DNA of 64,000 nt from Nocardioides aurantiacus (lineage in GTDB: Bacteria > Actinomycetota > Actinomycetes > Propionibacteriales > Nocardioidaceae), in the NCBI RefSeq assembly GCF_003752505.1, contig NZ_RKHO01000001.1, positions 1,860,001 to 1,924,000 on the forward strand. Reading direction: 5' to 3'. This document shows positions 1 to 64,000 of the stretch, piece by piece. The position numbers and the translations under genes are program-made. Position 1 is the first letter of the stretch. The number at the start of each line of letters is the position of its first letter. Under the pieces are notes generated by a model. That model saw only the letters and a program-made list of their open reading frames with translations, was not told the origin of the DNA and searched no databases.

Positions 1-405
1 CGAGCACACGTGCGTTCCATAGACCCGTAAGGCGCATCCCAGGACCACTCGGTGTGGACGTGGCTGTCCGGCGGCAACATCCTCGGATGCTCGTCAGGTC
101 CACCCATGGGATGCATCCTTGCTCACGATGGCGTCCTACCCTCAAGGCTGCCCTGATGCCGCGAACGGTTTGATAGTTAGCGAGGCGTCAACGGGGTTTC
201 CGTCAACTGCGAACCTTGAGCGGACCCGCATCAAGGCTGGCCTGATGAACTAATTCGTCCGGCCAGCAATGTGTTAACGAGGGTTCAATCTTCGCTGATG
301 CGCAACCGTCGCTGGCTGCCGCACCATGCGTCGATCTCACGAACCCGGCCTAGAGCCTTGGTGACGCGGTTCGGCTGAACTGGCGACGCGACCCGCGCGG
401 CCTAG
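1..405. other. Non-coding leader region with a short direct repeat
   Basis: I see no convincing gene in this stretch. It holds an imperfect 17-base direct repeat, TCAAGGCTGCCCTGATG at 142-158 and TCAAGGCTGGCCTGATG at 231-247 (16 of 17 bases identical, 89 bases apart). The role of the repeat is unknown; a regulatory site or a small duplication scar are both possible. Confidence 0.4.
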
Positions 406-966
406 TTAAAAGTGGGCCCCTCGGCATAGCCGGTTCAGCGTCGTCGTGGCGTAGGCCAGAATCTCGTCACTGAACCCTTGAAGTCCGAGGCGGATTTGGT
501 GGTCCGCGTAAACGCGTCGAAGGTCGATGAAGTACGCGCCGTCGTCGTCGTCGCGAACGACGCGGGCCCGCCCAGCCCAGCCCCGGTCTATCAGTTGGTC
601 AGCGATGGCTTCCATGGCTCGCTGTGCGGCGGGGGTGGGCGACAGGGACGCTTTCGAACCGAGGTCAACGTCGGACAGGGCGGGGCCGCTCAGTTCCCAG
701 TCCTGGTCGGCCTCCGGCTCGAAGACCTCCCCGCTGTCTACGGCGCATCCGGAGGCGCTGGCTGGTCGTGGGGAGCGCGTGTTGGTCGGGTCCTTCACGG
801 CGTTGAGGTCGTCCACGGCCACCGAGAGCCGCTTGAGATTGAGGGCCACGCCCTTCTTGTCCGCGACGATCTGGGTGTGGTCACTACCGAACGGTGTGAA
901 GCCGCACCCAGTCACGAGGACGCACATCGCAGCAAGCGCCGATGCTGTCCGCAGAGTCGTCCTCAC
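406..966 (-). CDS. Putative secreted lipoprotein of unknown function
   Basis: The reading frame can be extended upstream, but the GTG at 966 is preferred because it puts a positively charged N-terminus directly before a hydrophobic segment and a lipobox (LVTGC). That is a classic lipoprotein signal peptide, with lipidation expected on the Cys near residue 21. The mature part is polar and about 165 residues long. It has two further cysteines, in an SGCAVDSGE stretch and near the C-terminus (LCRG), that could form an extracytoplasmic disulfide. The product should sit on the outer face of the membrane. No domain was recognised. It resembles the many small actinobacterial lipoproteins of unknown role, five more of which lie in this window. 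Confidence 0.65.
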   Translation of the reverse strand: MRTTLRTASALAAMCVLVTGCGFTPFGSDHTQIVADKKGVALNLKRLSVAVDDLNAVKDPTNTRSPRPASASGCAVDSGEVFEPEADQDWELSGPALSDVDLGSKASLSPTPAAQRAMEAIADQLIDRGWAGRARVVRDDDDGAYFIDLRRVYADHQIRLGLQGFSDEILAYATTTLNRLCRGAHF

Positions 967-1312
967 GACGAGATCGTGGCATGAGACCTCGACAGGACGA
1001 CCCAGAATGCCCAGGGCGGCGCGGCACACGGCACTGGAAAGGCATTCGCCTCGCAGTGCCTGCTACCTAGCCGAAAGAAGGCACTGCGGAGACGGCATGG
1101 TCGTCCGGCGCGCGGCCACCACACCGGCTCGACCGGGTGGATAGGGAGATGGGTAACTTTGCGAAACCCTCGAACCTGGCCGGACGTCATGTTGGGGGGT
1201 GGAGGCCATGTTCCCGGTGGTCGGCTCCGTCTTGCATAGGTGTCGTCCGACACTCCGCGCTCGCAATTAGTACGTCCGAACCGGGGCGGCACCATCGTGC
1301 GAACATGGCGAC

Positions 1313-1702
1313 GTGTTCGTCAGGTACGAATCGCCTACAGCCGGGCCACGGGGTGTGAGCGTGGGCATCTTCGCTCTGGCTAACGGACTTGCCCAGGATG
1401 GCCGTCTGTCGCCTGCAGAGCACATCGAGTGGCGAGCGGGGAACGACTGGTACGAGGCCGCGTTCACCGATCCCACGACAGTCGATCCGTCCATTTACGA
1501 CCGGGCGATCAACCCGACGGCGACTGCCTGGTTCAAGGTGTCCGCCACACATCTGACCGACCGGCTTCAGCGCTACCTCGACATTTTGCAGACCCACGGT
1601 GTCGCCTGCGTTCGAGTCGAGTCCGTCAACCCCGGTCGCATCATCTACGAGGACACTGACCAGGTCGTGGTCGTCACCGATACTGCGCAGGTCGTCGACT
1701 AG
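1313..1702 (+). CDS. Conserved hypothetical protein
   Basis: A 129-residue soluble protein with GC-rich third positions. The pattern GIFALANGLAQ, an acidic WRAGNDWYEAAF stretch, NPTATAWFKVSATHL and a C-terminal IIYEDTDQVVVV match a small conserved actinobacterial family that I recognise by pattern but which has no assigned function. There is no signal peptide or membrane segment. The start is GTG at 1313, since no in-frame ATG gives a better N-terminus. It stands alone between two intergenic gaps. Confidence 0.7.
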   Translation: MFVRYESPTAGPRGVSVGIFALANGLAQDGRLSPAEHIEWRAGNDWYEAAFTDPTTVDPSIYDRAINPTATAWFKVSATHLTDRLQRYLDILQTHGVACVRVESVNPGRIIYEDTDQVVVVTDTAQVVD

Positions 1703-1947
1703 GGGGACCCTCAAGCCTCACCGTCCGCCGCCCCTCCGTTCCGGGGGACAGCACCCCGGCAATTCGCTCTCCGGTGAACCCAGGGATGAAGTCCTTGTCG
1801 TCCCTGTTCCGGTCAAGTTGACGCCCTCGAATGGAGACTCCCGCGCGTGATCTCCAACGAGGCCGTGAAGGTCACTGTCGAGCCTCTGGGGCCCTGCCCG
1901 AACCACCCCTACGCTTAGGTGCCACACCAGTCCGAAGGGGGCACCAC

Positions 1948-2139
1948 ATGACCGTTTTCTGGATCATCGTCGCCGTGACCTGCGTCGGACTCGTCTTCCT
2001 CGCCGTGCGTGAGCGACGCGCCGGACGCCGGGTCTCCCCCGACGCGATTCAGCAGCGGCGCGACGACACGTTCCGGATGCGCACCGGGGCCGACTACTAC
2101 CAGAGCAGCATGCCGAAGAAGGACCCCAACCGACGCTGA
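1948..2139 (+). CDS. Small single-span membrane protein
   Basis: A 63-residue protein starting at ATG 1948, with a purine-rich ribosome-binding site (GAAGGGGG) 7-15 bases upstream. Residues 1-20 form one hydrophobic helix (VFWIIVAVTCVGLVFLAV), followed by an arginine-rich stop-transfer stretch (RERRAGRR) and a charged cytoplasmic tail ending in KKDPNRR. Topology is probably N-out, C-in. The frame runs open upstream to 1831, but that extension lacks a good start and is not needed. Function unknown. Confidence 0.7.
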   Translation: MTVFWIIVAVTCVGLVFLAVRERRAGRRVSPDAIQQRRDDTFRMRTGADYYQSSMPKKDPNRR

Positions 2140-2194
2140 CGCAGAACGGGCTGCGCGGGCATGCAGTCGGTGAGCCGGTGCGTCAGGCTCTGGC

Positions 2195-2602
2195 TCACGC
2201 CGAGTTTGGTTTGACCGTGATGAAGGCTTCGATGGGGTTGCCGCCAAGCGCGACCATCACCAGGGCGGCGTCGAGGCTCGCCTGGTCGACTGGGTCGCTT
2301 GGCCAGCAATGTCTCATCCAGCCGTTGAAGACGGCCAACCCGCTATATCGACGTATGCGATGCCCGGGAAAAAAGTCGACCCAGCCCGTTGACGCTTTCG
2401 GGGTGAGTCCCGGCAGGTGCCCGGAGAACATCTCGCCCCTATCAAATGACACGGCGGCAAACTGCTTGGAACGCGTCGGTTTGCACGACGCGCATCTCGT
2501 GCGTATCAGGTCAGGCGCGGTTTGGAGGTCCGAGATGATGGTGCACCCATTGATGCGCCACTCCCCCACCCGGCTCACGGCCCCTACCGTAGAGGTGGAC
2601 AC
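2195..2602 (-). CDS. Hypothetical protein
   Basis: A 135-residue frame beginning with GTG at 2602. Third positions are GC-rich and the protein looks soluble, with a CxxC pair (RTRCASCKPTRSKQF) that could bind metal. The C-terminal half (LDAALVMVALGGNPIEAFITV) looks like an ordinary globular sequence. I do not recognise a family. The opposite strand is open over part of it, but with poorer composition. Confidence 0.5.
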   Translation of the reverse strand: MSTSTVGAVSRVGEWRINGCTIISDLQTAPDLIRTRCASCKPTRSKQFAAVSFDRGEMFSGHLPGLTPKASTGWVDFFPGHRIRRYSGLAVFNGWMRHCWPSDPVDQASLDAALVMVALGGNPIEAFITVKPNSA

Positions 2603-2758
2603 TCGGCGGCGCAGCGCACGAACACACTGGTGCCTGCGCGAGGGGTCAATCAGGGCGCGTTGGGGGCGCTGTTTCGCAGCCGGTGATAGGCACCGCCGTG
2701 GGCGGCCTTCTCGGTACGTACGCGCGTTGCTCTCAAGGAGCGGGCGACATCCGGGGCG

Positions 2759-3376
2759 TTACCGACGGTTCCGCTCCCATGGCGCGTCTTCGCCATAAGC
2801 CACCCGGCGCACTAGGTCAGGTAGGGCGGCTTCTAGCGCCTCGGCTGCGGTGTTTGAGCACCCGATGGAGAACTCGATCTCTTCGTCGACTTCGCATGCG
2901 AGGCACCAGGCGTGGTCTGCGGGCCACACCAGGTCTGGCTCGACGTCGTGACTGGTGTCTGGTTTGCCGATGGCGTCCGCCCAGATGGTCTGTGCTGCGT
3001 AGCGCATGGCCGACACGGGACCGGCGTAGAGGAACATGAGCGCGTTCGGGAGGGGCACGCGTGGCGCGTCCGGCTCGGGGCCGAGGTTGTATCCCTCCCA
3101 CATGGCCACGTAGGCGTTGTCGGGGGTGTTGGTGTGACCCGTCAGCACATGAAGCGCGGTCGCCATGGCGTTGACGTTGGCGGCTGGCCCGAGGCCGATT
3201 GGTCCCACCGGGTCGATGGGAAGTCGCAGGTAGGTGTCGAACCCGGGCGGGCCGTACCGAAGAACGGTCGGCCCGTCACCTGCCCTGGCTGCATCCAGTA
3301 GCCAATCGGCGGGTGTGGCGTCAGCGGCAGGACGCAGGATTGGCACGCGGCCCAGTGTGTCGGACTGACGAGTCAC
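2759..3376 (-). CDS. Hypothetical protein, parent of a decayed duplicate downstream
   Basis: The frame is open from 3544, but the first 56 residues look non-native (arginine/serine-rich). GTG at 3376, giving VTRQSDTLGRVPILRPA, is my preferred start, for about 205 residues. The C-terminus has a CLACEVDEEIEFSIGCS stretch with three cysteines and an acidic surface. The segment covering residues of about 10-60 is repeated in degenerate form at 4080-4265. It may be an immunity- or SMI-like accessory protein, but no signature family motif is certain and function is unknown. Confidence 0.6.
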   Translation of the reverse strand: MTRQSDTLGRVPILRPAADATPADWLLDAARAGDGPTVLRYGPPGFDTYLRLPIDPVGPIGLGPAANVNAMATALHVLTGHTNTPDNAYVAMWEGYNLGPEPDAPRVPLPNALMFLYAGPVSAMRYAAQTIWADAIGKPDTSHDVEPDLVWPADHAWCLACEVDEEIEFSIGCSNTAAEALEAALPDLVRRVAYGEDAPWERNRR

Positions 3377-3544
3377 GACCTGGACGTGCAGTTCCGCGCG
3401 CCCCAGAGGTTGTCTGGCGGGCCCCACCGTTATCGAGCAAGACCAAGCAGGCTGCCTGGCCCCGCTGGCAGCCGTTCCGGCGACGCGACACCAACTCTCA
3501 GGCGAACGGGGAGTCGGGCCGAAACGCGTACGGTGTCCCGGCAA

Positions 3545-3931
3545 CTAATGGTGGACGTCAATGTCGACCAGGTAACCCTCGAATGACAGACCACGGCGTT
3601 CGGCCTCGGGATACCAGCCGTCAGCCTTCCCAACATCGACTATCCGTGCACTCCCCGGGATTGGGATTGGCACTTCAGAGTCATCCGGGGAGGGCGCATA
3701 TTTGATGCTCATGGCGCGGATGCGTCTCACTGTGGCCGAAGTGACCGGAGCACCGTCGGGTGCATCATGATGGTCCTCTTGACGGTCGACCTGGGCTGCC
3801 AGTTCTTTGCCTATTGCAGGCACTAACCAGTCGACGTCTGGATGTTCGTGGAGATTCCAAGTGACATCGCGGCCAGCCCGGAACTTCTTCCCGCAGCACT
3901 GCATCTGCCACGCCTCGACCCATACGAGCAT
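3545..3931 (-). CDS. DUF6578-like protein
   Basis: A 128-residue protein whose start at 3931 gives MLVWVEAWQMQCCGKKF, matching the characteristic N-terminus of DUF6578 proteins (a WVE(S/A)WQMQCCG motif followed by a V-T-W strand). The frame is open further upstream, but those residues are the degenerate duplicate of the neighbouring gene. The CC pair at about residues 12-13 is the conserved feature. The C-terminal part is a hydrophilic alpha/beta sequence ending in VDIDVHH. Biochemical function is unknown; family members are small cytoplasmic proteins of actinomycetes. Confidence 0.75.
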   Translation of the reverse strand: MLVWVEAWQMQCCGKKFRAGRDVTWNLHEHPDVDWLVPAIGKELAAQVDRQEDHHDAPDGAPVTSATVRRIRAMSIKYAPSPDDSEVPIPIPGSARIVDVGKADGWYPEAERRGLSFEGYLVDIDVHH

Positions 3932-4079
3932 GCACGACGGTACATCGTGGCAGTCGTCGTAGAGATGAATCCTTCGGAGCCGCGCGCACGTCGCGACCGG
4001 CGAATGCTGTGACGCCGGGGTGCGGGCGTGGGTGCGGGTGCGGGTGGCACCTGAGCACATCGTGGTCACCACGGCGGGT

Positions 4080-4265
4080 GGAACGGCGGCTAACCCCCGT
4101 ATTGACTGGTGCCACCGGATCGACGGCAAGCCGCAGTTCACTACCGAACCAGAGTGGGCGGTACCGAGGAACAGTCGGTCGGTCACCAAACCCGGCCTAC
4201 ATCTAGGCCCGGTTGACGAGTGGGGCGTCGAGGCAGGACGCAGGGCTGGGCACGCGGTCATTGCG
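4080..4265 (-). pseudogene. Degenerate duplicate of part of the 2759-3376 gene
   Basis: The DNA here aligns base by base with about 3195-3345: ATTG/GGTCCCACCGG, the GTACCGA(A/G)GAACNGTCGG core and GGCAGGACGCAG are shared in the same order and spacing. Read on the minus strand, fragments of the parent protein appear in different frames (VPSPASC against VPILRPA; PSIRW against LPIDPV), with stops and small indels. This is a decayed tandem copy lying between the DUF6578-like gene and the CPCC gene. Confidence 0.65.
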
Positions 4266-4406
4266 GCAAAGGACGCCACGACCGCCCGACGGGCAGGCCG
4301 CGCATAGAGGGAGGTTGTGACATTGGAGGTCGGGTCGCGCCCCTGCTGCGAGGCCATCCGCCAAAGTCTCTTCTGACCACGGTCGCGAGGCATCAGACTC
4401 GACTGC

Positions 4407-5048
4407 ATGTACGCGTGTCCCTGCTGTGGCTATAAGACGCTGCCGGGCAGCGGCGAGTACGACCTGTGTCCGGTGTGCTGGTGGGAAGACGAAGGCGGCA
4501 TCGAGCCGTGGGAGTTCAGTGGACCAAACGGTCAGACGCTGGTCGAGGCTCAGCAGGCGTTTCTCGCGGAGACGCTTGCCTATCGTCGTCGCCCGGGGAA
4601 GGTTCGGGCCCCGAAGAGGCGAGAGGCGCGCGACCCAGACTGGTCGCCCCTCGAACTGACGGATGAGTTGTGGGCGCGGGCACGTCGAGCAGCGGCGGAC
4701 CAACGACTCCGTTGGGAGGAAGAGGATCGCCGGTACGACCAGGAGGTTGCGGACGATCCGGAGGGGCCGTTCAAGGAGTACAACGCCGGAGTGCGGCTCA
4801 TCGCGACCAACGCTGCGTCGAAGACCCACCGGCAGGTGAAGCAGGAGTTGACGGACCTAGTTAATGAGCACGACGTGGGACTCCCGGCGGCCTTCGTCGA
4901 CCTGCAATCGCGGCTCATCATCGACGACCACTTCTACCGTCGCCACCCGTTCCACGCCGCCTGGTGGATGCTGCGGTTCGCTCGCCCCGGCTCGGTCCAG
5001 CAGCATTGGGCGATGCTTCGAACCGGGCATGTCAATCTCGCTGGCTGA
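4407..5048 (+). CDS. CPCC-family cysteine-rich protein
   Basis: A 213-residue protein opening with MYACPCCGYKTL, followed by YDLCPVCWWEDEG. These are the two CxxC pairs of the cysteine-rich CPCC domain (residues 4-27), expected to bind one zinc ion. After the usual GPNGQTLVEAQQAF continuation of that domain comes a long charged helical region, then a C-terminal part (residues of about 135-213: TDLVNEHDVGLPAAFVDLQ) not typical of the short CPCC proteins. The product is soluble. Role unknown, but CPCC proteins are often found singly in accessory regions. Confidence 0.8.
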   Translation: MYACPCCGYKTLPGSGEYDLCPVCWWEDEGGIEPWEFSGPNGQTLVEAQQAFLAETLAYRRRPGKVRAPKRREARDPDWSPLELTDELWARARRAAADQRLRWEEEDRRYDQEVADDPEGPFKEYNAGVRLIATNAASKTHRQVKQELTDLVNEHDVGLPAAFVDLQSRLIIDDHFYRRHPFHAAWWMLRFARPGSVQQHWAMLRTGHVNLAG

Positions 5049-5098
5049 ACCTGCTCAGACGAGTCAGCAACGAGACCTGCTGTATGACTATCGAGTCT

Positions 5099-5605
5099 TC
5101 AGTCGTTGCCGTAGCGGGCGAACGTGGTGGGTGTGCTGTCGAGGTTGTCTTCCAGTGTGCTGAGGTTGACCACGGTCGACTCCCCGTTGGCGCGGGTGAT
5201 GGTCACGAGCGACTCGTATGACTCTGGGCTGCCTTCGGGTTTGAAGCCTGACCCGTCCTTCTTGGTGAGGACGCAGATCGCGACTCGCTCGGTGGGTGGT
5301 GCGTCGACGAGGCTGGCCGAGAATGTGGCCCAGTCTCTTTCGGGGACTTCTAAGACCCATCTCTTGACTCGGGCTAGCGGGACGACGGTGGCCCGGTCGA
5401 CGTTGATGTTGGAGCGTGGGGTTCGTCGGGCCCCGTGCAGGCACATTTCGTCGGGCGCGTCGAGCGAGGCGATCGTGGGTTCGCTGTTGGGTTCGTCAGT
5501 CGAGGCTGAGGAGCATCCGCCGAGAAGCAGAGGGCTTGCGATCAGGAGGGAAAGAGGCAGAGCGACCACGCGGAGTGCCTCGCTCGCCAGCCCGTCCCCG
5601 TCCAT
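5099..5605 (-). CDS. Putative lipoprotein
   Basis: A 168-residue protein with a 30-residue signal peptide ending in the lipobox LLGGCSS, then a Ser/Thr/Glu-rich linker. The mature domain contains CLHGARR and a late ICVLTKKDGSGF segment, so a disulfide between the two cysteines is plausible. The start at 5605 gives an N-terminus longer than ideal; a later start may be used. It is predicted to be anchored on the outer membrane face. Family not recognised. Confidence 0.65.
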   Translation of the reverse strand: MDGDGLASEALRVVALPLSLLIASPLLLGGCSSASTDEPNSEPTIASLDAPDEMCLHGARRTPRSNINVDRATVVPLARVKRWVLEVPERDWATFSASLVDAPPTERVAICVLTKKDGSGFKPEGSPESYESLVTITRANGESTVVNLSTLEDNLDSTPTTFARYGND

Positions 5606-5715
5606 GCGGCCATCGTGACAGTTCGTGGGCGCTGGCAGGGAAGGTCGTTGAGGTCGCTGTCGTCAGGTGCTGTAGACCCACCGGATGCGGCATAGGTGGC
5701 CGCGCTGTTCTGACT

Positions 5716-5753
5716 AACCGCACCGCACCGCACAGCACCGCACCGCACCGCAC
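5716..5753. repeat. Short tandem repeat of CACCG/CGCAC pentamers
   Basis: The sequence reads as consecutive CACCG units with one interruption (ACAGCACCG). The tract lies 110-150 bases upstream of the 5605 lipoprotein start and so may overlap its promoter region. Such pentamer tracts are prone to length change by slippage. Confidence 0.6.
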
Positions 5754-5822
5754 TGGGCATTCACCGGCCACAGCGGAGACTGCTGAGCCCGGCGCGTCTC
5801 TGACCCTCACCCAGGCAATCGG

Positions 5823-6497
5823 TTACTGGCTGGCTGCGGTCTCGTAGGCCTTGGCTTGGGCCTTGAGGAGGGTGGTGACTTCGTCGGCGTTCGCGTTCAT
5901 GAGCCCTCCCCCGCCCGTGTTGATGAGGGTGGGTCCAACGAGCGCGAAGTTTTGGAGGAGCACGGTGTCGTCGGCGGTGATCTTGATGCCGACGGCTCCG
6001 TCGCCGACCTTGGGGGCCGACATGGGCGAGTAGGTCAGTTGGGTGCCTTGGTAGGTCTCGCCGGTGCAGGTTTCCAGGGCATCAGTGAGCGCGGTGAACG
6101 CAGCCTTGGCCTCATCGGCGTTCGCGTACTGGCGCAGGCCTACACGGAGCAGTTCGGCGGACAGGCCGCCGCCCTTGGTGAAGTCGCGAGAGACGTAGTT
6201 CTTCTCGGTGAAGGGCTGCTCGTAGTCGCAGAACGTCTTGTTGGTGGCCCGGTTGGGGTCGGGTGGGTCTTGGGCGTAGCCGGGCGGCAGATCCTGCACC
6301 CCGAGAAGGGCCTTGGTGAGGGCCGGTTTGCCGAGGACCCGAAACTCGGGGGCGGCTGGCTTAGTGGGTTCGGCCTTCGTGGTGGTGTCACCACTTGCGG
6401 AGCCGTCGGCCCTGTCGGGCGTTTCGCTGCCGCCCCCGCAACCGCTCAGACAGAGGGCTGCGGCGATGAGAGAGGTGGTCGTCCGAGATAGGCGCAT
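5823..6497 (-). CDS. Sensor-domain-like secreted lipoprotein
   Basis: Starting at ATG 6497, this 224-residue protein has a textbook lipoprotein signal (MRLSRTTTSLIAAALCLSGC), then a low-complexity linker rich in Gly, Asp, Thr and Pro. The mature domain has a DLPPGYAQDP motif, a conserved-looking cysteine pair (FCDYEQPF and LETCTGETYQG) and a C-terminal QAKAYETA helix. This arrangement resembles the extracellular PknH-type sensor domain found in many actinobacterial lipoproteins. No kinase is attached, so it is a stand-alone exported version. The upstream open frame to 6821 is not part of the gene. Confidence 0.7.
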   Translation of the reverse strand: MRLSRTTTSLIAAALCLSGCGGGSETPDRADGSASGDTTTKAEPTKPAAPEFRVLGKPALTKALLGVQDLPPGYAQDPPDPNRATNKTFCDYEQPFTEKNYVSRDFTKGGGLSAELLRVGLRQYANADEAKAAFTALTDALETCTGETYQGTQLTYSPMSAPKVGDGAVGIKITADDTVLLQNFALVGPTLINTGGGGLMNANADEVTTLLKAQAKAYETAASQ

Positions 6498-6616
6498 CAC
6501 GTTGTGACCTTTACACGTAGTTGAGCACGGCGGGCGCTCCATACCGCGTCCGTGAGATGGAGGCCTCGCGGGCGGCCACGTCGGAGATCTCGAACTTTGA
6601 CTGGAAACTGTTCGCG

Positions 6617-7177
6617 TCAGAGGCGCGGTGGCCCATCGGACCAGTCGGCGGCGAGCAACCTGTTGATGAGTTCCTCGTACTGGGCGCGGTCGAAGGTCAG
6701 ACGAAGCAGTTCGATCGGCTGCGCCGTTTGGTGAAAGGGCTCGTAGGTCACCTGCAACCCGACGTCCTGCCACTCGACGGTTCCGGCGGTCACCTCGACA
6801 CGGGTGCTCACCGCACCGCAATCAAGGTCTCCGCACTCGCACGAGAGCAGCACGACCCGGCCATCTTCGAAAGCCGACCCAGTGAATGCGTAAGGGGTGC
6901 CGCGCAGGCGAAGGAGGCGGTGGATGCGGCTGCGATCGAAGCGTGGGACAAAGACGGGTAGTGGCATCTCGTCCCCGCGCAAGCGGCGGAGGTTTCCGAC
7001 CCGGAGCGCATCGGCATCTGCGCGCCCAGCGTCGAGCAGGGTGCTCCCCCAAACTGGGTGGAGGGTTTGCAGCAAGTCACCGTCTACCGTCCAGTCCAAC
7101 CGTGGGTCCTTGGCCCAAGGCTGCGGGCGTTCATAGCGTCGCTCGGTGTTTACGGGTTGAACCCCCAGCAGGTGCAC
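6617..7177 (-). CDS. Conserved protein with a CxCGx3C motif
   Basis: A 186-residue soluble protein. The core motif LLSCECGDLDCG (about residues 110-121) is followed by a V-TVEWQDVGL strand pair and then LTFDRAQYEELINRLLAADW. The same order (hydrophobic strand, CxCGx3C, TVxWxD, LxFxxxQY...W) occurs in the protein at 12548-13225, so the two belong to one superfamily. The cysteine cluster suggests metal binding. I know relatives only as uncharacterised actinobacterial proteins. Confidence 0.7.
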   Translation of the reverse strand: MHLLGVQPVNTERRYERPQPWAKDPRLDWTVDGDLLQTLHPVWGSTLLDAGRADADALRVGNLRRLRGDEMPLPVFVPRFDRSRIHRLLRLRGTPYAFTGSAFEDGRVVLLSCECGDLDCGAVSTRVEVTAGTVEWQDVGLQVTYEPFHQTAQPIELLRLTFDRAQYEELINRLLAADWSDGPPRL

Positions 7178-7543
7178 AGTCGCAGAGTAGGCGGCTTCGC
7201 TGAGTGAGCAACCTTCAGCGCGACGTCATGCGACGGCTCATCGCAGCGCTCTTAGGCCGGTCATCCGGAATTGCGACGCCTATTGTCGGCGATGCCCTGT
7301 TCTGCCGCGCAAGGCTTTGAGACGAAGTGTCGTAGCGGTGTGGAGACCCGGCGTATTCCTATCTGCTTGCCGACAGTCGATAGCGGGCAACGGTTAGACC
7401 TGAGGACACGGTGGATGACGCATCGTGGCCTCGACGCCACCAACGACTGCGTCAGGTTGTCAACGTCCAGGCCCACAGCCATAGGAGTTCACAATTTCAC
7501 CGATGCGGCCCGAACTACCGGGGGCTGCCAATAACCTCAGGTC
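7178..7543. other. Intergenic stretch without a recognised gene
   Basis: Several short frames cross this stretch on both strands, but none has a convincing start, composition or protein pattern. The left part must hold the promoter of the minus-strand CxCG protein and the right part that of the DUF732-like lipoprotein. Confidence 0.4.
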
Positions 7544-7879
7544 GTGCGTGTTTCATCGGCGACCTGCGGGCTATTCGTGACGTTGACGTTGGCCGCGCTG
7601 TCAGCGTGCGGCTGGCCGGGCGCGGGTCGAGTCCCTCTCGAAGATGAGAAAGCGTTCCTCGATGCGGCTCGCGAGAAGGTTCAGAGCGCACGCGAGTACG
7701 GCAATGGCGACCTTGTGGAGATGGCCGAGCGGGTTTGTTACATGGCCGCTGTCCCTCAGGGCGCACGCCTGATCGGCGATGAGTATGGCGGCATCGCAAC
7801 CAGGGACCGTGAACTCCTCGCCTACATCTCCCTCACGGAGGGCTGCCCCATAGCCGGAGGAACGACAGACAGATTATGA
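7544..7879 (+). CDS. Small DUF732-like secreted lipoprotein
   Basis: A 111-residue protein starting with GTG at 7544. Its signal peptide ends in the lipobox ALSAC. The mature part runs DEKAFLDAAREKV, then AERVCYMAAV and ends LTEGCP. The F-L helix, a mid-domain VC and a terminal C-P match the layout of DUF732 exported proteins, in which the two cysteines form a disulfide. Function unknown. Confidence 0.65.
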   Translation: MRVSSATCGLFVTLTLAALSACGWPGAGRVPLEDEKAFLDAAREKVQSAREYGNGDLVEMAERVCYMAAVPQGARLIGDEYGGIATRDRELLAYISLTEGCPIAGGTTDRL

Positions 7880-7987
7880 AGGTCTAGAAGCGTCAGGACG
7901 TGACGGCCCTAGCCAGTTTTTTTGAGGGCGTCGCGTGCTGGCCAGAGCGGTCAGTCCAGTAGGAGGCGGGGGCGTACTGTCCACGTC

Positions 7988-8521
7988 GTGTCTTTTCTTG
8001 GACCAGTGTCCTGGCCACCCGCGCCCATCCGGACTGAAAGTCTTACGGTCAGGCCACCTAGGGCTGAAGACCGGACCGGCTTCATTGAGTTGCTGTGCTC
8101 AGATGAGGTCCGCGAGTACCTCGGCGGGCCCCTTCTGCGTGGCGACGTAGAACGCGACTTACCTGCCACGCCAGGGAATCTCCCTGGCATTTTCGCTATC
8201 GAGGCGGACGGACAGTTCGTCGGCAGCGTGACACTGGACCGACGTGACCCCGAACGTCCCGGCCATCTCTCGGAAGGCGGCAACGAGGTTGAGGTCAGTT
8301 ACACCCTCCTTCCCGCTTACTGGGGAAGGGGTTATGCGACCGAGGCCGTCGGAGGCGTCCTGGAGTGGGCAGAGCGTGCCCTCCCCGGCGAACCTGTCCT
8401 GTTGTGCACCCAGTTGGCAAACGCTGCTTCGATGCGTTTGGCCGCTCGGCTCGGCTTCGTCCAGCAAAACCGGTTTTCGGAGTTTGACGCTGAGCAGTGG
8501 TTGGGGGTCTACAGACCCTAG
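7988..8521 (+). CDS. GNAT-family N-acetyltransferase (RimJ/RimL type)
   Basis: The preferred start is GTG at 7988; the frame is open upstream but that part is arginine-rich and lacks family similarity. The roughly 177-residue product has TESLTVRPPRAEDRTGF (the usual RimL-like N-terminal strand), GQFVGSVTLDRR, then the acetyl-CoA-binding segment LLPAYWGRGYATEAVGG and the C-terminal NAASMRLAARLGFVQQNRF. It should transfer an acetyl group from acetyl-CoA to a protein N-terminus or a small amine; the substrate cannot be told from sequence. It is monocistronic. Confidence 0.85.
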   Translation: MSFLGPVSWPPAPIRTESLTVRPPRAEDRTGFIELLCSDEVREYLGGPLLRGDVERDLPATPGNLPGIFAIEADGQFVGSVTLDRRDPERPGHLSEGGNEVEVSYTLLPAYWGRGYATEAVGGVLEWAERALPGEPVLLCTQLANAASMRLAARLGFVQQNRFSEFDAEQWLGVYRP

Positions 8522-8671
8522 ACAGCGCGCACCCGTCACACCGGCGTTTCCTAATTGGCTCAGGCTTTCTCGGGCTGGCGGTGGGCGTGGGCATCGGCGG
8601 GAATTGCCAGACACAACTACAGTGGCGGATGTCCGCCACCACGAGTACGAACGACTTCATAGGAGAGCCAC

Positions 8672-9007
8672 ATGGCACAGAGGACGGTAGTCACGCTTGT
8701 CGACGACCTCGACGGAACCGAGATCGACGACGGAGAGGGTGAGACCGTGACATTTGCGCTGGACGGCCAGACCTACACGATCGACCTCACCAGCAGTAAT
8801 GCGGAGAAGTTGCGGAGCGCCCTACAGGCTTACGTTGCAGCGGGAACGCGGCTCTCGGGCGGACGGCGTGGGAGCCGCCCTACCAGCGCCTCTTCCGGGC
8901 CGAAGGCCAGCGAAGTGCGCGCGTGGGCAACAGCGCAAGGGATCGACGTTCCCGCACGCGGTCGTATTCCGCAGCAGGTCAAAGACCAGTACGAAGCCGC
9001 GCAGTAG
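8672..9007 (+). CDS. lsr2: Lsr2-family nucleoid-associated xenogeneic silencer
   Basis: A 111-residue protein with a full Lsr2 layout. The N-terminal oligomerisation domain begins MAQRTVVTLVDDLDG, with a FALDGQTYTIDL strand and a KLRSALQAYVAAG helix. A basic linker follows (GGRRGSRP), then the C-terminal DNA-binding domain (SEVRAWATAQGIDVPARGRIPQQV). The RGR hook that inserts into the minor groove of AT-rich DNA is present. An AGGAGAG ribosome-binding site lies 5-11 bases upstream of the ATG. The family bridges and silences AT-rich, often horizontally acquired DNA. It has no operon partners here. Being in an accessory region, it may be a second Lsr2 copy rather than the genome's main one. Confidence 0.95.
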   Translation: MAQRTVVTLVDDLDGTEIDDGEGETVTFALDGQTYTIDLTSSNAEKLRSALQAYVAAGTRLSGGRRGSRPTSASSGPKASEVRAWATAQGIDVPARGRIPQQVKDQYEAAQ

Positions 9008-9187
9008 CGCCGCTCTGCGGGTCTTCACCACGATGGCCGTTCGGGACTGGGCCTCGAAGCCGATCAGTGACCCGCCGCAACGCGCGAGACCATCAGCACG
9101 AGCCGAAGCGACAGGCGCAGCAGTCGAAGGGACGAGCGTGGCGAAGGATGGCCGGTCCTGAACGGCCCCCACGGCACGGGAGTTCTT

Positions 9188-9487
9188 GTGTGTGGCGACG
9201 ACGGGTTCTTGATGCAGGCCATTGTCGAGGGCGTCCTCGAAGTCGGCGACGCATTCCTGAGCCTGCGAGAAGGCGAGGCCTTGACACCCCTCGCGGTGCC
9301 GCCAGGCACGACCATCGGCGAAGACGCGGTCCGAGCGCCCCTTCTCCGCATAGGGCACCGCGAGTACGGCCTTGGCGACCGTGTTTCCGGTAGCGGTGGT
9401 CACGTTCGGGGCAGTGCATCCACCCTGCCCAGCGGTGTGGGGCTCACATCCAGCGATGTAGTAATCGCTTGGCAAGCCACCCACTAG
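9188..9487 (+). CDS. Possible hypothetical protein
   Basis: A 99-residue frame starting at GTG 9188 with high third-position GC (CGDDGFLMQAIVEGVLEVGDAFLSL at its start reads like a natural amphipathic protein). There is no recognised family and no clear ribosome-binding site, and a long minus-strand frame overlaps it. I favour the plus frame on codon use but only weakly. Confidence 0.35.
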   Translation: MCGDDGFLMQAIVEGVLEVGDAFLSLREGEALTPLAVPPGTTIGEDAVRAPLLRIGHREYGLGDRVSGSGGHVRGSASTLPSGVGLTSSDVVIAWQATH

Positions 9488-9610
9488 TCATCTCAGACGC
9501 CCAAGGCCCAGCAGGATCCGGCTCGATGGTCTTGAACTCGCTCACAGAGCGCTGGTGGCAGAGGATGGGCACGTTCACCCGTCAATACCTAGATGGGATC
9601 CCTTAGCCCG

Positions 9611-10344
9611 GTGCCGATCACTCTGGCTCACCCCGCAGCCGTGCTCCCCTTGCGCTGGTTACACCTGCCTTTGGCTGCGATGGTGTTCGGCTCGATGGTT
9701 CCGGATGTGCCTCTGTTCATGGGGTGGGCAAGCGGCTACGCGCTGTCTCACAGCCTGCCGGGTGTCATCACGGTGAACTTGATGGTGGCTCTGGCCGGAC
9801 TTTGCGTTTGGAACGCGTTCGTGCGCGACGCGCTAGTCGACATGGCCCCAAACCCGGTCCGGATGCGCCTCGCCCCACGGCACCGCCTCACCTGTCGACA
9901 GTGGCTAGTGGCCCCGGCAGCAGCCGTGGTCGGCTCCCTCACCCACCTGGCATGGGATGCGTTCACCCACCCGGGCCGCTGGGGGGTGACCCACGTAGCG
10001 TGGCTTCGAGCCGATCTCGGCCCGCTGCCAGGGTTCAAGTGGGCGCAATACGCCTCCGGCGTCATAGGCATGTGTGTTGTTCTCTGGGCGGTATTGCCGA
10101 CCTGCGCTCCCGTCCTGCCGGGCTGCCCCTGCGTAGCCGCGCAGTTCCTGCACCGGTCTTACCCATCGTGGTCGCTGCTGCCGGGGCCTACGGTCTGGTT
10201 GCGGGACTATCCCGATCCACCGATGGCCTCCATGCCATTGTTTTCAACGGTGTCGTGCAAGGCATCATCGCCACATCTGCGGGCCTGCTCTTGGCGTGTG
10301 GAGCCTGGATGCTGTCAGCGCGACGACCCCAAGAGCGCCCTTGA
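9611..10344 (+). pseudogene. DUF4184-family membrane protein, frameshifted
   Basis: GTG at 9611 gives MPITLAHPAAVLPL, the hallmark start of DUF4184 proteins, followed by VPDVPLFMGW, SHSLPGV and the conserved THLAWDAFTHPG motif, interspersed with hydrophobic segments. Near 10090-10095 the frame breaks. The last 80 or so codons, including a hydrophobic VVAAAGAYGLVAG and a final membrane helix, continue in another frame to the stop at 10344. The combined length (about 244 residues) equals a normal family member. Either the gene is recently inactivated, or this is a sequencing error. DUF4184 proteins are polytopic membrane proteins of unknown role. Confidence 0.75.
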
Positions 10345-10525
10345 GCCGCACAGCGACGCACGCTTTTCCCGGATATCGCTGTCGTGCGATCGACGCGGCG
10401 CTGGACACCTCGCCCTTCGGAGTTCGGCACTTAACGGGTGCATCGAGCGCTCCCCCTGTGCCGCACACCCTGCTCGTTGAAGGTTGGGACGCGTCGAGGC
10501 AAGCAACCACACTTATGGTCACGCC

Positions 10526-10900
10526 ATGGCCGAGGTAGATCCCGACGACGACCAGCGCACTCGCTACGTGGTCTGGCACTATCGCTACGACCCCTTGCGT
10601 CGACAACGGCGGAACGTGATTGTCGCCGCCTACGACGACCGGGATGAGTTCGAAGATCGGGTCCAAGAACTGTCGCGTTCTCTGCGCGATAGAAAGGCAG
10701 CCGGTGAGGCTGAGCCGGGTGAAAACATCGGCGGCGATGTCCGGACGCCAGGGCACGCAGAGCGAGCGCAGAACACGCGTCTGCTGCAGCGCGCGATTGG
10801 CCATGGCGTCTGGACACCCCATTGGGATCGAGACAGCCCTCCAGACGGGGTCCATATCGTGTCCGTCGGTGTCGACCCGTCAGACTCGGGCAACAACTAG
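10526..10900 (+). CDS. Hypothetical protein
   Basis: A 124-residue, highly charged soluble protein beginning at ATG 10526 (MAEVDPDDDQRTRYVVWHYRYDP). A beta strand (RRNVIVAAYDDRDEFEDRVQEL) followed by a helix and the terminal GVHIVSVG strand suggest a small alpha/beta fold. Its last bases overlap the convergent DUF6226-like gene by 4 bases. No family recognised. Confidence 0.6.
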   Translation: MAEVDPDDDQRTRYVVWHYRYDPLRRQRRNVIVAAYDDRDEFEDRVQELSRSLRDRKAAGEAEPGENIGGDVRTPGHAERAQNTRLLQRAIGHGVWTPHWDRDSPPDGVHIVSVGVDPSDSGNN

Positions 10901-11601
10901 GATGGCGAGGCGGTTCCGTAAGAGAGCCAGGTTTCACCGGCCCAATGCTGGGACGCGTTCGAGGCGGGCTGCAGCAGCGCCTCGGGGTCCTCACGGCGAC
11001 CGCCTCCCGATGACATCCAGCCATCCAGGGTTCGGGTGACTCGCATGCCGCCCGCTCTGGCGTGAACGACACCGCCTCGGGCGACGGTGAGGAACCAGCC
11101 GTCGAGGACTTCGAGCAGGTCTTCTGACCCTGAGTCGCAGTGGTCACAGCCGCAGTCCGGCACGGTGTCCAGGAACACCGGGCGGTTGTCGTGGTCGCCC
11201 GGTTGCGCGATGCCGACATCGACGCCGAACAAATCCCCGTCGACCTTCGTGTAAGCGACCAACAGAGGCAAACCTTGGTCTTGCGTCGGTGTGATGCGGC
11301 GGACCCGGGCGACCTGCTCGGCTTTGCGATTAGCGTCGACCCACGTTGTCGCGGCCACGTCGACGGTTGTGGCGGTTCCCCGGCGTTCGAGGACCTCGAC
11401 CCAGGCGTCGACGCGTGCATGGAGGATCCGGTACTTGCCGGGATCCAGGCAGCGCGAGTAGGTCTCGTCGGGTGGCTCTTCGTCAGCGTAGGGGTTGGGC
11501 CACCCCGGGGTGCCTGCACCAGTTCGCCTGAACGCATCATCGACGTCAGCAACCAGTTCGTCGAACCATGGCGAACGTTCTTCGCAGTCGACGTCGTCCA
11601 T
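10897..11601 (-). CDS. DUF6226-family protein
   Basis: A 234-residue protein with the pattern of DUF6226: an N-terminal helix FDELVADVDDAFRR, then YADEEPPDETYSRCLDP..Y.ILHARVDAW, and the diagnostic PDCGCDHCDSGSEDLLEVLD motif at about residues 150-170. The three clustered cysteines plus nearby acidic residues could bind zinc. The tail is degenerate and Ser/Gly-rich. Function is unknown. It is convergent with the 10526 gene. Confidence 0.8.
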   Translation of the reverse strand: MDDVDCEERSPWFDELVADVDDAFRRTGAGTPGWPNPYADEEPPDETYSRCLDPGKYRILHARVDAWVEVLERRGTATTVDVAATTWVDANRKAEQVARVRRITPTQDQGLPLLVAYTKVDGDLFGVDVGIAQPGDHDNRPVFLDTVPDCGCDHCDSGSEDLLEVLDGWFLTVARGGVVHARAGGMRVTRTLDGWMSSGGGRREDPEALLQPASNASQHWAGETWLSYGTASPS

Positions 11602-11658
11602 TGTCGAAGCGTTCCACCGTCACCTCACGGCGACAAACACTTAACCGTCCGGGTCGAT

Positions 11659-12450
11659 CTACTGCGCCGGATCCGTCGACGCCCCCGACAGAGTCACCGT
11701 GACCGAGCCACCGGTTGCTATGGGGCTCCCGGGGCCAGGTTCGATCTCAAGCAGACTGCCCTCCGGCAGGCTGGCATAGGAGCCGGAGTCGCTCTCCCCC
11801 ACCTCCGCGACCTCGGTCGCGACCTCAAGTCCCGCGCGCTCGATCGCTCGGATCAGAGCATCAGCCGTCTTGGGCTCGGCACCGAATCCGGGTGTCAACC
11901 CATCGGCGGTCTTGAGCGGCACTGTGATCACCTCAGCAGGCAGACGACGAAGCGAGTCCCGGATCGTCTCGTAATGACCGTCACTGTCCTCGTTGATCGT
12001 GACCGCAAAGACAACCCCGAGCGAGGGCACAGCGAAGATCCTGCGACACACGCCCTCGAACCAGTATTCGCAGCCGGGCCGCTCCACGACCGGTACGCCG
12101 TCGATCTCACCAGCGGGCTCCATTGCGGCAACCAACTTCTCGCCGTAACCGCTCCTTGCATCAAGGAGAGCGAGGGCCGAGACCTCATCGACGGCTGCCT
12201 TGTCGGCGTCAACGCAGTCGTAGGTCGCCCCTGTGTCGAAGTACACGGTGTCCTCGATAGGCGCACCACAACGCGTGTCACCGGTCGTCCACCAGTCTGG
12301 GACCGCGACGACGACCCCTTGAGACCCCACCCAGCGCGTGCCGTCGGGCGGCTCGCCAATGGGCGAACGATCCCCCTCTCCTCTGGCGAAGTTGCATGCG
12401 CTGAGCAACGCTGCCAAGAGAACGGCGCAAGCGACGGCGATTGGTCTCAT
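11659..12450 (-). CDS. Lipoprotein with a C-terminal PASTA-like domain
   Basis: Starting at ATG 12450 the 263-residue product has the signal MRPIAVACAVLLAALLSAC with a lipobox. The mature N-terminal domain holds five cysteines (TRCG, YDCVD, PGCEYW, GVCRR) consistent with disulfides outside the cell. The last 65 or so residues (ADALIRAIERAGLEVATEVAEV, then GSLLEIEPGPGSPIATGGSVTVTLS) match a PASTA repeat, a fold that binds peptidoglycan fragments or beta-lactams in kinases and PBPs. It may therefore be a cell-wall-sensing lipoprotein. The open frame upstream to 12597 overlaps the divergent gene and is excluded. Confidence 0.75.
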   Translation of the reverse strand: MRPIAVACAVLLAALLSACNFARGEGDRSPIGEPPDGTRWVGSQGVVVAVPDWWTTGDTRCGAPIEDTVYFDTGATYDCVDADKAAVDEVSALALLDARSGYGEKLVAAMEPAGEIDGVPVVERPGCEYWFEGVCRRIFAVPSLGVVFAVTINEDSDGHYETIRDSLRRLPAEVITVPLKTADGLTPGFGAEPKTADALIRAIERAGLEVATEVAEVGESDSGSYASLPEGSLLEIEPGPGSPIATGGSVTVTLSGASTDPAQ

Positions 12451-12547
12451 GTGCCTTGGACGTGTGCTGACGCGTTCTGGTTCCACACCGATAAGTTTGG
12501 ATTCTCCAGAGCGAAAAGGTCGATCAACGCGAGGAGCAGGCACGAAC

Positions 12548-13225
12548 ATGAACGACCACCACGTCCTCACCATCCGTATCGACTCCTCCAAGCCCAATTA
12601 CCCTAAGGTCCGTCTACTCATTGACGGATCCGACCTACTGGCCACCACCGGCAACGACGAGGGCAACGACCCGGCTGACATCCTCGATACGGGGGCACTG
12701 ATACCGACAAAGCCGTCGCGACGGATTGCGTTGTACGGCTGCGGGTGCGGCATCTTCGGCTGCGCCAACGTCGCGATGCTCGTCCATCGCGTCGGCGACA
12801 CCGTGCAGTGGTCTGACGCGCAATCGCTCACCGGCGCGTATGAGGCTGCGTTACCTAACGACGGGGATGAAGAGCCTGACCCGGCGGTCGATTACGACCT
12901 GCCCTCGCAACCACTGGCCGTCCCCCTGCTCACGTTCTCTGCATCCCAGTACAACGACGAGGTAGCCCGCGCCATGGCTGACCGCACCTGGGAGACCCAT
13001 CTGCGAGCCGTGATGCGGCACCTGCTAGCGCTCAAACCGGAATGGATGATGCACGCGACCGGGCCCGCCACATTCACACTCGACTACCCGCAGGGCAGGA
13101 GGTGGGGATTAACCGAATTGGAGGTTCCCTCCGGCGAACCGGCGTACCTAGCGCAGGCTCTAGTTGACCTCTTCGATCAGGGCGTCCGCCCCGGCCAAAT
13201 CATTCAGGAAGCGCTCTGGCAATAA
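12548..13225 (+). CDS. Conserved protein with a CxCGx3C motif
   Basis: ATG 12548 has a GAGGAGCAGG ribosome-binding site and gives a 225-residue soluble protein. Its core motif ALYGCGCGIFGCANV (about residues 62-76) is followed by VGDTVQWSDAQSL and later LLTFSASQYNDEVARAMADRTWE. This is the same architecture as the protein at 6617-7177. The C-terminal roughly 70 residues form a separate helical/strand region not present in the shorter relative. Metal binding through the cysteines is likely but unproven. Confidence 0.75.
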   Translation: MNDHHVLTIRIDSSKPNYPKVRLLIDGSDLLATTGNDEGNDPADILDTGALIPTKPSRRIALYGCGCGIFGCANVAMLVHRVGDTVQWSDAQSLTGAYEAALPNDGDEEPDPAVDYDLPSQPLAVPLLTFSASQYNDEVARAMADRTWETHLRAVMRHLLALKPEWMMHATGPATFTLDYPQGRRWGLTELEVPSGEPAYLAQALVDLFDQGVRPGQIIQEALWQ

Positions 13226-13623
13226 TCGCCGTGGGGCTGTAAGTAATGGTTTTCGCTTTCTGCAGTTGAAGGCACAAGTTTGCCAAGTGCGACGTGCGGG
13301 CCCCGGCATCTGCCAGTAACGTGCTGGGCTAGATGACGTGTCGGCGACCAGCGTCTATCTCGTTCCCATAAATGCTGGCCGTGCTTGCAGCGTGGGGTTG
13401 GTCTCGCGCCGGTCACGTTCCTGTTGAGGACGGCAGCGAGGCTGGGCACGCGACCGACTGCTAACGCGGTCAGGCCCAAAAGGAACGCACAGCAACTAAC
13501 GCTGTACGTCCGCCAATGGCCGGACCCTCCGCTCGGTCTACCTGGGCCGCAGGAAGCCCGCCCTTGCGGGGTGGTGTCCGGCAAGGGGTTCGTATCGTCT
13601 GATGTAGGCACTAGCGTGCCCTT
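13226..13623. other. Intergenic stretch without a recognised gene
   Basis: Frames are open on both strands here but their proteins are arginine/proline-rich and unlike natural sequences. I see no clear terminator hairpin. The stretch separates the 12548 gene from the GyrA-like small gene. Confidence 0.35.
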
Positions 13624-13908
13624 GTGGCGATGGCAAGCAACGACGACGGTGAGCAGATCTGGGCGAAGCAAGAGCGTCTCACTCTGCTCGATGCTCTCAT
13701 CGCGGCCACCTCACGCAGAGACGAAGTATTCGCAGTGCTCAGCAGATCTGAAGACCCTGAACGTGCCGTATCCGAACTACGGCAACTGCTGAGCATCGAG
13801 GAGATTCCCGCCCGGGCGATCGTCGATCTGCAGTTGCGTCGTTTCACTAGTGGTGAGCGACAGAAGTTGGCCGACATGCGTGCGGAACTGCTGTCCGAGT
13901 TAGACTAG
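13624..13908 (+). CDS. Orphan protein resembling the GyrA/ParC coiled-coil segment
   Basis: A 94-residue protein (GTG 13624; ATG 13630 is an alternative start). It follows the pattern of the helical segment near the coiled coil of type IIA topoisomerase subunit A: LLDALIAATSRRDEVFAVL, a short S-E-D-P-E-R helix, then LLSIEEIPARAIVDLQLRRF and GERQKLADMRAELLSELD. In GyrA the matching part reads ..LD.DEVIALIR... followed by EIQA.AILD(M/L)QLRRL..LERQKI. The breakage-reunion tyrosine and the beta-pinwheel are absent. It cannot cut DNA and may be a dimerisation or decoy module. Single gene. Confidence 0.7.
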   Translation: MAMASNDDGEQIWAKQERLTLLDALIAATSRRDEVFAVLSRSEDPERAVSELRQLLSIEEIPARAIVDLQLRRFTSGERQKLADMRAELLSELD

Positions 13909-14146
13909 GAATAGCCCGTCGCGACGTCATTTGCCTACTGGGCCAATTGCCCTCGCTCAGCAGCGAATCTGAGTTCGATACGACCCTCCCCGCGTCGATC
14001 GCCCACCGTTGATGTTCGTCGCACGCGAGTCCACGGGCATCGACGTTCCCGGGCGGGAACATGCCGTCTCCCGCAAACGCGGCCATGTCACGCCCCTCAA
14101 CCCTGGGTCCGCCTCATACTGGCTGGCACCTACAGGGACGAGAACC

Positions 14147-14857
14147 ATGAGTGACGCCACCCAGCCAAGCCCGGGTCGATCCATGCGCGCCAATAGCGCG
14201 GATCGGGACCGTTGCACTGCGGTGTTGGCCGAGGGATACGCAGCCGGATTCTTAGACGACCGGACCTTCGAGGCCCGGCTCGACCGCGCGTTGACCGTCA
14301 TGACGCGCGCCGAGTTGGCCGCCTTGGTGGCGGACTTGCCTGTGCGACCTATTAAGCAAGTCCAAACGAGGAAGACCACATCGCGCGGTGGTCGACCCGG
14401 CGGCCTGACCAGACGGGCATGGGTGGCAACTGGGGGTCTCGCTGTAGCGCTGACTGTCGCCGGAGGCCTGATCCAAACGGGTGCGCCTCCTGAGGCTGCG
14501 GCGCGGCAGGTGTGCCTCGCGACAGGTGTTGCTGTGCCCGAGAACGAGACGTGCCCAGAGCCCACGCGCGCACAGAAGTCGCTGCAGACGTTAGTCGACC
14601 GGGCCGACGCGGCAGCCGAGCAGGCCTCAGCGGCTGCCGAAGGGGCGACGGAAGGCTCGCGCTTGCGTGATCTCGCGCGTGAAGCAGACACTGCTTCGGG
14701 CCAGGCACGTAGTGTCCAAGCCCAGGCACAGGAGGCTTGGGCGGGCGGAGATCCCAACGCGGATGAGGTAGTGGCGACCGCCGTGATGCGCGCCAAGAAC
14801 GCAACGAAGGTAGCGACCCGAGCCGCTATCGAGGCGGGCCAGGAAGCAGCGCAGTGA
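14147..14857 (+). CDS. DUF1707 membrane protein with an alanine-rich helical tail
   Basis: The start at ATG 14147 (MSDATQPSPGRSM) precedes a DUF1707 domain, RDRCTAVLAEGYAAGFLDDRTFEARLDRALTVMTRAELAALVADLP in family form, with the invariant G-L-...E-F-E-R-class pattern. A transmembrane helix follows (AWVATGGLAVALTVAGGLI), then an extracytoplasmic part with one cysteine pair (QVCLA and ETCPEP) and a long alanine/glutamine-rich coiled-coil-like helix. DUF1707 proteins are small regulators or scaffolds of unknown function near the membrane. It overlaps the next gene by 4 bases (GTGA), so the two are co-translated. Confidence 0.8.
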   Translation: MSDATQPSPGRSMRANSADRDRCTAVLAEGYAAGFLDDRTFEARLDRALTVMTRAELAALVADLPVRPIKQVQTRKTTSRGGRPGGLTRRAWVATGGLAVALTVAGGLIQTGAPPEAAARQVCLATGVAVPENETCPEPTRAQKSLQTLVDRADAAAEQASAAAEGATEGSRLRDLAREADTASGQARSVQAQAQEAWAGGDPNADEVVATAVMRAKNATKVATRAAIEAGQEAAQ

Positions 14858-15324
14858 GACAGACCCGGGAAGGCGTGCCGCCGAACAAGACTCCGTCACG
14901 CAGCCGTTGCCGAGCGTTGCTGACCGGCGGTGTTGCGGCACTGATTGCCGTCGTGGCTTTCGCGGGCGCGTGGAACACGGATGGGCTGGTCAGTGTCGTC
15001 CTCAGCATTGGGTTCTTCGCAGCCGTCGCAACAGTCGGGGGTGCGGGTCAAGAACTCTTCGTCTTCCGCGAGCCGCTCGCAAACGCAGAAACCCGGGAGC
15101 GCCGCACCAAGTTGTACGCGCTGTCGTTCCTGATCGTGTTCTCCACCGTCAGCGCAACGTGGCTCGCGTGGGTGGTCAACAGTCCGAGCGGCGGCTGCAT
15201 CGACTGTGACTCGGCTGGTGGCCGCGTCCTTTTCTGGGCCATCCTGGTTGGTGGTTGGGGAATGGCATTGGTCTGCGTTCGCGAGATCATCGTGCTGCGC
15301 AGAAGCGCTCACTCCAAGCCCTGA
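14854..15324 (+). CDS. Four-helix membrane protein
   Basis: Starts with GTG at 14854, overlapping the DUF1707 gene's stop. The 156-residue product has four hydrophobic segments: GGVAALIAVVAFAGAW, VVLSIGFFAAVATVGG, LYALSFLIVFSTVSATWLAW and VLFWAILVGGWGMALVCV. Between the third and fourth is an external loop with a CIDC pair. Probably works with its DUF1707 partner. Family not recognised. Confidence 0.75.
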   Translation: MRQTREGVPPNKTPSRSRCRALLTGGVAALIAVVAFAGAWNTDGLVSVVLSIGFFAAVATVGGAGQELFVFREPLANAETRERRTKLYALSFLIVFSTVSATWLAWVVNSPSGGCIDCDSAGGRVLFWAILVGGWGMALVCVREIIVLRRSAHSKP

Positions 15325-15420
15325 CAACTCGCAGTTCGCCGAGGCGACGCTGCGGCGCGGTCGGCATTCAGTGCCGTGACGCGGTCGCGAGCGCTGGGCG
15401 CGCGCTAATCCGTCGCCCGA

Positions 15421-15672
15421 TCAGACGGTCGATTGCAACAGCACGACCATGTTGGTGTCGAGCGCGCCAGCGACCGCGTGGAGGGTGCCGAGGGTGGGGT
15501 TGGCGGTTCCGGCTTCGAGCCGCCGGATCATCTGAACAGAGACGCCCGCTGCGGAGGCGGTGGCCTCTTGCGTCATCGCTGCGTTCTCGCGAGTCGCGCG
15601 CAGGGTGGTAGCGAGTCGCTGGGCGATGGCGGGAGGCAGGGGCCTGTGGGCCGAAGCCTTCCGGTTGGGCAC
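15421..15672 (-). CDS. XRE-family transcriptional regulator
   Basis: An 83-residue protein that is almost entirely one helix-turn-helix domain: IAQRLATTLRATRENAAMTQ, EATASAAGVSVQMIRRLEAG and TLGTLHAVAGALD. The turn and recognition helix (GVSVQMIRRLE) are intact. It is a small cytoplasmic repressor-type protein that could control itself or the divergent lipoprotein gene at 15890. Confidence 0.8.
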   Translation of the reverse strand: MPNRKASAHRPLPPAIAQRLATTLRATRENAAMTQEATASAAGVSVQMIRRLEAGTANPTLGTLHAVAGALDTNMVVLLQSTV

Positions 15673-15889
15673 CTCGCGAGACTCCCGTCAGAACCGCCGC
15701 CAGACGAGAACATAAAAGTTCCTGTGACTCGGGACGGCGTGTGGCGGCACGCATATATGTTCTGTACGTTCGGCGGCGGTTCACCGCTCCTGTGGTGGAC
15801 CTGTCAACCAGGTTCCCCCGCAGCCAGCGTGGGATTCGACCGTTTGCAGGCGCAGCCCTAACTGCGCCTGCATCCACACCGGAGCCCAC

Positions 15890-16876
15890 TTGATCCCCCA
15901 CCCGTTCAGACAGTCCCACAGTCCCCGGAACCGCGCCCGCAGCACCGCTGCGGTTGCGGCTCTGGCCCTCAGTGTCAGCCTCACTGCTTGCTCCGCCGGG
16001 TCGGAGCGGTCGGCCAGCGATGCTGACGGGGAGGCGGCCCGGTCCAGTCGTAGTCAGACCGAACTGGTCACCTTGCAGGCGGAGTTCCAGGAGACCGTCG
16101 ACCGGCCCGCCAAGCCGCTCACCACAAACCTGGGCCTCAAGGCACCTGCTGGGTTCGCTCAAGCCGACGTCGACGCCCTTGCACAACGAGCCATCTCTGT
16201 ACTGCGTCGCTCGACTGCGCCGACACTGAGCAAAATGGCCCCCGATGAGGCGGTCGACTACGTCTACGCCCAGCAGCCTGCGCCCACCCGCTTCGACTTC
16301 GAACGCGACGCGATCGCCGGAACTCAGGGCCGCCCATGGCAGTGGCTCGCAGCATCCCGCTTCCCCGAGACGCCATGTAGAGCCAAGGCTATTCGCGTCG
16401 CCGCCAACGTGAAGAAATACAACGGGCGGCTCGACGACGGCACACCCGCGCCCTACCTGACGGTGATCGTTGAAGCGCACCTGGTCCAACAAGTGCCCAT
16501 CCCGAACCGAGAGACCGATGCAGACGAACCAGGAGACACAGACCCGGCGACCGTTCCGATCGTCTCTTACCGAGCAGTCCTGGCCTCCGGCTTCCGTCCC
16601 CGGGGCGGCCCAGGCTTCTGGCCATCGGTGCGAACCCGGACCTCACCATTCGGCAACGACGGTTGCTCACTCGACGAAGACACCGCACTGCTTGTGCCGA
16701 GCACCGACCCCGACGTCCTCCGCGAAGACCTCGCCAACCTCAAGTCCACCCTGAGAAACCCTAGAGTCAGCGCAACCGACTTCACAGCCGACACCTCCGC
16801 CGCCCAGAAGAAGGAGGCGCGTCGCGAGTACGAGCAGTACCGCGATGAGCATTGTGGCGGTGAGCCAGACAACTGA
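15890..16876 (+). CDS. Putative exported lipoprotein
   Basis: A 328-residue protein starting at TTG 15890. A basic N-terminus is followed by AAVAALALSVSLTAC, a lipoprotein signal and lipobox. The mature chain has an acidic Ser-rich linker and a globular domain with single cysteines (PETPCRA, DGCSLDE, EHCGGE). These suggest one disulfide plus a free thiol. No family was recognised. The rare start codon implies modest translation; no in-frame ATG or GTG lies close by without losing the signal. Confidence 0.65.
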   Translation: MIPHPFRQSHSPRNRARSTAAVAALALSVSLTACSAGSERSASDADGEAARSSRSQTELVTLQAEFQETVDRPAKPLTTNLGLKAPAGFAQADVDALAQRAISVLRRSTAPTLSKMAPDEAVDYVYAQQPAPTRFDFERDAIAGTQGRPWQWLAASRFPETPCRAKAIRVAANVKKYNGRLDDGTPAPYLTVIVEAHLVQQVPIPNRETDADEPGDTDPATVPIVSYRAVLASGFRPRGGPGFWPSVRTRTSPFGNDGCSLDEDTALLVPSTDPDVLREDLANLKSTLRNPRVSATDFTADTSAAQKKEARREYEQYRDEHCGGEPDN

Positions 16877-17011
16877 CAGTCGCTGCGTTCTCGTTCGCAC
16901 TACGTGAGGCGACGGCGTGGACGGGTTTCCGCCATTAGCCCCGCCGGGGGTTTGACCTTGACATTCTGAGCGAACAATCAGGTCAAATCGGTGAGCGTTC
17001 GGGGGGCGCGC

Positions 17012-17455
17012 ATGTACGGGGACACCGCAGTCATCCGTCGTCTTGCGGGACAGATGCGCGAGCAGGCGGCAGACCTGCGCATCGAGGCCGACCGCCTGGT
17101 CGGGTCGGTCGATGCGGTGGCCTGGAACGGTGGTGCCGCCGAGGCGATGCGCGGCGCGATGCGGGACTTCGCTGTCCGTCTTCGGGCTGCTGCCAACGAG
17201 CATGACGATGCTGCAGAGGCGCTGGATGCGCATGCTGCTGAGGTGGACCGGCTCAAAGCGTTGATCGCGGCGATCGAGGCGCGGACACGGAGCATGATCG
17301 CGGAGGCCAAGGATCGGATCGCTTCTGCCGCCAACGCTGTCGCGAACGGACTTCGAGCACTTGCGTCGGACTCATTCGACGACGTGCTCGCCAGGTTCCA
17401 GCCGCCTCCGTCAGGCCACAAGGCGTGGCTCAACGACGACGTGCCGGGGGCCTGA
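17012..17455 (+). CDS. WXG-like helical protein, type VII secretion-associated
   Basis: A 147-residue all-helical protein starting at ATG 17012 (GTG 16991 is an alternative). The first helix (AVIRRLAGQMREQAADLRIEADRL) is followed by VAWNGGAAEAMRGAMRDFAVRL: W-N-G replaces the W-x-G turn of WXG100 hairpins. A longer coiled-coil tail follows (LDAHAAEVDRLKALIAAIEARTRSMI). It fits the helical-hairpin fold used by ESX substrates and their partner proteins. It abuts the EspG-like gene and is probably the first gene of a small operon. Confidence 0.65.
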   Translation: MYGDTAVIRRLAGQMREQAADLRIEADRLVGSVDAVAWNGGAAEAMRGAMRDFAVRLRAAANEHDDAAEALDAHAAEVDRLKALIAAIEARTRSMIAEAKDRIASAANAVANGLRALASDSFDDVLARFQPPPSGHKAWLNDDVPGA

Positions 17456-17457
17456 CC

Positions 17458-18510
17458 GTGAGCATCATCAACCTGACGGACGAAGCCGCCGGAACCGATG
17501 GATCGGCATCACGAGACGAGGTGCAGTTCAGGGTCGCGCTGACACTGACCGAATTGAAGTTCCTCGCAGACCAAGTGGGGCTACGTCTGCCATTCGGGGC
17601 AGAAGCGCGCCCGGTCTCGGCGATGGAGGCCAGGCTCAGTCGACTCGGGGGCAGAGGCACCGGTGGTGCAAACGGCGACGACGCTGCCGACGTGATGGCG
17701 GCGCTGCCAGACGCGCGCACATCACTCTCCACGCGAGGCCTCATCACGGACACGTCGAACGAGCCCGACGGCGGCGACGGTACTGACACGTCGGTCGTCC
17801 TAGCCCCTGCGCTCGTGCAAATCTTGGCGCTCCTGGCTCTGCCCGAGATCGCCGTCGACATGGACGTGACCTACGACCAGGACGGGGCTCCGGTGCGGCT
17901 TCGGGTCTACCACCACGCCGCCGGTGACCAGGTCGCCACGCTCGCCTCCGCCAACGGCATCGTCTGGGAGACCGCGCTCATCGAGAGCGCTGATTGGTCG
18001 CGAGAGTTGGCGAGGGTTGCGACCCCTCCCGGCGGCGACCCTGCTGCGTCCGATGACGTCGCCGCCGGTGTCAGCCTGCCGTTCCCACTCTTGACGGTCG
18101 GGTGCGAGTTGATCGAGACCGGGAGACGCGACCTGCTTCCCTCACTCCTCGACACGCATGACGGACAGGTCCGTCGCGACGGACGCGACCTCACCGTCGA
18201 GGAGACGACGCAGGTACTCGATGCCGTGGCGGCCTCACATGGGCGGCTACGGGCACTCATCACCCGGCCCGCGCAACCTGAACCCGAAACGACCGAGACC
18301 AAAGGTGGTTCAGACGCCGGACCCCAGCCAAGGGCGACGGAACCCAACAGCCCTCGGGCAGGGGTCGTCTCGTGGGTTCTCCTCGCGAACGGCTGGCGTG
18401 CATTGCGGCCACGGGGCAACAACAAGGACCCACGGGTCCTGATCACCGCCGAGACACCCGAGTCACTCACCACCGACATCTCCCGGGTCGTCGCAGAGGT
18501 GCTGCCATGA
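17458..18510 (+). CDS. EspG-like ESX secretion-associated protein
   Basis: GTG 17458 follows the previous stop by two bases. The 350-residue protein has a FRVALTLTELKFLADQVGLRLPFG opening, an acidic/Gly-rich insert, VVLAPALVQILALLALPEIAVD, a strand region around VRLRVYHHAAGDQVA and a C-terminal WVLLANGWRAL plus LTTDISRVVAEVLP helix. This order parallels EspG chaperones, which hold substrate pairs in the cytosol until ESX export. The similarity is in pattern rather than strong motif identity, so the assignment is tentative, but its place between a WXG-like protein and a hydrolase supports it. Confidence 0.5.
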   Translation: MSIINLTDEAAGTDGSASRDEVQFRVALTLTELKFLADQVGLRLPFGAEARPVSAMEARLSRLGGRGTGGANGDDAADVMAALPDARTSLSTRGLITDTSNEPDGGDGTDTSVVLAPALVQILALLALPEIAVDMDVTYDQDGAPVRLRVYHHAAGDQVATLASANGIVWETALIESADWSRELARVATPPGGDPAASDDVAAGVSLPFPLLTVGCELIETGRRDLLPSLLDTHDGQVRRDGRDLTVEETTQVLDAVAASHGRLRALITRPAQPEPETTETKGGSDAGPQPRATEPNSPRAGVVSWVLLANGWRALRPRGNNKDPRVLITAETPESLTTDISRVVAEVLP

Positions 18511-19940
18511 GCGACACAACAACACCACCGATCGTTTCCATCACCGGCGGCAGTGACGGCACCGAGGCCGAGTACGGCCAGATGGTGGCCTTGTCGCACC
18601 GCTTCGAGAGCGTCGCCGGGGACCTCATGTCGAGGTCGACGCTCGGCGCGACCGTCATGGGAAACGGGGATCTCATGGAGTCCGCCGTCCTAGCACCCCA
18701 TACCTTTGCTGCCGCCCAAGCCGCGATCGTCCTCGCGACCACCGGACCCTCGGGGCTCACCGTCCAAGCGGGGTTCCTCGAAGTCTCCGCGATCACGATG
18801 CGGAACATGGTCTCCGCCTATACCGGCGTCGACGCACTCCAACGCGCCGCGTTCGAAGCGTTCGACTACGGCACCGGTTTCGCGCTGGGGGCGACACCCA
18901 TTGCCCTCCCTTTCGCGTTGGCCGCGTACGCCCGAATGACTCCCGAGCAACGTGCCAATCTGCCCGGCACTTTGCAGCAGTGGGCAGAGGACAACCCCGG
19001 CATGGTTCAGCACCTCATCAACGGCTCCGGAGGTCTCGTCGACGGCCTCCAAGCATCAACCGGCGCGCTCCTCACACCAGCGCTTGGGCCGTTCGGCGGG
19101 AGGGCACTGTGGGGCAGCCTCGGCATCGACCCTTTCAACCCGACAACCGGCGCAGCCGCCGCCGACCTCGCCGGGCTCTACCGAGACGGCGAACCGACGG
19201 TCGGAGCGTTCACCCAAGACGACAGTGCCTTGTCAAAGACTCCCCCGGGCGGCGTGGCCGACCTGATGGCCAACCTCGACGAGGTCAACGCGGGCGAGGA
19301 CGGGCTAATCCGCGTCCAGCAGGTGGGAGCAGCAGGTCGGTACATCGTCTACATCCCCGGCACCGATGACATGGCCACCCTCCCCGGCCAGTCCGACGAG
19401 ACCATCCGCGACATGGGTGCCAACCTCAAACTGATGGGCGGAGACCAGACGGCCTACGGACGGGGCATCATCGAAGCCATCAACCGGTCGACACCGGAGG
19501 GTTCACAGGTCACGCTCGTGGGCCACTCGCAAGGCGGCATGACGGCAGCCGAGATCGCCTCGGTCAACGGTTCCGACGGCTCTCAACACTTCAAGGTCGA
19601 CCATGTTGTCACCGCCGGATCGCCGACCTCACAGGTCGAGTCGCTTCCCAGTCACGTGTCGATGCTGTCGCTAGAGAACTCCGGAGACGTCATCCCGCTC
19701 ACGGACGGCGAACCGAACCCGGAATCCGCCAATAGGACCACTGTCAGGTTCGACGCCAACACCGGCTCCATCGCAGGTAACCACCGCATCGAACAGTACG
19801 TTCAAGGCGGACAAGCAATCGACGCTTACGCCGACACCCACCACGAGGGCAGCCTCCCGAACGAGATCAACTCGCTCGGCGACTACCTCGGGTACCGCGA
19901 GGCCAGCAGCCAGTCCGTCATCATCGAGCGCAAGCCCTAA
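18507..19940 (+). CDS. Alpha/beta hydrolase (lipase/esterase-like) with an N-terminal helical domain
   Basis: ATG 18507 overlaps the EspG-like stop by four bases. In the 477-residue product, residues of about 20-200 are helical and Ala/Gly-rich. The C-terminal half is an alpha/beta hydrolase: GRYIVYIPGTDDMA, the nucleophile elbow VGHSQGG with Ser341, VTAGSP, an acid candidate in LENSGDVIP (Asp394) and a His in AGNHRIEQY (His426). It likely hydrolyses an ester or lipid. There is no signal peptide, so export through a type VII system with help from the two upstream products is plausible. Confidence 0.75.
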   Translation: MSDTTTPPIVSITGGSDGTEAEYGQMVALSHRFESVAGDLMSRSTLGATVMGNGDLMESAVLAPHTFAAAQAAIVLATTGPSGLTVQAGFLEVSAITMRNMVSAYTGVDALQRAAFEAFDYGTGFALGATPIALPFALAAYARMTPEQRANLPGTLQQWAEDNPGMVQHLINGSGGLVDGLQASTGALLTPALGPFGGRALWGSLGIDPFNPTTGAAAADLAGLYRDGEPTVGAFTQDDSALSKTPPGGVADLMANLDEVNAGEDGLIRVQQVGAAGRYIVYIPGTDDMATLPGQSDETIRDMGANLKLMGGDQTAYGRGIIEAINRSTPEGSQVTLVGHSQGGMTAAEIASVNGSDGSQHFKVDHVVTAGSPTSQVESLPSHVSMLSLENSGDVIPLTDGEPNPESANRTTVRFDANTGSIAGNHRIEQYVQGGQAIDAYADTHHEGSLPNEINSLGDYLGYREASSQSVIIERKP

Positions 19941-19956
19941 CCGAGGAGCACACCCC

Positions 19957-20394
19957 GTGAAGCGGTTGCCCACCCTGATCGCCCTCGTCGCGATAGTCGC
20001 CGCCCTGGCTGGATGCGCCACCCTGCCCTCAGGTGACTCGAAGAACAACGAGGACAAGGGATGCGGCGACTGTGCAGCCGAGGTCGACGCGCTCAAAACC
20101 ACAGTTGAGCAGATGCCAGACGTGAACAAGGTCGGCCAGTTCGCCTACAACTCAGACACCAACGCCGGATCCGGACCCGGCCTGAGAACCGACATCGACC
20201 TCGCGAAGGGAGACTCCGAGGCCACCGCCGACGCCGTCATCAAGGCAGCCTGGGAAAGCCGGATCACGCCGCTGGAGCAGGTTGTCGTCGTCACCACCCA
20301 GGGCGGAGGCGGCGCTGAACGCTACGCCGCCACCTTCTACGGCAACGACCTCGAAAGGTACGAGAAAGAGTGGGGCCCGCGCCCAGTCAAGTAG
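19957..20394 (+). CDS. Small lipoprotein, first of a tandem pair
   Basis: GTG 19957 lies 16 bases after the hydrolase stop. The 145-residue protein has a lipoprotein signal (LIALVAIVAALAGCA). The mature domain carries a GCGDC pair followed by AEVDALKTTVEQMPDVNKVGQF, YNSDTNAGSG and the C-terminal ERYEKEWGPRPVK. It is paralogous to the next gene. Being in the same transcription unit, it may act with the hydrolase at the cell surface, for example as an inhibitor or anchor; this is inference. Confidence 0.8.
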   Translation: MKRLPTLIALVAIVAALAGCATLPSGDSKNNEDKGCGDCAAEVDALKTTVEQMPDVNKVGQFAYNSDTNAGSGPGLRTDIDLAKGDSEATADAVIKAAWESRITPLEQVVVVTTQGGGGAERYAATFYGNDLERYEKEWGPRPVK

Positions 20395-20577
20395 CCGCGT
20401 CGCAACGACGAACAGCCCCACCTGCTGCAGCAAACCCGAAACCGGCTCGCACTCACTGGCTGGCTGACACCCACGACTTCGGGGTTCGCTCGCACCCACC
20501 CCTAGGTTTGCAACTGGTCGCAGGACTCTGCGCTCGGCGATCAGTCACTCACCGCAGATGACTCGGACGGGACTCCA

Positions 20578-21012
20578 GTGAAGCGAACCGCCTGGGCCCT
20601 CGCCGTGCCGACCGCACTCTTCGCCCTGTCCGGTTGCACACTGCCGGGTGCCGCCAGCGACCCGAAGAACGAACCCCCTTCGTGCGGCCAATGCCAATCC
20701 CAAGTCGCCAACCTCAAGGCCCAGGTTGAGGAGATGCCCGCCGTCTCGAAGGTGGGGCAGTTCCGCTACAACTCCGACACCAACGCCGGTGGCGGCCCCA
20801 GCCTGAACATCGACCTCGCTGTGGCGGGAGGCGACGCGGAAGCGACGGCGGACAAGGTCTTCGAGGCTGCATGGAAGAGCCGCGTCACGCCTCTTGAAAC
20901 CGTGGTCGTGAACACGGGTGGACCCGGGTCCGTCGAGACCTCCGACGCGCGGTTCTACGGCAAGTTCCTCGACGAGTACGAGACCAGGTGGGGTCCGCGC
21001 CCCGTCAAGTAG
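20578..21012 (+). CDS. Small lipoprotein, second of a tandem pair
   Basis: A 144-residue paralogue of the preceding protein starting at GTG 20578. It shares the signal and lipobox (ALSGCT), a CGQCQSQVANLK region, EEMPAVSKVGQF(R)YNSDTNAGGG, the DxxATADKVFEAAWKSR(V/I)TPLE helix and the identical WGPRPVK end. The 183 bases separating the two genes contain no other recognisable gene. The pair arose by tandem duplication. Exported and membrane-anchored; function unknown. Confidence 0.8.
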   Translation: MKRTAWALAVPTALFALSGCTLPGAASDPKNEPPSCGQCQSQVANLKAQVEEMPAVSKVGQFRYNSDTNAGGGPSLNIDLAVAGGDAEATADKVFEAAWKSRVTPLETVVVNTGGPGSVETSDARFYGKFLDEYETRWGPRPVK

Positions 21013-21367
21013 GCGCGTCGCGCGCACGCAGGGCGGCGGCTGGGTCGCTTGACCTCATGACGTGCCGGGCCCGGGCGACCATCCTGATGTGATCAGCCCG
21101 GAACACGTAACCCTCTGCGCTCATGAGGTGCGGCAGCCGGTCCTCAACAGCAAGCCGCTGCACGTAGACAGTCGTGACACCCAGCAGTACCGCCACGTCA
21201 CGGGTAAACATCCACTCCCCCGGTGGCAAATCCCGAACGACGCGCTCACGAGCGAGGCGTCGCGCGTTCGCGACGCTGTGTGAGCGAGTGCCGCTGGAAG
21301 TCGAGCGACCCGCGCGCAACGACGCAGCGTCCGGTCGCATCCCAGGGACGTCAGACACGGCTCCCAT
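21005..21367 (-). CDS. Small DNA-binding protein (excisionase/MerR-like helix-turn-helix)
   Basis: Starting at ATG 21367, a 120-residue basic protein. Residues of about 50-100 (GEWMFTRDVAVLLGVTTVYVQRLAVEDRLPHL, then GYVFRADHIRMVARAR) form a winged helix of the type seen in excisionases and MerR proteins. The N-terminal half is arginine-rich and low in structure. It could regulate nearby genes or act as an accessory recombination factor. Its last 8 bases overlap the convergent lipoprotein gene. Confidence 0.6.
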   Translation of the reverse strand: MGAVSDVPGMRPDAASLRAGRSTSSGTRSHSVANARRLARERVVRDLPPGEWMFTRDVAVLLGVTTVYVQRLAVEDRLPHLMSAEGYVFRADHIRMVARARHVMRSSDPAAALRARDAPT

Positions 21368-21641
21368 ATGCCCGCCGAGGCAGGCCCAAAACTCGACACC
21401 CGACCCTACGACGAACGCGGACAAGCAAGGGATTGCCGCCGTTCCCCGACAGCGAGAGCGCGCTGGCTGCGGACGCCCGGCCTGCGGCTGATTCCTGCGC
21501 CTTGGCGGAGGTCGTGCCGTGTGGGACGCGCTGCGATGCAGAGATCTGCAGCGAATCCGACGCCTATCCTGGCGGAACTGAGATGGGTGGAACCGCCGGT
21601 CGTGGCGTGGTTGGCCTGGTCGGCGGTCGGGAGCGCGCTAG

Positions 21642-21806
21642 TTAGGCGGTGCGACGACGCGCGGAGCCGTTCTTGCGCTCTTGCGCCATCTCGGCGGCGA
21701 CTTCCTTGCGAGCCCGGTCGCGCGCTTGACCGAAGTAGGTCTTGGGGTCAGCCAGTGCCCGGGCGATCCGGTCATCACGGCGAGGCTTGTTCAACTTCTG
21801 CGCCAT
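21642..21806 (-). CDS. 54-residue basic protein
   Basis: A short gene starting at ATG 21806 with a GGAGACCTGCATC ribosome-binding context. The protein begins MAQKLNKPRRDDRIARAL, continues ADPKTYFGQARDRARKEV and ends in RKNGSARRRTA. It is hydrophilic, strongly basic and probably helical. The good ribosome-binding site and GC-rich third positions support it despite its length. Similar short basic proteins are scattered in actinomycetes; role unknown. Confidence 0.65.
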   Translation of the reverse strand: MAQKLNKPRRDDRIARALADPKTYFGQARDRARKEVAAEMAQERKNGSARRRTA

Positions 21807-22148
21807 GATGCAGGTCTCCTCGGACTGGGTGGGGGCTGTCGCACTACTGTGCCACGCCGGTTGCGGCGACTCTACGGATCAACGGTGGCAACCCGGTGTC
21901 AGTGGAGGCAGAGTCAGTGCCTGAATCGAGTACGAATGCAATACGTATTCCAATGCATCCGGAGAAGCATTTGCAATTTCACCGATCCGCCGTCGACATG
22001 ATGTTGGAGACGCTCAGCGACGCCCTTCGGCACCGGACCCCGCCAGACAACGTGCATGAAACCAAGAGTATCTTCGCTATTTCGGTTAGTTGCCCGAGCC
22101 AATTTTGGCTTAACCATTCGCTACTTTCAGGCCCCGGATTTAGGTGGC
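21807..22148. other. AT-richer intergenic stretch
   Basis: The stretch from about 21,900 to 22,145 is visibly richer in A and T than its surroundings and contains a perfect palindrome AATACGTATT. An 87-codon plus-strand frame (21896-22159) runs through it, but its codon choice is unlike the neighbours and it overlaps the next gene's end. I regard it as non-coding or a relic. It may mark a boundary of acquired DNA. Confidence 0.4.
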
Positions 22149-22946
22149 TTATTCGTTGACGTCCTCGAATTCGCGTCGTCGGAAAACGGTGGTTTCGCCG
22201 TCTCTGACCACTAGTGGTGTCTTGATAGGGCTGGTGACCGCTTCGAACTCAACATCGGTGTCGTCAAGGTAGGCGGCAACGACTTCGGCAGCAGCCTCCT
22301 GGGTTAACTCCCGTTCGCGGTCCGTGATGGGACCGGCGTAGGTGAACTCGCCGTGCAACGCGGACCCGTCTCCGGCGAGCCGGACCGTGACTTGGCGAAG
22401 GTCGCTGGTGACAACACCCCACAGGCTGCGGTTCACCTCCAGGACGGCGTCGTTCAGGCTGATACTCGGCAAGGTGGTACCTGAGGGTTGCGACGACCTC
22501 TGGGGCGAGGTTGCGGACCTGCCGGTCAGCCGCGATATGAGGCTGGCGGTCATGCGTCGCGCGTGGTGTCGTAATCGCGTCGGAAGGTTTGCAGGAGCAG
22601 CGTGGTCGGGTTGCTTGGCAGGCTTGTCGTACCGCTGGACGGCGAGGTGCTGGATGGCTCGGAGCAGTCCGGTGAGGTGCTCAATCTCGTGGGTCAGGAC
22701 GACTTCGGTGTCGTCGTCTCGTGACTCGTTGAGGAAATCGCGGATGGTGTCGGCGTCATCCGAGACTTGCCCGACCCCCGAGACCTTAGGGACTACGTCC
22801 AGCGAGAAGGCCTCCTCCACCGAGACATGCCAGTAGTAGTCGACGGAGAGCCGCAGTTCCTCGCCGAGTTCAGCCTCAACAACGTCCAGCATTCTTGAGA
22901 CCGCATCCCGCAGTTCGGAGACGGTGATGTCGGGCGCGCTGTCCAT
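22149..22946 (-). CDS. Two-domain hypothetical protein
   Basis: ATG 22946 starts a 265-residue soluble protein. The N-terminal domain (residues of about 5-115) reads ITVSELRDAVSRMLDVVEAELG, DYYWHVSVEEAFSLD, GQVSDDADTIRDFL and HEIEHLTGLLRAIQHL. After a basic, serine-rich linker, the C-terminal domain (about 170-265) reads VLEVNRSLWGVVTSDLRQVTVRL, YAGPITDRERELTQEAAAEVVAAY and VFRRREFE. Each half resembles small stand-alone proteins found in accessory and toxin-immunity neighbourhoods; I cannot name either family with certainty. The fusion suggests one polypeptide doing two linked jobs, perhaps immunity. Confidence 0.65.
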   Translation of the reverse strand: MDSAPDITVSELRDAVSRMLDVVEAELGEELRLSVDYYWHVSVEEAFSLDVVPKVSGVGQVSDDADTIRDFLNESRDDDTEVVLTHEIEHLTGLLRAIQHLAVQRYDKPAKQPDHAAPANLPTRLRHHARRMTASLISRLTGRSATSPQRSSQPSGTTLPSISLNDAVLEVNRSLWGVVTSDLRQVTVRLAGDGSALHGEFTYAGPITDRERELTQEAAAEVVAAYLDDTDVEFEAVTSPIKTPLVVRDGETTVFRRREFEDVNE

Positions 22947-23134
22947 CCGGGGAGCGTATCGACGCTCAACACCCGTCGGGTCCACTAAGTCCGTCGTTGC
23001 CGTGTTCCGCAGAGCATCTGACGGACGCCCGCGCGTGGCACCGCTCAGAGGTTGTCGCCGCAGGCTTTTGAGATGGGTTGCTGACGTCGGGCCTCTACCG
23101 CCTGCTCCCCCCCCCGGGGCGGCGGGGCTTGTGC

Positions 23135-23620
23135 TCACGCGTCTGGCGAGTTCTGAACCTGCTCTCGCAGTTGGTGTCGCACGCGGTCGGAAGCCCTCAT
23201 CACGTCCTTGGTGGCTAAGAGCATGTCGTCGACGTCCTTTTTTCGCACGTTCCTGACTTGCTTGAAGGACAGGGCGAGGGCCATGACGCGACCTAAGTCG
23301 TCGATGGCCTTGAAGAGTGAGTCAAGGTCAGTAGTGCTCAGGTCAGTGCCTGGCGCAGAGGTCTCCCGGGCAGCGGGGTGCGAGTTGACGAACCGGTCCC
23401 GTGCGGGCTTGCACGCTTCACAGGTTTGACGACGTGGCATGAGAACTGTTTGGCAGAACGGACACCACCGGTCCTGACGAGCGGAGCGACGCTGTAGGCC
23501 TCTCCCTTGCCCGTGAGCCGGTTCAGTCAAGTCGTAGGGCTCGAACGGCTTAGGACGCCTCTCGCGCGGCAGATTCACTGCCTGCGTCGCGGTGTATTTC
23601 CGTCCGGGCTGCAGAGTCAC
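23135..23620 (-). CDS. Zinc-ribbon protein divergent from the transposition operon
   Basis: The frame is open to 23770, but GTG 23620 is the better start (VTLQPGRKYTATQAVN); the region upstream of it carries phased promoter repeats. The 161-residue product has a zinc ribbon WCPFCQTVLMPRRQTCEAC near residue 50 and a C-terminal helical part (DSLFKAIDDLGRVMALAL, VRKKDVDDMLLATKDVMRASDRVRHQL). It looks like a small DNA- or protein-binding accessory factor. It is transcribed away from the 23921-31705 genes and shares their control region. Confidence 0.6.
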   Translation of the reverse strand: MTLQPGRKYTATQAVNLPRERRPKPFEPYDLTEPAHGQGRGLQRRSARQDRWCPFCQTVLMPRRQTCEACKPARDRFVNSHPAARETSAPGTDLSTTDLDSLFKAIDDLGRVMALALSFKQVRNVRKKDVDDMLLATKDVMRASDRVRHQLREQVQNSPDA

Positions 23621-23640
23621 TTTTGGCGCTTTCCGTCTCT

Positions 23641-23838
23641 GGAGTTCGCTGGGGTTTCTGAAGTTGGCAGAAGTTACCCGGAAGGTCCCGGGAAGTTTGG
23701 GCTTCACCTGCGTCAGCCGTCGACGACCCAAGTCACGTCTCTGACCTGCGGTTTCGCGTCCCCCAAACACGTCTCGACACCATGTATATCAACCGCGCGG
23801 CAACGTTTCCGGGAAGTTCGCGGAAGGTTGCTGAACTT
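23641..23838. promoter_or_regulatory. Two clusters of helically phased GAAGTT-like hexamers between divergent genes
   Basis: Cluster 1 has GAAGTT at 23660, GAAGTT at 23670, GAAGGT at 23681 and GAAGTT at 23692, with a weaker GGAGTT at 23641. Cluster 2 has AACGTT at 23802, GAAGTT at 23813, GAAGGT at 23823 and GAACTT at 23833. Start-to-start spacings are 10, 11, 11 and 11, 10, 10 bases. That places every copy on the same face of the helix. Cluster 1 abuts the zinc-ribbon gene's start; cluster 2 lies 83-120 bases before ATG 23921. They are likely binding sites for an operon regulator or for the transposase, allowing cooperative assembly. Confidence 0.7.
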
Positions 23839-23920
23839 GGCGGCCACGGACGCCACGGCTCCAGAGTCCTCGTTGTCAGGCACCCCGCCAGACACCGAGA
23901 ACGCTAGGAGATTCACCCTC

Positions 23921-24778
23921 ATGTCTAACCGCCCGATTTCTGCTCTTGCCGCCACCGGAACGTCCGCCTACGCTCCCACCCACGTCGCACCTTCGTGCGA
24001 CGTCGTCGTCGGAAGCGAGCCCGGTCATGTCGTACAGACCCAGCCCCACAAGGGGACCGCTGCACTACGTCTGACGGCTATGGCTATGGCCTCTCAGCGT
24101 GCGGCCTTCCCCGCATCCCGAGAGGAGATCCTCGCTGTGAAGACCGCCCAGGTCGTCGCCGAAGACATCGTCGAGTCCGCCTACGAGGCCATGACGGTGG
24201 ACGGGGACGAGTTCGACCCCGCCTCATTCATCCTGACCGCCGCCCGCGACGCCGCCAGCGTGCTGGCCGAGGTCCTTGCGCCTCTCAGCCAGGCGAGCCG
24301 GGCCATGGTGGTCGACCTGGCCGTTGAGCCGACCCGCAACGCTAGGTGGCTCGACTCGCTCCTCGGCGGCATCGCCACCATCCTTCACGCGTTCGCCCAG
24401 CGGTTCACCCTGGGCGACGGGACATGGGCCTGCGTGCGGAACTACGGCTGCGCCTACCTGGAGTCCCGGGTCGTGGCCTGGCAGGCAGCAGACGGTCATA
24501 CCCAACTGCACCTGCTCGACACAGACGTCCCGACGCCCGATGACCTCGCCAGGACTGACGAGGTGCGCGACATCTTCGCGGCCATGGCCCGCGTCTTCGG
24601 GTCTGCGACTCTGACGCTCTACCCGGCCCGCTGCCCCGCGCAGGCGCGCCTCTACGTCGCCCATGACAAGTGGCACCTCCTCTCGAAGCAGGGGGAAGAC
24701 AGCGGCTACAACGACGTCCCGGTCCTCGACGCCCGTAGGGACGAGATGGACGAGATGGACGAGGACGACGCGGCATGA
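23921..24778 (+). CDS. Hypothetical protein, first gene of the transposition-associated group
   Basis: ATG 23921 has a TAGGAGA ribosome-binding site at the right distance. The 285-residue protein is soluble and mostly helical. It contains REEILAVKTAQVVAEDIVESAYEAM, SVLAEVLAPLSQASRAMVVDLAV, WACVRNYGCAYLESRVVAW and a LYPARCPAQARLYV segment, ending in a striking acidic tail (DEMDEMDEDDAA). Four cysteines lie in the central and late parts. No family was recognised. It lies downstream of the phased repeats and 113 bases before the next, interrupted gene. Confidence 0.7.
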   Translation: MSNRPISALAATGTSAYAPTHVAPSCDVVVGSEPGHVVQTQPHKGTAALRLTAMAMASQRAAFPASREEILAVKTAQVVAEDIVESAYEAMTVDGDEFDPASFILTAARDAASVLAEVLAPLSQASRAMVVDLAVEPTRNARWLDSLLGGIATILHAFAQRFTLGDGTWACVRNYGCAYLESRVVAWQAADGHTQLHLLDTDVPTPDDLARTDEVRDIFAAMARVFGSATLTLYPARCPAQARLYVAHDKWHLLSKQGEDSGYNDVPVLDARRDEMDEMDEDDAA

Positions 24779-24966
24779 GTGCGCTCATCGGCCCCGCATG
24801 GGGCAGACCCTGCGCGCATCGCTCTGCGCTGCGCCAGGTCTGACGAGCCACGACCGTCGCTCGCCACCTCTTAGACGAAGAAGCAGAAATCATGACCATC
24901 ACCCACCGTGCTGACGCACGCTCCAACACCGTCCACCCGTCGCCGTTCAGGCTGGGCGCAGGCACC

Positions 24967-24972
24967 CCTAGC
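24967..24972. repeat. Left target-site duplication of the IS481-family element
   Basis: The six bases CCTAGC directly before the element's TGTGATG end are repeated exactly after its right CATCACA end (26092-26097). This is the footprint of transposase-made staggered cuts and shows that the insertion is intact and probably recent. Confidence 0.9.
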
Positions 24973-26091
24973 TGTGATGACCAGGCACGTTGGTCAAGGA
25001 CGTGTGAGGACACGGTCTGATGTCGTGGATGAGTGAAGACCTCCCGGTGTGGAGTGGAGCTACCTAGGAACCGCTCCACGACCAGGAGGTCTTCGTGTCT
25101 CACGCTACCCATGCCAATGCTGCTCTGACGCCACGTGCCCGGCTGCGATTGGCGCGTCTGATCGTCGAGCACGGTTGGCCGCCGGCGCGGGCAGCCGAGC
25201 GGTACGACGTGTCGTGGAAGACCGCGAGGAAGTGGGCTGAGCGCTATCGGGCCGAAGGGCCGGCCGGGATGAGCGATCGGTCCTCGGCCCCGCATCGTCA
25301 GCCAAACCGGACCCCGGCACCGGTGGTGCGCAAGATCGTGCACCTTCGGTGGAAGCAGCGGCTCGGGCCGGTCGAGATCGGTGACCGGCTCGCGATGCCG
25401 TCCTCGACGGTTCACGCGGTCCTGGTGCGGTGCCGGATCAACCGGCTCACCCACATCGACCGCGCCACCGGTGAGCCGATCCGACGCTACGAGCACGAGC
25501 GACCAGGCGACCTGCTGCACGTTGACGTCAAGAAGCTCGGCAAGGTCCCCGACGGCGGCGGCTGGCGCTACGTCGGACGTCAGCAGGGCGAGAAGAACCG
25601 CGCTGCGACGCCTGGGAAGCCGCGCAACAAGTACCGCGGCCCGCTGATCGGGACCTGCTACCTGCATACGGTGATCGATGACCACTCCCGCGTCGCCTAC
25701 GTCGAGGCCCACGACGATGAGACCAAGGAAACGGCCACCCAAGTGCTGCGCAACGCAGTCGCCTGGTTCGCCGAACGCGGTGTCATCGTGCAACGGGTCC
25801 TCAGCGACAACGGCAGCTGCTACAAGTCCCACCTGTGGCGCGACACCTGCGCCGAGCTGGGGATCACGCCGAAGAAGACCCGGCCTTACCGGCCCCAGAC
25901 CAACGGCAAGATAGAGCGCTTCCACCGCACCCTGGCCGAAGGGTGGGCGTTCAAGAAGTTCTACAACTCAGAATCCGCCAGACTCGCCGCCCTGCCAGGC
26001 TGGGTCCACGAGTACAACCACCACAGGCCCCACTCGGCCATCGGGAAACGCTCACCCATCAGCAGGTTGGACAACCTGGCTGGGCATCACA
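24973..26091 (+). mobile_element. IS481-family insertion sequence, complete, 1119 bp
   Basis: The terminal inverted repeats are 25 bases long: 24973-24997 (beginning TGTGATGACCAGG) and 26067-26091 (ending GGGCATCACA). They match at 20 of 25 positions, with the outer seven identical. Six-base direct repeats CCTAGC flank it. The element carries one gene, a DD35E transposase, on the plus strand. It landed inside the 204-residue gene of the transposition-associated operon, in the same orientation, and is likely to be polar on the genes behind it unless an outward promoter exists. Confidence 0.9.
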
Positions 26092-26096
26092 CCTAG
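25095..26096 (+). CDS. IS481-family transposase
   Basis: A 333-residue protein starting at GTG 25095, with an AGGAGG-type ribosome-binding site (ACCAGGAGGTC) before it. An N-terminal helix-turn-helix (AAERYDVSWKTARKWAERYRAEG, residues of about 33-56) and a second HTH (GPVEIGDRLAMPSSTVHAVL) bind the ends. The rve-type core has Asp144 (LLHVDVKKLG), Asp238 (VLSDNGS) and Glu274 (NGKIERFH), a DD35E set, followed by HRPHSAIG. All catalytic residues are present, so the enzyme should be active. The reading frame runs through the right inverted repeat and its TAG stop lies in the duplicated target DNA. Confidence 0.95.
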   Translation: MSHATHANAALTPRARLRLARLIVEHGWPPARAAERYDVSWKTARKWAERYRAEGPAGMSDRSSAPHRQPNRTPAPVVRKIVHLRWKQRLGPVEIGDRLAMPSSTVHAVLVRCRINRLTHIDRATGEPIRRYEHERPGDLLHVDVKKLGKVPDGGGWRYVGRQQGEKNRAATPGKPRNKYRGPLIGTCYLHTVIDDHSRVAYVEAHDDETKETATQVLRNAVAWFAERGVIVQRVLSDNGSCYKSHLWRDTCAELGITPKKTRPYRPQTNGKIERFHRTLAEGWAFKKFYNSESARLAALPGWVHEYNHHRPHSAIGKRSPISRLDNLAGHHT

Positions 26097-26097
26097 C
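26092..26097. repeat. Right target-site duplication of the IS481-family element
   Basis: CCTAGC, identical to 24967-24972. Its TAG (26094-26096) is the in-frame stop codon of the transposase, so target choice determines where translation ends. Confidence 0.9.
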
Positions 26098-26627
26098 CTG
26101 CGTCGCGTCTACTCCCCCTGTGAACTTCTCGGGTTCGAGGAGTTGCTCGTCGCCGCCCTGCGGGGATACGCCGCAGCCATCGCAATGCAGTCTCACCGCG
26201 ACGACCCGTTCGCCTACGCAGACCGGGTCGCCGACCTGACCCGGCCCGAGGCCGGAGACTCCCCCACCGTCTGGACGTCGCGGCTGCCTGCGCTGCTGCA
26301 CCAGTACGCCGACCACATCCCCTCAGCAGAATGTGACTTCGTAGGAGTCGCCCCCGGAGACCACCCCTGCTGGGAGGACGCGCAGGGTCGTGTCGTAATC
26401 GACGTGCTGACCACCCTGACCATGACCGAACTCGCCCCCGGTGAGAGCGAGCACCAGGTCCACGTCACGTCACGCAGCGGCAGGCACCAGTTCGGTGACC
26501 GTTTTTTCGGCGTGCGTCACATCGTGCTCGACGCCCCCTACGAGGGGTCGTGGTGTCCAGCAGACGGCGACCCTGAGCCGCTGTTCCTGTGCGACCTCAA
26601 CGACGCGGCGGTCAGGGGTGGGTTCGC

Positions 26628-27269
26628 GTGAGCGCCGCTAGCAAGTCGCGTGCCGCGTTCGCTGCGGCAGGTCTGCCCGTCCCCATCTACAAGGGCCCTG
26701 CCCCGGCGACGGTCGACCACACCGTGTGGGACACCCGCATCGGTGTGCTCACTCACCGGGTCATCGGAGAGGTGGCCCCACACGCTCAGAACATCCCGGA
26801 CGTGACCGGGACGGTCATGGCCGACCTGGTGCGCAGCACCGTCGCGCGGGTAGTCGCTGACCGGACCCTGGGCAGGTTGGACCGGGCACGCATCCGTGTG
26901 ACCGGTCTGACCGTCCAGTACGTCCGCGAGTACCTGCCCCCACTTGGGGTGGATTTCCTCGGCACGGAACTGGCCGCCGGTGGGGGCCGGGTCGACCTGG
27001 CCTGGTACCACCCTGCGGTCGGGGTGTGGTTCGACGAGTTGAAGACCTGGCGGCACGCCCGGGCAGGTCTCGACACCGAAACCTGGGTTCAGGTTCGCCG
27101 CTACCTCGACGCGGGCAAGACGACGTTCGGTGACGCGTTCGTCGGCGTCCGGCTGCTCACCCTGGGCAACCGCCGTGCCTGCATCACCATCACCAGTAAC
27201 GGGTTGATTGAGGACCTGCACACCTCCCCGCTCGCGCCAGCGCGGCTCCACCTGAGGGGTGTCGCATGA
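26628..27269 (+). CDS. PD-(D/E)XK nuclease, TnsA-like subunit of the transposition module
   Basis: GTG 26628 overlaps the previous stop (GTGA). The 213-residue protein has a helical N-terminal half. Its restriction-endonuclease-like core has GGGRVDLAWYHP (Asp123), VGVWFDELKTWR (Glu137, Lys139) and ETWVQVRRYLDAG (Gln155), the D-ExK-Q signature of Mg-dependent nucleases, followed by FVGVRLLTLGNR. Set directly before a DDE transposase and an AAA+ ATPase, it most likely cuts the 5' ends of the transposon, as TnsA does in Tn7. Primary sequence similarity to classical TnsA is not evident, so this may be a distinct nuclease type filling that role. Confidence 0.7.
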   Translation: MSAASKSRAAFAAAGLPVPIYKGPAPATVDHTVWDTRIGVLTHRVIGEVAPHAQNIPDVTGTVMADLVRSTVARVVADRTLGRLDRARIRVTGLTVQYVREYLPPLGVDFLGTELAAGGGRVDLAWYHPAVGVWFDELKTWRHARAGLDTETWVQVRRYLDAGKTTFGDAFVGVRLLTLGNRRACITITSNGLIEDLHTSPLAPARLHLRGVA

Positions 27270-28981
27270 CCGGCTCGCGCACCCTCAAGCGTCGCGAACC
27301 GGCCACGGTGACGGACGACAACACCGCCCTAAAGCGGCTGTCGATGTCGGACAAGCACGCCGTGGTTCAGCAGGTCCGTCGTCTTGGCGCGGGCCAGCGG
27401 GCCCTCGGCTCACACGTCAAGGTGGTCGCCGGTCGGCACGGCATCTCACCGAAGACGGTGTACCGGTGGATGAACGACCCCCGCTTCGCCACCGACACCA
27501 CCCCCAGCCCGTCGACTCGCGGACGGTTCGAGGTGACCACCAACCACCTGGCGGTGCTCGCGCACGAGCAGTGCATCTACACCGCCTGGTTGACGATGCA
27601 CGAGGCCGGGCTCATCGACTGCTCGTACAGGACGTTCACGCGAGCCCTTCAGGAGCGGACCGACCCCGCTCTGGTGGCTGCTGCGCTGCACGGGTTCAAG
27701 GGGTTGGTCAACAACCGCCTGTACTTGAAGTGGAACCCCCCGCACCGGTGCCATACGCACCACGTCGACCACACCGAATTTGACCTGTGGGTGTGGCCCA
27801 GCCACAAGCACCGGTCTCCCGTTCGTCCCCATGTGACGGTCATCGTCGACGGGTACTCCTCCCTCATTCACGCGGTGCCGTGGGTCGGGGACATCAACGG
27901 CGACATGGTTGCCGCTGCCCTGGCCGACGCGGCGGTCGAGCACGACTACATGGGCACCCCTGTGGGCGGGCAGCCTGAGCAGGTCGTCCTGGACAACGCG
28001 GCGGCACACTTCGGCCCCTCGATGCGCGACGGCATCGAACGGGTCGGGTGGATTCCCGCTCCGACCGCCTCGTACTCGTCGTGGCAGAACGGCAAGGCCG
28101 AGCGTTCCATCGGGCTCCTCAACGAACGGCTCTCGAACCGTGCGCCAGGGGCCACCAAGTCCGGCACCACCCGTACCGGCGCACCCCGCAACGTCGCGAA
28201 ACTGCCCAAGGACGTGCAGCCGGGCGACGTGTGGGGGTGGAAGGCGTTCCAGCACGCACTGCAAGAGACCGTCGACGAAATCAACACCTCGATTCCGGTC
28301 CGGCGGCTCGGTGGGCTGACCCGGCTGCAGGCGTACGCCGCCGACACCACAGAACGTCGCCCCATGAAGGACTCCGAGGCGCGCATCGCGATGATGACGT
28401 CCGGGCACATCACCTACACGGCGTCCAAGAACGGCATCCACTTCCAAGGCGTCGACTACGTCGGCTCGAAACTGCAGTTCGGGAAGAAGTACCTCATCAG
28501 GTACCTGCCCACGCAGCGCGAGTTCATCGAAGTGATGGACCTCCACGACGAGCACGTGCAGCGCGCCTACGACCCGCACCGGATGCCCAAGAAGGTCTCG
28601 GACGCGTTCCACACGGAGCGGGCGCGCCAGGAACGGGACGCCCAAGCCATCGAGTTCGGTGTGCAGGCCCACCGTCGTCACCTGGCGGCGGTCGACAACG
28701 CCAACGTGGGCTACGGCGAAGACACCGACCCTGGCCCGACCAAGGCCGTCGACTCAGTCGACCGGTCACACGGCGACCGAGCCGTCCCCAAGACCAGCCG
28801 CCGGAAAGCAGCGAAATTGCCCCGCATCCCGGCCACCCCGCAACCCAAGGACACCGTCACCTCCAGCGCCCGCTCCCGCCTCGAACGGGCCTACGGCCAG
28901 GGGCTCAACGGCCCCACCGCCACAGCCGACAACGACACCCCACCCACCCCCACCGACCACAGCAAGGAGCCCCAGCGGTGA
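27266..28981 (+). CDS. DDE transposase, TnsB/MuA-like
   Basis: ATG 27266 overlaps the nuclease stop by four bases. In the 571-residue protein an N-terminal HTH (VAGRHGISPKTVYRWMNDPRF, residues of about 54-74) precedes a catalytic core with Asp168 (HHVDHTEFDL), Asp243 (QVVLDNAAAHFG) and Glu279 (NGKAERSIGLLNERL). The last two are separated by 35 residues, the DD35E spacing of retroviral-type integrases. A Mu-type C-terminal beta-barrel region follows (GIHFQGVDYVGSKLQFGKKYLIRYLP) and then a basic, Pro-rich tail that could contact the ATPase. It should join the transposon 3' ends to target DNA. Confidence 0.9.
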   Translation: MTGSRTLKRREPATVTDDNTALKRLSMSDKHAVVQQVRRLGAGQRALGSHVKVVAGRHGISPKTVYRWMNDPRFATDTTPSPSTRGRFEVTTNHLAVLAHEQCIYTAWLTMHEAGLIDCSYRTFTRALQERTDPALVAAALHGFKGLVNNRLYLKWNPPHRCHTHHVDHTEFDLWVWPSHKHRSPVRPHVTVIVDGYSSLIHAVPWVGDINGDMVAAALADAAVEHDYMGTPVGGQPEQVVLDNAAAHFGPSMRDGIERVGWIPAPTASYSSWQNGKAERSIGLLNERLSNRAPGATKSGTTRTGAPRNVAKLPKDVQPGDVWGWKAFQHALQETVDEINTSIPVRRLGGLTRLQAYAADTTERRPMKDSEARIAMMTSGHITYTASKNGIHFQGVDYVGSKLQFGKKYLIRYLPTQREFIEVMDLHDEHVQRAYDPHRMPKKVSDAFHTERARQERDAQAIEFGVQAHRRHLAAVDNANVGYGEDTDPGPTKAVDSVDRSHGDRAVPKTSRRKAAKLPRIPATPQPKDTVTSSARSRLERAYGQGLNGPTATADNDTPPTPTDHSKEPQR

Positions 28982-29745
28982 TGCCCAACCCTGACCAGCC
29001 ACTCTCACTAGGCCTCGAAACCGAACTAGCCGAAACCGAGTTCTTCCGCGACGGAGTCCTAAAAGCACGCGGGGTCCTCAACGTCAACGGCATCCTCGCC
29101 ATCGACGGCGTACCGGGAACGGGCAAGACCACCTGCGCCCGCTACGTCGCCCAAACCTGCGAACGCCCGGCAGCGCTGGTGCGGATGAGCCACCGTCCCG
29201 CACCCCTGGAACTACTGCGCCGCACCCACCTCGCGGTCACCGGAAGGCGGCCCGGGAAGCGCGACACCCGGTTCCAGTTGCAGAACGACCTGCTGGAGTT
29301 CCTCTGCGACTGGAACGGCGTCCTCATCGTCGACGAGTTGCAGAACTCCGAAGCCAACGCCATGCGCGAACTCACCTGGCTCTACGAAGAAGCCGACCAC
29401 GACTTCGGTCTCATCGTCGTCGGCACCGACGTGCTCAACGCCGTCCTGAAGTATCCCCAGTTGCACAGCCGCATCATGGGCGACCACACCTTCGGCACCC
29501 TGCGCGGAACCGACCTCATCACCGCCGTCCGCTCCCTCGACCGCCGGTTCGCCGACGCCCACACAAGCGCGCTGGCCGACCACAACGAAGCGTCCTGCGC
29601 CGGGCTTCTCCGCCGCTGGGTGCACACCGTGCGGTGGCTCAACTCGTTCAACATCACCGACACGGTCACCGCCGACGACCTCGCCGACGTACGAGGCATG
29701 CTGCCCGCCCTAGCCGACGACGACTACTACGAGGACGTCGCATGA
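28981..29745 (+). CDS. AAA+ ATPase, TnsC/MuB-like target regulator
   Basis: ATG 28981 shares a base with the transposase stop (TGATG). The 254-residue protein has a Walker A motif DGVPGTGKTT (residues 42-51), Walker B GVLIVDELQN (113-122) and a sensor-1-like LIVVGTD (144-150). It closely follows the TniB/TnsC layout. In related systems this ATPase forms filaments on DNA and passes target information to the transposase. It is translationally coupled on both sides. Confidence 0.9.
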   Translation: MPNPDQPLSLGLETELAETEFFRDGVLKARGVLNVNGILAIDGVPGTGKTTCARYVAQTCERPAALVRMSHRPAPLELLRRTHLAVTGRRPGKRDTRFQLQNDLLEFLCDWNGVLIVDELQNSEANAMRELTWLYEEADHDFGLIVVGTDVLNAVLKYPQLHSRIMGDHTFGTLRGTDLITAVRSLDRRFADAHTSALADHNEASCAGLLRRWVHTVRWLNSFNITDTVTADDLADVRGMLPALADDDYYEDVA

Positions 29746-31016
29746 CGCTGACCCTGACCCCGCTCCCCGCGAACGTTTCAGCCAGGTCGCTCCTGCCCAA
29801 CACCGACCCCGCCACCGGCATCGTCACCGCCACAGGGCGACCCACACGCCACGCCTGGGCGATAGGGCAAACCATCCTCGCCGCCATGGGCATCCGGCTC
29901 GACCTCACCGGGTCCGGACGCAGGCACGGCCAGAACCTCGAACTGCTCCAAGCCTGGCTCGACGCATACCGCGTCCGTGTCCTCGTCATCCGGCACGCCA
30001 CCAACATCCACGACTACAACCTGCTCAACGACCTCGTCCACGTCACCGCCGCGACCGGCACCGACCTCGCCCTCACCTGCGACGACACCGGAGGGTCCCA
30101 ACTCGCCGACTGGGTCGACTTGCGCGGAGGCAGCATCGACCCCGACTTCGCGCCGCTACAAGCACGCCTCGCCGCAGTCACCCGCCCCAGCCTGGGCCCC
30201 GGCGTCGATAACGCAGCCGACACCCTGGGCACCGGGCAGCCTGACGATTCGGACGCCGACTTCCCCGTCTTCCTGCCCCGCGTCGACTTCTACGCCTTCC
30301 GCGCCCGCTGCCGCGACCTCCTCACCCCCGCGCAACACCAACAGGTCGACGACCACTACAGGACCGTCTTCAAGGCCGTCGCCGACGACCCCTTCGCCAC
30401 CAACGAAGAAGCCACCACCAGGTTCAGCGAACTCGTCGCCGCCACCTCCCACGTCGGCAAAGCCCTCGTGACGGCACGCGCCGCACAAGCCGCCATGTTC
30501 ACCCACGGCATCCTGTTCAAGGTCAACCTCGACTACTTCCTTAACGCCATCAACGACGTCGAAAACCGACGCCTCACCCCAGCCGAAGTCCGCGCGCTCC
30601 GCGCCTACCGCACACCCTGGCGAGCCGCCGCAGTCATCCTCCGAGACGCCGACCTCACCCGCGACCACGTCACCGCACTCACCGTTGCCCACGTCACCCC
30701 CGACGGTGACCTGACCGGCGTCCGCCACGCCCCGATGCACCCCGGCGCCCGCGTCTACCTGCGCGCCCAGCGCACGTTCCGGCTCATCCAGGGCGCAGAA
30801 CCCGGCTCACCCCTGCTGACCGAATCCAACCGCTCCATCGTCCAAGCACAACGCCGCGCCGCAGTCGACCTCAACCTGCCCAACGTCAAGAACCACGAGC
30901 CCTCTAACACCACACGCTCCGACCGCTGGCAACAGAACCTTGGCGTCGCGCTCCTCCCCCTCCGAACCGCCCACATACCCGACCCCGCAACCACCAAAAC
31001 CGGAGCACCCCAATGA
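29742..31016 (+). CDS. 424-residue protein of unknown function, candidate target-selection subunit
   Basis: ATG 29742 overlaps the ATPase stop by four bases. The N-terminal part (residues 1-130) contains TRHAWAIGQTILAAMGIRLD, LVIRHATNIHDYNLLNDLVHV and GTDLALTCDDTGGSQL, which looks like an alpha/beta domain. The C-terminal part is helical: RLTPAEVRALRAYRTPWRAAAVIL, DADLTRDHVTALTVAHVTPDG and VYLRAQRTFRLIQGAEPGS. This has the cadence of a tyrosine-recombinase-like helical fold but no R-H-R-Y catalytic set that I can identify. Its position corresponds to TnsD/TniQ in known systems, so a role in choosing the target is the natural hypothesis. It lacks the zinc fingers of TniQ. Confidence 0.6.
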   Translation: MTLTLTPLPANVSARSLLPNTDPATGIVTATGRPTRHAWAIGQTILAAMGIRLDLTGSGRRHGQNLELLQAWLDAYRVRVLVIRHATNIHDYNLLNDLVHVTAATGTDLALTCDDTGGSQLADWVDLRGGSIDPDFAPLQARLAAVTRPSLGPGVDNAADTLGTGQPDDSDADFPVFLPRVDFYAFRARCRDLLTPAQHQQVDDHYRTVFKAVADDPFATNEEATTRFSELVAATSHVGKALVTARAAQAAMFTHGILFKVNLDYFLNAINDVENRRLTPAEVRALRAYRTPWRAAAVILRDADLTRDHVTALTVAHVTPDGDLTGVRHAPMHPGARVYLRAQRTFRLIQGAEPGSPLLTESNRSIVQAQRRAAVDLNLPNVKNHEPSNTTRSDRWQQNLGVALLPLRTAHIPDPATTKTGAPQ

Positions 31017-31705
31017 CCAGCAACCGCGTCCGCTACGCCAACGGCAACAGGGTCCGCGACCGCCTCCTCGAAATGCGCATCAGCGTACGAGAACTCGCCC
31101 GCCGCAGCGGCACCAGCGAAACCACCGTCCGCGCCATCCTGCACCGCAACGAAATCAGCGGCAGCACCCAACTCGCAGACATCTACCGCATGCTCGACAC
31201 CCTCAGCCTCGACCCAGGTGACCTGCTCGACCCGACCACACCTGACGAACCCGACGACACACCAACCGACGACACGCAAACACTCGCCGCGCTGCTCGCA
31301 ACCGAAAAGACGATGCACGCCCCAGAGCGACTCGCCACCGCGCTCGGCTGGACCCTCGACCGCCTCTACATCACCCTTACCGACCTCGACGCACACCTGC
31401 GCGCCGTAGGCCTGCGCATCCACCGAAATAGAATGGGCATCACCATCCGCCCCGCCGACGACCGCGCCCAGCAGGCATCACAACGCCTCGCCCACCTCCA
31501 CGACCACGAAGATGGCATTCACCAAGGCACGGCCCGCGTCCTCTACACCGTCTACACCGGCACTATGTCCGCCCGCGAAACCCGCAAGGACCAGCAGTTC
31601 CACCTAGGAGCGCTCAAGAACCGGGGAGCCATCACCTTCGGCACCGGAAGCGGCAACCGCTTCACGCTCACCGACGACACCGCCTACGCCTTCGACGTTG
31701 ACTAG
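31013..31705 (+). CDS. XRE-type HTH protein ending the transposition operon
   Basis: ATG 31013 overlaps the previous stop. The 230-residue protein has an N-terminal XRE helix-turn-helix (VRDRLLEMRISVRELARRSGTSETTVRAIL), a Thr/Asp/Pro-rich linker, and a C-terminal pair of winged-helix-like segments (APERLATALGWTLDRLYITLTDL and QFHLGALKNRGAITFGTG). It may be the regulator that binds the phased hexamers upstream of the operon, or a DNA-binding target selector. These options cannot be separated by sequence alone. Confidence 0.75.
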   Translation: MTSNRVRYANGNRVRDRLLEMRISVRELARRSGTSETTVRAILHRNEISGSTQLADIYRMLDTLSLDPGDLLDPTTPDEPDDTPTDDTQTLAALLATEKTMHAPERLATALGWTLDRLYITLTDLDAHLRAVGLRIHRNRMGITIRPADDRAQQASQRLAHLHDHEDGIHQGTARVLYTVYTGTMSARETRKDQQFHLGALKNRGAITFGTGSGNRFTLTDDTAYAFDVD

Positions 31706-31847
31706 CCGTCGTACACCGCCCGGGTTAGGAATGTGGGCACCGGTCACGCCACCACCTTCCGACCACCTCAACGTCGGGAACAGGAGCAGGTGTTGGCGGG
31801 AGACTGGCGTCCTCCCCCGCACTCCTGGCCTATTCACCAGGTCGCAT

Positions 31848-32501
31848 TCACCGCCGGAGCGCGCCTCTCAACCATCTGTGGGTTCTGTGCACTCCTGTGC
31901 GCCTACGACGCGAGAAACGGCCCTCCCGACTGCGTCGGCGTCGCACGTCGCGTGGAGGAGCCTGGTCCGCCACAGCCTCAACGGCTCGGTCAAGTGCCTC
32001 TCGGGCGGCATGGATGGCATCGACCATCTGCTCACCCTCATCGGGCATCAATTGCCGCTCGCCTCGAAGCCGCCAGACAGATACCTCGGCCATCGTCATT
32101 TGAGCGCTGGCTCCTCGAAGTAGGCCCATCTGCTGTTGTTCACTGGCACCGGTGATGCGCCGGATGAGCCAATCTGTCTTGACGCGGACCCGTGCGTAAT
32201 CGCCGGTGGCGGCAGCAACCCGCGTCTTCTGCTCTTCGCGAGCCTCAAGGAGACGGTGCGGGTCAGCCGAACTATTCCGGGCAGACACCAACACCTCGAT
32301 ACGTACAGCCTCGACAAGTCGTTGCTCGGGGTCTGGAAGTTCGAAAGCAACTATCTCGCCAAGTTGCCGCACGTCCTTTTCCCAGCGGTCCTCAAACCGC
32401 TTTTGTGACTCGACCCTCGGCACAACACGCAATTGAACAAAAGAGGTCGCCGCCAGCGTTCCCCCGGCAGTCAGGACGTATGGAAGGACCTCTTGCAACA
32501 T
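31848..32501 (-). CDS. Membrane-anchored hypothetical protein
   Basis: A 217-residue protein with an N-terminal hydrophobic anchor (LPYVLTAGGTLAATSFVQL), then a long charged helical cytoplasmic part: RFEDRWEKDVRQLGEIVAFEL, LLEAREEQKTRVAAATGDYARVRVK and DEGEQMVDAIHAAREALDRAVEAV. The C-terminus is very arginine-rich. No family was recognised. It is convergent with the transposition operon and could be cargo of that element. Confidence 0.65.
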   Translation of the reverse strand: MLQEVLPYVLTAGGTLAATSFVQLRVVPRVESQKRFEDRWEKDVRQLGEIVAFELPDPEQRLVEAVRIEVLVSARNSSADPHRLLEAREEQKTRVAAATGDYARVRVKTDWLIRRITGASEQQQMGLLRGASAQMTMAEVSVWRLRGERQLMPDEGEQMVDAIHAAREALDRAVEAVADQAPPRDVRRRRSREGRFSRRRRTGVHRTHRWLRGALRR

Positions 32502-32761
32502 GCGTGAAGTCTTCCTGCTGCCACCGACAGTCTGGCCGCCGGGCGCAGGTAGGCGCAGTCGCGGCAGGGAGATGCACTTCCGGGACCACGGCCAAGACCA
32601 CCAAGCCGACGCAGTCGGAGTCAGACACCCATCCGACCCGAGACACCGCCGGAGCGATGTTCACCGTCGCAGTGAGCCTCGCCCGACGACACCGCCTGGA
32701 GCGACCGTTACCCCCTACACACGACTCACGCCTCACCGCCCGCCCGAGGCGGCGACACCGC

Positions 32762-33724
32762 TCATCGCCAGTTGAAGTTGCCCCCACGCCCCCACGCCCC
32801 GAACTGCTGAGTCAACGCCCGCTCACGAGAGGCGCGCACATCCATAGGCGGGTACAAAAACTGCGCCTTGTACTCGTCCCGAGAGATCAACCGCAGCGCA
32901 TACTTCTCCCGCAAATCGTCCGCGCGAACCGCCTGCCGCCGCCCCTCCGCCATAGCCGTCTCCAGCGCCCGCCGTTCACGGTCATACCCGGGGTTGCCCG
33001 GCACCCCGGCGCACTGCGCCTCCAACGACTGCAACCCCGAGTCACCTTGCACCATCACCAGCCTGACCCGAGCGTCGTGCAAATCATTCTCGGCCTCCGC
33101 CAACTCGCGCGCGTGACCGCGCCCGAGTGCGGCCTCAGCCCGCCGCCACGCGTACGCCTGCTCCGCAGCACCCAACATCTCGACCTGCGTAGCCCATAAA
33201 TGACCTTGTCCCCTGTGCGGCACCCGCCCCTCGAACCCTGTCTCGCGCCCCGTCAGCCACAAGTCCGACTTCGCGAACGCCTTCGCAGCCAAGGTTGGGA
33301 ACTCCGAAGCGGCCTTTGCCTCTTCCGCCGTCATGGCACCGCTCCGCACCTCGCCCAAGATGAACGCCGCGCGGTCCCGAAGCCTCTGTCCCTCCGTCAA
33401 TGCCACCCGCAACGCCACCGACTCATCCGGGTCGTCAACGAAGAATTCCTCCTCTTCCGCGAGCGCCTCGCGGAGCCGGTCAGACAACTCCCTACGCCCG
33501 TCAGGAGTTGACGCGAACTGAGCCATCGCATCGGCCACCCCGCACTCCGCCCGCAACACCCGACGCTGCACCGCCACCCTCAGGCAACCGCGCTCCGTCA
33601 GCGGCGACGACTCAGCCAACGCGACCGCGTCGTCAACTCGTTCCCACGCCCTATCCAGCGACACGCGCGCATGCGCCACACACCGCTGACCACCCTCACT
33701 TCGAGCACGACACATACCCGTCAC
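32762..33724 (-). CDS. Hypothetical soluble helical protein
   Basis: A 320-residue, highly helical and charged protein whose start at 33724 reads MTGMCRARSEGGQRCVAHARVSL. The C-R-x-x-x-x-G-G-x-R-C arrangement is a motif I associate with mobile-element proteins of actinomycetes and may bind metal. Downstream helices include RELSDRLREALAEEEEFFVDD and GHARELAEAENDLHDARVRLV. Function unknown; likely accessory cargo. Confidence 0.65.
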   Translation of the reverse strand: MTGMCRARSEGGQRCVAHARVSLDRAWERVDDAVALAESSPLTERGCLRVAVQRRVLRAECGVADAMAQFASTPDGRRELSDRLREALAEEEEFFVDDPDESVALRVALTEGQRLRDRAAFILGEVRSGAMTAEEAKAASEFPTLAAKAFAKSDLWLTGRETGFEGRVPHRGQGHLWATQVEMLGAAEQAYAWRRAEAALGRGHARELAEAENDLHDARVRLVMVQGDSGLQSLEAQCAGVPGNPGYDRERRALETAMAEGRRQAVRADDLREKYALRLISRDEYKAQFLYPPMDVRASRERALTQQFGAWGRGGNFNWR

Positions 33725-33886
33725 ACCGTCCCTTCGACTCAGGACGGCACTAACGGATGCGACGGCTTCCCAGGCCCGGGAAGCCGGTCAGCCCAGAACC
33801 AACACATCTGATACCAGGCCTCTGTCGAAGCGGAGTTCAGTCAGACTGACCAGACAGCGGCCACCCTGATCCGAGTCGCACTTGAC

Positions 33887-34382
33887 GTGCAGCGACTGCC
33901 GTATCGCTGGCCCGCGCCGCCCGATGCGGCGAGCACCGAGATCGCCGGTGCAGGCACATGCGCGGGCAAGCATGCACTGCTCGCCGAGCGCCTCGAAGAA
34001 GTAGGCCTAGCCAGCGCTCCACTGCTTGTAGTGGGCCCGCTCGCGCCCCCTATATGGCAAGACCTCGCTGGCGAGGCCGAAGAACTGATGGAAGTGCACA
34101 AATGCCTCACGGCCCTCACCCCGTGGGCCGGGCCGCTCATCGTGGACGTCACTTGGCATCCACCCGCCGTCGCCGCTGGACTACCTGGCATGCCCAATCC
34201 TTGGGACGGGAGCAGTAACATCCCCACCGCCATCACGGCCACCGGGCCTGGGTATGCAATCGATCGCACCAGGCTTCGCGAATACAAAAGAGAAGTTGCG
34301 GGACAGGATGTACACCCGACAGCAACGCGAACGCCGCGACCGCATCCTTACCGAAATTGCAATACGAGCCACCACGTTCTAA
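33887..34382 (+). pseudogene. Frameshifted gene of a conserved actinobacterial family
   Basis: From GTG 33887 the frame gives QRLPYRWPAPPDA, GTCAGKHALLAERLEEVGL, PLLVVGPLAPPIW, EVHKCLTALTPWAGPLIVDVTWHPP and AAGLPGMPNPWDGSS, a coherent globular protein. It has a Cys in GTCAGKH, a His in EVHKC and an Asp in VDVTWHP that recall a transglutaminase-like triad. At the A4 run near 34286-34289 the frame slips: deleting one A restores KEKLRDRMY and a natural helical end that stops at 34382. The N-terminus also starts abruptly after a stop, so the gene may be truncated at both ends. Confidence 0.65.
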
Positions 34383-34486
34383 GCCGCGCACGTGAGTCCA
34401 ACCCGCCTCAGAAAACGCATAACCATTCCGGTCTGCGGCGACGCGAACGCTCACACTTGCCGGGGGATGTAGCCCCTGTCGAAGAC

Positions 34487-34527
34487 GACAGCAGGGCGGG
34501 AACCACTAGTGTTCCCGCCCTGCTGTC
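34487..34527. terminator. Strong perfect hairpin, probable bidirectional terminator
   Basis: The arms GACAGCAGGGCGGGAAC (34487-34503) and its exact reverse complement (34511-34527) form a 17-bp stem with a 7-base loop (CACTAGT). No T-tract follows, which is common in actinomycetes. It lies about 105 bases past the frameshifted gene and just before repeats that look like an IS end. Confidence 0.7.
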
Positions 34528-34544
34528 ACTCACCACTCTTCGAC

Positions 34545-34627
34545 TTGTCGCAAACTGGCGTCATTCCGTCTCAGTCTGATGGCAAAACGTCTCAGTTACG
34601 TGGCAAACCTGTCGCACTTCGGTGTCA
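34545..34627. mobile_element. Repeat array resembling an insertion-sequence terminus (relic)
   Basis: Two 21-base modules, GTCTCAGTCTGATGGCAAAA at 34568 and GTCTCAGTTACGTGGCAAAC at 34589, sit between two TGTCGCA...GGNGTCA modules (34545-34562 and 34610-34627). Multiple terminal repeats of this GTCTCAGT/TGGCAAA type occur at ends of IS21-like elements. No transposase is present, so this is a solo end left behind by a lost element. It overlaps the apparent start of the LuxR gene. Confidence 0.5.
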
Positions 34628-34978
34628 CTTGACAGCCAGCTCGAGCGAGACGAGCACAACGTGCCCGTCCTGACCGGTTACCTGATCGACCTCACCGATC
34701 GTGAGGGCGAGCGGTGGCACCAGCTCAGCGTGTCTTCGGCCGGCGATGGCCCGACACAAGTCGCTTGGAGCAGCGAACACGGTCTGTCACCGCGGGAAAC
34801 GCAAGTGCTCCTGCTCATAGCGCAGGGGTACTCCAATGAGGGAATCGCCCGTCACCTGTTCCTCAGCATCAACTCCGTCAAGACCTACGTCCGAACCGCC
34901 TACTACAAGATCGGTGCGCAGCGCCGGGTTCAAGCAGCGCTGTGGGTGCATCAGCACATCACGTCATCGGTGCCGTGA
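34622..34978 (+). CDS. LuxR-type HTH protein, probably truncated at the N-terminus
   Basis: A 118-residue frame starting at GTG 34622. The C-terminal half is a complete LuxR/FixJ DNA-binding domain: LSPRETQVLLLIAQGYSNEGIARHL and SINSVKTYVRTAYYKIGAQRRVQAALW. The N-terminal part (VLTGYLIDLTDREGERWHQLSV) is not a receiver domain. Because the GTG lies inside IS-terminus-like repeats, the original 5' end was probably replaced. It may still bind DNA but has lost any phosphorylation input. Confidence 0.7.
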   Translation: MSLDSQLERDEHNVPVLTGYLIDLTDREGERWHQLSVSSAGDGPTQVAWSSEHGLSPRETQVLLLIAQGYSNEGIARHLFLSINSVKTYVRTAYYKIGAQRRVQAALWVHQHITSSVP

Positions 34979-35223
34979 GCAGCACGCAAGACGATCAGGA
35001 GTGGGTGGGCCAGCTAACTTCGAGATTCTCACGCGCACCAGTGCCCCTCAACAACGCCCTCTTCGCGACGTGTCGAGTGGTTCACCGAGTCATGCTCGGT
35101 CCGCCTCCCAGCTTTGGAGTCTGTGAGAGGCGGCGACATCTCTGGCTGAGTTTCAATCGGGCCACGGAGCGCTGGTGGTCGGCCCGTCAGCCGCCGGTGC
35201 TGTGCCTACAGCCGCCGGTCGTG

Positions 35224-35514
35224 TCAGCGGATAGCGTCTAGGGCGTTCTCGACTTCGACGATGTGAAATACGCAAGTCCAGCGCGTTGTCCCGCGTTTGC
35301 AGTTGAACTCAGCACCGATGGTCTCAGCGCCACCTCCATCCCCCTGCGACGAAACCCAAGTAGCGCGCCCGCCGTGACACCCGCTCACAGTGACGGTAGA
35401 CGGGCCGAGGTGCGTCGTACGCCGGCTCAGGTCGGCATCGCTCCGGCTGCTCACGCTCGTCGGTGTGGACGTCGCGCACCAGCTGGTCACAAGTAGCTCG
35501 ACCTGCCTCGCCAT
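35224..35514 (-). CDS. Hypothetical protein
   Basis: A 96-residue frame from ATG 35514 with GC-rich third positions. It contains three cysteines in its second half (SGCHGGRATW, FNCKRGTTRWTCVFHIVEV), a C...C-x(8)-C-like spacing with tryptophans that could form a small beta domain. No signal peptide. It lies alone between the LuxR gene and the SDR gene. Family not recognised. Confidence 0.45.
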   Translation of the reverse strand: MARQVELLVTSWCATSTPTSVSSRSDADLSRRTTHLGPSTVTVSGCHGGRATWVSSQGDGGGAETIGAEFNCKRGTTRWTCVFHIVEVENALDAIR

Positions 35515-35565
35515 GACCGCGCTCGACGGTACTAACCCGCATCCAGACCGGTGGGCAGCCTAAAG

Positions 35566-36456
35566 TCAGCGGAGCTGTCCCCACACGTGGGGCCAGCGGC
35601 CGCGAACGGCCTCGTGCTCGGGTACCGGCTCGAGCACGTTGCCTGCCCCGGGGGCGGCGTCCTTCCCGTCGAGGCCCATCCGAGCCATCAGCGGCGTCAC
35701 CAGGGCGTCGAAGACACCGGGCAGCAGCCGGAAGCCGGCGACCATGGCCGGGTTGCCGCCTCCTACGTTCTTGTCGCGACGCGGCTCGTCGAGGGCCGCG
35801 ATGCACGCCTCGGCGACCTTCTCGGGGGTGGTGACGGGCGGCGGCGGGTTGCCGTGGTGGCCGATCCAGGTCGCCGCGAGGTCGTAGATCGGGGTGTCGA
35901 CGCCGCCCGGGGACACCAGGGAGACCTCGACCCCGGGCAGGCTGCGGGCCTCGATCTGCAGGGCCCGTGCCAGGCCGGCGACGCCCCACTTGCTGGTGGC
36001 GTACGGCGACATCCACGGCGTTGAGATCTTGCCGAGCACCGACCCCAGCAGCACCAGCGACCCGCCGCGGCGCTCCTCGAAGTGCCGCAGGGCCGCCCGG
36101 GCGACGTTGGCCGTGCCGACCAGGTTGGTGCGCAGCACGCCCTCGAAGACCTCGGGAGGCACGTCCTGGAACCGGCCGTACGCCGCGACGCCGGCCGCGT
36201 GGACGACGCCGTCCAGCCCGTCGTGCGCCGACACGGCCGCCGCGAACGTCGCCGCCACCGCCTCGTGGTCGCCGACGTCGGTCGGGAGCACCAGCGTGTC
36301 CCGCGCGCCGCGGGCGTCGCACTCGCGGGCGACCTCCTCAAGCACCCCCTGCGACCGCGAGACCAGGACCAGGCGGGCCCCCTCGCCGGCGAGGCGGTGG
36401 GCGGTGGCTCGGCCGATCCCCGAGGAGGCGCCGGTGACCAGGACGCGATGCTTCAC
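35566..36456 (-). CDS. Short-chain dehydrogenase/reductase (SDR)
   Basis: GTG 36456 overlaps the alcohol dehydrogenase stop (GTGA). The 296-residue protein has the classical SDR pattern: VTGASSGIGRATAHRL (nucleotide binding), VVHAAGVAAYG (NAG-like), LLGSVLGKIS with the catalytic Ser, and SPYATSKWGVAGL with the Tyr/Lys pair, then LVSPGGVDTP. It reduces or oxidises a carbonyl/alcohol with NAD(P). It has an extra C-terminal region of about 60 residues after the core (FRLLPGVFDALVTPLMARMG). Its coupling to the upstream dehydrogenase suggests a joint pathway for an aldehyde or alcohol. Confidence 0.9.
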   Translation of the reverse strand: MKHRVLVTGASSGIGRATAHRLAGEGARLVLVSRSQGVLEEVARECDARGARDTLVLPTDVGDHEAVAATFAAAVSAHDGLDGVVHAAGVAAYGRFQDVPPEVFEGVLRTNLVGTANVARAALRHFEERRGGSLVLLGSVLGKISTPWMSPYATSKWGVAGLARALQIEARSLPGVEVSLVSPGGVDTPIYDLAATWIGHHGNPPPPVTTPEKVAEACIAALDEPRRDKNVGGGNPAMVAGFRLLPGVFDALVTPLMARMGLDGKDAAPGAGNVLEPVPEHEAVRGRWPHVWGQLR

Positions 36457-37637
36457 GGCTTCAGCACCACCTTGATGCAGCCGTCCTGCTTCTTCTGGAA
36501 GATGTCGTAGCCGTGCGGTGCCTGCTCCAGCGGCAGGTGGTGGGTGGTCAGGTCGAGCGTGCCGAGCGGGTCGGAGTCGTCGAGGACCGCAGGCATGATG
36601 TCGTCGATCCAGCGCTTCACGTGGCACTGGCCGAAATGCATCGTGATGCCCCGGTCGAACATCTCCATCATCGGCATCGGGTCCACCTCCCCGCCGTACA
36701 CGCCGCTGACCGACACGGTGCCGCCGCGGCGTACTCCCTTGATGGCGGAGTGCAGCGCGCCCAGGCGGTCGAGCGCCATCTTGTCGGCCATGGGAGCGGC
36801 CACCGCGTCCGGCAGCGCGCCGACGATGCCGTGCGCCAGCTTGCCGAACGGGGAGTCGTGCGCCTCCATGCCGACCGCCTCGACCACGCCGTCGGGACCA
36901 CGCCCGTCGACGAGCTCGATCAGAGCGGCTCCAACGTCGTCGATGTCGGTGTTGTCGAGCGTCTCGATGCCGTGGCGCTGGGCCATGGCGAGCCGCTCGG
37001 GCACCCGGTCGATGCCGATGACCCGGGAGGCGCCCAGGTGCTTGGCGATACGGGTCGCGAACTGGCCCACCGGGCCGAGCCCGAACACCGCGACGGTGCT
37101 GCCCTCCTGCACGTCGGCCCACTTCACCGCCTGCCAGGCCGTCGGGATGATGTCGGAGAGGAACAGGAACCGCTCGTCGGGCTCATCGGAGGGCACCGGG
37201 ATCGGACCGAACTGCGCCTGCGGGACCCGGAGGTACTCCGCCTGCCCGCCGGGCACCGCACCGTAGAGGTCGGTGTAGCCGAACAGCGTCGCGCCCTTGC
37301 CGGTCTTCCGGTTCTGCGTCGTCTCGCACTGCGCCATCAGGCCGCGGGTGCACATCCAGCAGTGACCGCAGGAGATGTTGAACGGCACCACCACCCGGTC
37401 TCCGGGCTTGATGTGGGTGACCTCGGACCCGACCTCCTCCACGATGCCCATCGGCTCGTGGCCGAGGACGTCACCGGTGTGCAGGAACGGGCCGAGCACC
37501 TCCATCAGGTGCAGGTCGGAACCGCAGATCGCCGACGAGGTCACCCTGACGATCGCGTCGGTCGGCTGCTCGATCCGCGGGTCCGGGACGTCGTCCACCC
37601 GCAGGTCGCGCTTGCCGTGGAAGGTGAGAGCTCGCAT
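36453..37637 (-). CDS. Zinc-dependent alcohol dehydrogenase, formaldehyde-dehydrogenase-like
   Basis: ATG 37637 gives a 394-residue protein. MRALTFHGKRDLRVDDVPDP and AICGSDLHL begin the catalytic domain. GHEPMGIVEEVG carries the zinc-ligand His/Glu, and the structural zinc loop is present (SCGHCWMCTRGLMAQCE). VAVFGLGPVGQFATRIAKHLG is the Rossmann NAD-binding motif. A long insertion between Rossmann and catalytic parts (AHDSPFGKLAHGIVGALPDAV) is typical of the glutathione-independent formaldehyde dehydrogenase branch. It forms a two-gene operon with the downstream SDR. Substrates other than formaldehyde are possible. Confidence 0.9.
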   Translation of the reverse strand: MRALTFHGKRDLRVDDVPDPRIEQPTDAIVRVTSSAICGSDLHLMEVLGPFLHTGDVLGHEPMGIVEEVGSEVTHIKPGDRVVVPFNISCGHCWMCTRGLMAQCETTQNRKTGKGATLFGYTDLYGAVPGGQAEYLRVPQAQFGPIPVPSDEPDERFLFLSDIIPTAWQAVKWADVQEGSTVAVFGLGPVGQFATRIAKHLGASRVIGIDRVPERLAMAQRHGIETLDNTDIDDVGAALIELVDGRGPDGVVEAVGMEAHDSPFGKLAHGIVGALPDAVAAPMADKMALDRLGALHSAIKGVRRGGTVSVSGVYGGEVDPMPMMEMFDRGITMHFGQCHVKRWIDDIMPAVLDDSDPLGTLDLTTHHLPLEQAPHGYDIFQKKQDGCIKVVLKP

Positions 37638-38118
37638 CAGGGGGCCTCCGTGTCGTGGGCTCCTTCTGTTCCCGATGCTCGTCTGGCTACTCGACGCGCC
37701 CGCACATTGCCCAAGCCCGTTCACGGCCCCGAGCCACGCCGCGCGGGTGCGACTCGGCGCGAAACCTTCTGCAGCCTCTTCGGGCAAGTCTGTGGGTCCG
37801 GAACAACGTGGTGTACGCCGCCCACCCCACTGTCGGACGCTGGCGACCGCGGCGCAATGCCGCGGGTGCAGTTGCCGGACTGTATTGGAATCCGGACGTG
37901 GCGGGCGTGCTGGTCGGCGTTCATTCAGTGGATGCACTTAGCCCTATGCAGTCGTCGGCGGACGGCGCGACATCTCTCATCGGTAGTTCAGTTGGCTGGG
38001 ATAGCGAGCTCGAGCCCACGCGGTGCTCGGGCCAGAACGTTGGGCGTGCACTACCTTCAATGCGTCTGCCCCGAGCCCGAGCGCAGAAGTTGGACTACTG
38101 CCACTTTCAGGAGCCTGC
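37638..38118. other. Intergenic stretch without a recognised gene
   Basis: This stretch lies between divergent units, the dehydrogenase operon and the DJ-1-like gene, and should hold both promoters. Open frames exist on both strands but read as arginine/serine-rich shadow translations. No clear palindrome or repeat was noticed. Confidence 0.35.
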
Positions 38119-38661
38119 GTGGACCTGTTCCTCGCCCGACGGACCATTGGGTTCGTCACCGCCCAGGACGGCGTGGATGACGCTGAGCTCACCGGCACAC
38201 TTCAGGCAACCCAGTCCGCAGGAGCAAGGACCGTGCTCATCGCCCCTCAGTTCGGCCGCGTCCGCACGGTGCGTGACGGCGACCATGCCAACACCTACAC
38301 GGTGGACCTGACTCTTTCATCCTGCGAGTGCCAACAACTGGATGCGCTCGTGCTGCCTGATGGAGCCGAGAACTCGAAGGCCCTGCGCGAGGACTCGCGC
38401 ACAGCAGGCTTCGTCGGAGACTTCGCACGCACTGGCCGCCCCCTGGGAGCGTTCGGCTACGCCATCTGGTCGCTGCTTGACGCGGACCTCCTCAAGGGCC
38501 GCCATGCCACTTCCCACCCGGCGATACGGGACGAGGTCGAACGCGCTGGCGCTCACTGGCACAACCGACGTGTCGTGGTGGACGACCCCATCATCACTAG
38601 CCGAGCTGCCAGCGACGTCGACGCCTTTAACTTGCAGCTCCTGGCACTTCTAGATCGTTAG
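38119..38661 (+). CDS. DJ-1/PfpI-like protein lacking the usual nucleophile
   Basis: GTG 38119, with a CAGGAG ribosome-binding site 6 bases upstream, starts a 180-residue protein. It keeps the family frame: a first strand IGFVTAQDGVDDAELTGTLQ, VLIAPQFGRVRTV, then DALVLPDGAENSKALREDSRTAGFVGDFARTGRPLGAF, and a late GAHWHNRRVVVDDPIITS. In typical members the segment after 'P-(I/L)-A-A' is I-C-H-G with the catalytic Cys; here it reads GAFGYAIWSLL, so the Cys is missing. It is thus probably a non-enzymatic or chaperone/sensor variant. Confidence 0.75.
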   Translation: MDLFLARRTIGFVTAQDGVDDAELTGTLQATQSAGARTVLIAPQFGRVRTVRDGDHANTYTVDLTLSSCECQQLDALVLPDGAENSKALREDSRTAGFVGDFARTGRPLGAFGYAIWSLLDADLLKGRHATSHPAIRDEVERAGAHWHNRRVVVDDPIITSRAASDVDAFNLQLLALLDR

Positions 38662-39096
38662 GCGAAACCGACGGGGCGCTACGCACAGGGTCAGGTCGCC
38701 GTGACATGGGGCCGGCCCCGCAGCTTGTTCGCTACGGGACCGGTGGAACCGGGCGCCACCCGGTTACGCCCGCCGGCGCCCACCGGGATGAAGAATTTTG
38801 GGGCGGGTCGCAGCGGGGTTGGCTCGCCAAGTTTCCCTGACGAGGTGGATGGTCCGGCGGTGTCGACTTCTGGCAGCCATTGCCGCTGTGAGCTGCGTCA
38901 TACCGCGCGCCCTCCAGGGTCGGTCAGGTGCGGTTGCCCAGGGCGCACGATGTGCCCCGCGTGCGCTCGGGACACCTTGCTGACCGCCGGGACCCTCCTC
39001 CTGCGGTCGCCGCTTGAGCGGTAGTCCTCAATCGCGCCTTTGGGCCACGAAGGTCGCCGTTTTGCTCCACCATCCCTATGGCTCTGGTAGATATGA
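38662..39096. other. Intergenic stretch without a recognised gene
   Basis: Nothing recognisable on either strand. The right end must contain the promoter of the histidine kinase gene. Confidence 0.35.
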
Positions 39097-41175
39097 GTGG
39101 TGAAGCCTGGAATCAGGGTGCGTGATTCCAGTCGGCTGCGGGCTGCTGGCCGGTCAGTTGGCTTCTTCCTCGCCTCATTCGGCGCAAGCTATGTGGGCGC
39201 ACTGACCTTCTATGAGCCCGCCCAGATCAGTCTTATCTGGCCCCTGAGCGGTGTGGCTCTGGTCTGGCTGATGACCGCCACTCCACGGCAGGTTGTGCCA
39301 GACCTCCTCCTCCTCGGCTTAGCCGCCGCACTGTCAGTGCAGCTAGCAATTGGCGGTCGGGATCTCGCTCTTGTCGGCGCAGCGTTGGCGGTTGCTCCCA
39401 CACTCGCCATGCTTGCGGTGCTCCGGCGGGCGGGACATTGGCCCCGCCGATCCATGAGCGAGCCCGTACTGCAAACACTCCAGGACCTGGTCCCGTTCGG
39501 TGGCGCGCTTGTGGTGGGCGGGCTAACGACGGCCCTGTTGCGCGCTTCCGGGCTCGGACTTCTAGAACCTTCTGGGCTGGCCAACGCTGTCCTGACCTCT
39601 GTGCGTTTTGTTGCCTGGACCTTCACCATCGGCACCTTGGTCGCAATCTGGGTCGACCGCCCGCACCAACGGACAGCCCCTATCTCGACCCGGCGCCGCG
39701 TGCGTCTGCTGGAGTGGATGCTTACCACCCTGGGAGCCGTGTGGGCTGTCTGGCTCAGCTTTGTATCAGAGGACCGCCTGCCGGCCATCTACCCGTTGTT
39801 CTTGGTCGTTGTCTGGGCCTCCTTGAGGACCAGCCTGCGCGTCGCAGTCAGTTTGAGTGCTCTGATCGGCCTTGCCGGCGTGGTCTTGACACTCGCTCGC
39901 ATCGGACCGTTCGCGGCCGTGACTGAACCGCGGACGGGGGCGGTCCTGGCACAAGGTTTCGTCGTCTGCATGGTCTTGGTGGCTCTGGTGCTCTCGTTGT
40001 CCCTACGCGATCGACATTCAGCTCTCGCTCAAGCGGAACGGGAAGGTGACATCGCCCGTGACCGAGCTGCACTGTTGGACGCCGTACTGACGAACATCGA
40101 GGAGGGCATCCTCGTTGTTCAGGACGACGACCAGATCATGTTGGGCAACGCAGCAAGTCAGCACCTACTCCCCCATCTGTTAGACGCAAGTGCATTCAAG
40201 TTGCCAGATGCGCACAGCCCGCACACCCTCACTTCTGCCGACGGCAACCCACTCAATTACGACTCGTTGCCGACTCGACTGGTGCTCACGAACCGATATG
40301 ACGGCGCCCGCGATGTCGGCGTGCGACGCAACGGCAAACTGACACGAACTCTTGAGGTGAAGGCGACCAACTTGCCAACACATTCGTCTGACGACCATGC
40401 ACGCGCCGTTGTCACTCTGCGCGACGTAACTACGGAACGAGAAGAGCGCTCCGAACTGGAGGCGTTCGCTGGAGTGGTCGCTCACGACCTCGCGAACCCG
40501 CTGACAATCATCGTCGGCTGGTCGGAAGCGCTGCTGGAGCTGTCTGACGATTCAGCTTCGCTCGACGCCACCCAGTTGCGTGAGTTGGCTGGCCGCCTAC
40601 TCGGTGCGTCTTCACACATGCAGATGTTCATCAACGACTTGCTGGCCTACACGCTTAGCCGGCACGACGTTTTGCAGTCCACCACCGTGGACCTGTCTGA
40701 GATGTGTCGCAGCATCTCGTCGCTACGCGACGTTGCCAGCCACGTAGACATCGGTGCCGGGATACAAGTCCACGGTGACGCCGCGCTGTTGCGGCAACTC
40801 CTCGACAACTTGCTCGCAAACGCGATGAAGTACACCGTTCCCGGCTCCACGCCGCAGGTGAGCGTCACGGCCGCAGGGGATCACCAGCAGGTGACCGTCT
40901 CCATCCAGGACAACGGCATCGGCATCAGCGCAGAGGAACAAGACCGCGTTTTCGATGACTTCTTTCGGGCCAGCACGGTCCGTAGCACTTACAGGGGAAC
41001 AGGCCTCGGCCTAGCCATTTGTAAGCGCGTCGTGAGCCGTCATGGCGGTGAGATCTGGGTGGATCATTCAGTGACAGCACCGGAACCGAACCACGGCACA
41101 CGGGTCTGCTTCACGATCCCCACGGGACCTAGGCAGGAGCATGTGCTGCCGGCGGCGGGCCTCCCGGTGGTGTAG
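39097..41175 (+). CDS. MASE1-domain sensor histidine kinase
   Basis: A 692-residue membrane kinase starting with tandem GTG codons at 39097. Residues of about 20-310 are a MASE1-type sensory domain with eight or so membrane helices (FFLASFGASYVGAL, ISLIWPLSGVALVWL and others). A PAS-like domain follows (AVLTNIEEGILVVQDDDQIMLGN), then the dimerisation/phosphoacceptor domain FAGVVAHDLANPLTIIVGWSEAL with its His, and an ATPase domain with N (LLANAMKYTV), G1 (IQDNGIGI), F (FFRA) and G2 (YRGTGLGLAI) boxes. It should phosphorylate a response regulator; the lone receiver at 41622 is the nearest candidate. Confidence 0.9.
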   Translation: MVKPGIRVRDSSRLRAAGRSVGFFLASFGASYVGALTFYEPAQISLIWPLSGVALVWLMTATPRQVVPDLLLLGLAAALSVQLAIGGRDLALVGAALAVAPTLAMLAVLRRAGHWPRRSMSEPVLQTLQDLVPFGGALVVGGLTTALLRASGLGLLEPSGLANAVLTSVRFVAWTFTIGTLVAIWVDRPHQRTAPISTRRRVRLLEWMLTTLGAVWAVWLSFVSEDRLPAIYPLFLVVVWASLRTSLRVAVSLSALIGLAGVVLTLARIGPFAAVTEPRTGAVLAQGFVVCMVLVALVLSLSLRDRHSALAQAEREGDIARDRAALLDAVLTNIEEGILVVQDDDQIMLGNAASQHLLPHLLDASAFKLPDAHSPHTLTSADGNPLNYDSLPTRLVLTNRYDGARDVGVRRNGKLTRTLEVKATNLPTHSSDDHARAVVTLRDVTTEREERSELEAFAGVVAHDLANPLTIIVGWSEALLELSDDSASLDATQLRELAGRLLGASSHMQMFINDLLAYTLSRHDVLQSTTVDLSEMCRSISSLRDVASHVDIGAGIQVHGDAALLRQLLDNLLANAMKYTVPGSTPQVSVTAAGDHQQVTVSIQDNGIGISAEEQDRVFDDFFRASTVRSTYRGTGLGLAICKRVVSRHGGEIWVDHSVTAPEPNHGTRVCFTIPTGPRQEHVLPAAGLPVV

Positions 41176-41621
41176 TCGGGCTGCTGCCCTCAAAATTGAG
41201 TAGGGAAAGGCGGGTTGTGAACTTGCCTCACCGAGTCGACCAAGGAGCAGGTGAGGCAGCCAGCCGCTGCGTCTGCAGAACATCAGAGTGGCTGCAGGTC
41301 GCGGCCACGTAGGTGCTCAAAGCGAGAACCACGAGGGCGCGTAGGGCTAGACCACATCGGCGGCATAACCACGCCAAATGCACAGCAGCCCCGGGCGCCC
41401 GTACCGTCTGTGGCGTGCAAATTCGACAACTACTCGTGCGCGTTGGCACGCACCAGCGAAGTGCTGGGGATGGCCCTAGGCCGGGCGCCATCACTCTTGG
41501 AGACGGTTCACTCACAGCGCGCCGCACAACGTGGACCGCGACGCATCGTTCTTGGCAGCCAAAGCCAGCCCAGCAACGAACTCCCGCCTCGACCGACAAC
41601 CCACCCGACGTTGAGTCAGAC
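41176..41621. other. Intergenic stretch between kinase and receiver genes
   Basis: No gene was recognised. The stretch holds an inverted repeat described separately. Open frames crossing it on either strand have no natural protein pattern. The receiver gene probably has its own promoter here. Confidence 0.35.
41224..41258. terminator. Possible hairpin downstream of the histidine kinase
   Basis: TGCCTCACC (41224-41232) pairs perfectly with GGTGAGGCA (41250-41258) across a 17-base loop. It lies about 50 bases after the kinase stop, so it may terminate that transcript. The long loop and lack of a T-tract make this uncertain; a protein-binding palindrome is an alternative. Confidence 0.4.
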
Positions 41622-42038
41622 ATGCAGACAACTGCCGCAATGCCCACCGTCGAGCCCTCGGTGGGTTCGCGCACAGTGCTCATAGTCGACGACGTCGAGG
41701 AGTCACGCGACCTGCTCATGTGGCAACTGGAGCGCGACTCGCAACTGCATGTGATCGGTCAGGCCGCCGACGGTCAGGAGGCGGTAGCTCGCGCCGCCGA
41801 ACTTCAACCAGACCTGGTCGTTCTCGACCTGAACATGCCCAGACGCGACGGGCTGACGACCATTCCACAGTTGTACAACGTGGCGCCCCGCACCCGAGTC
41901 GTAGTCCTAACCAGCTACAACTCTCAGGAAGCCTTGCACGCGGCCGCCGATCTCGGAGCAGTGAAGTGCCTTCTCAAAGGCATGCGCCGCGCCGACTTGC
42001 TCAGTGCCCTTCACCGGGCACTAGGGCTAGCTGACTGA
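41622..42038 (+). CDS. Stand-alone response regulator receiver domain protein
   Basis: ATG 41622 (alternative 41640) gives a 139-residue protein that is a single CheY-like domain: SRTVLIVDDVEESRDLL (acidic pocket), PDLVVLDLNMPRRDG (phospho-acceptor Asp), VVVLTSYNS (switch Thr) and AVKCLLKGMRRADLLSAL (Lys). No output domain follows. Single-domain regulators act by protein contact, for example in phosphorelays. Being 450 bases behind the MASE1 kinase, it may receive its phosphate. Confidence 0.85.
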   Translation: MQTTAAMPTVEPSVGSRTVLIVDDVEESRDLLMWQLERDSQLHVIGQAADGQEAVARAAELQPDLVVLDLNMPRRDGLTTIPQLYNVAPRTRVVVLTSYNSQEALHAAADLGAVKCLLKGMRRADLLSALHRALGLAD

Positions 42039-42507
42039 GGCACTTGAACTCAAGGCGCCCGGCAGACGTCGTGGCCCCGAATTGACGCCACTGACGACTC
42101 AGTTGCCGGTGTCGTTCACCAGGAACTGGATGGTCGCGCGCCCATCGAGAGATGCGAGTTAAAGCCACGTCATTACCGTGATCCTGCGGTGCTGTGCACC
42201 TCATCGACCCGCTTCAACTTCGGCAACGGACGGCCGAGGAGGCAGTTCTGGGCGTCGACCCACGCGTCAGGCGCCGACAGCGGGGCAGGGTTCGTCAACA
42301 CCCCTCTCGGTACTCAACAATGGACTCAGGAACGGCCGACAGGTAGGTCGCCGCTACCTCACCGAACCGACGGAATGGGCTTGAGACATCTCGGGGGGAG
42401 GGGATACCAAAGACGGTTCGACGCCGGCCGCCCCGATGCATGATATAGAACTTGCGCGTACCGGATGTGCCGAGTACCGTAATGGCCCTGATCGTCGGAA
42501 GGACACG
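42039..42507. other. Intergenic stretch without a recognised gene
   Basis: No coding pattern was convincing here. The right end contains the ribosome-binding region (GGAAGGACAC) and presumably the autoregulated promoter of the TetR gene. Confidence 0.35.
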
Positions 42508-43191
42508 ATGGCCGCCAAGCGAGCGCCGGACCAGGTCGAGAGTGCGCTGGGTGGGGAGGGTGCCGGGGGCGCCGAGGCATCCGTCCCGACCAGGGTCGGT
42601 CGCAAGCGGGACCACTCGCGTGATGTGGCCATCTTGGAGGCCACGCTTGATGTACTCGCCGAGGTCGGCTACGCAGGCCTCACGATCGACCTCGTCGCGT
42701 CCCGGGCAAAGGCTGGCAAGGGGGCCGTCTACCGTCGTTGGTCCTCGAAAGAGGAGATGGTCCTCGAGGCTGTTGCACGAACGCGGCCCGGCGAGGTGTC
42801 GAAGGAAGAGTTGCCCGACACCGGGACGCTTCGCGGTGATCTCCTCGCACTGTTCAAGCCCCAACCGCGCGAGGAGACCGAGAGGCGGATGAAGGTGATG
42901 GCCGCACTGGCCTCCATGGTCCTCATGCATCCAGACTTCGACGCAGCGGTTAATGACACGATGGTGGCGTCGTGGGCTGATTCCTACCGCGTCTTGATGC
43001 GACGCGCCGCCCAACGCGGTGAGATCTCAACCAGCGCTGACATCGACACCATTGCCGACGTCATTCCGTCGGTTGCCGCATACCGTGCCCTGATTCAGCG
43101 ACGAGCGTTCGAGAGCGATTTCCTGACGACGTGGATCGACGGAGTGATTCTTCCAGCCCTGATGCATGGAGCGGTCGCGACCGAAGACTGA
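42508..43191 (+). CDS. TetR-family transcriptional regulator
   Basis: ATG 42508 has a GGAAGGAC ribosome-binding site. The 227-residue protein has a disordered N-terminus (about 35 residues), then the TetR DNA-binding domain: RDVAILEATLDVLAEVGYAGLTID, LVASRAKAGKGAVYRRWSSKEEMVLEAV. A C-terminal ligand-binding helical domain with the TetR_C-type pattern follows (MKVMAALASMVLMHPDFDAAVND). The effector is unknown. No transporter is adjacent; the convergent DUF1761 gene is not an obvious target. Confidence 0.9.
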   Translation: MAAKRAPDQVESALGGEGAGGAEASVPTRVGRKRDHSRDVAILEATLDVLAEVGYAGLTIDLVASRAKAGKGAVYRRWSSKEEMVLEAVARTRPGEVSKEELPDTGTLRGDLLALFKPQPREETERRMKVMAALASMVLMHPDFDAAVNDTMVASWADSYRVLMRRAAQRGEISTSADIDTIADVIPSVAAYRALIQRRAFESDFLTTWIDGVILPALMHGAVATED

Positions 43192-43298
43192 AGGTGTCGC
43201 GTGCTCACTGACTTCCACACGGCGACGGAGGTGTGGGGTGCCGGCCACCAGTGGACCAACACGCTTCTTGCGTAGTTATCTAGGTCGAGCGCGCAAAA

Positions 43299-43337
43299 GC
43301 CCGCAAGGCCAGTCCGAGCCGGACGGGCCTTGCGGGC
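43299..43337. terminator. Bidirectional rho-independent-like terminator
   Basis: GCCCGCAAGGCC (43299-43310) pairs with GGCCTTGCGGGC (43326-43337), with an inner GTCC/GGAC extension after one mismatch. On the minus strand the hairpin is followed by CTTTTGCG, a short T-tract. It sits between the convergent TetR and DUF1761 genes and serves both. Confidence 0.8.
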
Positions 43338-43343
43338 GTGCGC

Positions 43344-43757
43344 TTACCCGACCAGCACGAGGCTCGCGCCGGTGAGCAGACTGCCGATGAAGAAGTACGG
43401 CGCGTTGATCAGTGCGTAGAACACGGGGCGCGCGAAGACCGGGTTGATTGAGATCTGGAAGACCATGGCGATCAGGTAGCCAGCTCCAACGATGGCCCCG
43501 AACAACAGCCCATCTGCGAGCTCATTGATCTCGAGGGCGCTGATGAGGACAGCGCTGGTCGCGACGGTGGCGAGATTGCACACGAGCGGGCCGGCGATGA
43601 ACAGTGGACCGGCGCCGGGAGGGGCATCGTCTGGTCGACCGACAGCGGAGTTGTACACCTTGCCGATAACCACGGTGAAGTAGAGGCCGGCGAGGATGGT
43701 GAGGGCTACCAAGGCGACGACTACGCCCCACCAGTTGACTGACACGTCTGTGAACAT
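43344..43757 (-). CDS. DUF1761-family membrane protein
   Basis: A 137-residue protein with four membrane helices: WWGVVVALVALTILAGLYFTVV, LVCNLATVATSAVLISAL, GLLFGAIVGAGYLIAMVFQ and YFFIGSLLTGASLVLV. The N-terminal N-W-x-(A/G)-V-x-V-A pattern and the small internal FAR loop are those of DUF1761, a family of small inner-membrane proteins of unknown function. A hairpin lies right after its stop. Confidence 0.8.
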   Translation of the reverse strand: MFTDVSVNWWGVVVALVALTILAGLYFTVVIGKVYNSAVGRPDDAPPGAGPLFIAGPLVCNLATVATSAVLISALEINELADGLLFGAIVGAGYLIAMVFQISINPVFARPVFYALINAPYFFIGSLLTGASLVLVG

Positions 43758-43862
43758 GAGCTGCTCTCATTCTCTGAGCGAGTTAGGCCGTACGTTTACC
43801 GGGAGCGGTCGACGAGACGCCGCCGCGTGCCGGCTCGGGTGGTGCTGTTGGTGCGTGATCGG

Positions 43863-44306
43863 CTAGTACTGCGCCTGCAGGTCGAGGACCCAGACCACTC
43901 CGAAGCGGTCGGTGAGCATCCCGTAGAGCGGCGCACCCCAGGGAGCGGGCCCGAGGTCGGCCTGGATCGTGGCACCGTCGGTGAGCCCGTTCCAGTAGGC
44001 CGTGAGCTCGTCTGCAGATTCGGCGTCGCCTCGCACGGAGACGTAGACGGGCTTGTCGCCGCGGTCGTAGGACAGTGCAGAGGGAACGTCGTAGACCATG
44101 ACGTGGAACCCGTTGTCAGCGAGGACCTGTCCCCACATGACCTGATCGGCCTCCTCGGCGGTGGCCAAACCACCGTTGCTCTGCACGTTGTGGGCGTCGC
44201 CGAAGGTGATGGCGGCGACCTCGCCGCCGAAGACGGACTGGTAGAAGTCCAGCGCGGCGCGAGCGTTGCCTCGGAAGTTGAGGTGGGCGGTGGTCGTGAT
44301 GGGCAT
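43863..44306 (-). CDS. VOC-family protein (PhnB/glyoxalase-like)
   Basis: ATG 44306 gives a 147-residue protein of the vicinal-oxygen-chelate fold: AHLNFRGNARAALDFYQSVFGGEVAAITFGDA, VMWGQVLADNGFHVMVYDVP, and DELTAYWNGLTDGATIQADLGPAPWGAPLYGMLTDRFGVVWVLDL. The PhnB-like branch usually lacks a full metal site and has no proven reaction. It is cytoplasmic and monocistronic. The upstream open frame to 44567 is not part of the gene. Confidence 0.85.
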   Translation of the reverse strand: MPITTTAHLNFRGNARAALDFYQSVFGGEVAAITFGDAHNVQSNGGLATAEEADQVMWGQVLADNGFHVMVYDVPSALSYDRGDKPVYVSVRGDAESADELTAYWNGLTDGATIQADLGPAPWGAPLYGMLTDRFGVVWVLDLQAQY

Positions 44307-44927
44307 GGCGGAGCTCCTTCGTGATGGGGGGTGAGCCCGCTGCACGAGCGAAAGCTCAACGTCCCGATGTGGCGCGGATCCTTTGCTGTCCGCACCACTG
44401 ACGGTACTACCTAGTTCCGGAACGTTCAATAGCCGGAACGCGAAAGCTCTGCCTGCTTCTGGTGCACCCGGTTGCCCGCAGTCGCGGCGCGCTGAGGCTC
44501 GCGAGCCTCGCGATTGCTGGCCCCGTCGCCGCTCGGCACGCGCCGTGGAGGCCTCGTGCCCCGCCACCCGAGCGCCGAGTCGTCCGTGACAGCAGATAGC
44601 TGCGAGGTGGGGTGTAGCCAGAATCAGCCGGGGCGCTCTGCGTTTCGCGTTCTGACGTCTGCACGCTTACGCGCACGCCGGCGGCGGACTTCTCCTGCGC
44701 CCCGAACTGGCGGCACGCGCGTTGCGCTTCTACGGTCGAGTCAGCATCTGGTCAGGCATGCCACCGACTCGCGCTGCCGGGCCGCGTCAGCGATGACGCT
44801 CCGCACTCCCTCAAGGTCTGCCTGAGGTGTGACCATCGGCGCCGTCCACCCAGCGACTCCAAGTCGGAGGGGAATCCCCGTCTAGAAGCGCTGAGTGGGT
44901 ATCTCAGACACTAGACCGCGGCGAGCT
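44307..44927. other. Intergenic stretch without a recognised gene
   Basis: About 620 bases with no convincing gene. Short plus- and minus-strand frames translate to Arg/Pro/Ser-rich shadows. The left end contains the promoter of the VOC gene; the right end follows the 3' end of the acyltransferase gene. Confidence 0.4.
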
Positions 44928-46328
44928 TTAAGAGGCGCTGTCTTGCAGGCGGCCGCGCACGGCCTCATCTTTTGGTGTAGCCAGAACACTGGACAGGTCA
45001 GTTATCTCCTGTCGAAAGGCTTCAAGAACAACTAACGGGTCGGGTACCACTGCGGCGTCAGTCTTGAGCCCGATTGTCACCATGCCGTCGTAGGTGAAGA
45101 TGCAAGTTCCGAGGGTCTGTGTTGCTGACCCCGGCACCCAGCCGAGCAGTCCGGTTACACGCGTCCCTGCCAAGTAGCGGGGCTCGCGTGGCCCGGGAAC
45201 GTTGGTGGTGACGCCGGTCGCCTTGCCCGCGAAGAAGGTGACGAAAGCGTTGCTGACATTCCGCCCCAACCGTCCGATTCCGGAAATGATCGCGAATGTT
45301 ATGACGGGCTCGGGAGAACGTTTGATTTTGTCCATGCGCCGCTTCGTTTCCGCCAGACGTTCGGCGGCGCCTGCGACTCCCGACGGCAGCAGCAGGAGGA
45401 CGACGGCAAAACGGTTTCCCAATTCGGGAGGTGGAGGAAGGTGCAACGGGCGGAGGCTGACCGGAATCATCGTCGGCAAGTCAACAGCGTGAGCACCGCG
45501 CTCGACCTGGTAGCGCCTGACGGCCCCGGCCAGCGCAGAGACCAAGACGTCGTTGACGGTCGCATCCGAGGCCTTGGCGATGTCTTTGATGAGCTGCAGT
45601 TCAACCGGCTCGGACCACACGGCTTGCTTCTGGGCGCCCACAGGACCTTCGAGTGGCGACGGCGGGTTGCGAGTCAGCATGAGCTTGGCAACGACGCCGA
45701 CCGCACGTAACGCCGTCCGGACTGTTGCTGCACACGCTCGGAGGCCGGCGGATCGTGCAACGCCCCGCGCCTGAGACCCGACCCTCTCTCCTGTGTCGGC
45801 ACCAGGGGCTCGACCGCCCGCCGGCGCATGCGCGTCACGGGCATCTTCACCGGTGGCGGCAGACGTCTCGGTGAGCGAGATCAAGACCTGCGTTAGTGCG
45901 ATGCCGTCCGCAAGGGCGTGGTGCAGTCGTACGTAGATGGCGGCACCCTCATCGAGACCGGTCACCAAGTGAACTTCCCAGAGCGGGCGGTCGCGCGGCA
46001 GCGGCGTGGCCATGAATGAGCTGACGTACGTCTGGAGCGCGGCGGCGTCGCCCGGTGCAGGCAGCCGCACCTCGCGCACGTGTCGCTCGAGGTCCAAGTC
46101 GGGAACATCGTGCCAACAAGACCTTGACCATGGGTTATGACCCTTGACCGGGATTCGGGAGAACACGGGGTAGATGCCAATGAGTCGCTCGCGGAGCAGG
46201 CGATCGAATGCCACCCGGTCGATCGGACCTTCGAGGAACATCACGCATTCGATGACCATGAGGTTGCGGACTCGGTCCATGTCCAGCCAGATCGCGTCGA
46301 CGGGCTTGACGCGATTGTGTCTCACCAT
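44928..46328 (-). CDS. Wax ester synthase/diacylglycerol acyltransferase (WS/DGAT)
   Basis: A 466-residue protein. The active-site motif YVRLHHALADGIAL (HHxxxDG) lies near residue 135. The N-terminal DAIWLDMDRVRN, a P-L-W-E-V-H-L segment (DRPLWEVHLV), TVNDVLVSALAGAVRRY and the C-terminal TTNVPGPREPRYLAG (the NVPGP motif) are all standard. The enzyme transfers acyl groups from acyl-CoA to long-chain alcohols or diacylglycerol, making storage lipids at the membrane. Length is normal and no truncation is seen. Confidence 0.95.
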   Translation of the reverse strand: MVRHNRVKPVDAIWLDMDRVRNLMVIECVMFLEGPIDRVAFDRLLRERLIGIYPVFSRIPVKGHNPWSRSCWHDVPDLDLERHVREVRLPAPGDAAALQTYVSSFMATPLPRDRPLWEVHLVTGLDEGAAIYVRLHHALADGIALTQVLISLTETSAATGEDARDAHAPAGGRAPGADTGERVGSQARGVARSAGLRACAATVRTALRAVGVVAKLMLTRNPPSPLEGPVGAQKQAVWSEPVELQLIKDIAKASDATVNDVLVSALAGAVRRYQVERGAHAVDLPTMIPVSLRPLHLPPPPELGNRFAVVLLLLPSGVAGAAERLAETKRRMDKIKRSPEPVITFAIISGIGRLGRNVSNAFVTFFAGKATGVTTNVPGPREPRYLAGTRVTGLLGWVPGSATQTLGTCIFTYDGMVTIGLKTDAAVVPDPLVVLEAFRQEITDLSSVLATPKDEAVRGRLQDSAS

Positions 46329-46496
46329 GTGAGCCTGTCACCGCGGTCCAACTTCGGCTTACGGCCACTGCGCGTGCGCGCGCGCGGCATGCTCTTGTCG
46401 GTGCGCCCGGTCCGCGGTGGTGACGCGGCACAAGAGGACTTCTTGTGAGTGCTCGGGACCTGCTCCGTCTTGGCTTACGTTGTAAGATGCGAACTC

Positions 46497-46853
46497 GTGA
46501 GAGCCACTTCTGACGACGCAGACGGAGTCAACCCAGTTAGGCATGAGTTCGCGCCTCGCACGATCCAGGACGAGCCGCGTCACCTTTTGGAAGCCGCGTT
46601 GAACAAGGTCCACCATCTGGAAGTTGCTCTGGAGCGCCGCACCGTGATCGGTCAAGCCACCGGTATCGCCATGGAGCGTTACCAACTGACCCCCGAGGTG
46701 GCGATGGCTGTGCTGCGCAGATTGTCACAGGCGACGAACCACAAACTTCATGACATTGCGACGGATCTCGTCGGCACGTCCATACTCCCTCCTGGTGCCG
46801 CCGAGGCCTGCGAGCAAGCCGGGACCGATGTGGCCAGTTCCGCTGACCCGTGA
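46497..46853 (+). CDS. ANTAR-domain protein
   Basis: From GTG 46497 the 118-residue protein has one ANTAR domain: LEVALERRTVIGQATGIAMERYQLTPEVAMAVLRRLSQATNHKLHDIATDLV in family form, with the conserved I-G-Q-A-x-G-I-x-M-E-R core. ANTAR domains bind paired hexanucleotide hairpins in nascent RNA and prevent termination. It lacks a sensory domain, unlike the GAF-ANTAR protein 5 kb away. Its 3' end overlaps the convergent DUF2510 gene by about 130 bases, so one of the two ends may be wrong. Confidence 0.8.
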   Translation: MRATSDDADGVNPVRHEFAPRTIQDEPRHLLEAALNKVHHLEVALERRTVIGQATGIAMERYQLTPEVAMAVLRRLSQATNHKLHDIATDLVGTSILPPGAAEACEQAGTDVASSADP

Positions 46854-47015
46854 GCCGATTCGCACAAAGTCAGTAGGCCTTAACTTCAGCGTCATCCCGA
46901 TGACTTCGGCCTGCGTGAACCACTTCTCACCAGTCCAGTAACGGTGGAGCCGAGCGTCCCTGGGGTCGCGGTACCACCCCGGCTCGCGCCTCTCATCGGA
47001 CCCAGGCTCGCGCAT
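46725..47015 (-). CDS. Small DUF2510-like protein
   Basis: ATG 47015 gives a 96-residue protein whose N-terminal part EPGWYRDPRDARLHRYWTGEKW is the compact aromatic DUF2510 motif (PGWYxDP...RYWxGxxW) found in many actinobacterial proteins. The remaining roughly 60 residues have no recognised family. It runs tail to tail into the ANTAR gene; the overlap of 129 bases is unusual. Confidence 0.55.
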   Translation of the reverse strand: MREPGSDERREPGWYRDPRDARLHRYWTGEKWFTQAEVIGMTLKLRPTDFVRIGSRVSGTGHIGPGLLAGLGGTRREYGRADEIRRNVMKFVVRRL

Positions 47016-47155
47016 CGCTCGGACACTCTCACCCGCCGTACCGCACCCGAAAGAGCTCGTCTCACGCTCGGTTACGCGCACGACGCCGCCTGAGTGCAGC
47101 GCGGACACGGCCAGGCGGTGGTGGGAAACCGCCACCCGTCGGGCATTGTGCCCAT

Positions 47156-47407
47156 GTGTCCTCAGACATTCGCGTCTTCGATGCCGACCTTCGGCCGAGC
47201 ATTGAGGTGCATGTAGGCCCAACGTGGCGCCTGGGTGAGCTGCGCGCCTGGATCCGGCGAGGTAGCGGGTGGTGGGCACATGTGGACTACGTCGTGGCCG
47301 GCGACCACGCCGTGACAACGACGGTTCCCGAGTACCGTGTGCGATCCAGTGACCCTCGAGGCCGCCCTCCGGGGCCGGAGCACGTCGAGGGCACGACACG
47401 GGACTAG
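47156..47407 (+). CDS. Small WRxGELRAW-family protein
   Basis: An 83-residue protein from GTG 47156. Its middle VGPTWRLGELRAWIRRGSGW, then WAHVDYVVAGDHAVTTTVPEYRVR, matches a small actinobacterial family with the pattern W-x-x-G-E-L-R-A-W...W-W-A-x-V...V-P-x-x-R-V-R. Function is unknown. A decayed paralogue lies at 52903-53219. Confidence 0.65.
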   Translation: MSSDIRVFDADLRPSIEVHVGPTWRLGELRAWIRRGSGWWAHVDYVVAGDHAVTTTVPEYRVRSSDPRGRPPGPEHVEGTTRD

Positions 47408-47705
47408 CCGTATGAAACCCCCTGACGCCAAAGCGACGGCTCCCCATCCGCGCTTACCACCCCCGCAGGCGTGCCACGGGGCGTCCCTGATCGGTGTTGG
47501 CACCTGGAGTATGAGAATGCGGGAGCCAGCGAATGCGGAACGAATAGCCCAGGTCATGAATCTGCGTGGATGACGAATCGCCCTGGTTGGCATTACTGAT
47601 TCGACCCGCCCCTTCACGAGGGTGTGACGGCGGTACGCGGCGCCGTTTCGCCACCCTTGCTCGGCGCTGGCGAGCGCTCGAAGGTTTTGGGTCGAACGCC
47701 GGACG
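47408..47705. other. Intergenic stretch without a recognised gene
   Basis: No supportable gene or clear hairpin was noticed between the convergent WRxGELRAW gene and the CU044_5270-like gene. Confidence 0.35.
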
Positions 47706-48734
47706 CTAGGCAGGGGCAGATCCGGGTCGGTCCGGTCTAACCCCCAGGGCATCGACGACCCCTCTGGTTATCACTGCTGTGGCGCCGAATAGGACGTCGC
47801 TCCCCGAGTCTGATGAGGCCCCCGGCGCGTACCAGCGCGTACCGAGCGGCGACGGGGATCCGGGCTGGAAGACCAGTTCGGTGACAAAGCCTGTGCGTTC
47901 GTCGGTTCGCGCAATCCCGAACCCGGGCCGTCCCATGGCGTCTTGCGTCCGGTCGACACGCTCGACGCCGGCGATCTTCGTGAGTGACTGTAGGAGCGCG
48001 CCTGCCAATTCGGGCGGAACCATGCCTTCGCTCATCACATCGCCGATGCGCTCAAACGTGTACTGGTCGACGCTCTGGCCTGAGCCCACCTGCTGGCGGC
48101 TCCCCAGCTCGTCGAGGATGCGATCAGGGTCGGCAGGAAGCGAGGCGATCCATTGGTACGTCGGCCGGTCGGGCCCGGCCGGTACGACGTAGCCGCTGCT
48201 GATTGGCCAGTCCTGTCCCCATTCGCGGATCAGCCCCGAGTTCGAGGACCTGGACGACTGTGACAGCCATACCTCGCGTTCATGCGGTCGTGACACGTCG
48301 AGCCTGCCGCCGAGGGTGCCTTCGTTGGTGATGACAGCGCTGCGGACATAAACGAACTGGTCGTCGGCAACAGCAGGTGTGTGGACATTGGACGCGGCGA
48401 CGGTGAGTGCATCCAACGCGCTTACCGCGGCGGCATCTGCGCGGACCGGTAGCGAGGGAGAGGCATTGTTGGGTGGAGGTGCGGTGAGCGCTAGGCCTGC
48501 CAACGACGCGACAGCTATGACGCAAGCAGCAACGGTGAGTGCGGGCCCGAAGCTGGCTGCAAGCCTTCGCGTGCGCATGACAGTCGATCTTTCGACCTGG
48601 GTGATGTGAGCGTGGTGGCTTCGTTCTAGGCGCGTACGACGACCGAGTGTGAGGCTGCGGGGCGTTGGCGTCGGGGCGAGTTCGTGGAGCTCGGTGATGA
48701 GCGCGAGGTCGTGTGCGTCGCGGTTGTTGCTCAT
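47706..48734 (-). CDS. CU044_5270-type membrane protein partnered with an ECF sigma factor
   Basis: ATG 48734 overlaps the sigma factor stop by four bases. The 342-residue protein has a cytoplasmic N-terminus (DAHDLALITELHELAPTPTPRSLTLGRRTRL), a single membrane helix (LTVAACVIAVASLAGLALT) and a large extracellular domain with VYVRSAVI, REVWLSQSS, LPADPDRILDEL and TERTGFVTELVFQP-like strands. This is the CU044_5270 layout. Such proteins always follow a sigma factor and may act as its anti-sigma partner or a surface sensor. Confidence 0.8.
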   Translation of the reverse strand: MSNNRDAHDLALITELHELAPTPTPRSLTLGRRTRLERSHHAHITQVERSTVMRTRRLAASFGPALTVAACVIAVASLAGLALTAPPPNNASPSLPVRADAAAVSALDALTVAASNVHTPAVADDQFVYVRSAVITNEGTLGGRLDVSRPHEREVWLSQSSRSSNSGLIREWGQDWPISSGYVVPAGPDRPTYQWIASLPADPDRILDELGSRQQVGSGQSVDQYTFERIGDVMSEGMVPPELAGALLQSLTKIAGVERVDRTQDAMGRPGFGIARTDERTGFVTELVFQPGSPSPLGTRWYAPGASSDSGSDVLFGATAVITRGVVDALGVRPDRPGSAPA

Positions 48735-49363
48735 GTAGAGACCTCCTGGATGGGCGGGGGAACAAGATTGAGAGTTCGCGCCTGCTCCGAGTCGTTGAGG
48801 TCGTCGCCGACGAGGGCACGAAGTCGGCGACGCGTGCGCGAGAGTCGTGACCGCACCGTCCCAGGAGGCACACCTAGGGCGTTCGCGACCTCGCCGATGC
48901 TCAGACCTGACCAGACACACAGGACGAGCACCTCGAGCTCGTGCGTCTTGAGCAGACTCAGGGCTGCTTGTGTGCGCCTCAATTGGGCCGAGCTGTCGAC
49001 ACGCGTGGCGACTTCTTCAGCAAGATCTGGGCCCGCTTCGACGAACCGGTGTGCGTATCGGGAGACGAACGCTTGCTGGCGACGGCGGCCACGAGTCGCG
49101 TTCAGTGCCTGTCGAGCAGCGATGGCCAGCAACCATGGCAAGAGTGGCTCGTCATGATCAGCGATGGTTGCTCGCCGGCGCCATGCGATGAGAAAGGTGT
49201 CGGCGGTCACATCTTCGGCCAGTGAAACATCCCCGCATAATGTCGCCGCGACGCGGTGCACTGTGTCTACGTGTGACTGGAAGAGCTGTGTGTGAGCTTG
49301 CACCTCTCCTGCCCGCAGCCGTTGACGCAGCGACCGCCAAGCGACGTCGTTGTCTTCATCCAC
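48731..49363 (-). CDS. ECF-type RNA polymerase sigma factor
   Basis: A 210-residue protein with sigma-70 region 2 (FQSHVDTVHRVAATLCGDVSLAEDVTADTFLIAWRR, core-binding and -10 recognition) and region 4 (LLKTHELEVLVLCVWSGLSIGEVANALGVPPGTVRSRLSRTRRRL, -35 recognition), joined by a short linker without region 3. It directs RNA polymerase to a small regulon. Co-transcribed and coupled with the CU044_5270-type gene. Confidence 0.92.
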   Translation of the reverse strand: MDEDNDVAWRSLRQRLRAGEVQAHTQLFQSHVDTVHRVAATLCGDVSLAEDVTADTFLIAWRRRATIADHDEPLLPWLLAIAARQALNATRGRRRQQAFVSRYAHRFVEAGPDLAEEVATRVDSSAQLRRTQAALSLLKTHELEVLVLCVWSGLSIGEVANALGVPPGTVRSRLSRTRRRLRALVGDDLNDSEQARTLNLVPPPIQEVST

Positions 49364-50084
49364 ACTCGTAACTGTCCGGCACGGGACGAGCGTTGCGGTT
49401 ACCGGCTGACCGGCCGAGGCAGAGTGGCCGCATCGAGGCCCGCCCTCATATCAGCGACGTCACCAGTCGCACTCCTGGTTTGCGAGTTTCCGGGACTCGC
49501 CCGCGGGCACCTACGCGACGGCCGAACCCCAAGGCCGGTGCCCTGGTCCTCCTCGAACCCACCGGCCCTAGTTCCACTGCCTCACAGTTGGTGTGACCTC
49601 GGAACCCGCGTGGACTATCCAGTGGGCTCGTCGAGCAGGAGGCAGACGGCAGTCGTCTGGCGAGGTTCGCCTCACAGGCTCCGCTACGGAACCGTGCTGA
49701 CCTTTTGCCGGTACGCGGGTGACTGCCACATGACTCGACGTACCCGGTGGGACCTGCCCGGATGTCGCGGCACCCCGATGCCGCAGGTCGAACCCCTTCA
49801 CGGGTGACGCGGGTGGAGGTCGCGGGCCGCCTCGATCGTGCACCGACCCACCTGGATGCCGTGGTGCCGTCACCGCCCACCTCCGCTGGCCCCAGTTGCC
49901 CAGACGTGTCTCGCAGAGGGGTCGTTTGTGGCCGGAGTGCCTCGCCCAGAGTCACAGTGTCCGTGTCAGAAGCACTGCCACGATGAGCTGCGCTTGTCCG
50001 CGCGAGAGGCCAGAGGCGGAACTGGGACACCCTTCGCGCCTTGCGCAGGTGACCTGAGGCTGCACACGGGCGTTCCCCGTTGCC
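49364..50084. other. Intergenic stretch without a recognised gene
   Basis: About 720 bases. Frames on both strands are Arg/Pro-rich and do not resemble natural proteins. The left end holds the promoter of the sigma operon. I see no repeat or hairpin of note; this may be decayed DNA. Confidence 0.4.
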
Positions 50085-50369
50085 CTACGGGGTTCGGACC
50101 TCGTCCTTCCACGGGTAGTCCTGGGCCAGCGGCCACCGGTCGTACTGGTCACCCACGACCTTTGGGACCCGTTTTGGTGGGTAGCTGGCGAAACCAGGCT
50201 GTGGGGGCTGGCCGTTGGTCTCGCAGTAGGCACCGGTCGGGTTGTCCAATGCGTACACCGGATACTGGCCTTGGGAACACATACGTTCTGGTCCGAATAG
50301 ACACCCGGCCAGGGCGGGGACACCGATGACGACTGACAAGGCGGCAGGAAAGATGTGAGAACGTTTCAT
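50085..50369 (-). CDS. SCO0607-family lipoprotein
   Basis: ATG 50369 gives a 94-residue protein with the signal MKRSHIFPAALSVVIGVPALAGC and lipobox. The mature part ERMCSQGQYPVYALDNPTGAYC, then QPPQPGFASYPPKRVPKVVGDQYDRW, follows the SCO0607 family (E-x-x-C-x-x-G-x-Y-P-V...C...Y-P-x-x-x-V-P-x-x-V-G-D). The two cysteines should pair in a disulfide. Surface-anchored; function unknown. Confidence 0.8.
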   Translation of the reverse strand: MKRSHIFPAALSVVIGVPALAGCLFGPERMCSQGQYPVYALDNPTGAYCETNGQPPQPGFASYPPKRVPKVVGDQYDRWPLAQDYPWKDEVRTP

Positions 50370-50874
50370 GTCCACTACCGTGCCCGCGGCGACATGATTT
50401 GGCTTCGGTCTTTGTACTCAGTTTCGAGGCGCACCTACTTAGGAGGCCAACCCCTCCGTACTTCCTGTTTCGGGGCGACCTCACGTTTGCGCCTGGAGCA
50501 GGATTTGTAACGCCCCTGGGGTTCGCGTGGCGACCAGAGGTCAAGCGGAGCCGAAGTTACTTCCGTCGCGCAATCAGCGACCACGTCGACGTTATAGCTG
50601 CGTCCTGGCCTTGAAGTTTCGTACCGACGTCCGACTGTCGGCGACGTGCTGCGGCGGGTGGGACGTGGGAGCATCGGCACCCTTTCAGCTATCCGCATCG
50701 GGCGTCCAGCCGGCGGCGTCTGGACTGCCCGGCCGGAGTGGGCGGTCGTCGGATGTGCGGAGAACGACGGTTGCTGACCCCCATGCCCCCTTACGATTTC
50801 GGTGAGGTGCGCCTTGGGTGGCGACCCGGACCTGTCCGAGTAATAGCCGCCTCGACGACGCGCTCTGGCGCTAT

Positions 50875-50910
50875 GCGGGTGCGGGTGCGGGTGCGGGTGC
50901 GGGTGCGGGT
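50875..50910. repeat. Hexanucleotide tandem repeat (GCGGGT)6
   Basis: Six perfect consecutive copies of GCGGGT. In one plus frame it encodes GAGAGAG and in another RVRVRV. A related shorter G-rich stretch lies at 4018-4047. Tracts like this change length by slippage. Not a CRISPR array: the unit is far too short and there are no spacers. Confidence 0.85.
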
Positions 50911-50919
50911 GACCGATGT

Positions 50920-51010
50920 GCGTGCTCAGAAGCTGTTCGCGGCGGCCGGCGCGCGGCGCTACGCCTACAACCGCGGCGCTGGCCCGGATCGTGGCCAACC
51001 ACGCCCAGTT
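50920..51010 (+). pseudogene. Possible TnpB/OrfB (IS605/IS607 type) N-terminal relic
   Basis: The plus frame reads AQKLFAAAGARRYAYNR, then, after a one-base slip at AACCGCG/GCGCTGG, ALARIVANHAQFR. TnpB proteins begin with 'xxLxxxxGxxRxxYNxAL..I.A......'. The match is short, upstream and downstream sequence is not alignable by eye and stops follow, so this is at best a small decayed fragment. Confidence 0.3.
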
Positions 51011-51208
51011 CCGGGTGGGACCCGCCGTTGCTGGGGGTGGTGCGGGTGCAGCTGCTGTGTAGATAGGACGTCTTCGTGAGGCGTAGTGTCACGTGTAAAA
51101 CCGAGGGTGTTCGACGCTGTAACCTTCGGGACGGATCGCAGGGCGTCTTGCGACGAACCGTCTCTGTGTCCCCGCCGCTTCGGGAGGCATGACACAGGAA
51201 AGGTTCAC

Positions 51209-51928
51209 ATGGACACCGAGATCGCTCGTGCGGTTGCGCACGCCGCGAACCAGATGCACCGTGCGGCAGGGGTCGATGACACGTTGGAGGTCATCGTCCG
51301 CAGCGCTGCTGAGGCGCTGCCGACGTTCGACCACATCGGCGTCTCCACCGTCGAGAAGGACGGGCAGATCGTCACGCGGGCGTCGACGAGCGCGCTGGTC
51401 CTTGAGCTGGACGACTTGCAGTACACGCTGCACGAGGGGCCTTGCGTCAGCAGTATGGACGGCGATGACGTCGTGCCCGCTCCGCACATCGAGACCGACC
51501 ATCGTTGGCCGAGCTACTTGCCCGGTGCCCTACGTATGGGCCTGAGATCCCAGTTGGGTGTCAGGTTGCACCTCGACGACCGGGGCACCATCGGTGGCCT
51601 GAACTTGTACTCGACGACTAGCAGCGAGATCGCCGCAGGTGACGTCCTGGTCGCGGCGTTCTTCGCGACCCACGCGTCGCTTGCCCTGGGGAAGGCCCGT
51701 CACGTGGAGACACTGAATGACGCCGTCGCGACGCGGCAGCTGGTGGGGCAGGCCATCGGCATCCTGATGGAGCGCTACGACATTGACGATCAGGCTGCTC
51801 AGGCGTTCTTGTGGCGCGGTTCTTCGCACACGAACACGAAGGTGCGTGACATGGCCGCCTCGCTCGTAGCCGAGGTCAACACGCGTCGTGGCGCGCCGCC
51901 GGCGGACGGCCCGGACGCTGCTGGCTGA
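51209..51928 (+). CDS. GAF-ANTAR regulatory protein
   Basis: ATG 51209 (ribosome-binding site GGAAAGG) gives a 239-residue protein. Residues of about 10-155 are a GAF domain (FDHIGVSTVEKDGQIVTRAST, YTLHEGPCVSSM, PSYLPGALRMGLRSQLGVRL, GGLNLYST), and the C-terminal part is an ANTAR RNA-binding domain (VATRQLVGQAIGILMERYDIDDQAAQAFLWRGSSHTN). It probably senses a small molecule or redox state and regulates transcription by antitermination. This architecture is very common in actinomycetes. Confidence 0.92.
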   Translation: MDTEIARAVAHAANQMHRAAGVDDTLEVIVRSAAEALPTFDHIGVSTVEKDGQIVTRASTSALVLELDDLQYTLHEGPCVSSMDGDDVVPAPHIETDHRWPSYLPGALRMGLRSQLGVRLHLDDRGTIGGLNLYSTTSSEIAAGDVLVAAFFATHASLALGKARHVETLNDAVATRQLVGQAIGILMERYDIDDQAAQAFLWRGSSHTNTKVRDMAASLVAEVNTRRGAPPADGPDAAG

Positions 51929-52243
51929 ACCTCCGGGCCTAGACAGACGTGTCGGTCCTGTCAGGCCGGTTCCCGCCCTGCTTGGGGCTCATGCGCTGCC
52001 CGGTGCGGTTGGCACCTGCACAGTCGCCAGGACCTGGGGCCGTGGGTGGCTCCGGGGCTTGCTTGGCGTGTGGCGCGGGAGCCCGCCGGTGGAACTGGCG
52101 ACGAGGGGTGACGAAGGCCGCAGGCAGTGGGTACCGGACAGAACCGGTCAGGTTCCGGGTCGGCGTTCGGGTTAGCCGCGTGCTGCGTGTGCGGCCCAGG
52201 CGTCCCTCCACGGTTCGGGGCCTGGCCGGGGCGGTAACAGTCG
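51929..52243. other. Intergenic stretch without a recognised gene
   Basis: No frame with natural protein character was found on either strand. Together with the flanking stretch to 53450 it looks decayed. Confidence 0.35.
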
Positions 52244-52735
52244 TCACCGGCACAGCAGCGCGGCGGCCGACGCGCCTCGTTTGCCGTTTGGAACCCTCGA
52301 CGGCGGGCAGTGGTTCACCCGCTGCGGCAGGTGGTGACCACTCCTGAGCACGATGGGCCGGTTGCTGTGTTCTTGCGCGGCGAAACGACCGCGGTCAGGA
52401 GTGATTCTCCAGCGACGTGCTCGGCGGTTAGGTCCGGGCCCGGCGGACGAAGAATTGTTGTTGACGTTGCGGATGCGACATACGGCGTAGAGCAGGACGC
52501 GGTAACGCTCGTGGGTCTTCGTGCCGGTGTGCGGGTCGAGGCCGACGACCGGCCACCCGATGACGCCGCAGGCGGCGATGAGGAGGACCGCGCAGGCGAT
52601 GGCGACGAGAAGCTCGCCTAAAGGAGCTGCCAGGCATGTAGGACACAGTGGTGAGGACGGCGTCGTTGGATACCACCAGCGCGACCGACGGCGAGGTTGC
52701 CGCGGGCCGCCGTAGGGCATGTACGACACGGTCAT
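52244..52735 (-). CDS. Possible small membrane protein
   Basis: From ATG 52735 the frame reads MTVSYMPYGGPRQP, a Trp/Arg stretch, then LGELLVAIACAVLLIAACGVIGW, one strongly hydrophobic helix, and GLDPHTGTKTHERYRVLLYAVCRIRN. Third positions are GC-rich up to about residue 95. The last 60 or so residues are Arg-rich and probably not native, so the gene may have lost its proper end. Family not recognised. Confidence 0.4.
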   Translation of the reverse strand: MTVSYMPYGGPRQPRRRSRWWYPTTPSSPLCPTCLAAPLGELLVAIACAVLLIAACGVIGWPVVGLDPHTGTKTHERYRVLLYAVCRIRNVNNNSSSAGPGPNRRARRWRITPDRGRFAAQEHSNRPIVLRSGHHLPQRVNHCPPSRVPNGKRGASAAALLCR

Positions 52736-52902
52736 CCCACACGGCGACCCGCGCCGACCCACGCACCGCTCAGATGCCTGCTTCCCGCGTCCGGGCACAA
52801 TGGGATTCCTGGACAACCCCGACCGTTCCGCAAGGTCCGGCCCGGCACCGAACGGGACGTCTAGGCGACGGGCGTGGCTTCTAAGGGCGCTCACTGATCG
52901 AC

Positions 52903-53219
52903 AATTTCGCCTCCGGCGGACTTCTTCTCGTACTAGCCGCCTTCCCCTTCTCGGGCGCGTGGATGCTCGCAATCGTCTTCGCTACGTACCTGGCCGCCGG
53001 CGGCATGTTCTTCGCCGGCGTCTACGGTCGCAACAACCTCGCCCTGCAGTTCGGCGGCCCTGCCTGGCGTCCAGGGGAGCTACGCGCGTGGTCCGTCGTG
53101 GGACGGGTGGTGGGCGCGCTTCGACTAACTCATGCCTGGGGTCCGGTCGGTCACGATGGGCTTGGCGGGCCGGGTGCCGTTCTGGGACCCCCGTGGGCAG
53201 CCGCCGGTGGTCGTTGACT
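52903..53219 (+). pseudogene. Frameshifted paralogue of the WRxGELRAW protein with a membrane segment
   Basis: One frame gives FASGGLLLVLAAFPF and MLAIVFATYLAAGGMFFAGVYGRNNLALQF, then GGPAWRPGELRAW. After a slip by one frame the sequence continues as SRRGTGGWARFD, a stop, then MPGVRSVTMGLAGRVPFWDPRGQPP, matching the other copy's RRGSGWWAHVDY, GDHAVTTTVPEYRVR and DPRGRPP. No good start codon precedes it. The gene is therefore broken by at least one frameshift and one stop. Confidence 0.6.
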
Positions 53220-53453
53220 AACGCGGGCGGCACGCCTCTGGGGTCACCTTGGCGACTAGGTGCTCATATGGACGACGGGCAGTACGCCTCGGTTTCGCGG
53301 TTGAGGTCGCATCGTCCGCTCGTTCGCACCCCAGCCAGCGGACGACTCTGCCATTAGCCCTGCCGGCCACAGTCCGCACCCAGCGGCTGCCGACACAGTG
53401 GCACGCTCCTCCGTCGGCTTCCCCGTTCACTTCGGCTCGCTATTTTGCCGACC

Positions 53454-53681
53454 ATGCCCCGGATCTTGGTCGAAGTTCGCGACGGTCGCATTGGCCGCGA
53501 CCCGGCGCTGGTCACGGGGGAAGGTGGCGAAGTCCTGCACCGGTTCGAGACCAATGTGCCGGTCGACGTCGGCGACCGCATGATGCTCCCTGACGAGACG
53601 GAGGTCGAGGTCATCGGGGTCCATGAGCACATCGGCACCACGTGGGCCCAGGTCGTCATGGTCGGCAACATCTGGGACTGA
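53454..53681 (+). CDS. Small hypothetical protein
   Basis: ATG 53454 begins a 75-residue beta-rich soluble protein: MPRILVEVRDGRIG, VLHRFETNVPVDVGDRMMLPDETEVEVIGVHEHIGTTWAQVVMVGNIWD in outline. The alternating hydrophobic pattern and D-x-G-D-x-x-x-L-P-D turn suggest a small beta-barrel. High third-position GC supports coding. No named family. Confidence 0.65.
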   Translation: MPRILVEVRDGRIGRDPALVTGEGGEVLHRFETNVPVDVGDRMMLPDETEVEVIGVHEHIGTTWAQVVMVGNIWD

Positions 53682-54314
53682 CCGGCGCCGGAGCAGGGCG
53701 ACGGCCCCGAGGACCGGTCCGCGACAAGCGCCTAGGGCCGCTGGGCGACTCCAGCGCCTACTCTCGGCGTGAGATCAGGTCGAGAACCGAGGGTGCTCCG
53801 CACCGGAATCGGGTCAACGACCCCGGGCGGACTACGTCTAGCCTTTCCCCTGCTGATCCCTTGCGTGCGCTACCCCATAGCTCGATGGGCATCGGCCCAT
53901 GCGCGAATTCCGCCGAGGTAACCAGCAGCATCTGTCACCTCTCGACTGACTGACCTATCTCAAGCCAATATCTTCGGGCGCCGCACGTGGTGCTGACCCA
54001 GAGTTGCGTCGACACCGGCCTTGTGGCCGCGGAGCCCGGCCGCTATTCGATCGTGTCCGCGGGTGGCGCGTCGCACACGCGGCTCCACGGGACCCATTCC
54101 CAGGCGAGGAACTGCTACGCCCCTTGCCGGCCTGAGGTGACCACGCGGGCTCATGTGGCCAAAGTTCTCTTCGCCAAAGGCCGGGCTCGTGGGACACCCG
54201 TCTGACCGGGCGGGTCCTGCCGACGCTGCGCGCCCATCGGGCGGGCTTGTCGTTCCCGTCGGCGCGGCCCTCAGCCGAGTGCCGTCGACCGGGTTGAGGC
54301 GGATGACAGTTGCG
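53682..54314. other. Intergenic stretch without a recognised gene
   Basis: No natural protein pattern on either strand. Long minus-strand frames that cross it are low-complexity Arg/Ser-rich shadows. Confidence 0.4.
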
Positions 54315-54354
54315 CAGCGAGAGCCGCAGACCTGACGGTCTGCGGCTCTCGCTG
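54315..54354. terminator. Strong perfect hairpin terminator
   Basis: GCGAGAGCCGCAGACC (54317-54332) pairs exactly with 54337-54352 around a TGAC loop, and two more outer pairs extend the stem to 18 bp. It lies 22 bases past the stop of the minus-strand membrane protein gene, so it ends the 55991-to-54376 transcript. Confidence 0.85.
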
Positions 54355-54375
54355 TGTTCCAGGTCGTGCGTCAGG

Positions 54376-55107
54376 TCAGCGACCCAGCCCGGTCTTGTCG
54401 ACCTTGCGGTGGAACCGCATGCCGGCCAGGCCACCCACGATCGCGCCCAGGAGCGTGGCCGCGAGGACCGCGACCAGGGCGATGATGCCGCCGGTGGTGA
54501 GGTCGCCCTCGCTGACCGGGATGCGCGGGAAGCTGTTGAGCTGCGAGAGCACGTTGTACTTCGCTCCGAACACGGCCCCCAGCACGGCCACCACGATCGC
54601 GACCACGATGGCCCAGACCCACACGGCGATGCCCTGCTTGATGCCGTCAAAGCGCGCCATGCGGGCGGCCACGTAGCCACCGCAGTAGTACGCCACGAAC
54701 AGCACGACCAGCAGGACGATGCCGCTGACGATACCGATCGTGTCCGCCGAAGCCTTCGCGCTGCTGGCGCTCGTAGCTCCAGTGGAGAGCCCGACGGCAG
54801 CACCGGCGGCCGTCGCGATGGCCGTGAGCAGCACGCCCACGCCGACGGCGGTCAGGAAGCCGAAGAACGCCGACCCGATCTTGACGCCGCCGTGCTCGGC
54901 CTTCTCGCGAGCGACCACCTCGCGGCGGTCGGGGGGCGCGACGCCACGGTCGTGGTCGTCACGGCCGCGGTGGTCACGGTCACCACGGTCGCGGTCGCCA
55001 CGGTCGTGGTCGTCACGACCCGGGTGGCCGGGGTCCCTGTCGGCGCCGAGGGCGTGTGCCCCGTCGTCGGAGGAGCGGCCCGTCGTAGCGCGGTTGCTGT
55101 CCCTCAT
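54376..55107 (-). CDS. Polytopic membrane protein with a charged repeat N-terminus
   Basis: ATG 55107 overlaps the PRC-barrel gene's stop (ATGA). The 243-residue protein starts with about 70 hydrophilic residues including GRDDHDRGDRDRGDRDHRG, encoded by short DNA repeats, and a REVVAREKAEHGGVK helix. Four membrane helices follow (FFGFLTAVGVGVLLTAIATAAGAAVG, IVSGIVLLVVLFVAYYCGGYVA, AVWVWAIVVAIVVAVLGAVF, IIALVAVLAATLLGAIVGGL). The core resembles TIGR04086/YrzE-type small membrane proteins. It shares a transcript with a stress-type PRC-barrel protein. Confidence 0.75.
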   Translation of the reverse strand: MRDSNRATTGRSSDDGAHALGADRDPGHPGRDDHDRGDRDRGDRDHRGRDDHDRGVAPPDRREVVAREKAEHGGVKIGSAFFGFLTAVGVGVLLTAIATAAGAAVGLSTGATSASSAKASADTIGIVSGIVLLVVLFVAYYCGGYVAARMARFDGIKQGIAVWVWAIVVAIVVAVLGAVFGAKYNVLSQLNSFPRIPVSEGDLTTGGIIALVAVLAATLLGAIVGGLAGMRFHRKVDKTGLGR

Positions 55108-55991
55108 CGACGCTCACCGGTGCTGCCCGGGGTGCCGTCGGTGTCGGCGTCAATCTGCTCCTTGCGGACCTGCTCGGTGACCGTCTCGTCCTCGGTGACG
55201 GTGTCCTTGCCGACGCGCACGCGCTCGACGGGGACCGTCTCCTTGTCCACGACGACGCGCTCCTGCTTCAGCTCGACCTCGTGCTCCTCCTCGGTCAGGT
55301 CACCACCGGACACGGCGTCGCCACGGTTGGCGTCGGTGATCGGCTCGCGCTCGATCCGGACCTCCTCGTGGCTCACCGGCACGGTCTTGGTCACGTTCTC
55401 GGTCACGACGTACTTGCGCAGCCGTGCCTTGCCCGCGGTCTCGGTCTGCGTGCCGACCTCGACGCGCTCCTCGGAGCGGGTCATGGCATCGTCGGTGTTC
55501 GGGCCCGAGGTGTCGCGCCCCTCGCCGCGGGTGTGGTCCTCACGGTCGAGGTGGCCGCGGTCCGCATCGCCCACCGCACCGGCGGTGCCGGTCGAGCGGG
55601 TGGTGTCGGTGTCGTGGCCGGTGTCGTGGCCGGTGTCGTGACCGGCCGAGCGGCCGGAGTCGTCGCCGACGCTGGAGACGCCGTAGTAGGAGAACAGCTC
55701 CTGCTCCTGCGCCACCTCGAGGTGACCGTTCTCGTCGTCGACACGCGGGGCGTCCTTGACCTTGTCCTTGGTGTGGGGCACGACGATGTCGTCACCCTGG
55801 ACCTCGGCGCCGGCCAGCGGCACGAAGCTCTCCGCGCCGCCGAACAGGCCGGTCTTGACGGTGACCCACTCGGGGCGGCCCGACTCGTCGTCGAGGAACA
55901 CCTGCGAGATGGAGCCGATCTTGGAGCCGTCCTGGCTGTTGACGTTGCCCTTGCCGTTCAGGAGGCTCTGGGCCTGGTCGGTGCTGATCAT
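55104..55991 (-). CDS. PRC-barrel and DUF2382 domain protein (stress-associated)
   Basis: A 295-residue acidic protein. The N-terminal PRC-barrel (residues of about 1-85) reads NSQDGSKIGSISQVFLDDESGRPEWVTVKTG and ESFVPLAGAEV. A flexible linker with a GHDT repeat (three tandem copies encoded at about 55611-55646) leads to the C-terminal DUF2382/YsnF domain (about 180-280): LRKYVVTENVTKTVPVSHEEVRIEREPI, ELKQERVVVDKETVPVERVRVGKDTVTE. Such proteins are linked to general or desiccation stress. It is the first gene of the pair read toward 54376. Confidence 0.9.
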   Translation of the reverse strand: MISTDQAQSLLNGKGNVNSQDGSKIGSISQVFLDDESGRPEWVTVKTGLFGGAESFVPLAGAEVQGDDIVVPHTKDKVKDAPRVDDENGHLEVAQEQELFSYYGVSSVGDDSGRSAGHDTGHDTGHDTDTTRSTGTAGAVGDADRGHLDREDHTRGEGRDTSGPNTDDAMTRSEERVEVGTQTETAGKARLRKYVVTENVTKTVPVSHEEVRIEREPITDANRGDAVSGGDLTEEEHEVELKQERVVVDKETVPVERVRVGKDTVTEDETVTEQVRKEQIDADTDGTPGSTGERR

Positions 55992-56047
55992 GTCGTTCTC
56001 CCTTGTGTGTGTGGTGCGGTGCGGATGGGTGGTGCCGGTGGTGCAGG

Positions 56048-56884
56048 TCAGTACCGGGGACGCCCGTCGGCGTCGTCGGCCGGACCGTCGTACTGGTCGT
56101 AGGTCTCGGTGGGGGCGGCGTCGACGTAGCCCGCCGACGAGGACCCGCCGCTGGTGCCGCGGTCGGAGACCTGGTCGCGTGCCTGCCGGGCCTGCTCGCG
56201 CACGCTCGGCGCGGAGGCGGCGTGCTCGCGGATGCGGGGCGCCTCGTCCTCGGCGTTGGTGAGGTAGCGCTCCCAGCGGTGCTGCATGGGCTTGATGAGG
56301 CCGCCACCGGCGCCGACGATGATCACGCCGGACACGGTGGCGAGGATCGCGACCAGCACCGGGGTGGTGACGGTGGTGGCGACGCCGACCTGGTCGAGCG
56401 CGGCGACGATGCCGAGGAACAGGATGAAGACGCTCGCGGCGTTGCCGAGGAACTTCCCGTAGGACAGCCCGCCGAGCGTGTTGTCGATCAGGCCCTTGAC
56501 CGCGGCGGCGACCGCAGCGGCGACGACCACGATGACGATGGCGACGACGAGGCTGGGCAGGAACGAGATGATGCTGGTCAGCAGGTCGGAGACCGGATTG
56601 GGACCGAAGACCCCGAACGCCATCTGGAGCACGAACAGCACCAGCGCGTAGTAGACGATCTTGGCGACGATGTCGCTGGCGTCGAGCTTCGACTCGGCCA
56701 GGGCGCGCTTGATGCCGCCGCGCTCGACGGCACGGTCGAAGCCGACCTTCTCGAGCAGGCCGGAGATGGCCTTGGAGAGCAACTTGGCCACGATCAGGCC
56801 AATAATGAGAATGAGCAGAAATGCGACTAGTTTCGGGACAAACTCGGCAATTGTGCTGAGACCATCGTTCAGTGCTGACTTCAT
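56048..56884 (-). CDS. Small-conductance mechanosensitive-channel-like (TM_helix) membrane protein
   Basis: ATG 56884 gives a 278-residue protein. Helix 1 (IAEFVPKLVAFLLILIIGLIVAKLLSKAI) plus VGFDRAVERGGIKRALAESKLDASDIVAKIVYYALVLFVLQMAF match the conserved TM_helix repeat of MscS-related proteins, and further helices follow. The C-terminal part is a soluble charged tail (RWERYLTNAEDEAPRIREH...). There is no full MscS beta domain, so channel activity is uncertain. It lies 56 bases upstream of the PRC-barrel gene in the same direction and is probably co-transcribed. Confidence 0.85.
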   Translation of the reverse strand: MKSALNDGLSTIAEFVPKLVAFLLILIIGLIVAKLLSKAISGLLEKVGFDRAVERGGIKRALAESKLDASDIVAKIVYYALVLFVLQMAFGVFGPNPVSDLLTSIISFLPSLVVAIVIVVVAAAVAAAVKGLIDNTLGGLSYGKFLGNAASVFILFLGIVAALDQVGVATTVTTPVLVAILATVSGVIIVGAGGGLIKPMQHRWERYLTNAEDEAPRIREHAASAPSVREQARQARDQVSDRGTSGGSSSAGYVDAAPTETYDQYDGPADDADGRPRY

Positions 56885-57681
56885 AGGTCGTGCTCCTCGC
56901 TCATCGGGGGGCTGCCTCGCAATAATTGAGCCGTACCATGGCCGTGGCCCGAAAGAATTGGCGGCTTCCCGCGCTCGAGCGTCCCCTGACCCAGGCCTGG
57001 TAAACGGCAAGAAAACTGCAAGGCGTTCAGTCGGGTACTCCCGCCGGTGCCCGAAGCCATACGGCATAAACCGCGATGAGGAATTTGACCTTGGGTGGGC
57101 ACGTCGACCCGTCGCGCGAAACTTCCTACGCTGAGGTCCGGGTCGCCGAGCTCAGCGCCACGGCACCACCCGACCTGGCACTCAGCAGCTGTCGCTGGGT
57201 GGGTGTGGGCGCAAGACTGGCCTTGGAGTTCTGCTGTGTGCGCAGTGAACGATCTGGGGATCGACTAGGCGCACTGGAGGCCTGATGCCCGCATCGTGGG
57301 TAGCCGCCGGAGCCATGTGACCTGCAGAAACAGCGTGCGATTGCTCGCATCCCGAGTGGGCGATCCTACGTACCTCGTTGCCGGGAGTGGTCGACTTAGG
57401 ACCGGTCTCTTCGCCACGTGGAGCAGAGCGGGGGCAGAACGTTTCGCCGCGTTCACGAACGAACCAGTCGATGACGCGCCCGTTCTACCGGTCCGCGTCG
57501 TCGCTAGCCAGGTAGCGATGCGACGCTCGGACCTCCCCCGTGGGTGGAGCTGTTTCATCAAGCAGCTCGGCGGTCCGTCGGTTGTCGACGCGACCTCGCG
57601 TACCGGGGCGGCAAGGCTGAGGGTTTGCCAACTCGCGAAACGCCCGTTTTCCCATCGCCGCCGTGGCCCCGGCTGACAAAG
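56885..57681. other. Intergenic stretch without a recognised gene
   Basis: About 800 bases. A 126-codon plus frame (57296-57676) exists, but its protein is Arg/Ser-rich without pattern. The left end should contain the promoter of the 56884-to-54376 transcription unit. Confidence 0.4.
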
Positions 57682-58386
57682 TTACGACTTGCCAAAAGCC
57701 TCTCGAAAAAAGGAGCCCGGCGAAGGCGTCGACGAGCGCGTGATGATCTCGATCACCGATCGTGGATGGCGGGGCGTGGTCGCCTCCAGGATCAGAGCCT
57801 CGGCTAAGTCGGCCCGTGAGGTGACGCGGTTTCCAGGCAGTCGTCGCATCGAGATCTCGTAGTCGTCGGTGGGCTCGCTCAGGTTGAACAGACCACCTGG
57901 GCGCACGATCGTCCAGTTCACCGTGCTGGCGCGCACTAGCGACTCCATGCGTTCCATGTCGTCGTACAGGGTTCGCCCCAGAACGTTGCGCAGCAGCGGC
58001 TCGAGGACCTTGGTGCCGAACAGGGACGCGCCGGGTGGGGGCTTCTCAGTCGAGAGTGTGGTGGAGGTGACGCAGACCAGACGCTCGACATGACTGCTGA
58101 CCATTGCGCCGAGGATATGAGTGATACCTGCGGAGTAGACCGTGATGGGCTTTCTGCTGAACGGCACGCCGTAGGTCGAGATGACCGCCTCGGGCTGGGT
58201 GTCGAGCACCGCGCCGACGCCGTCGACATCGGTGACGTCAGCGGCTAGCACGACTAACTTGCGGTCCCTGATTGGATAGTGGTCGGGTTTGCGCGTCACC
58301 GCTGTGACGCGGTGGCCGGCGGCGAGAGCTTGCAAAACGACGAGACGGCCGGTCGGGCCGTTAGCGCCGAAAACTGCGAGATGCAT
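57682..58386 (-). CDS. NAD(P)H-binding (atypical SDR/NmrA-like) protein
   Basis: ATG 58386 begins MHLAVFGANGPTGRLVVLQALAAGHRVTAVTR, a Rossmann motif GxxGxxG. It continues with KLVVLAADVTDVDGV, AVISTYGV, ERLVCVTSTTL and NWTIVRPGGLFN, as in NAD(P)H-binding epimerase-like proteins. Length is 234 residues. It is divergent from a MarR regulator 294 bases away, which may control it. Substrate unknown; redox sensing is possible since many relatives lack enzymatic activity. Confidence 0.85.
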   Translation of the reverse strand: MHLAVFGANGPTGRLVVLQALAAGHRVTAVTRKPDHYPIRDRKLVVLAADVTDVDGVGAVLDTQPEAVISTYGVPFSRKPITVYSAGITHILGAMVSSHVERLVCVTSTTLSTEKPPPGASLFGTKVLEPLLRNVLGRTLYDDMERMESLVRASTVNWTIVRPGGLFNLSEPTDDYEISMRRLPGNRVTSRADLAEALILEATTPRHPRSVIEIITRSSTPSPGSFFREAFGKS

Positions 58387-58680
58387 GGCTATATCTCCTG
58401 CTGGTGTTGCTAGGTGTGTCGCTAGTCGCGGAGCGACGCCGCGCGGCGCTGTACACACGCCGCGCGCTCGCCACGGGGACGACCTTTGAGTGACGGGTCG
58501 CGTCACGACGTGTTTTTTGTACCCCCGGCACCACCGGCGGGCACCGTGCACGTTCGGACGCATGCCGCACCTTCGGTCTCGGATGTGTGTTGCCTTGTAC
58601 GGCCAGTCGTGGACACCCGATACCCTTCGATGAGCAAGCTGATGAACGGTTCGCTATCTTGATCATGGAGAGTACTGCTC
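58387..58680. promoter_or_regulatory. Divergent promoter region of the MarR/NAD(P)-binding pair
   Basis: These 294 bases separate two divergent genes. By family precedent they contain the MarR operator, but I found no clear perfect palindrome by eye, so no exact site is proposed. Confidence 0.4.
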
Positions 58681-59175
58681 GTGACTGACGCTCACAACAT
58701 CCGGCTGGAACTGGTGCGGCTTACACAGCAGCTGATCGTCGACGGCAATAAGGTCGTTCAGGCTTTCGCGACTCGGCACGGCCTACACCCCACCGACGTG
58801 GAAGCACTGGCGCTAGTCCGAGTTGCCCAGGACCGCGGCAAACCCTTGACCGCAGGAGCGCTGGCCACTGACTTGGGGTTGACCTCAGGCGCCATCACCG
58901 CCCTGGTCGATCGGCTCGAACGCACCGGGCACATCAGTCGCGTGCGCGACAACGCCGACCGTCGCAAGGTGTTCTTGCATTACTCCATCGCAGGACTTGC
59001 GCTGGCTGACGAGTTCTTCGTGCCGCTGCTGGAGCGCAGCGTAGGGAGCTTGGACGAGTTCACCGACGAGGAGCTTGCGATAGCGCATCGGTTTCTAACG
59101 GTGACCGGCGTCGCGATGACCACCCACCGTGGCTCGCTTGTCGGCCACTCCTCGTCGCCGACGACGCCGAACTGA
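58681..59175 (+). CDS. MarR-family transcriptional regulator
   Basis: A 164-residue protein from GTG 58681. A dimerisation helix (IRLELVRLTQQLIVDGNKVVQAFATRHGL) precedes the winged helix (TAGALATDLGLTSGAITALVDRLERTGHISRVRDNADRRKVFLHYS) with the typical D-x-R-x wing. It should bind a palindrome in the 58387-58680 divergent promoter region and respond to a phenolic or oxidant ligand. Confidence 0.9.
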   Translation: MTDAHNIRLELVRLTQQLIVDGNKVVQAFATRHGLHPTDVEALALVRVAQDRGKPLTAGALATDLGLTSGAITALVDRLERTGHISRVRDNADRRKVFLHYSIAGLALADEFFVPLLERSVGSLDEFTDEELAIAHRFLTVTGVAMTTHRGSLVGHSSSPTTPN

Positions 59176-59353
59176 GGCGCGGCGAGGTTTCCCACTGGTG
59201 CAGCGGCCGACGCCCCCAACCTCATTTTGCTCGTTGAGGTGATCTCCTGGAGGGGTCGCCTCGGTTCTCTTCCAGACCTAGTTCTGGCGGTCGGGCTTGG
59301 GACCGCGTCCGCGTTATTCTCCCGCCCCATGGACGCGGTTCACGGTTCTCAAT

Positions 59354-60211
59354 TCATCCCTGAGACGGTTGGGCCAGGACCTCGCTCGCACTTACCGGAT
59401 CCCGACCCAGAAGACGCCCCATGGCTGGGTCCGTACCAGCGAAGAAGCCGCCCGCGGCGGCGAGGTAGATGCCGAGGGTGAACCGCGCAACAGTCTCCGG
59501 CCGGCCCGCGGCCACCTGCGCAGCCACCCAGGCCTCAGGGTCCACCACCTCGCACGTGATGGTCCGACCCGACAGCTCGGACGCGACCACCGCCATCTGG
59601 GTGAAAGTCGGGGCCTCGCCGCCGGTCAGCGTCACAGGTCCGTCGAAGCCGCCGTCAGCGAGTACGACGGCTGCGGCTGCCTGCGCGGCGTCATCGCGGC
59701 TAGTCCATGAAACGGGGCCGTCGGCCGGAACGGTGACGACGCCTGTTTCCTGCCAGGGGCCCATCAGCCACGCCAGGCTGTGCGCATAGAACCCGTTGCG
59801 CAGCGCCGTCCACGCTAGCCCGGAGTCCTTGAGCAGCTGCTCGGTCTCGGCGTGGACTCGCGCTGGGGCGAATGGGCTCGCGAGGGCCGCGCCCTGGTGG
59901 CTGGTGTAGAGCACGCGGCCGACCCCGACCGACGTCGCCGCTTCTACCGCGTGGCGGTGCAGCTGCACCGTGTCGGCGCCAGGATCGTTGGAGGACACCA
60001 GCAGCAGCTGGTCGGACCCCTCGAAGGCCGCATGTAGGGACGCGGGGTCCGCATAGTCACCGCGGCGTACGACGACACCACGATCGGCGAGAGGGCGGAC
60101 CCGATCGGGATCGCGCACCACGACAGTGAGGTCGTTGGGGTCCAGCTCCAGCAGCAGGTGTTCGACGGTGGCGCCGTTGAGGGCGCCGGTGGCTCCGGTG
60201 ACGGTGATCAT
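59354..60211 (-). CDS. NmrA-like/QorB-type NAD(P)-binding oxidoreductase
   Basis: ATG 60211 gives a 285-residue protein. MITVTGATGALNGATVEHLLL is the Rossmann motif. It is followed by LTVVVRDPDRVRPLADRGVVVRRGDYADPASLHAAFEGSDQLLLVSS, GVGRVLYTSHQGA, LAWTALRNGFYAHSL and VTLTGGEAPTFTQMA in the NmrA/QorB pattern. Relatives reduce quinones with NADPH or sense redox state. It is divergent from the TetR gene at 60297, which most likely represses it. Confidence 0.88.
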   Translation of the reverse strand: MITVTGATGALNGATVEHLLLELDPNDLTVVVRDPDRVRPLADRGVVVRRGDYADPASLHAAFEGSDQLLLVSSNDPGADTVQLHRHAVEAATSVGVGRVLYTSHQGAALASPFAPARVHAETEQLLKDSGLAWTALRNGFYAHSLAWLMGPWQETGVVTVPADGPVSWTSRDDAAQAAAAVVLADGGFDGPVTLTGGEAPTFTQMAVVASELSGRTITCEVVDPEAWVAAQVAAGRPETVARFTLGIYLAAAGGFFAGTDPAMGRLLGRDPVSASEVLAQPSQG

Positions 60212-60242
60212 GACGTGTCCGTTCGTTATCGATGAGAGCATC

Positions 60243-60295
60243 TTTGTGGTATCAGCATTACTACCATCGGTAACAAACAGACGCTAACGTTGGTA
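60243..60295. promoter_or_regulatory. Candidate TetR operator in the divergent promoter
   Basis: Within 85 bases between the divergent genes lie GGTA (60248), TACC (60262), GGTA (60269) and GGTA (about 60289). These include the inverted pair TACCATCGGTA (60262-60272), nested inside TTTGT (60243) and ACAAA (60273). The symmetry is imperfect, so this is a proposal for the binding site of the 60297 regulator. Confidence 0.35.
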
Positions 60296-60296
60296 C

Positions 60297-61022
60297 ATGC
60301 CTTCTCGGACAACCACTTCGTCGGACGTTCGGTCGCGCATCATCGACGCAGCCGCACGGTTGCTCAGCGAGGGCCCCGACGCGGTCACCACGCGCCGGGT
60401 GGCCGAGCACGCTGGAGTGCAGGCGCCGGCGATTTACCGCCTCTTCGGCGACAAGGATGGCCTGCTGGACGCCGTAGCCGAGTACGTACTCGCGACCTAT
60501 GTCGCATCGAAAGCCTCGGTGGTGGAGTCGGCCGCGGTCCAGGACGTCGACCCACTTGGGGACCTCCGGGCCGGGTGGGACGCCCAGATCCACTTCGGGC
60601 TGACCAACCCTGCCGTTTTCCGCCTGCTGAGCGACCCCGACCGCGGACCAAGCTCACCGGCGGCCGAGGCTGGCCGCCGCGTGCTGGCCGCACGCATTCG
60701 CCGGCTGGCCGAGGCGGGCCGGCTGCGCGTCAGCGAGCGGCGAGCCACCGACCTCGTCCACACCGCTGGTACGGGTGCGGTACTTACGCTGCTGGCGACG
60801 CCGCCCGAGGAGCGCGACCCCGGTTTGGCCGACGCGATGCTTGAGGCAGTGCTGACTCAGGTGCTTACTGACGCGCCGGCGGCCGATGACAGCGGGGTCA
60901 TGGCCACAACGGTGAATTTCCGGGCGCTGGTGCCGCGCCTGGATGCGCTAAGCCAGCCCGAGCGGAGGCTGCTCCTCGAGTGGCTCGACCGCGTCCTCGA
61001 GACTGGTGCCACGACCGGCTGA
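60297..61022 (+). CDS. TetR-family transcriptional regulator
   Basis: A 241-residue protein with the TetR HTH at its start: [54 protein letters not shown] in family form. The C-terminal helical domain has the TetR_C_33-like [16 protein letters not shown] and [21 protein letters not shown]. It is divergently paired with the NmrA/QorB-like gene, the classic arrangement for a repressor of a detoxifying reductase. Confidence 0.92.
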
Positions 61023-61217
61023 GCACACTGGCCCGGTCTTGTGAGGACACCGGCACTACGCCGGGCTCACGCGTCGGTCCGTCGAGGCCTAGGGTGGCGC
61101 CCGGACGCGGCGAAACGAAGGCACCGGCCTTTTGCCATGACCCAAGGAGCCGACATCGGGCGCGCGGGCGACAAACGACGGATCCGCAAAGCTACGGCGG
61201 GTGGGGGTGCTCATCGC

Positions 61218-61907
61218 ATGGTGGTAGAGCGGACGGGGACTGCAGACGACATCGTGACCGTAGCGAGCTTTGTGCGGGATCAATTGTTAGCTGCAGGGTT
61301 CGCCACCCAGGCGCAAGCGCTGGAGGGGCTCGACGTACAGAGCGTGGCGAGGACGGAGCCGGTTGCCGGTTTGCCGGTCCTCTCCCATCTACAGGACGCC
61401 GTCGAGCTAGCCCGTCAAGTACTACCTGAGAGCGTTGGTCGCGCACTGGCGTGCTCCGCGGGTAATGCAACGTGGACGCAGACCGAGGCCTACCTGCGCG
61501 AGCCGCCTAGCCCCACGTTTGTTGCGGGGTACGCGCACGCAACTCTCGCTGGTCCACCGGACCTGGCTTCTGAGACTGTCGAGAAACAGCCGGCTGTCGA
61601 CGTGCTGACTCGCGGTGTCCCCGTAGCCCTGGGGCTACTTCTGCTGGCGCCGGGCCTGCGCTATCCGCACCATCAGCATCCCGCTGACGAGCTCTATGTG
61701 CCGCTATCCCGGGCCAAGTGGTCGCATGGCCAGACCGAGCCGTTCGACGAGCAGCCTGTAGGGGTGCCTCTGCACCACCGTCCCGGTCAAGCACACGCCA
61801 TGGCCACAGGTCAGACCCCGTTGCTCGCCATGTACGTGTGGACCGGAGCCGTCACAGTTTCCGCCTCTTGGTGCCGATCCACGCCGCCGGTGGGCCCGCA
61901 GTCCTGA
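61218..61907 (+). CDS. Cupin resembling dimethylsulfoniopropionate (DMSP) lyases
   Basis: From ATG 61218 (61137 is an alternative) the 229-residue protein has a helical N-terminal half and a cupin in residues of about 130-212. Motif 1 is GLRYPHHQHPADELYVPL with His151/152, His154, Glu158 and Tyr160; motif 2 is GVPLHHRPGQAHAM with His186/187 and His193; then LLAMYVWTG. The HxHxxxExY pattern and the overall order are those of the DddL/DddQ/DddW group, which split DMSP into dimethyl sulfide and acrylate using a bound metal. The substrate in a presumably soil actinomycete is open; family membership is clearer than function. Confidence 0.7.
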   Translation: MVVERTGTADDIVTVASFVRDQLLAAGFATQAQALEGLDVQSVARTEPVAGLPVLSHLQDAVELARQVLPESVGRALACSAGNATWTQTEAYLREPPSPTFVAGYAHATLAGPPDLASETVEKQPAVDVLTRGVPVALGLLLLAPGLRYPHHQHPADELYVPLSRAKWSHGQTEPFDEQPVGVPLHHRPGQAHAMATGQTPLLAMYVWTGAVTVSASWCRSTPPVGPQS

Positions 61908-62062
61908 TGCTGGCTGCCATCGCAGTGGGGCAGCATGACCTCGGGCTGGCACACACGATCCGCGACGCCGCGCTGACCCCGTCCTCACCAACGCACCCGT
62001 CAACGCCGGGGGTCAGGCTGCTGAGCGTTGAGGGGCGCGGTTTCGTTCGCTCCCGGGCACAG

Positions 62063-63991
62063 TCACCTAGTGACCCAGGCGGCAGGGGTGAGGGCCGAGC
62101 CCGGGAGATAAACCTGAACCGTTGTGCCCCGCCCCAGCGCGCTATCAACACGCAGTGTCCCCCCGTGCCGGGCGACGATGCGATGCACGATAGCGAGCCC
62201 GAGGCCTGTACCCGGTTGAGCCAGAGCCTCGGGGTTGGTCGATCGAAAGAACTCGGTGAACAGCAGTTCTTGATCAGCCTCAGAGACGCCGATCCCATCG
62301 TCAGCACACGTGAATATGACGTCATCCCCGTCTTCACCAAGCTCAAGGTGCACTGATCCCCCATCGCGGGTGTACTTGATCGCGTTGCTCACCAAGTTCG
62401 CCAGTACTCGACGCAGTCCCTCTGAATCCCCTCGGACGGGTCGGGTCTCGGTTCCGGCCGGAATGTGCAGCGTGATCTTCCGTTGCTCTGCGTGAAGTTT
62501 GGCGTCTGCGACAACATCGACGAGCAGCACCCTTAGCTGCACCTGTGTGGTCGAGGCGAGCGGCGACTTGTCACCGTCCTCCACGTGGCTGAACTCCAAG
62601 AGGTCGTCAACGATCCCGGTCAACCGTTCGGCGCCGCGCTGCAGCGCGCCTAGCGATGTTGCGGCGGCTTCTCGAAGGCCAGGCACGGACTCGAGCAGTT
62701 CGACATGGCCAACGATCACGCCGAGCGGGTTCTTCAGTTCATGCGAAACCGTGGCAAGGAGTTCACGTCGGTATTGGTCGAGACGCTGAAGTTCGGCAAC
62801 CAGCTGTTGCTCTCGCGCGTGAGTCCTGACATTGAGCAGAGCTCGACCCAGATCACGCCCGACCCCGAGGGCAGCCGCGCTCTCATGTTCTGTCCAGCGA
62901 TCTTCGCGCCCATCTCGGACCACGACGAGGACACCGAGGGCGTCGAGCCCGGCACCGAGAGGAATGAGCAGCAACTCGTCAGCACCCTGGTCACCCAGGA
63001 ACGTCGTCAGGTCCCCCACATGCTGTGACTCGAACTGATCGTCTCCCCATAGCCTGCCGGGTTCGACAATGACAACTGAATGGGTTCGCCAGGCCCGGCG
63101 GGTCGCGGCCTCGATTGCTGGCCACAGTGCAGTGGGCAGTCCCATGACCGGGTCGACGGGTCCCAGCTTTTCATGCACCAGATCAAAGATGTGCATGGTG
63201 ACTGATCGAGCGCGGAACCCGGCCGTCAGCTCGGGTTGTGCGGTGGCGACCAGATCGGGAAACGTAAGGCACGATTCGGCTTCCCGCACGATGTTGCGGG
63301 CAGTGGCATCGAGCCTTGATTGCCTGCTCAACTCCTCGCGTTCGATCATGGCCAACGCAGCTTGCAACGACGGTTGGAGGTGCTCGGCGATAGCCAGGAG
63401 CACGTCGGCCGGTGGTCTGCGGCCAGTCACTGGCTCGTCGAGGTGGAACAGTCCCCGGGTTCGGCCCGATGGGTCGATCAGGGGGGCCACGAACATGTCG
63501 AGCGGCTGCCAGACCTGCGGGTCTCGCGATTCGGCAAGGACAGGAACGTATCCATACCCGCGGACGGCAGCAGCGAGATCGGCGTCCATATGGTCTTGCT
63601 GGAGATACACGAAGCTGCCGCACCGCCACCCCTCGTCGAGGACCCTACTGACGTGGGTCATCGAGAAGCTGTTGCCCACCTCGGCGGTTTCCTCGTGACC
63701 CCCTGTGAAGGTGACGAGCTCGAGGAGACCATCGCGGCGCAACACTTCGATCGCGCAGACATCGAATCCTGATCGCGTGCGTGCGTCCTCAGCTAGTGCT
63801 CGCAACTGCGAGCGCACAGCCGGGCCGCCCCAGCTGTTCGCGCGCGCCGTCGCAGCAGGCAGGGCTACCTCGAGGTGGTCATCCACCGCGCTCCCCACCC
63901 TTGACCCAAGCAGTTCTCGACCCACGCTCAGAGTCGCGACGACCGACTGCATCGTTAGCCATTTCTGTACCCGGAGCCAGGTCAGTGACAC
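62063..63991 (-). CDS. GAF-domain sensor histidine kinase
   Basis: A 642-residue soluble kinase, GTG start at 63991 (ATG 63952 also possible). Two GAF-like sensory regions are seen: residues of about 60-215 (FDVCAIEVLRRDGLLELVTF, PLDMFVAPLIDPSGRTRGLFHLD) and about 240-385 (LLIPLGAGLDALGVLVVV). The HisKA domain has LLATVSHELKNPLGVIVGHVELL with the phospho-acceptor His. The ATPase domain shows NLVSNAIKYT, CADDGIGV, FTEFFRS and PGTGLGLAIVHRIVARHGG. No membrane helix is present, so it senses a cytoplasmic signal. No receiver partner lies within the window on this side. Confidence 0.92.
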   Translation of the reverse strand: MSLTWLRVQKWLTMQSVVATLSVGRELLGSRVGSAVDDHLEVALPAATARANSWGGPAVRSQLRALAEDARTRSGFDVCAIEVLRRDGLLELVTFTGGHEETAEVGNSFSMTHVSRVLDEGWRCGSFVYLQQDHMDADLAAAVRGYGYVPVLAESRDPQVWQPLDMFVAPLIDPSGRTRGLFHLDEPVTGRRPPADVLLAIAEHLQPSLQAALAMIEREELSRQSRLDATARNIVREAESCLTFPDLVATAQPELTAGFRARSVTMHIFDLVHEKLGPVDPVMGLPTALWPAIEAATRRAWRTHSVVIVEPGRLWGDDQFESQHVGDLTTFLGDQGADELLLIPLGAGLDALGVLVVVRDGREDRWTEHESAAALGVGRDLGRALLNVRTHAREQQLVAELQRLDQYRRELLATVSHELKNPLGVIVGHVELLESVPGLREAAATSLGALQRGAERLTGIVDDLLEFSHVEDGDKSPLASTTQVQLRVLLVDVVADAKLHAEQRKITLHIPAGTETRPVRGDSEGLRRVLANLVSNAIKYTRDGGSVHLELGEDGDDVIFTCADDGIGVSEADQELLFTEFFRSTNPEALAQPGTGLGLAIVHRIVARHGGTLRVDSALGRGTTVQVYLPGSALTPAAWVTR

Positions 63992-64000
63992 GGCTGCGCC

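Follow-up and report, generated by a model that had tools for sequence, protein, structure and literature searches.

A Tn7-type transposon of Nocardioides aurantiacus that probably selects its targets without TniQ

TniQ is regarded as the hub that links target recognition to TnsC in Tn7-like elements, those associated with CRISPR included, and elements of the Tn5053/Tn402 type comprise TniA, TniB, TniQ, and a resolvase. One published account (PMC10293859) describes tniQ/tnsD as ubiquitous in the Tn7 branch and TnsF of Tn6022 as a protein with an N-terminal zinc-finger region and a dead tyrosine-recombinase domain that requires TniQ and targets comM. The locus described here, located in a 64,000-nucleotide stretch of N. 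aurantiacus DNA (the window), departs from this pattern: we consider it probable that it is the core of a Tn7-type transposon that chooses its targets without TniQ and uses two other proteins, X and H, as selector.

Five consecutive overlapping ORFs on one strand (26628-31705), already recognized in a sequence-only reading of this DNA, encode the proteins A, B, C, X, and H (Table 1). The D-ExK-Q motif that this reading assigned to the 213-aa A and the DD35E signature that it assigned to the transposase were both upheld: D123, E137-x-K139, and Q155 of A, together with E114, are invariant in 8/8 sequences, and the triad of B is D168, D243, and E279, with 35 residues separating the last two. Sequence searches of Pfam and the PDB with A gave no meaningful match and none to the TnsA family, in agreement with its earlier description as a nuclease lacking obvious similarity to TnsA; from its motif residues we infer a PD-(D/E)XK nuclease fold. 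Profile comparison identifies B as a TnsB-type DDE transposase (profile A2 matched TnsB of the Scytonema CAST at E 3.9e-44, plus other TnsB chains) and C as an ATPase of MuB/TnsC type (profile A6 matched MuB at E 2.9e-17 and ShTnsC at 4.7e-9 in the PDB), with a Walker A motif, GVPGTGKT, present in 10/10 aligned sequences. Viral contigs searched for close relatives of B held none, and an initial scan of genome contigs with B alone as the query gave no match.

The operon forms the core of a transposon of 49,095 bp with both ends mapped: the left end is 14.46 kb to the left of the window and the right end is at position 34634, far beyond the limits of 23921..31705 first proposed for the module. 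Its termini are 5'-TG...CA-3' with box repeats, and perfect copies of a 5-bp target-site duplication, GCCAG, lie at both ends. The left end matches that of the G534 element at 29/37 bases, the top site over 104 kb on both strands (the runner-up reached 21), and 30/45 terminal bases of the right end are identical to those of the same element; the right-end boxes at 34580, 34601, and 34623 are the sole cluster of their pattern within 64 kb. Two other candidates were rejected, namely a left end at 21756 (GCCAG followed by TG), which lies inside a short open minus-strand frame and lacks left-end boxes, and a pair of direct repeats (17/20) starting from 21836 and 34607, which by our own estimate is near chance for that many comparisons. 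The PAS half of an interrupted gene lies at the left flank (PAS_3 E 5.1e-12), and joining both flanks yields one open PAS-LuxR frame of 250 codons, which identifies the window copy, at the level of sequence, as an insertion in a PAS-LuxR gene. When an empty site was sought in the genus by flanking DNA and by the LuxR or PAS protein, no orthologue of the interrupted gene was found (the top PAS match, in G012, was 42% over 87 residues in a 232-aa protein whose second half is unlike the LuxR half), and the case for insertion therefore rests on the joined flanks.

Table 1. Features of the transposon and its right flank, in window coordinates
Feature	Position	Strand	Remarks
Left cargo within the window	1..23134	.	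Between both mapped ends
Accessory gene with two CxxC motifs	23135..23770	-	Homologue upstream of A in L152
g1, 285 aa	23921..24778	+	No family match
g2, first piece	24892..24972	+	Read from sequence; split by IS481
IS481 insertion inside transposon	24973..26091	+	1119 bp; 6-bp duplication CCTAGC
g2, second piece	26098..26631	+	Overlaps start of A
A, putative PD-(D/E)XK nuclease (TnsA analogue)	26628..27269	+	GTG start; motif residues invariant
B, TnsB/TniA-type DD35E transposase	27266..28981	+	Profile match to TnsB; catalytic triad
C, AAA+ ATPase of MuB/TnsC type	28981..29745	+	PF13401 E 6.9e-13
X, 424 aa, proposed target selector	29742..31016	+	AF2 pLDDT 83.8; homologues in 83/104 related stretches
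X residues 1-135, TnsC/MuB-like AAA+ domain without Walker A	29742..30146	+	Predicted model
X residues 276-387, tyrosine-recombinase-like domain with a non-conserved catalytic tetrad	30567..30902	+	Predicted model
H, Cro/C1-type HTH protein, co-selector or regulator	31013..31705	+	PF13443 E 3.3e-6
Right cargo	31706..34545	.	Includes two minus-strand ORFs (31848-32501, 32762-33724); no Pfam match
Transposon right end	34546..34634	+	Box array, spacing ~21-22 bp
Right copy of duplication GCCAG	34635..34639	.	Left copy 14.46 kb left of window
Interrupted target gene, C-terminal GerE half	34640..34978	+	GerE E 5.9e-16

Upstream of A, the 204-aa ORF previously taken for a gene proved to be an artefact, as its start lies within the IS481 transposase (ORF 25095-26096; NF033577, E 1.9e-102) and the real gene, g2, has been split by that insertion. 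The gene g2 may be a decayed version of A, but comparison of seven loci gave only E 8.7e-4 to the homologue from L156, and the match to A of the window was at E 0.46. Across the other 104 stretches, no match to A, g1, or g2 fell below E 0.1. The CxxC accessory gene matched its counterpart in L152 strongly (phmmer E 3.6e-38; shuffle z 52.8), resembled L154 weakly (shuffle z 3.8), and showed no resemblance to L153 or L156.

Syntenic copies, which the sequence-only reading had suggested seeking, exist in other genomes. The order A-B-C-X-H is kept in 6/7 A-bearing loci outside the window, indicating an operon rather than chance, and H homologues are likewise found in 6/7; in L156, B is spread over two ORFs. 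Among 103 B domains, a single clade with support of 0.981 unites the six B proteins of A-bearing loci left after length filtering (the window included; L155 and L156 were removed). Three relatives, with both ends mapped (26,579, 17,882, and 22,532 bp), are inserted at the nrdJ stop codon at one base position, each with TCAGC duplications, and their proteins are divergent; insertion of these three elements is thus site-specific. End boxes and 5-bp duplications, a Tn7-like trait, were found for these relatives and for the window element. The right ends of three other relatives, the only ends mapped for them, adjoin dnaB. Left ends sought in G711 and G241 gave no convincing candidate, no junction was located in G604, and a search for duplications in the A-less elements L028, L015, and L010 found no matching 5-bp pair. 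Although the nrdJ site of the host is free, the window copy occupies a different site, which is unlike it. Confinement to one fixed place without ends or duplications, raised earlier as the mark of a system that is domesticated or no transposon, does not describe these data: both features are present, and the window copy is sited apart from its relatives. A serine resolvase adjoins B-C in several of the relatives without A. A type I-E Cas3-Cascade set lies beside B-C in at least one locus lacking X.

At a threshold of E 0.001, PF06527 (TniQ) had no match in the complete host genome or in 6/7 other A-bearing genomes; the remaining one of the eight A-bearing genomes, G704, has two TniQ matches far from the element. 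PF06527 matched 0/14 named control genomes, and no TniQ is annotated in the related stretches that were fetched with annotation. Together with the ends, the 5-bp duplication, the TnsB-like B, and the MuB/TnsC-like C, the absence of PF06527 from the host supports the earlier proposal of a heteromeric Tn7-type element with a selection slot filled by something other than TniQ. Homologues of X occur in 83/104 related actinobacterial stretches (leaving out the window itself), a set in which three places occur twice (L002/L018, L005/L022, and L006/L021). Searched against the PDB by sequence, X gave nothing significant, with ShTnsC appearing only at E 0.47, and Foldseek returned nothing under E 0.001 for whole X or for its C-terminal part (best E 0.33 for the latter). 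Structure prediction, the check proposed earlier for this 424-aa protein, suggests a TnsC/MuB-like pseudo-ATPase joined to a domain that resembles tyrosine recombinases but in which the catalytic residues are not conserved. X and H likely serve as the target selector, a role that we infer.

Targeting might instead resemble that of Mu or IS21-like elements, with B and C alone choosing sites by local DNA preference and X and H acting as regulators or accessory proteins. C is indeed most like MuB, the site of the window copy differs from that at nrdJ, and the Cro/C1-like HTH of H would suit a repressor; however, the sharing of one nrdJ base position and the same 5-bp duplication by three elements with divergent proteins argues against this, as do the presence of X in most of the related stretches and its modeled combination of TnsC-like and integrase-like domains, and we regard targeting by B and C alone as unlikely. 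It is highly unlikely that a TniQ encoded at another place in the genome is at work, with X as a TnsF-type accessory. TnsF of Tn6022, as described in PMC10293859, does have a dead tyrosine-recombinase domain and need TniQ, and G704 carries its two distant TniQ genes (1/8 genomes), but PF06527 is unmatched in the other seven genomes, the complete host genome included, and X lacks the zinc-finger region, CxxC being absent from X of the window and present in 1/33 X members.

The integrase-like fold modeled for the C-terminal part of X would also fit an ICE-like element that X, as a catalytically competent tyrosine recombinase, integrates and in which A, B, and C are passengers. This is scarcely credible: of the columns with H, K, Y, or R in residues 169-424, a single R is conserved at the 60% level, and the element terminates in TnsB-style arrays of boxes with 5-bp duplications. 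Although g2 is split by IS481 and the transposon is present as a single copy in the host genome, it is exceedingly unlikely that the window copy has decayed into an inactive relic, as A, B, C, X, and H are all open, both ends are there, and the duplication is perfect.

For the reading that we prefer, a Tn7-type transposon with X and H as its selector, we propose that B would bind the end boxes and join the 3' ends to the target while A would cut the 5' strands, so that the element would move by cut-and-paste; in resolvase-bearing relatives without A, cointegrates would be made and then resolved. C may polymerise on target DNA, like TnsC and MuB. X, with H, would read the attachment site via its integrase-like domain, and its dead TnsC-like domain would recruit or cap the C ring, such that X may fuse jobs that are split elsewhere between TniQ and TnsD/TnsF. 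A broader proposal, to which we give an even chance, is that these elements represent an actinobacterial TnsB-TnsC superfamily lacking TniQ, in which a chimeric selector (dead TnsC plus dead tyrosine recombinase) with an HTH partner, its pseudo-TnsC seeding or capping the TnsC ring, delivers defence cargo to nrdJ and dnaB, at the gene ends, and beside plasmid mobF. If true, a dead TnsC copy coupled to a DNA-reading part could stand in for the TniQ hub. This would be a new means by which a transposon selects its landing site, and it would explain how Thoeris-like and restriction-modification cargo reaches fixed sites. It would also open the question of the minimal needs for TnsC recruitment and might offer new parts for targeted DNA insertion in actinobacteria.

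No paper describing these elements was found among the titles and abstract starts of the open-licence PubMed Central literature. With Tn7 and Tn7-like elements, the locus shares a TnsB-type DDE transposase, a TnsC/MuB-type ATPase, a companion protein with a nuclease motif, end box arrays, the 5-bp duplication, and large cargo including defence genes, and its relatives are inserted where a conserved gene ends, whereas the window copy lies inside the PAS-LuxR gene. It differs in that the host genome has no TniQ/TnsD match, in that X and H are in the selector slot, and in that A has no match to the TnsA family, an endonuclease that some Tn7-like transposons lack. MuB is the top PDB match of C, and phage Mu, which also makes a 5-bp duplication, likewise pairs a DDE transposase with an ATPase; the nuclease-motif protein, X, H, and the one exact site common to three relatives set the present elements apart from it. 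X, like TnsF of Tn6022 (PMC10293859), is a proposed target selector, and the two may share a tyrosine-recombinase-like domain that has lost its activity; X differs in its predicted TnsC-like N-terminus, which replaces the zinc-finger region, and in having no TniQ partner, and the mapped loci (nrdJ, dnaB, and the PAS-LuxR gene) are unlike the comM target of TnsF. Finally, the serine resolvase next to B-C in several A-less relatives recalls elements of the Tn5053/Tn402 type, in which the place here occupied by X belongs to TniQ.

Transposition of the elements mapped here left 5-bp duplications. Relatives bearing the putative nuclease gene A have arrays of similar boxes 3' of the HTH gene H, which visual inspection marked as their right ends. 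In three genomes (G534, G704, and G715), the array ends precisely at the stop codon of nrdJ, encoding class II ribonucleotide reductase (PF02867, with E no worse than 7.7e-141 in any of them). A TCAGC motif opens each nrdJ-side flank. A second copy, upstream, immediately precedes a left end that starts with TG and has its own short repeats; the elements therefore measure 26,579, 17,882, and 22,532 bp, respectively. These three relatives are site specific at nrdJ, to one base. In G711, G526, and G241, the right array adjoins the 3' end of dnaB; among these, only G526 yielded a left end with a duplication (TCAGT), as a candidate, and its right terminus is imperfect. The left-side cargo proteins tested from relatives (L153, L154, and L158) were all N6/N4-type DNA methylases of restriction-modification systems, and the one right-side protein tested (L152) had no match.

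In the window, boxes at 34580, 34601, and 34623 form the sole cluster of this pattern within 64 kb, and 30 of the 45 terminal bases at the right end match the G534 right end. The five bases directly past this end are GCCAG, and a scan of the next 40 kb to the left showed GCCAG again, immediately preceding a left end (genome position 1845540). That left end shares 29 of 37 bases with that of G534, more than any other site on either strand of the 104 kb (runner-up, 21 bases). Given these two termini, the window up to 34634 therefore lies inside a transposon, of 49,095 bp. An uninterrupted PAS-LuxR frame of 250 codons, with PAS_3 in its left half (E 5.1e-12) and GerE in its right half (E 5.9e-16), is restored when the two flanks are fused around a single GCCAG. 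The nearest relative is inserted at nrdJ; the 3' end of the host nrdJ is present and unoccupied, and thus the window copy went elsewhere, which may reflect use of another pathway, a site resembling the usual one, or less strict site choice. A strong, terminator-like inverted repeat (34487-34527) lies just inside the right end.

At its left edge, in the host stretch left of the window (L169 7245-9132), the element carries a predicted Thoeris-like defence cargo: a gene for a caspase-like effector and two TIR genes of ThsB type. PADLOC also marked a capP/capH-like peptidase and HTH pair within the element (L169 13362-14242). The left cargo at window positions 16991-20999 includes WXG100-like and alpha/beta-hydrolase-like genes, both under Pfam cut-offs, and, by eye, two similar small lipoprotein-like genes.

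Features of the transposition module and right end (window coordinates)
Feature	Position	Strand	Basis or remark
IS481 copy	24973-26091		6-bp repeat CCTAGC on both sides; interrupts gene preceding A
IS481 transposase	25095-26096		NF033577 match, E 1.9e-102
A (putative nuclease)	26628-27269	+	ORF, overlaps B
B (DDE transposase)	27266-28981	+	ORF, overlaps A and C
C (AAA+ ATPase)	28981-29745	+	ORF, overlaps B and X
X (proposed target selector)	29742-31016	+	ORF, overlaps C and H
H (HTH protein)	31013-31705	+	ORF, overlaps X
Right end of element	34634		Box array

The sequence-only reading had described five overlapping genes, which were borne out on the plus strand at 26628-31705, preceded by two unknown ones. 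Of that pair, g1 (285 aa) stands as an open frame without a match in family searches; the 204-aa frame is not its own gene, being the second half of the IS481-split gene preceding A (g2), with its start inside the insertion sequence. This second piece (26098-26631) weakly resembles A, with the nuclease E and K missing, and is possibly a degenerate copy of it. A small divergent gene with two CxxC motifs lies 5' of A in the window (23135-23770), L152 (7474-7947), and L154 (8218-8685); homology of the window gene is clear with L152 and weak with L154, and Pfam detected no TniQ in it.

Homology supports assignment of the predicted core enzymes. As a single sequence B matched little (Mu-transpos_C, E 0.0023); a profile of 13 B proteins, including the window copy, matched TnsB of Scytonema CAST best (E 3.9e-44), followed by other TnsB chains. 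The catalytic triad D168, D243, and E279, with 35 residues separating the latter two, is invariant across all 13. A profile of 10 C proteins, all retaining Walker A, matched MuB (E 2.9e-17) and ShTnsC (4.7e-9). A had no match in family searches, and E, D, E-x-K, and Q are kept without exception in eight aligned homologues, which is the PD-(D/E)XK pattern; by this motif A is a putative PD-(D/E)XK nuclease.

Relatives of B occurred in 29 plasmid records and in genomes, where 205 of 243 pattern-matched stretches were confirmed and 79 loci retained (Streptomyces, Nocardiopsis, Nonomuraea, Actinomadura, Pseudonocardia, Actinoplanes, Cryobacterium, Arthrobacter, and others). The X profile, seeded from members of the searched loci themselves, matched 83 of 104 stretches, window excluded, in a set that has three places twice and in which nine of the 21 negatives are under 5 kb. 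Because of these matches X is, on profile evidence, a standing third member of the B-C transposon family. phmmer did not find A in the 104 stretches, several of which encode a serine resolvase. A search with A itself gave matches at E 0.01 in 15 of the order's 391 genomes, the host among them; matches in seven genomes other than the host were strong (E 1.2e-13 or better). Six of these loci have the order A-B-C-X-H by single-sequence or profile search, counting L156, where B spans two ORFs; the seventh, L155, has A and a piece of B. A tree of 103 B domains places the A-bearing B proteins in a single clade (support 0.981), represented by six proteins including the window's after a length filter dropped L155 and L156.

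Box arrays lie 3' of H or X in all eight A-less loci inspected, and two Pseudonocardia plasmid loci, 99% identical, diverge exactly at the array end. Among the 23 stretches that extend far enough, five have a mobF relaxase ORF starting <1 kb 3' of H, and annotated mobF genes lie 3' of the modules in L009, L010, and L011; none was found after those in L012, L016, and L017. mobF may be the attachment region of A-less elements. Such elements often sit just upstream of plasmid mobF (L009, L010, L011, L015, L027, L028, L061, and L071). On a Streptomyces sp. BB1-1-1 plasmid (L014/L139; NZ_CP134205.1 275388-285954), Cas3 and type I-E Cascade genes lie beside B-C. The set ends 24 bases before the B-C pair, which showed no match to X, and the 30-kb gene table contains no cas1 or cas2; a TniQ-less type I-E CRISPR-linked transposon and a chance neighbour are both possible. 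L136 (11797-19059) has casA, cas7e, and cas5e (phmmer) plus Cas3 and casB (by eye), 1.5 kb downstream of a family B in a stretch without an X match.

In the proposed mechanism, A and B together would cleave the two strands at either end of the element for cut-and-paste movement, C would form a ring bound to target DNA, and X/H would read the site and then present it to C. The window element is Tn7-like in its working, but tniQ/tnsD is termed ubiquitous in the Tn7 branch in PMC10293859, and the element therefore departs from a defining feature of Tn7-like membership. According to the same paper, the selector TnsF of Tn6022 is an inactivated recombinase; although TnsF differs from X in requiring TniQ and having zinc fingers, it provides a precedent for the proposed role of X as a selector.
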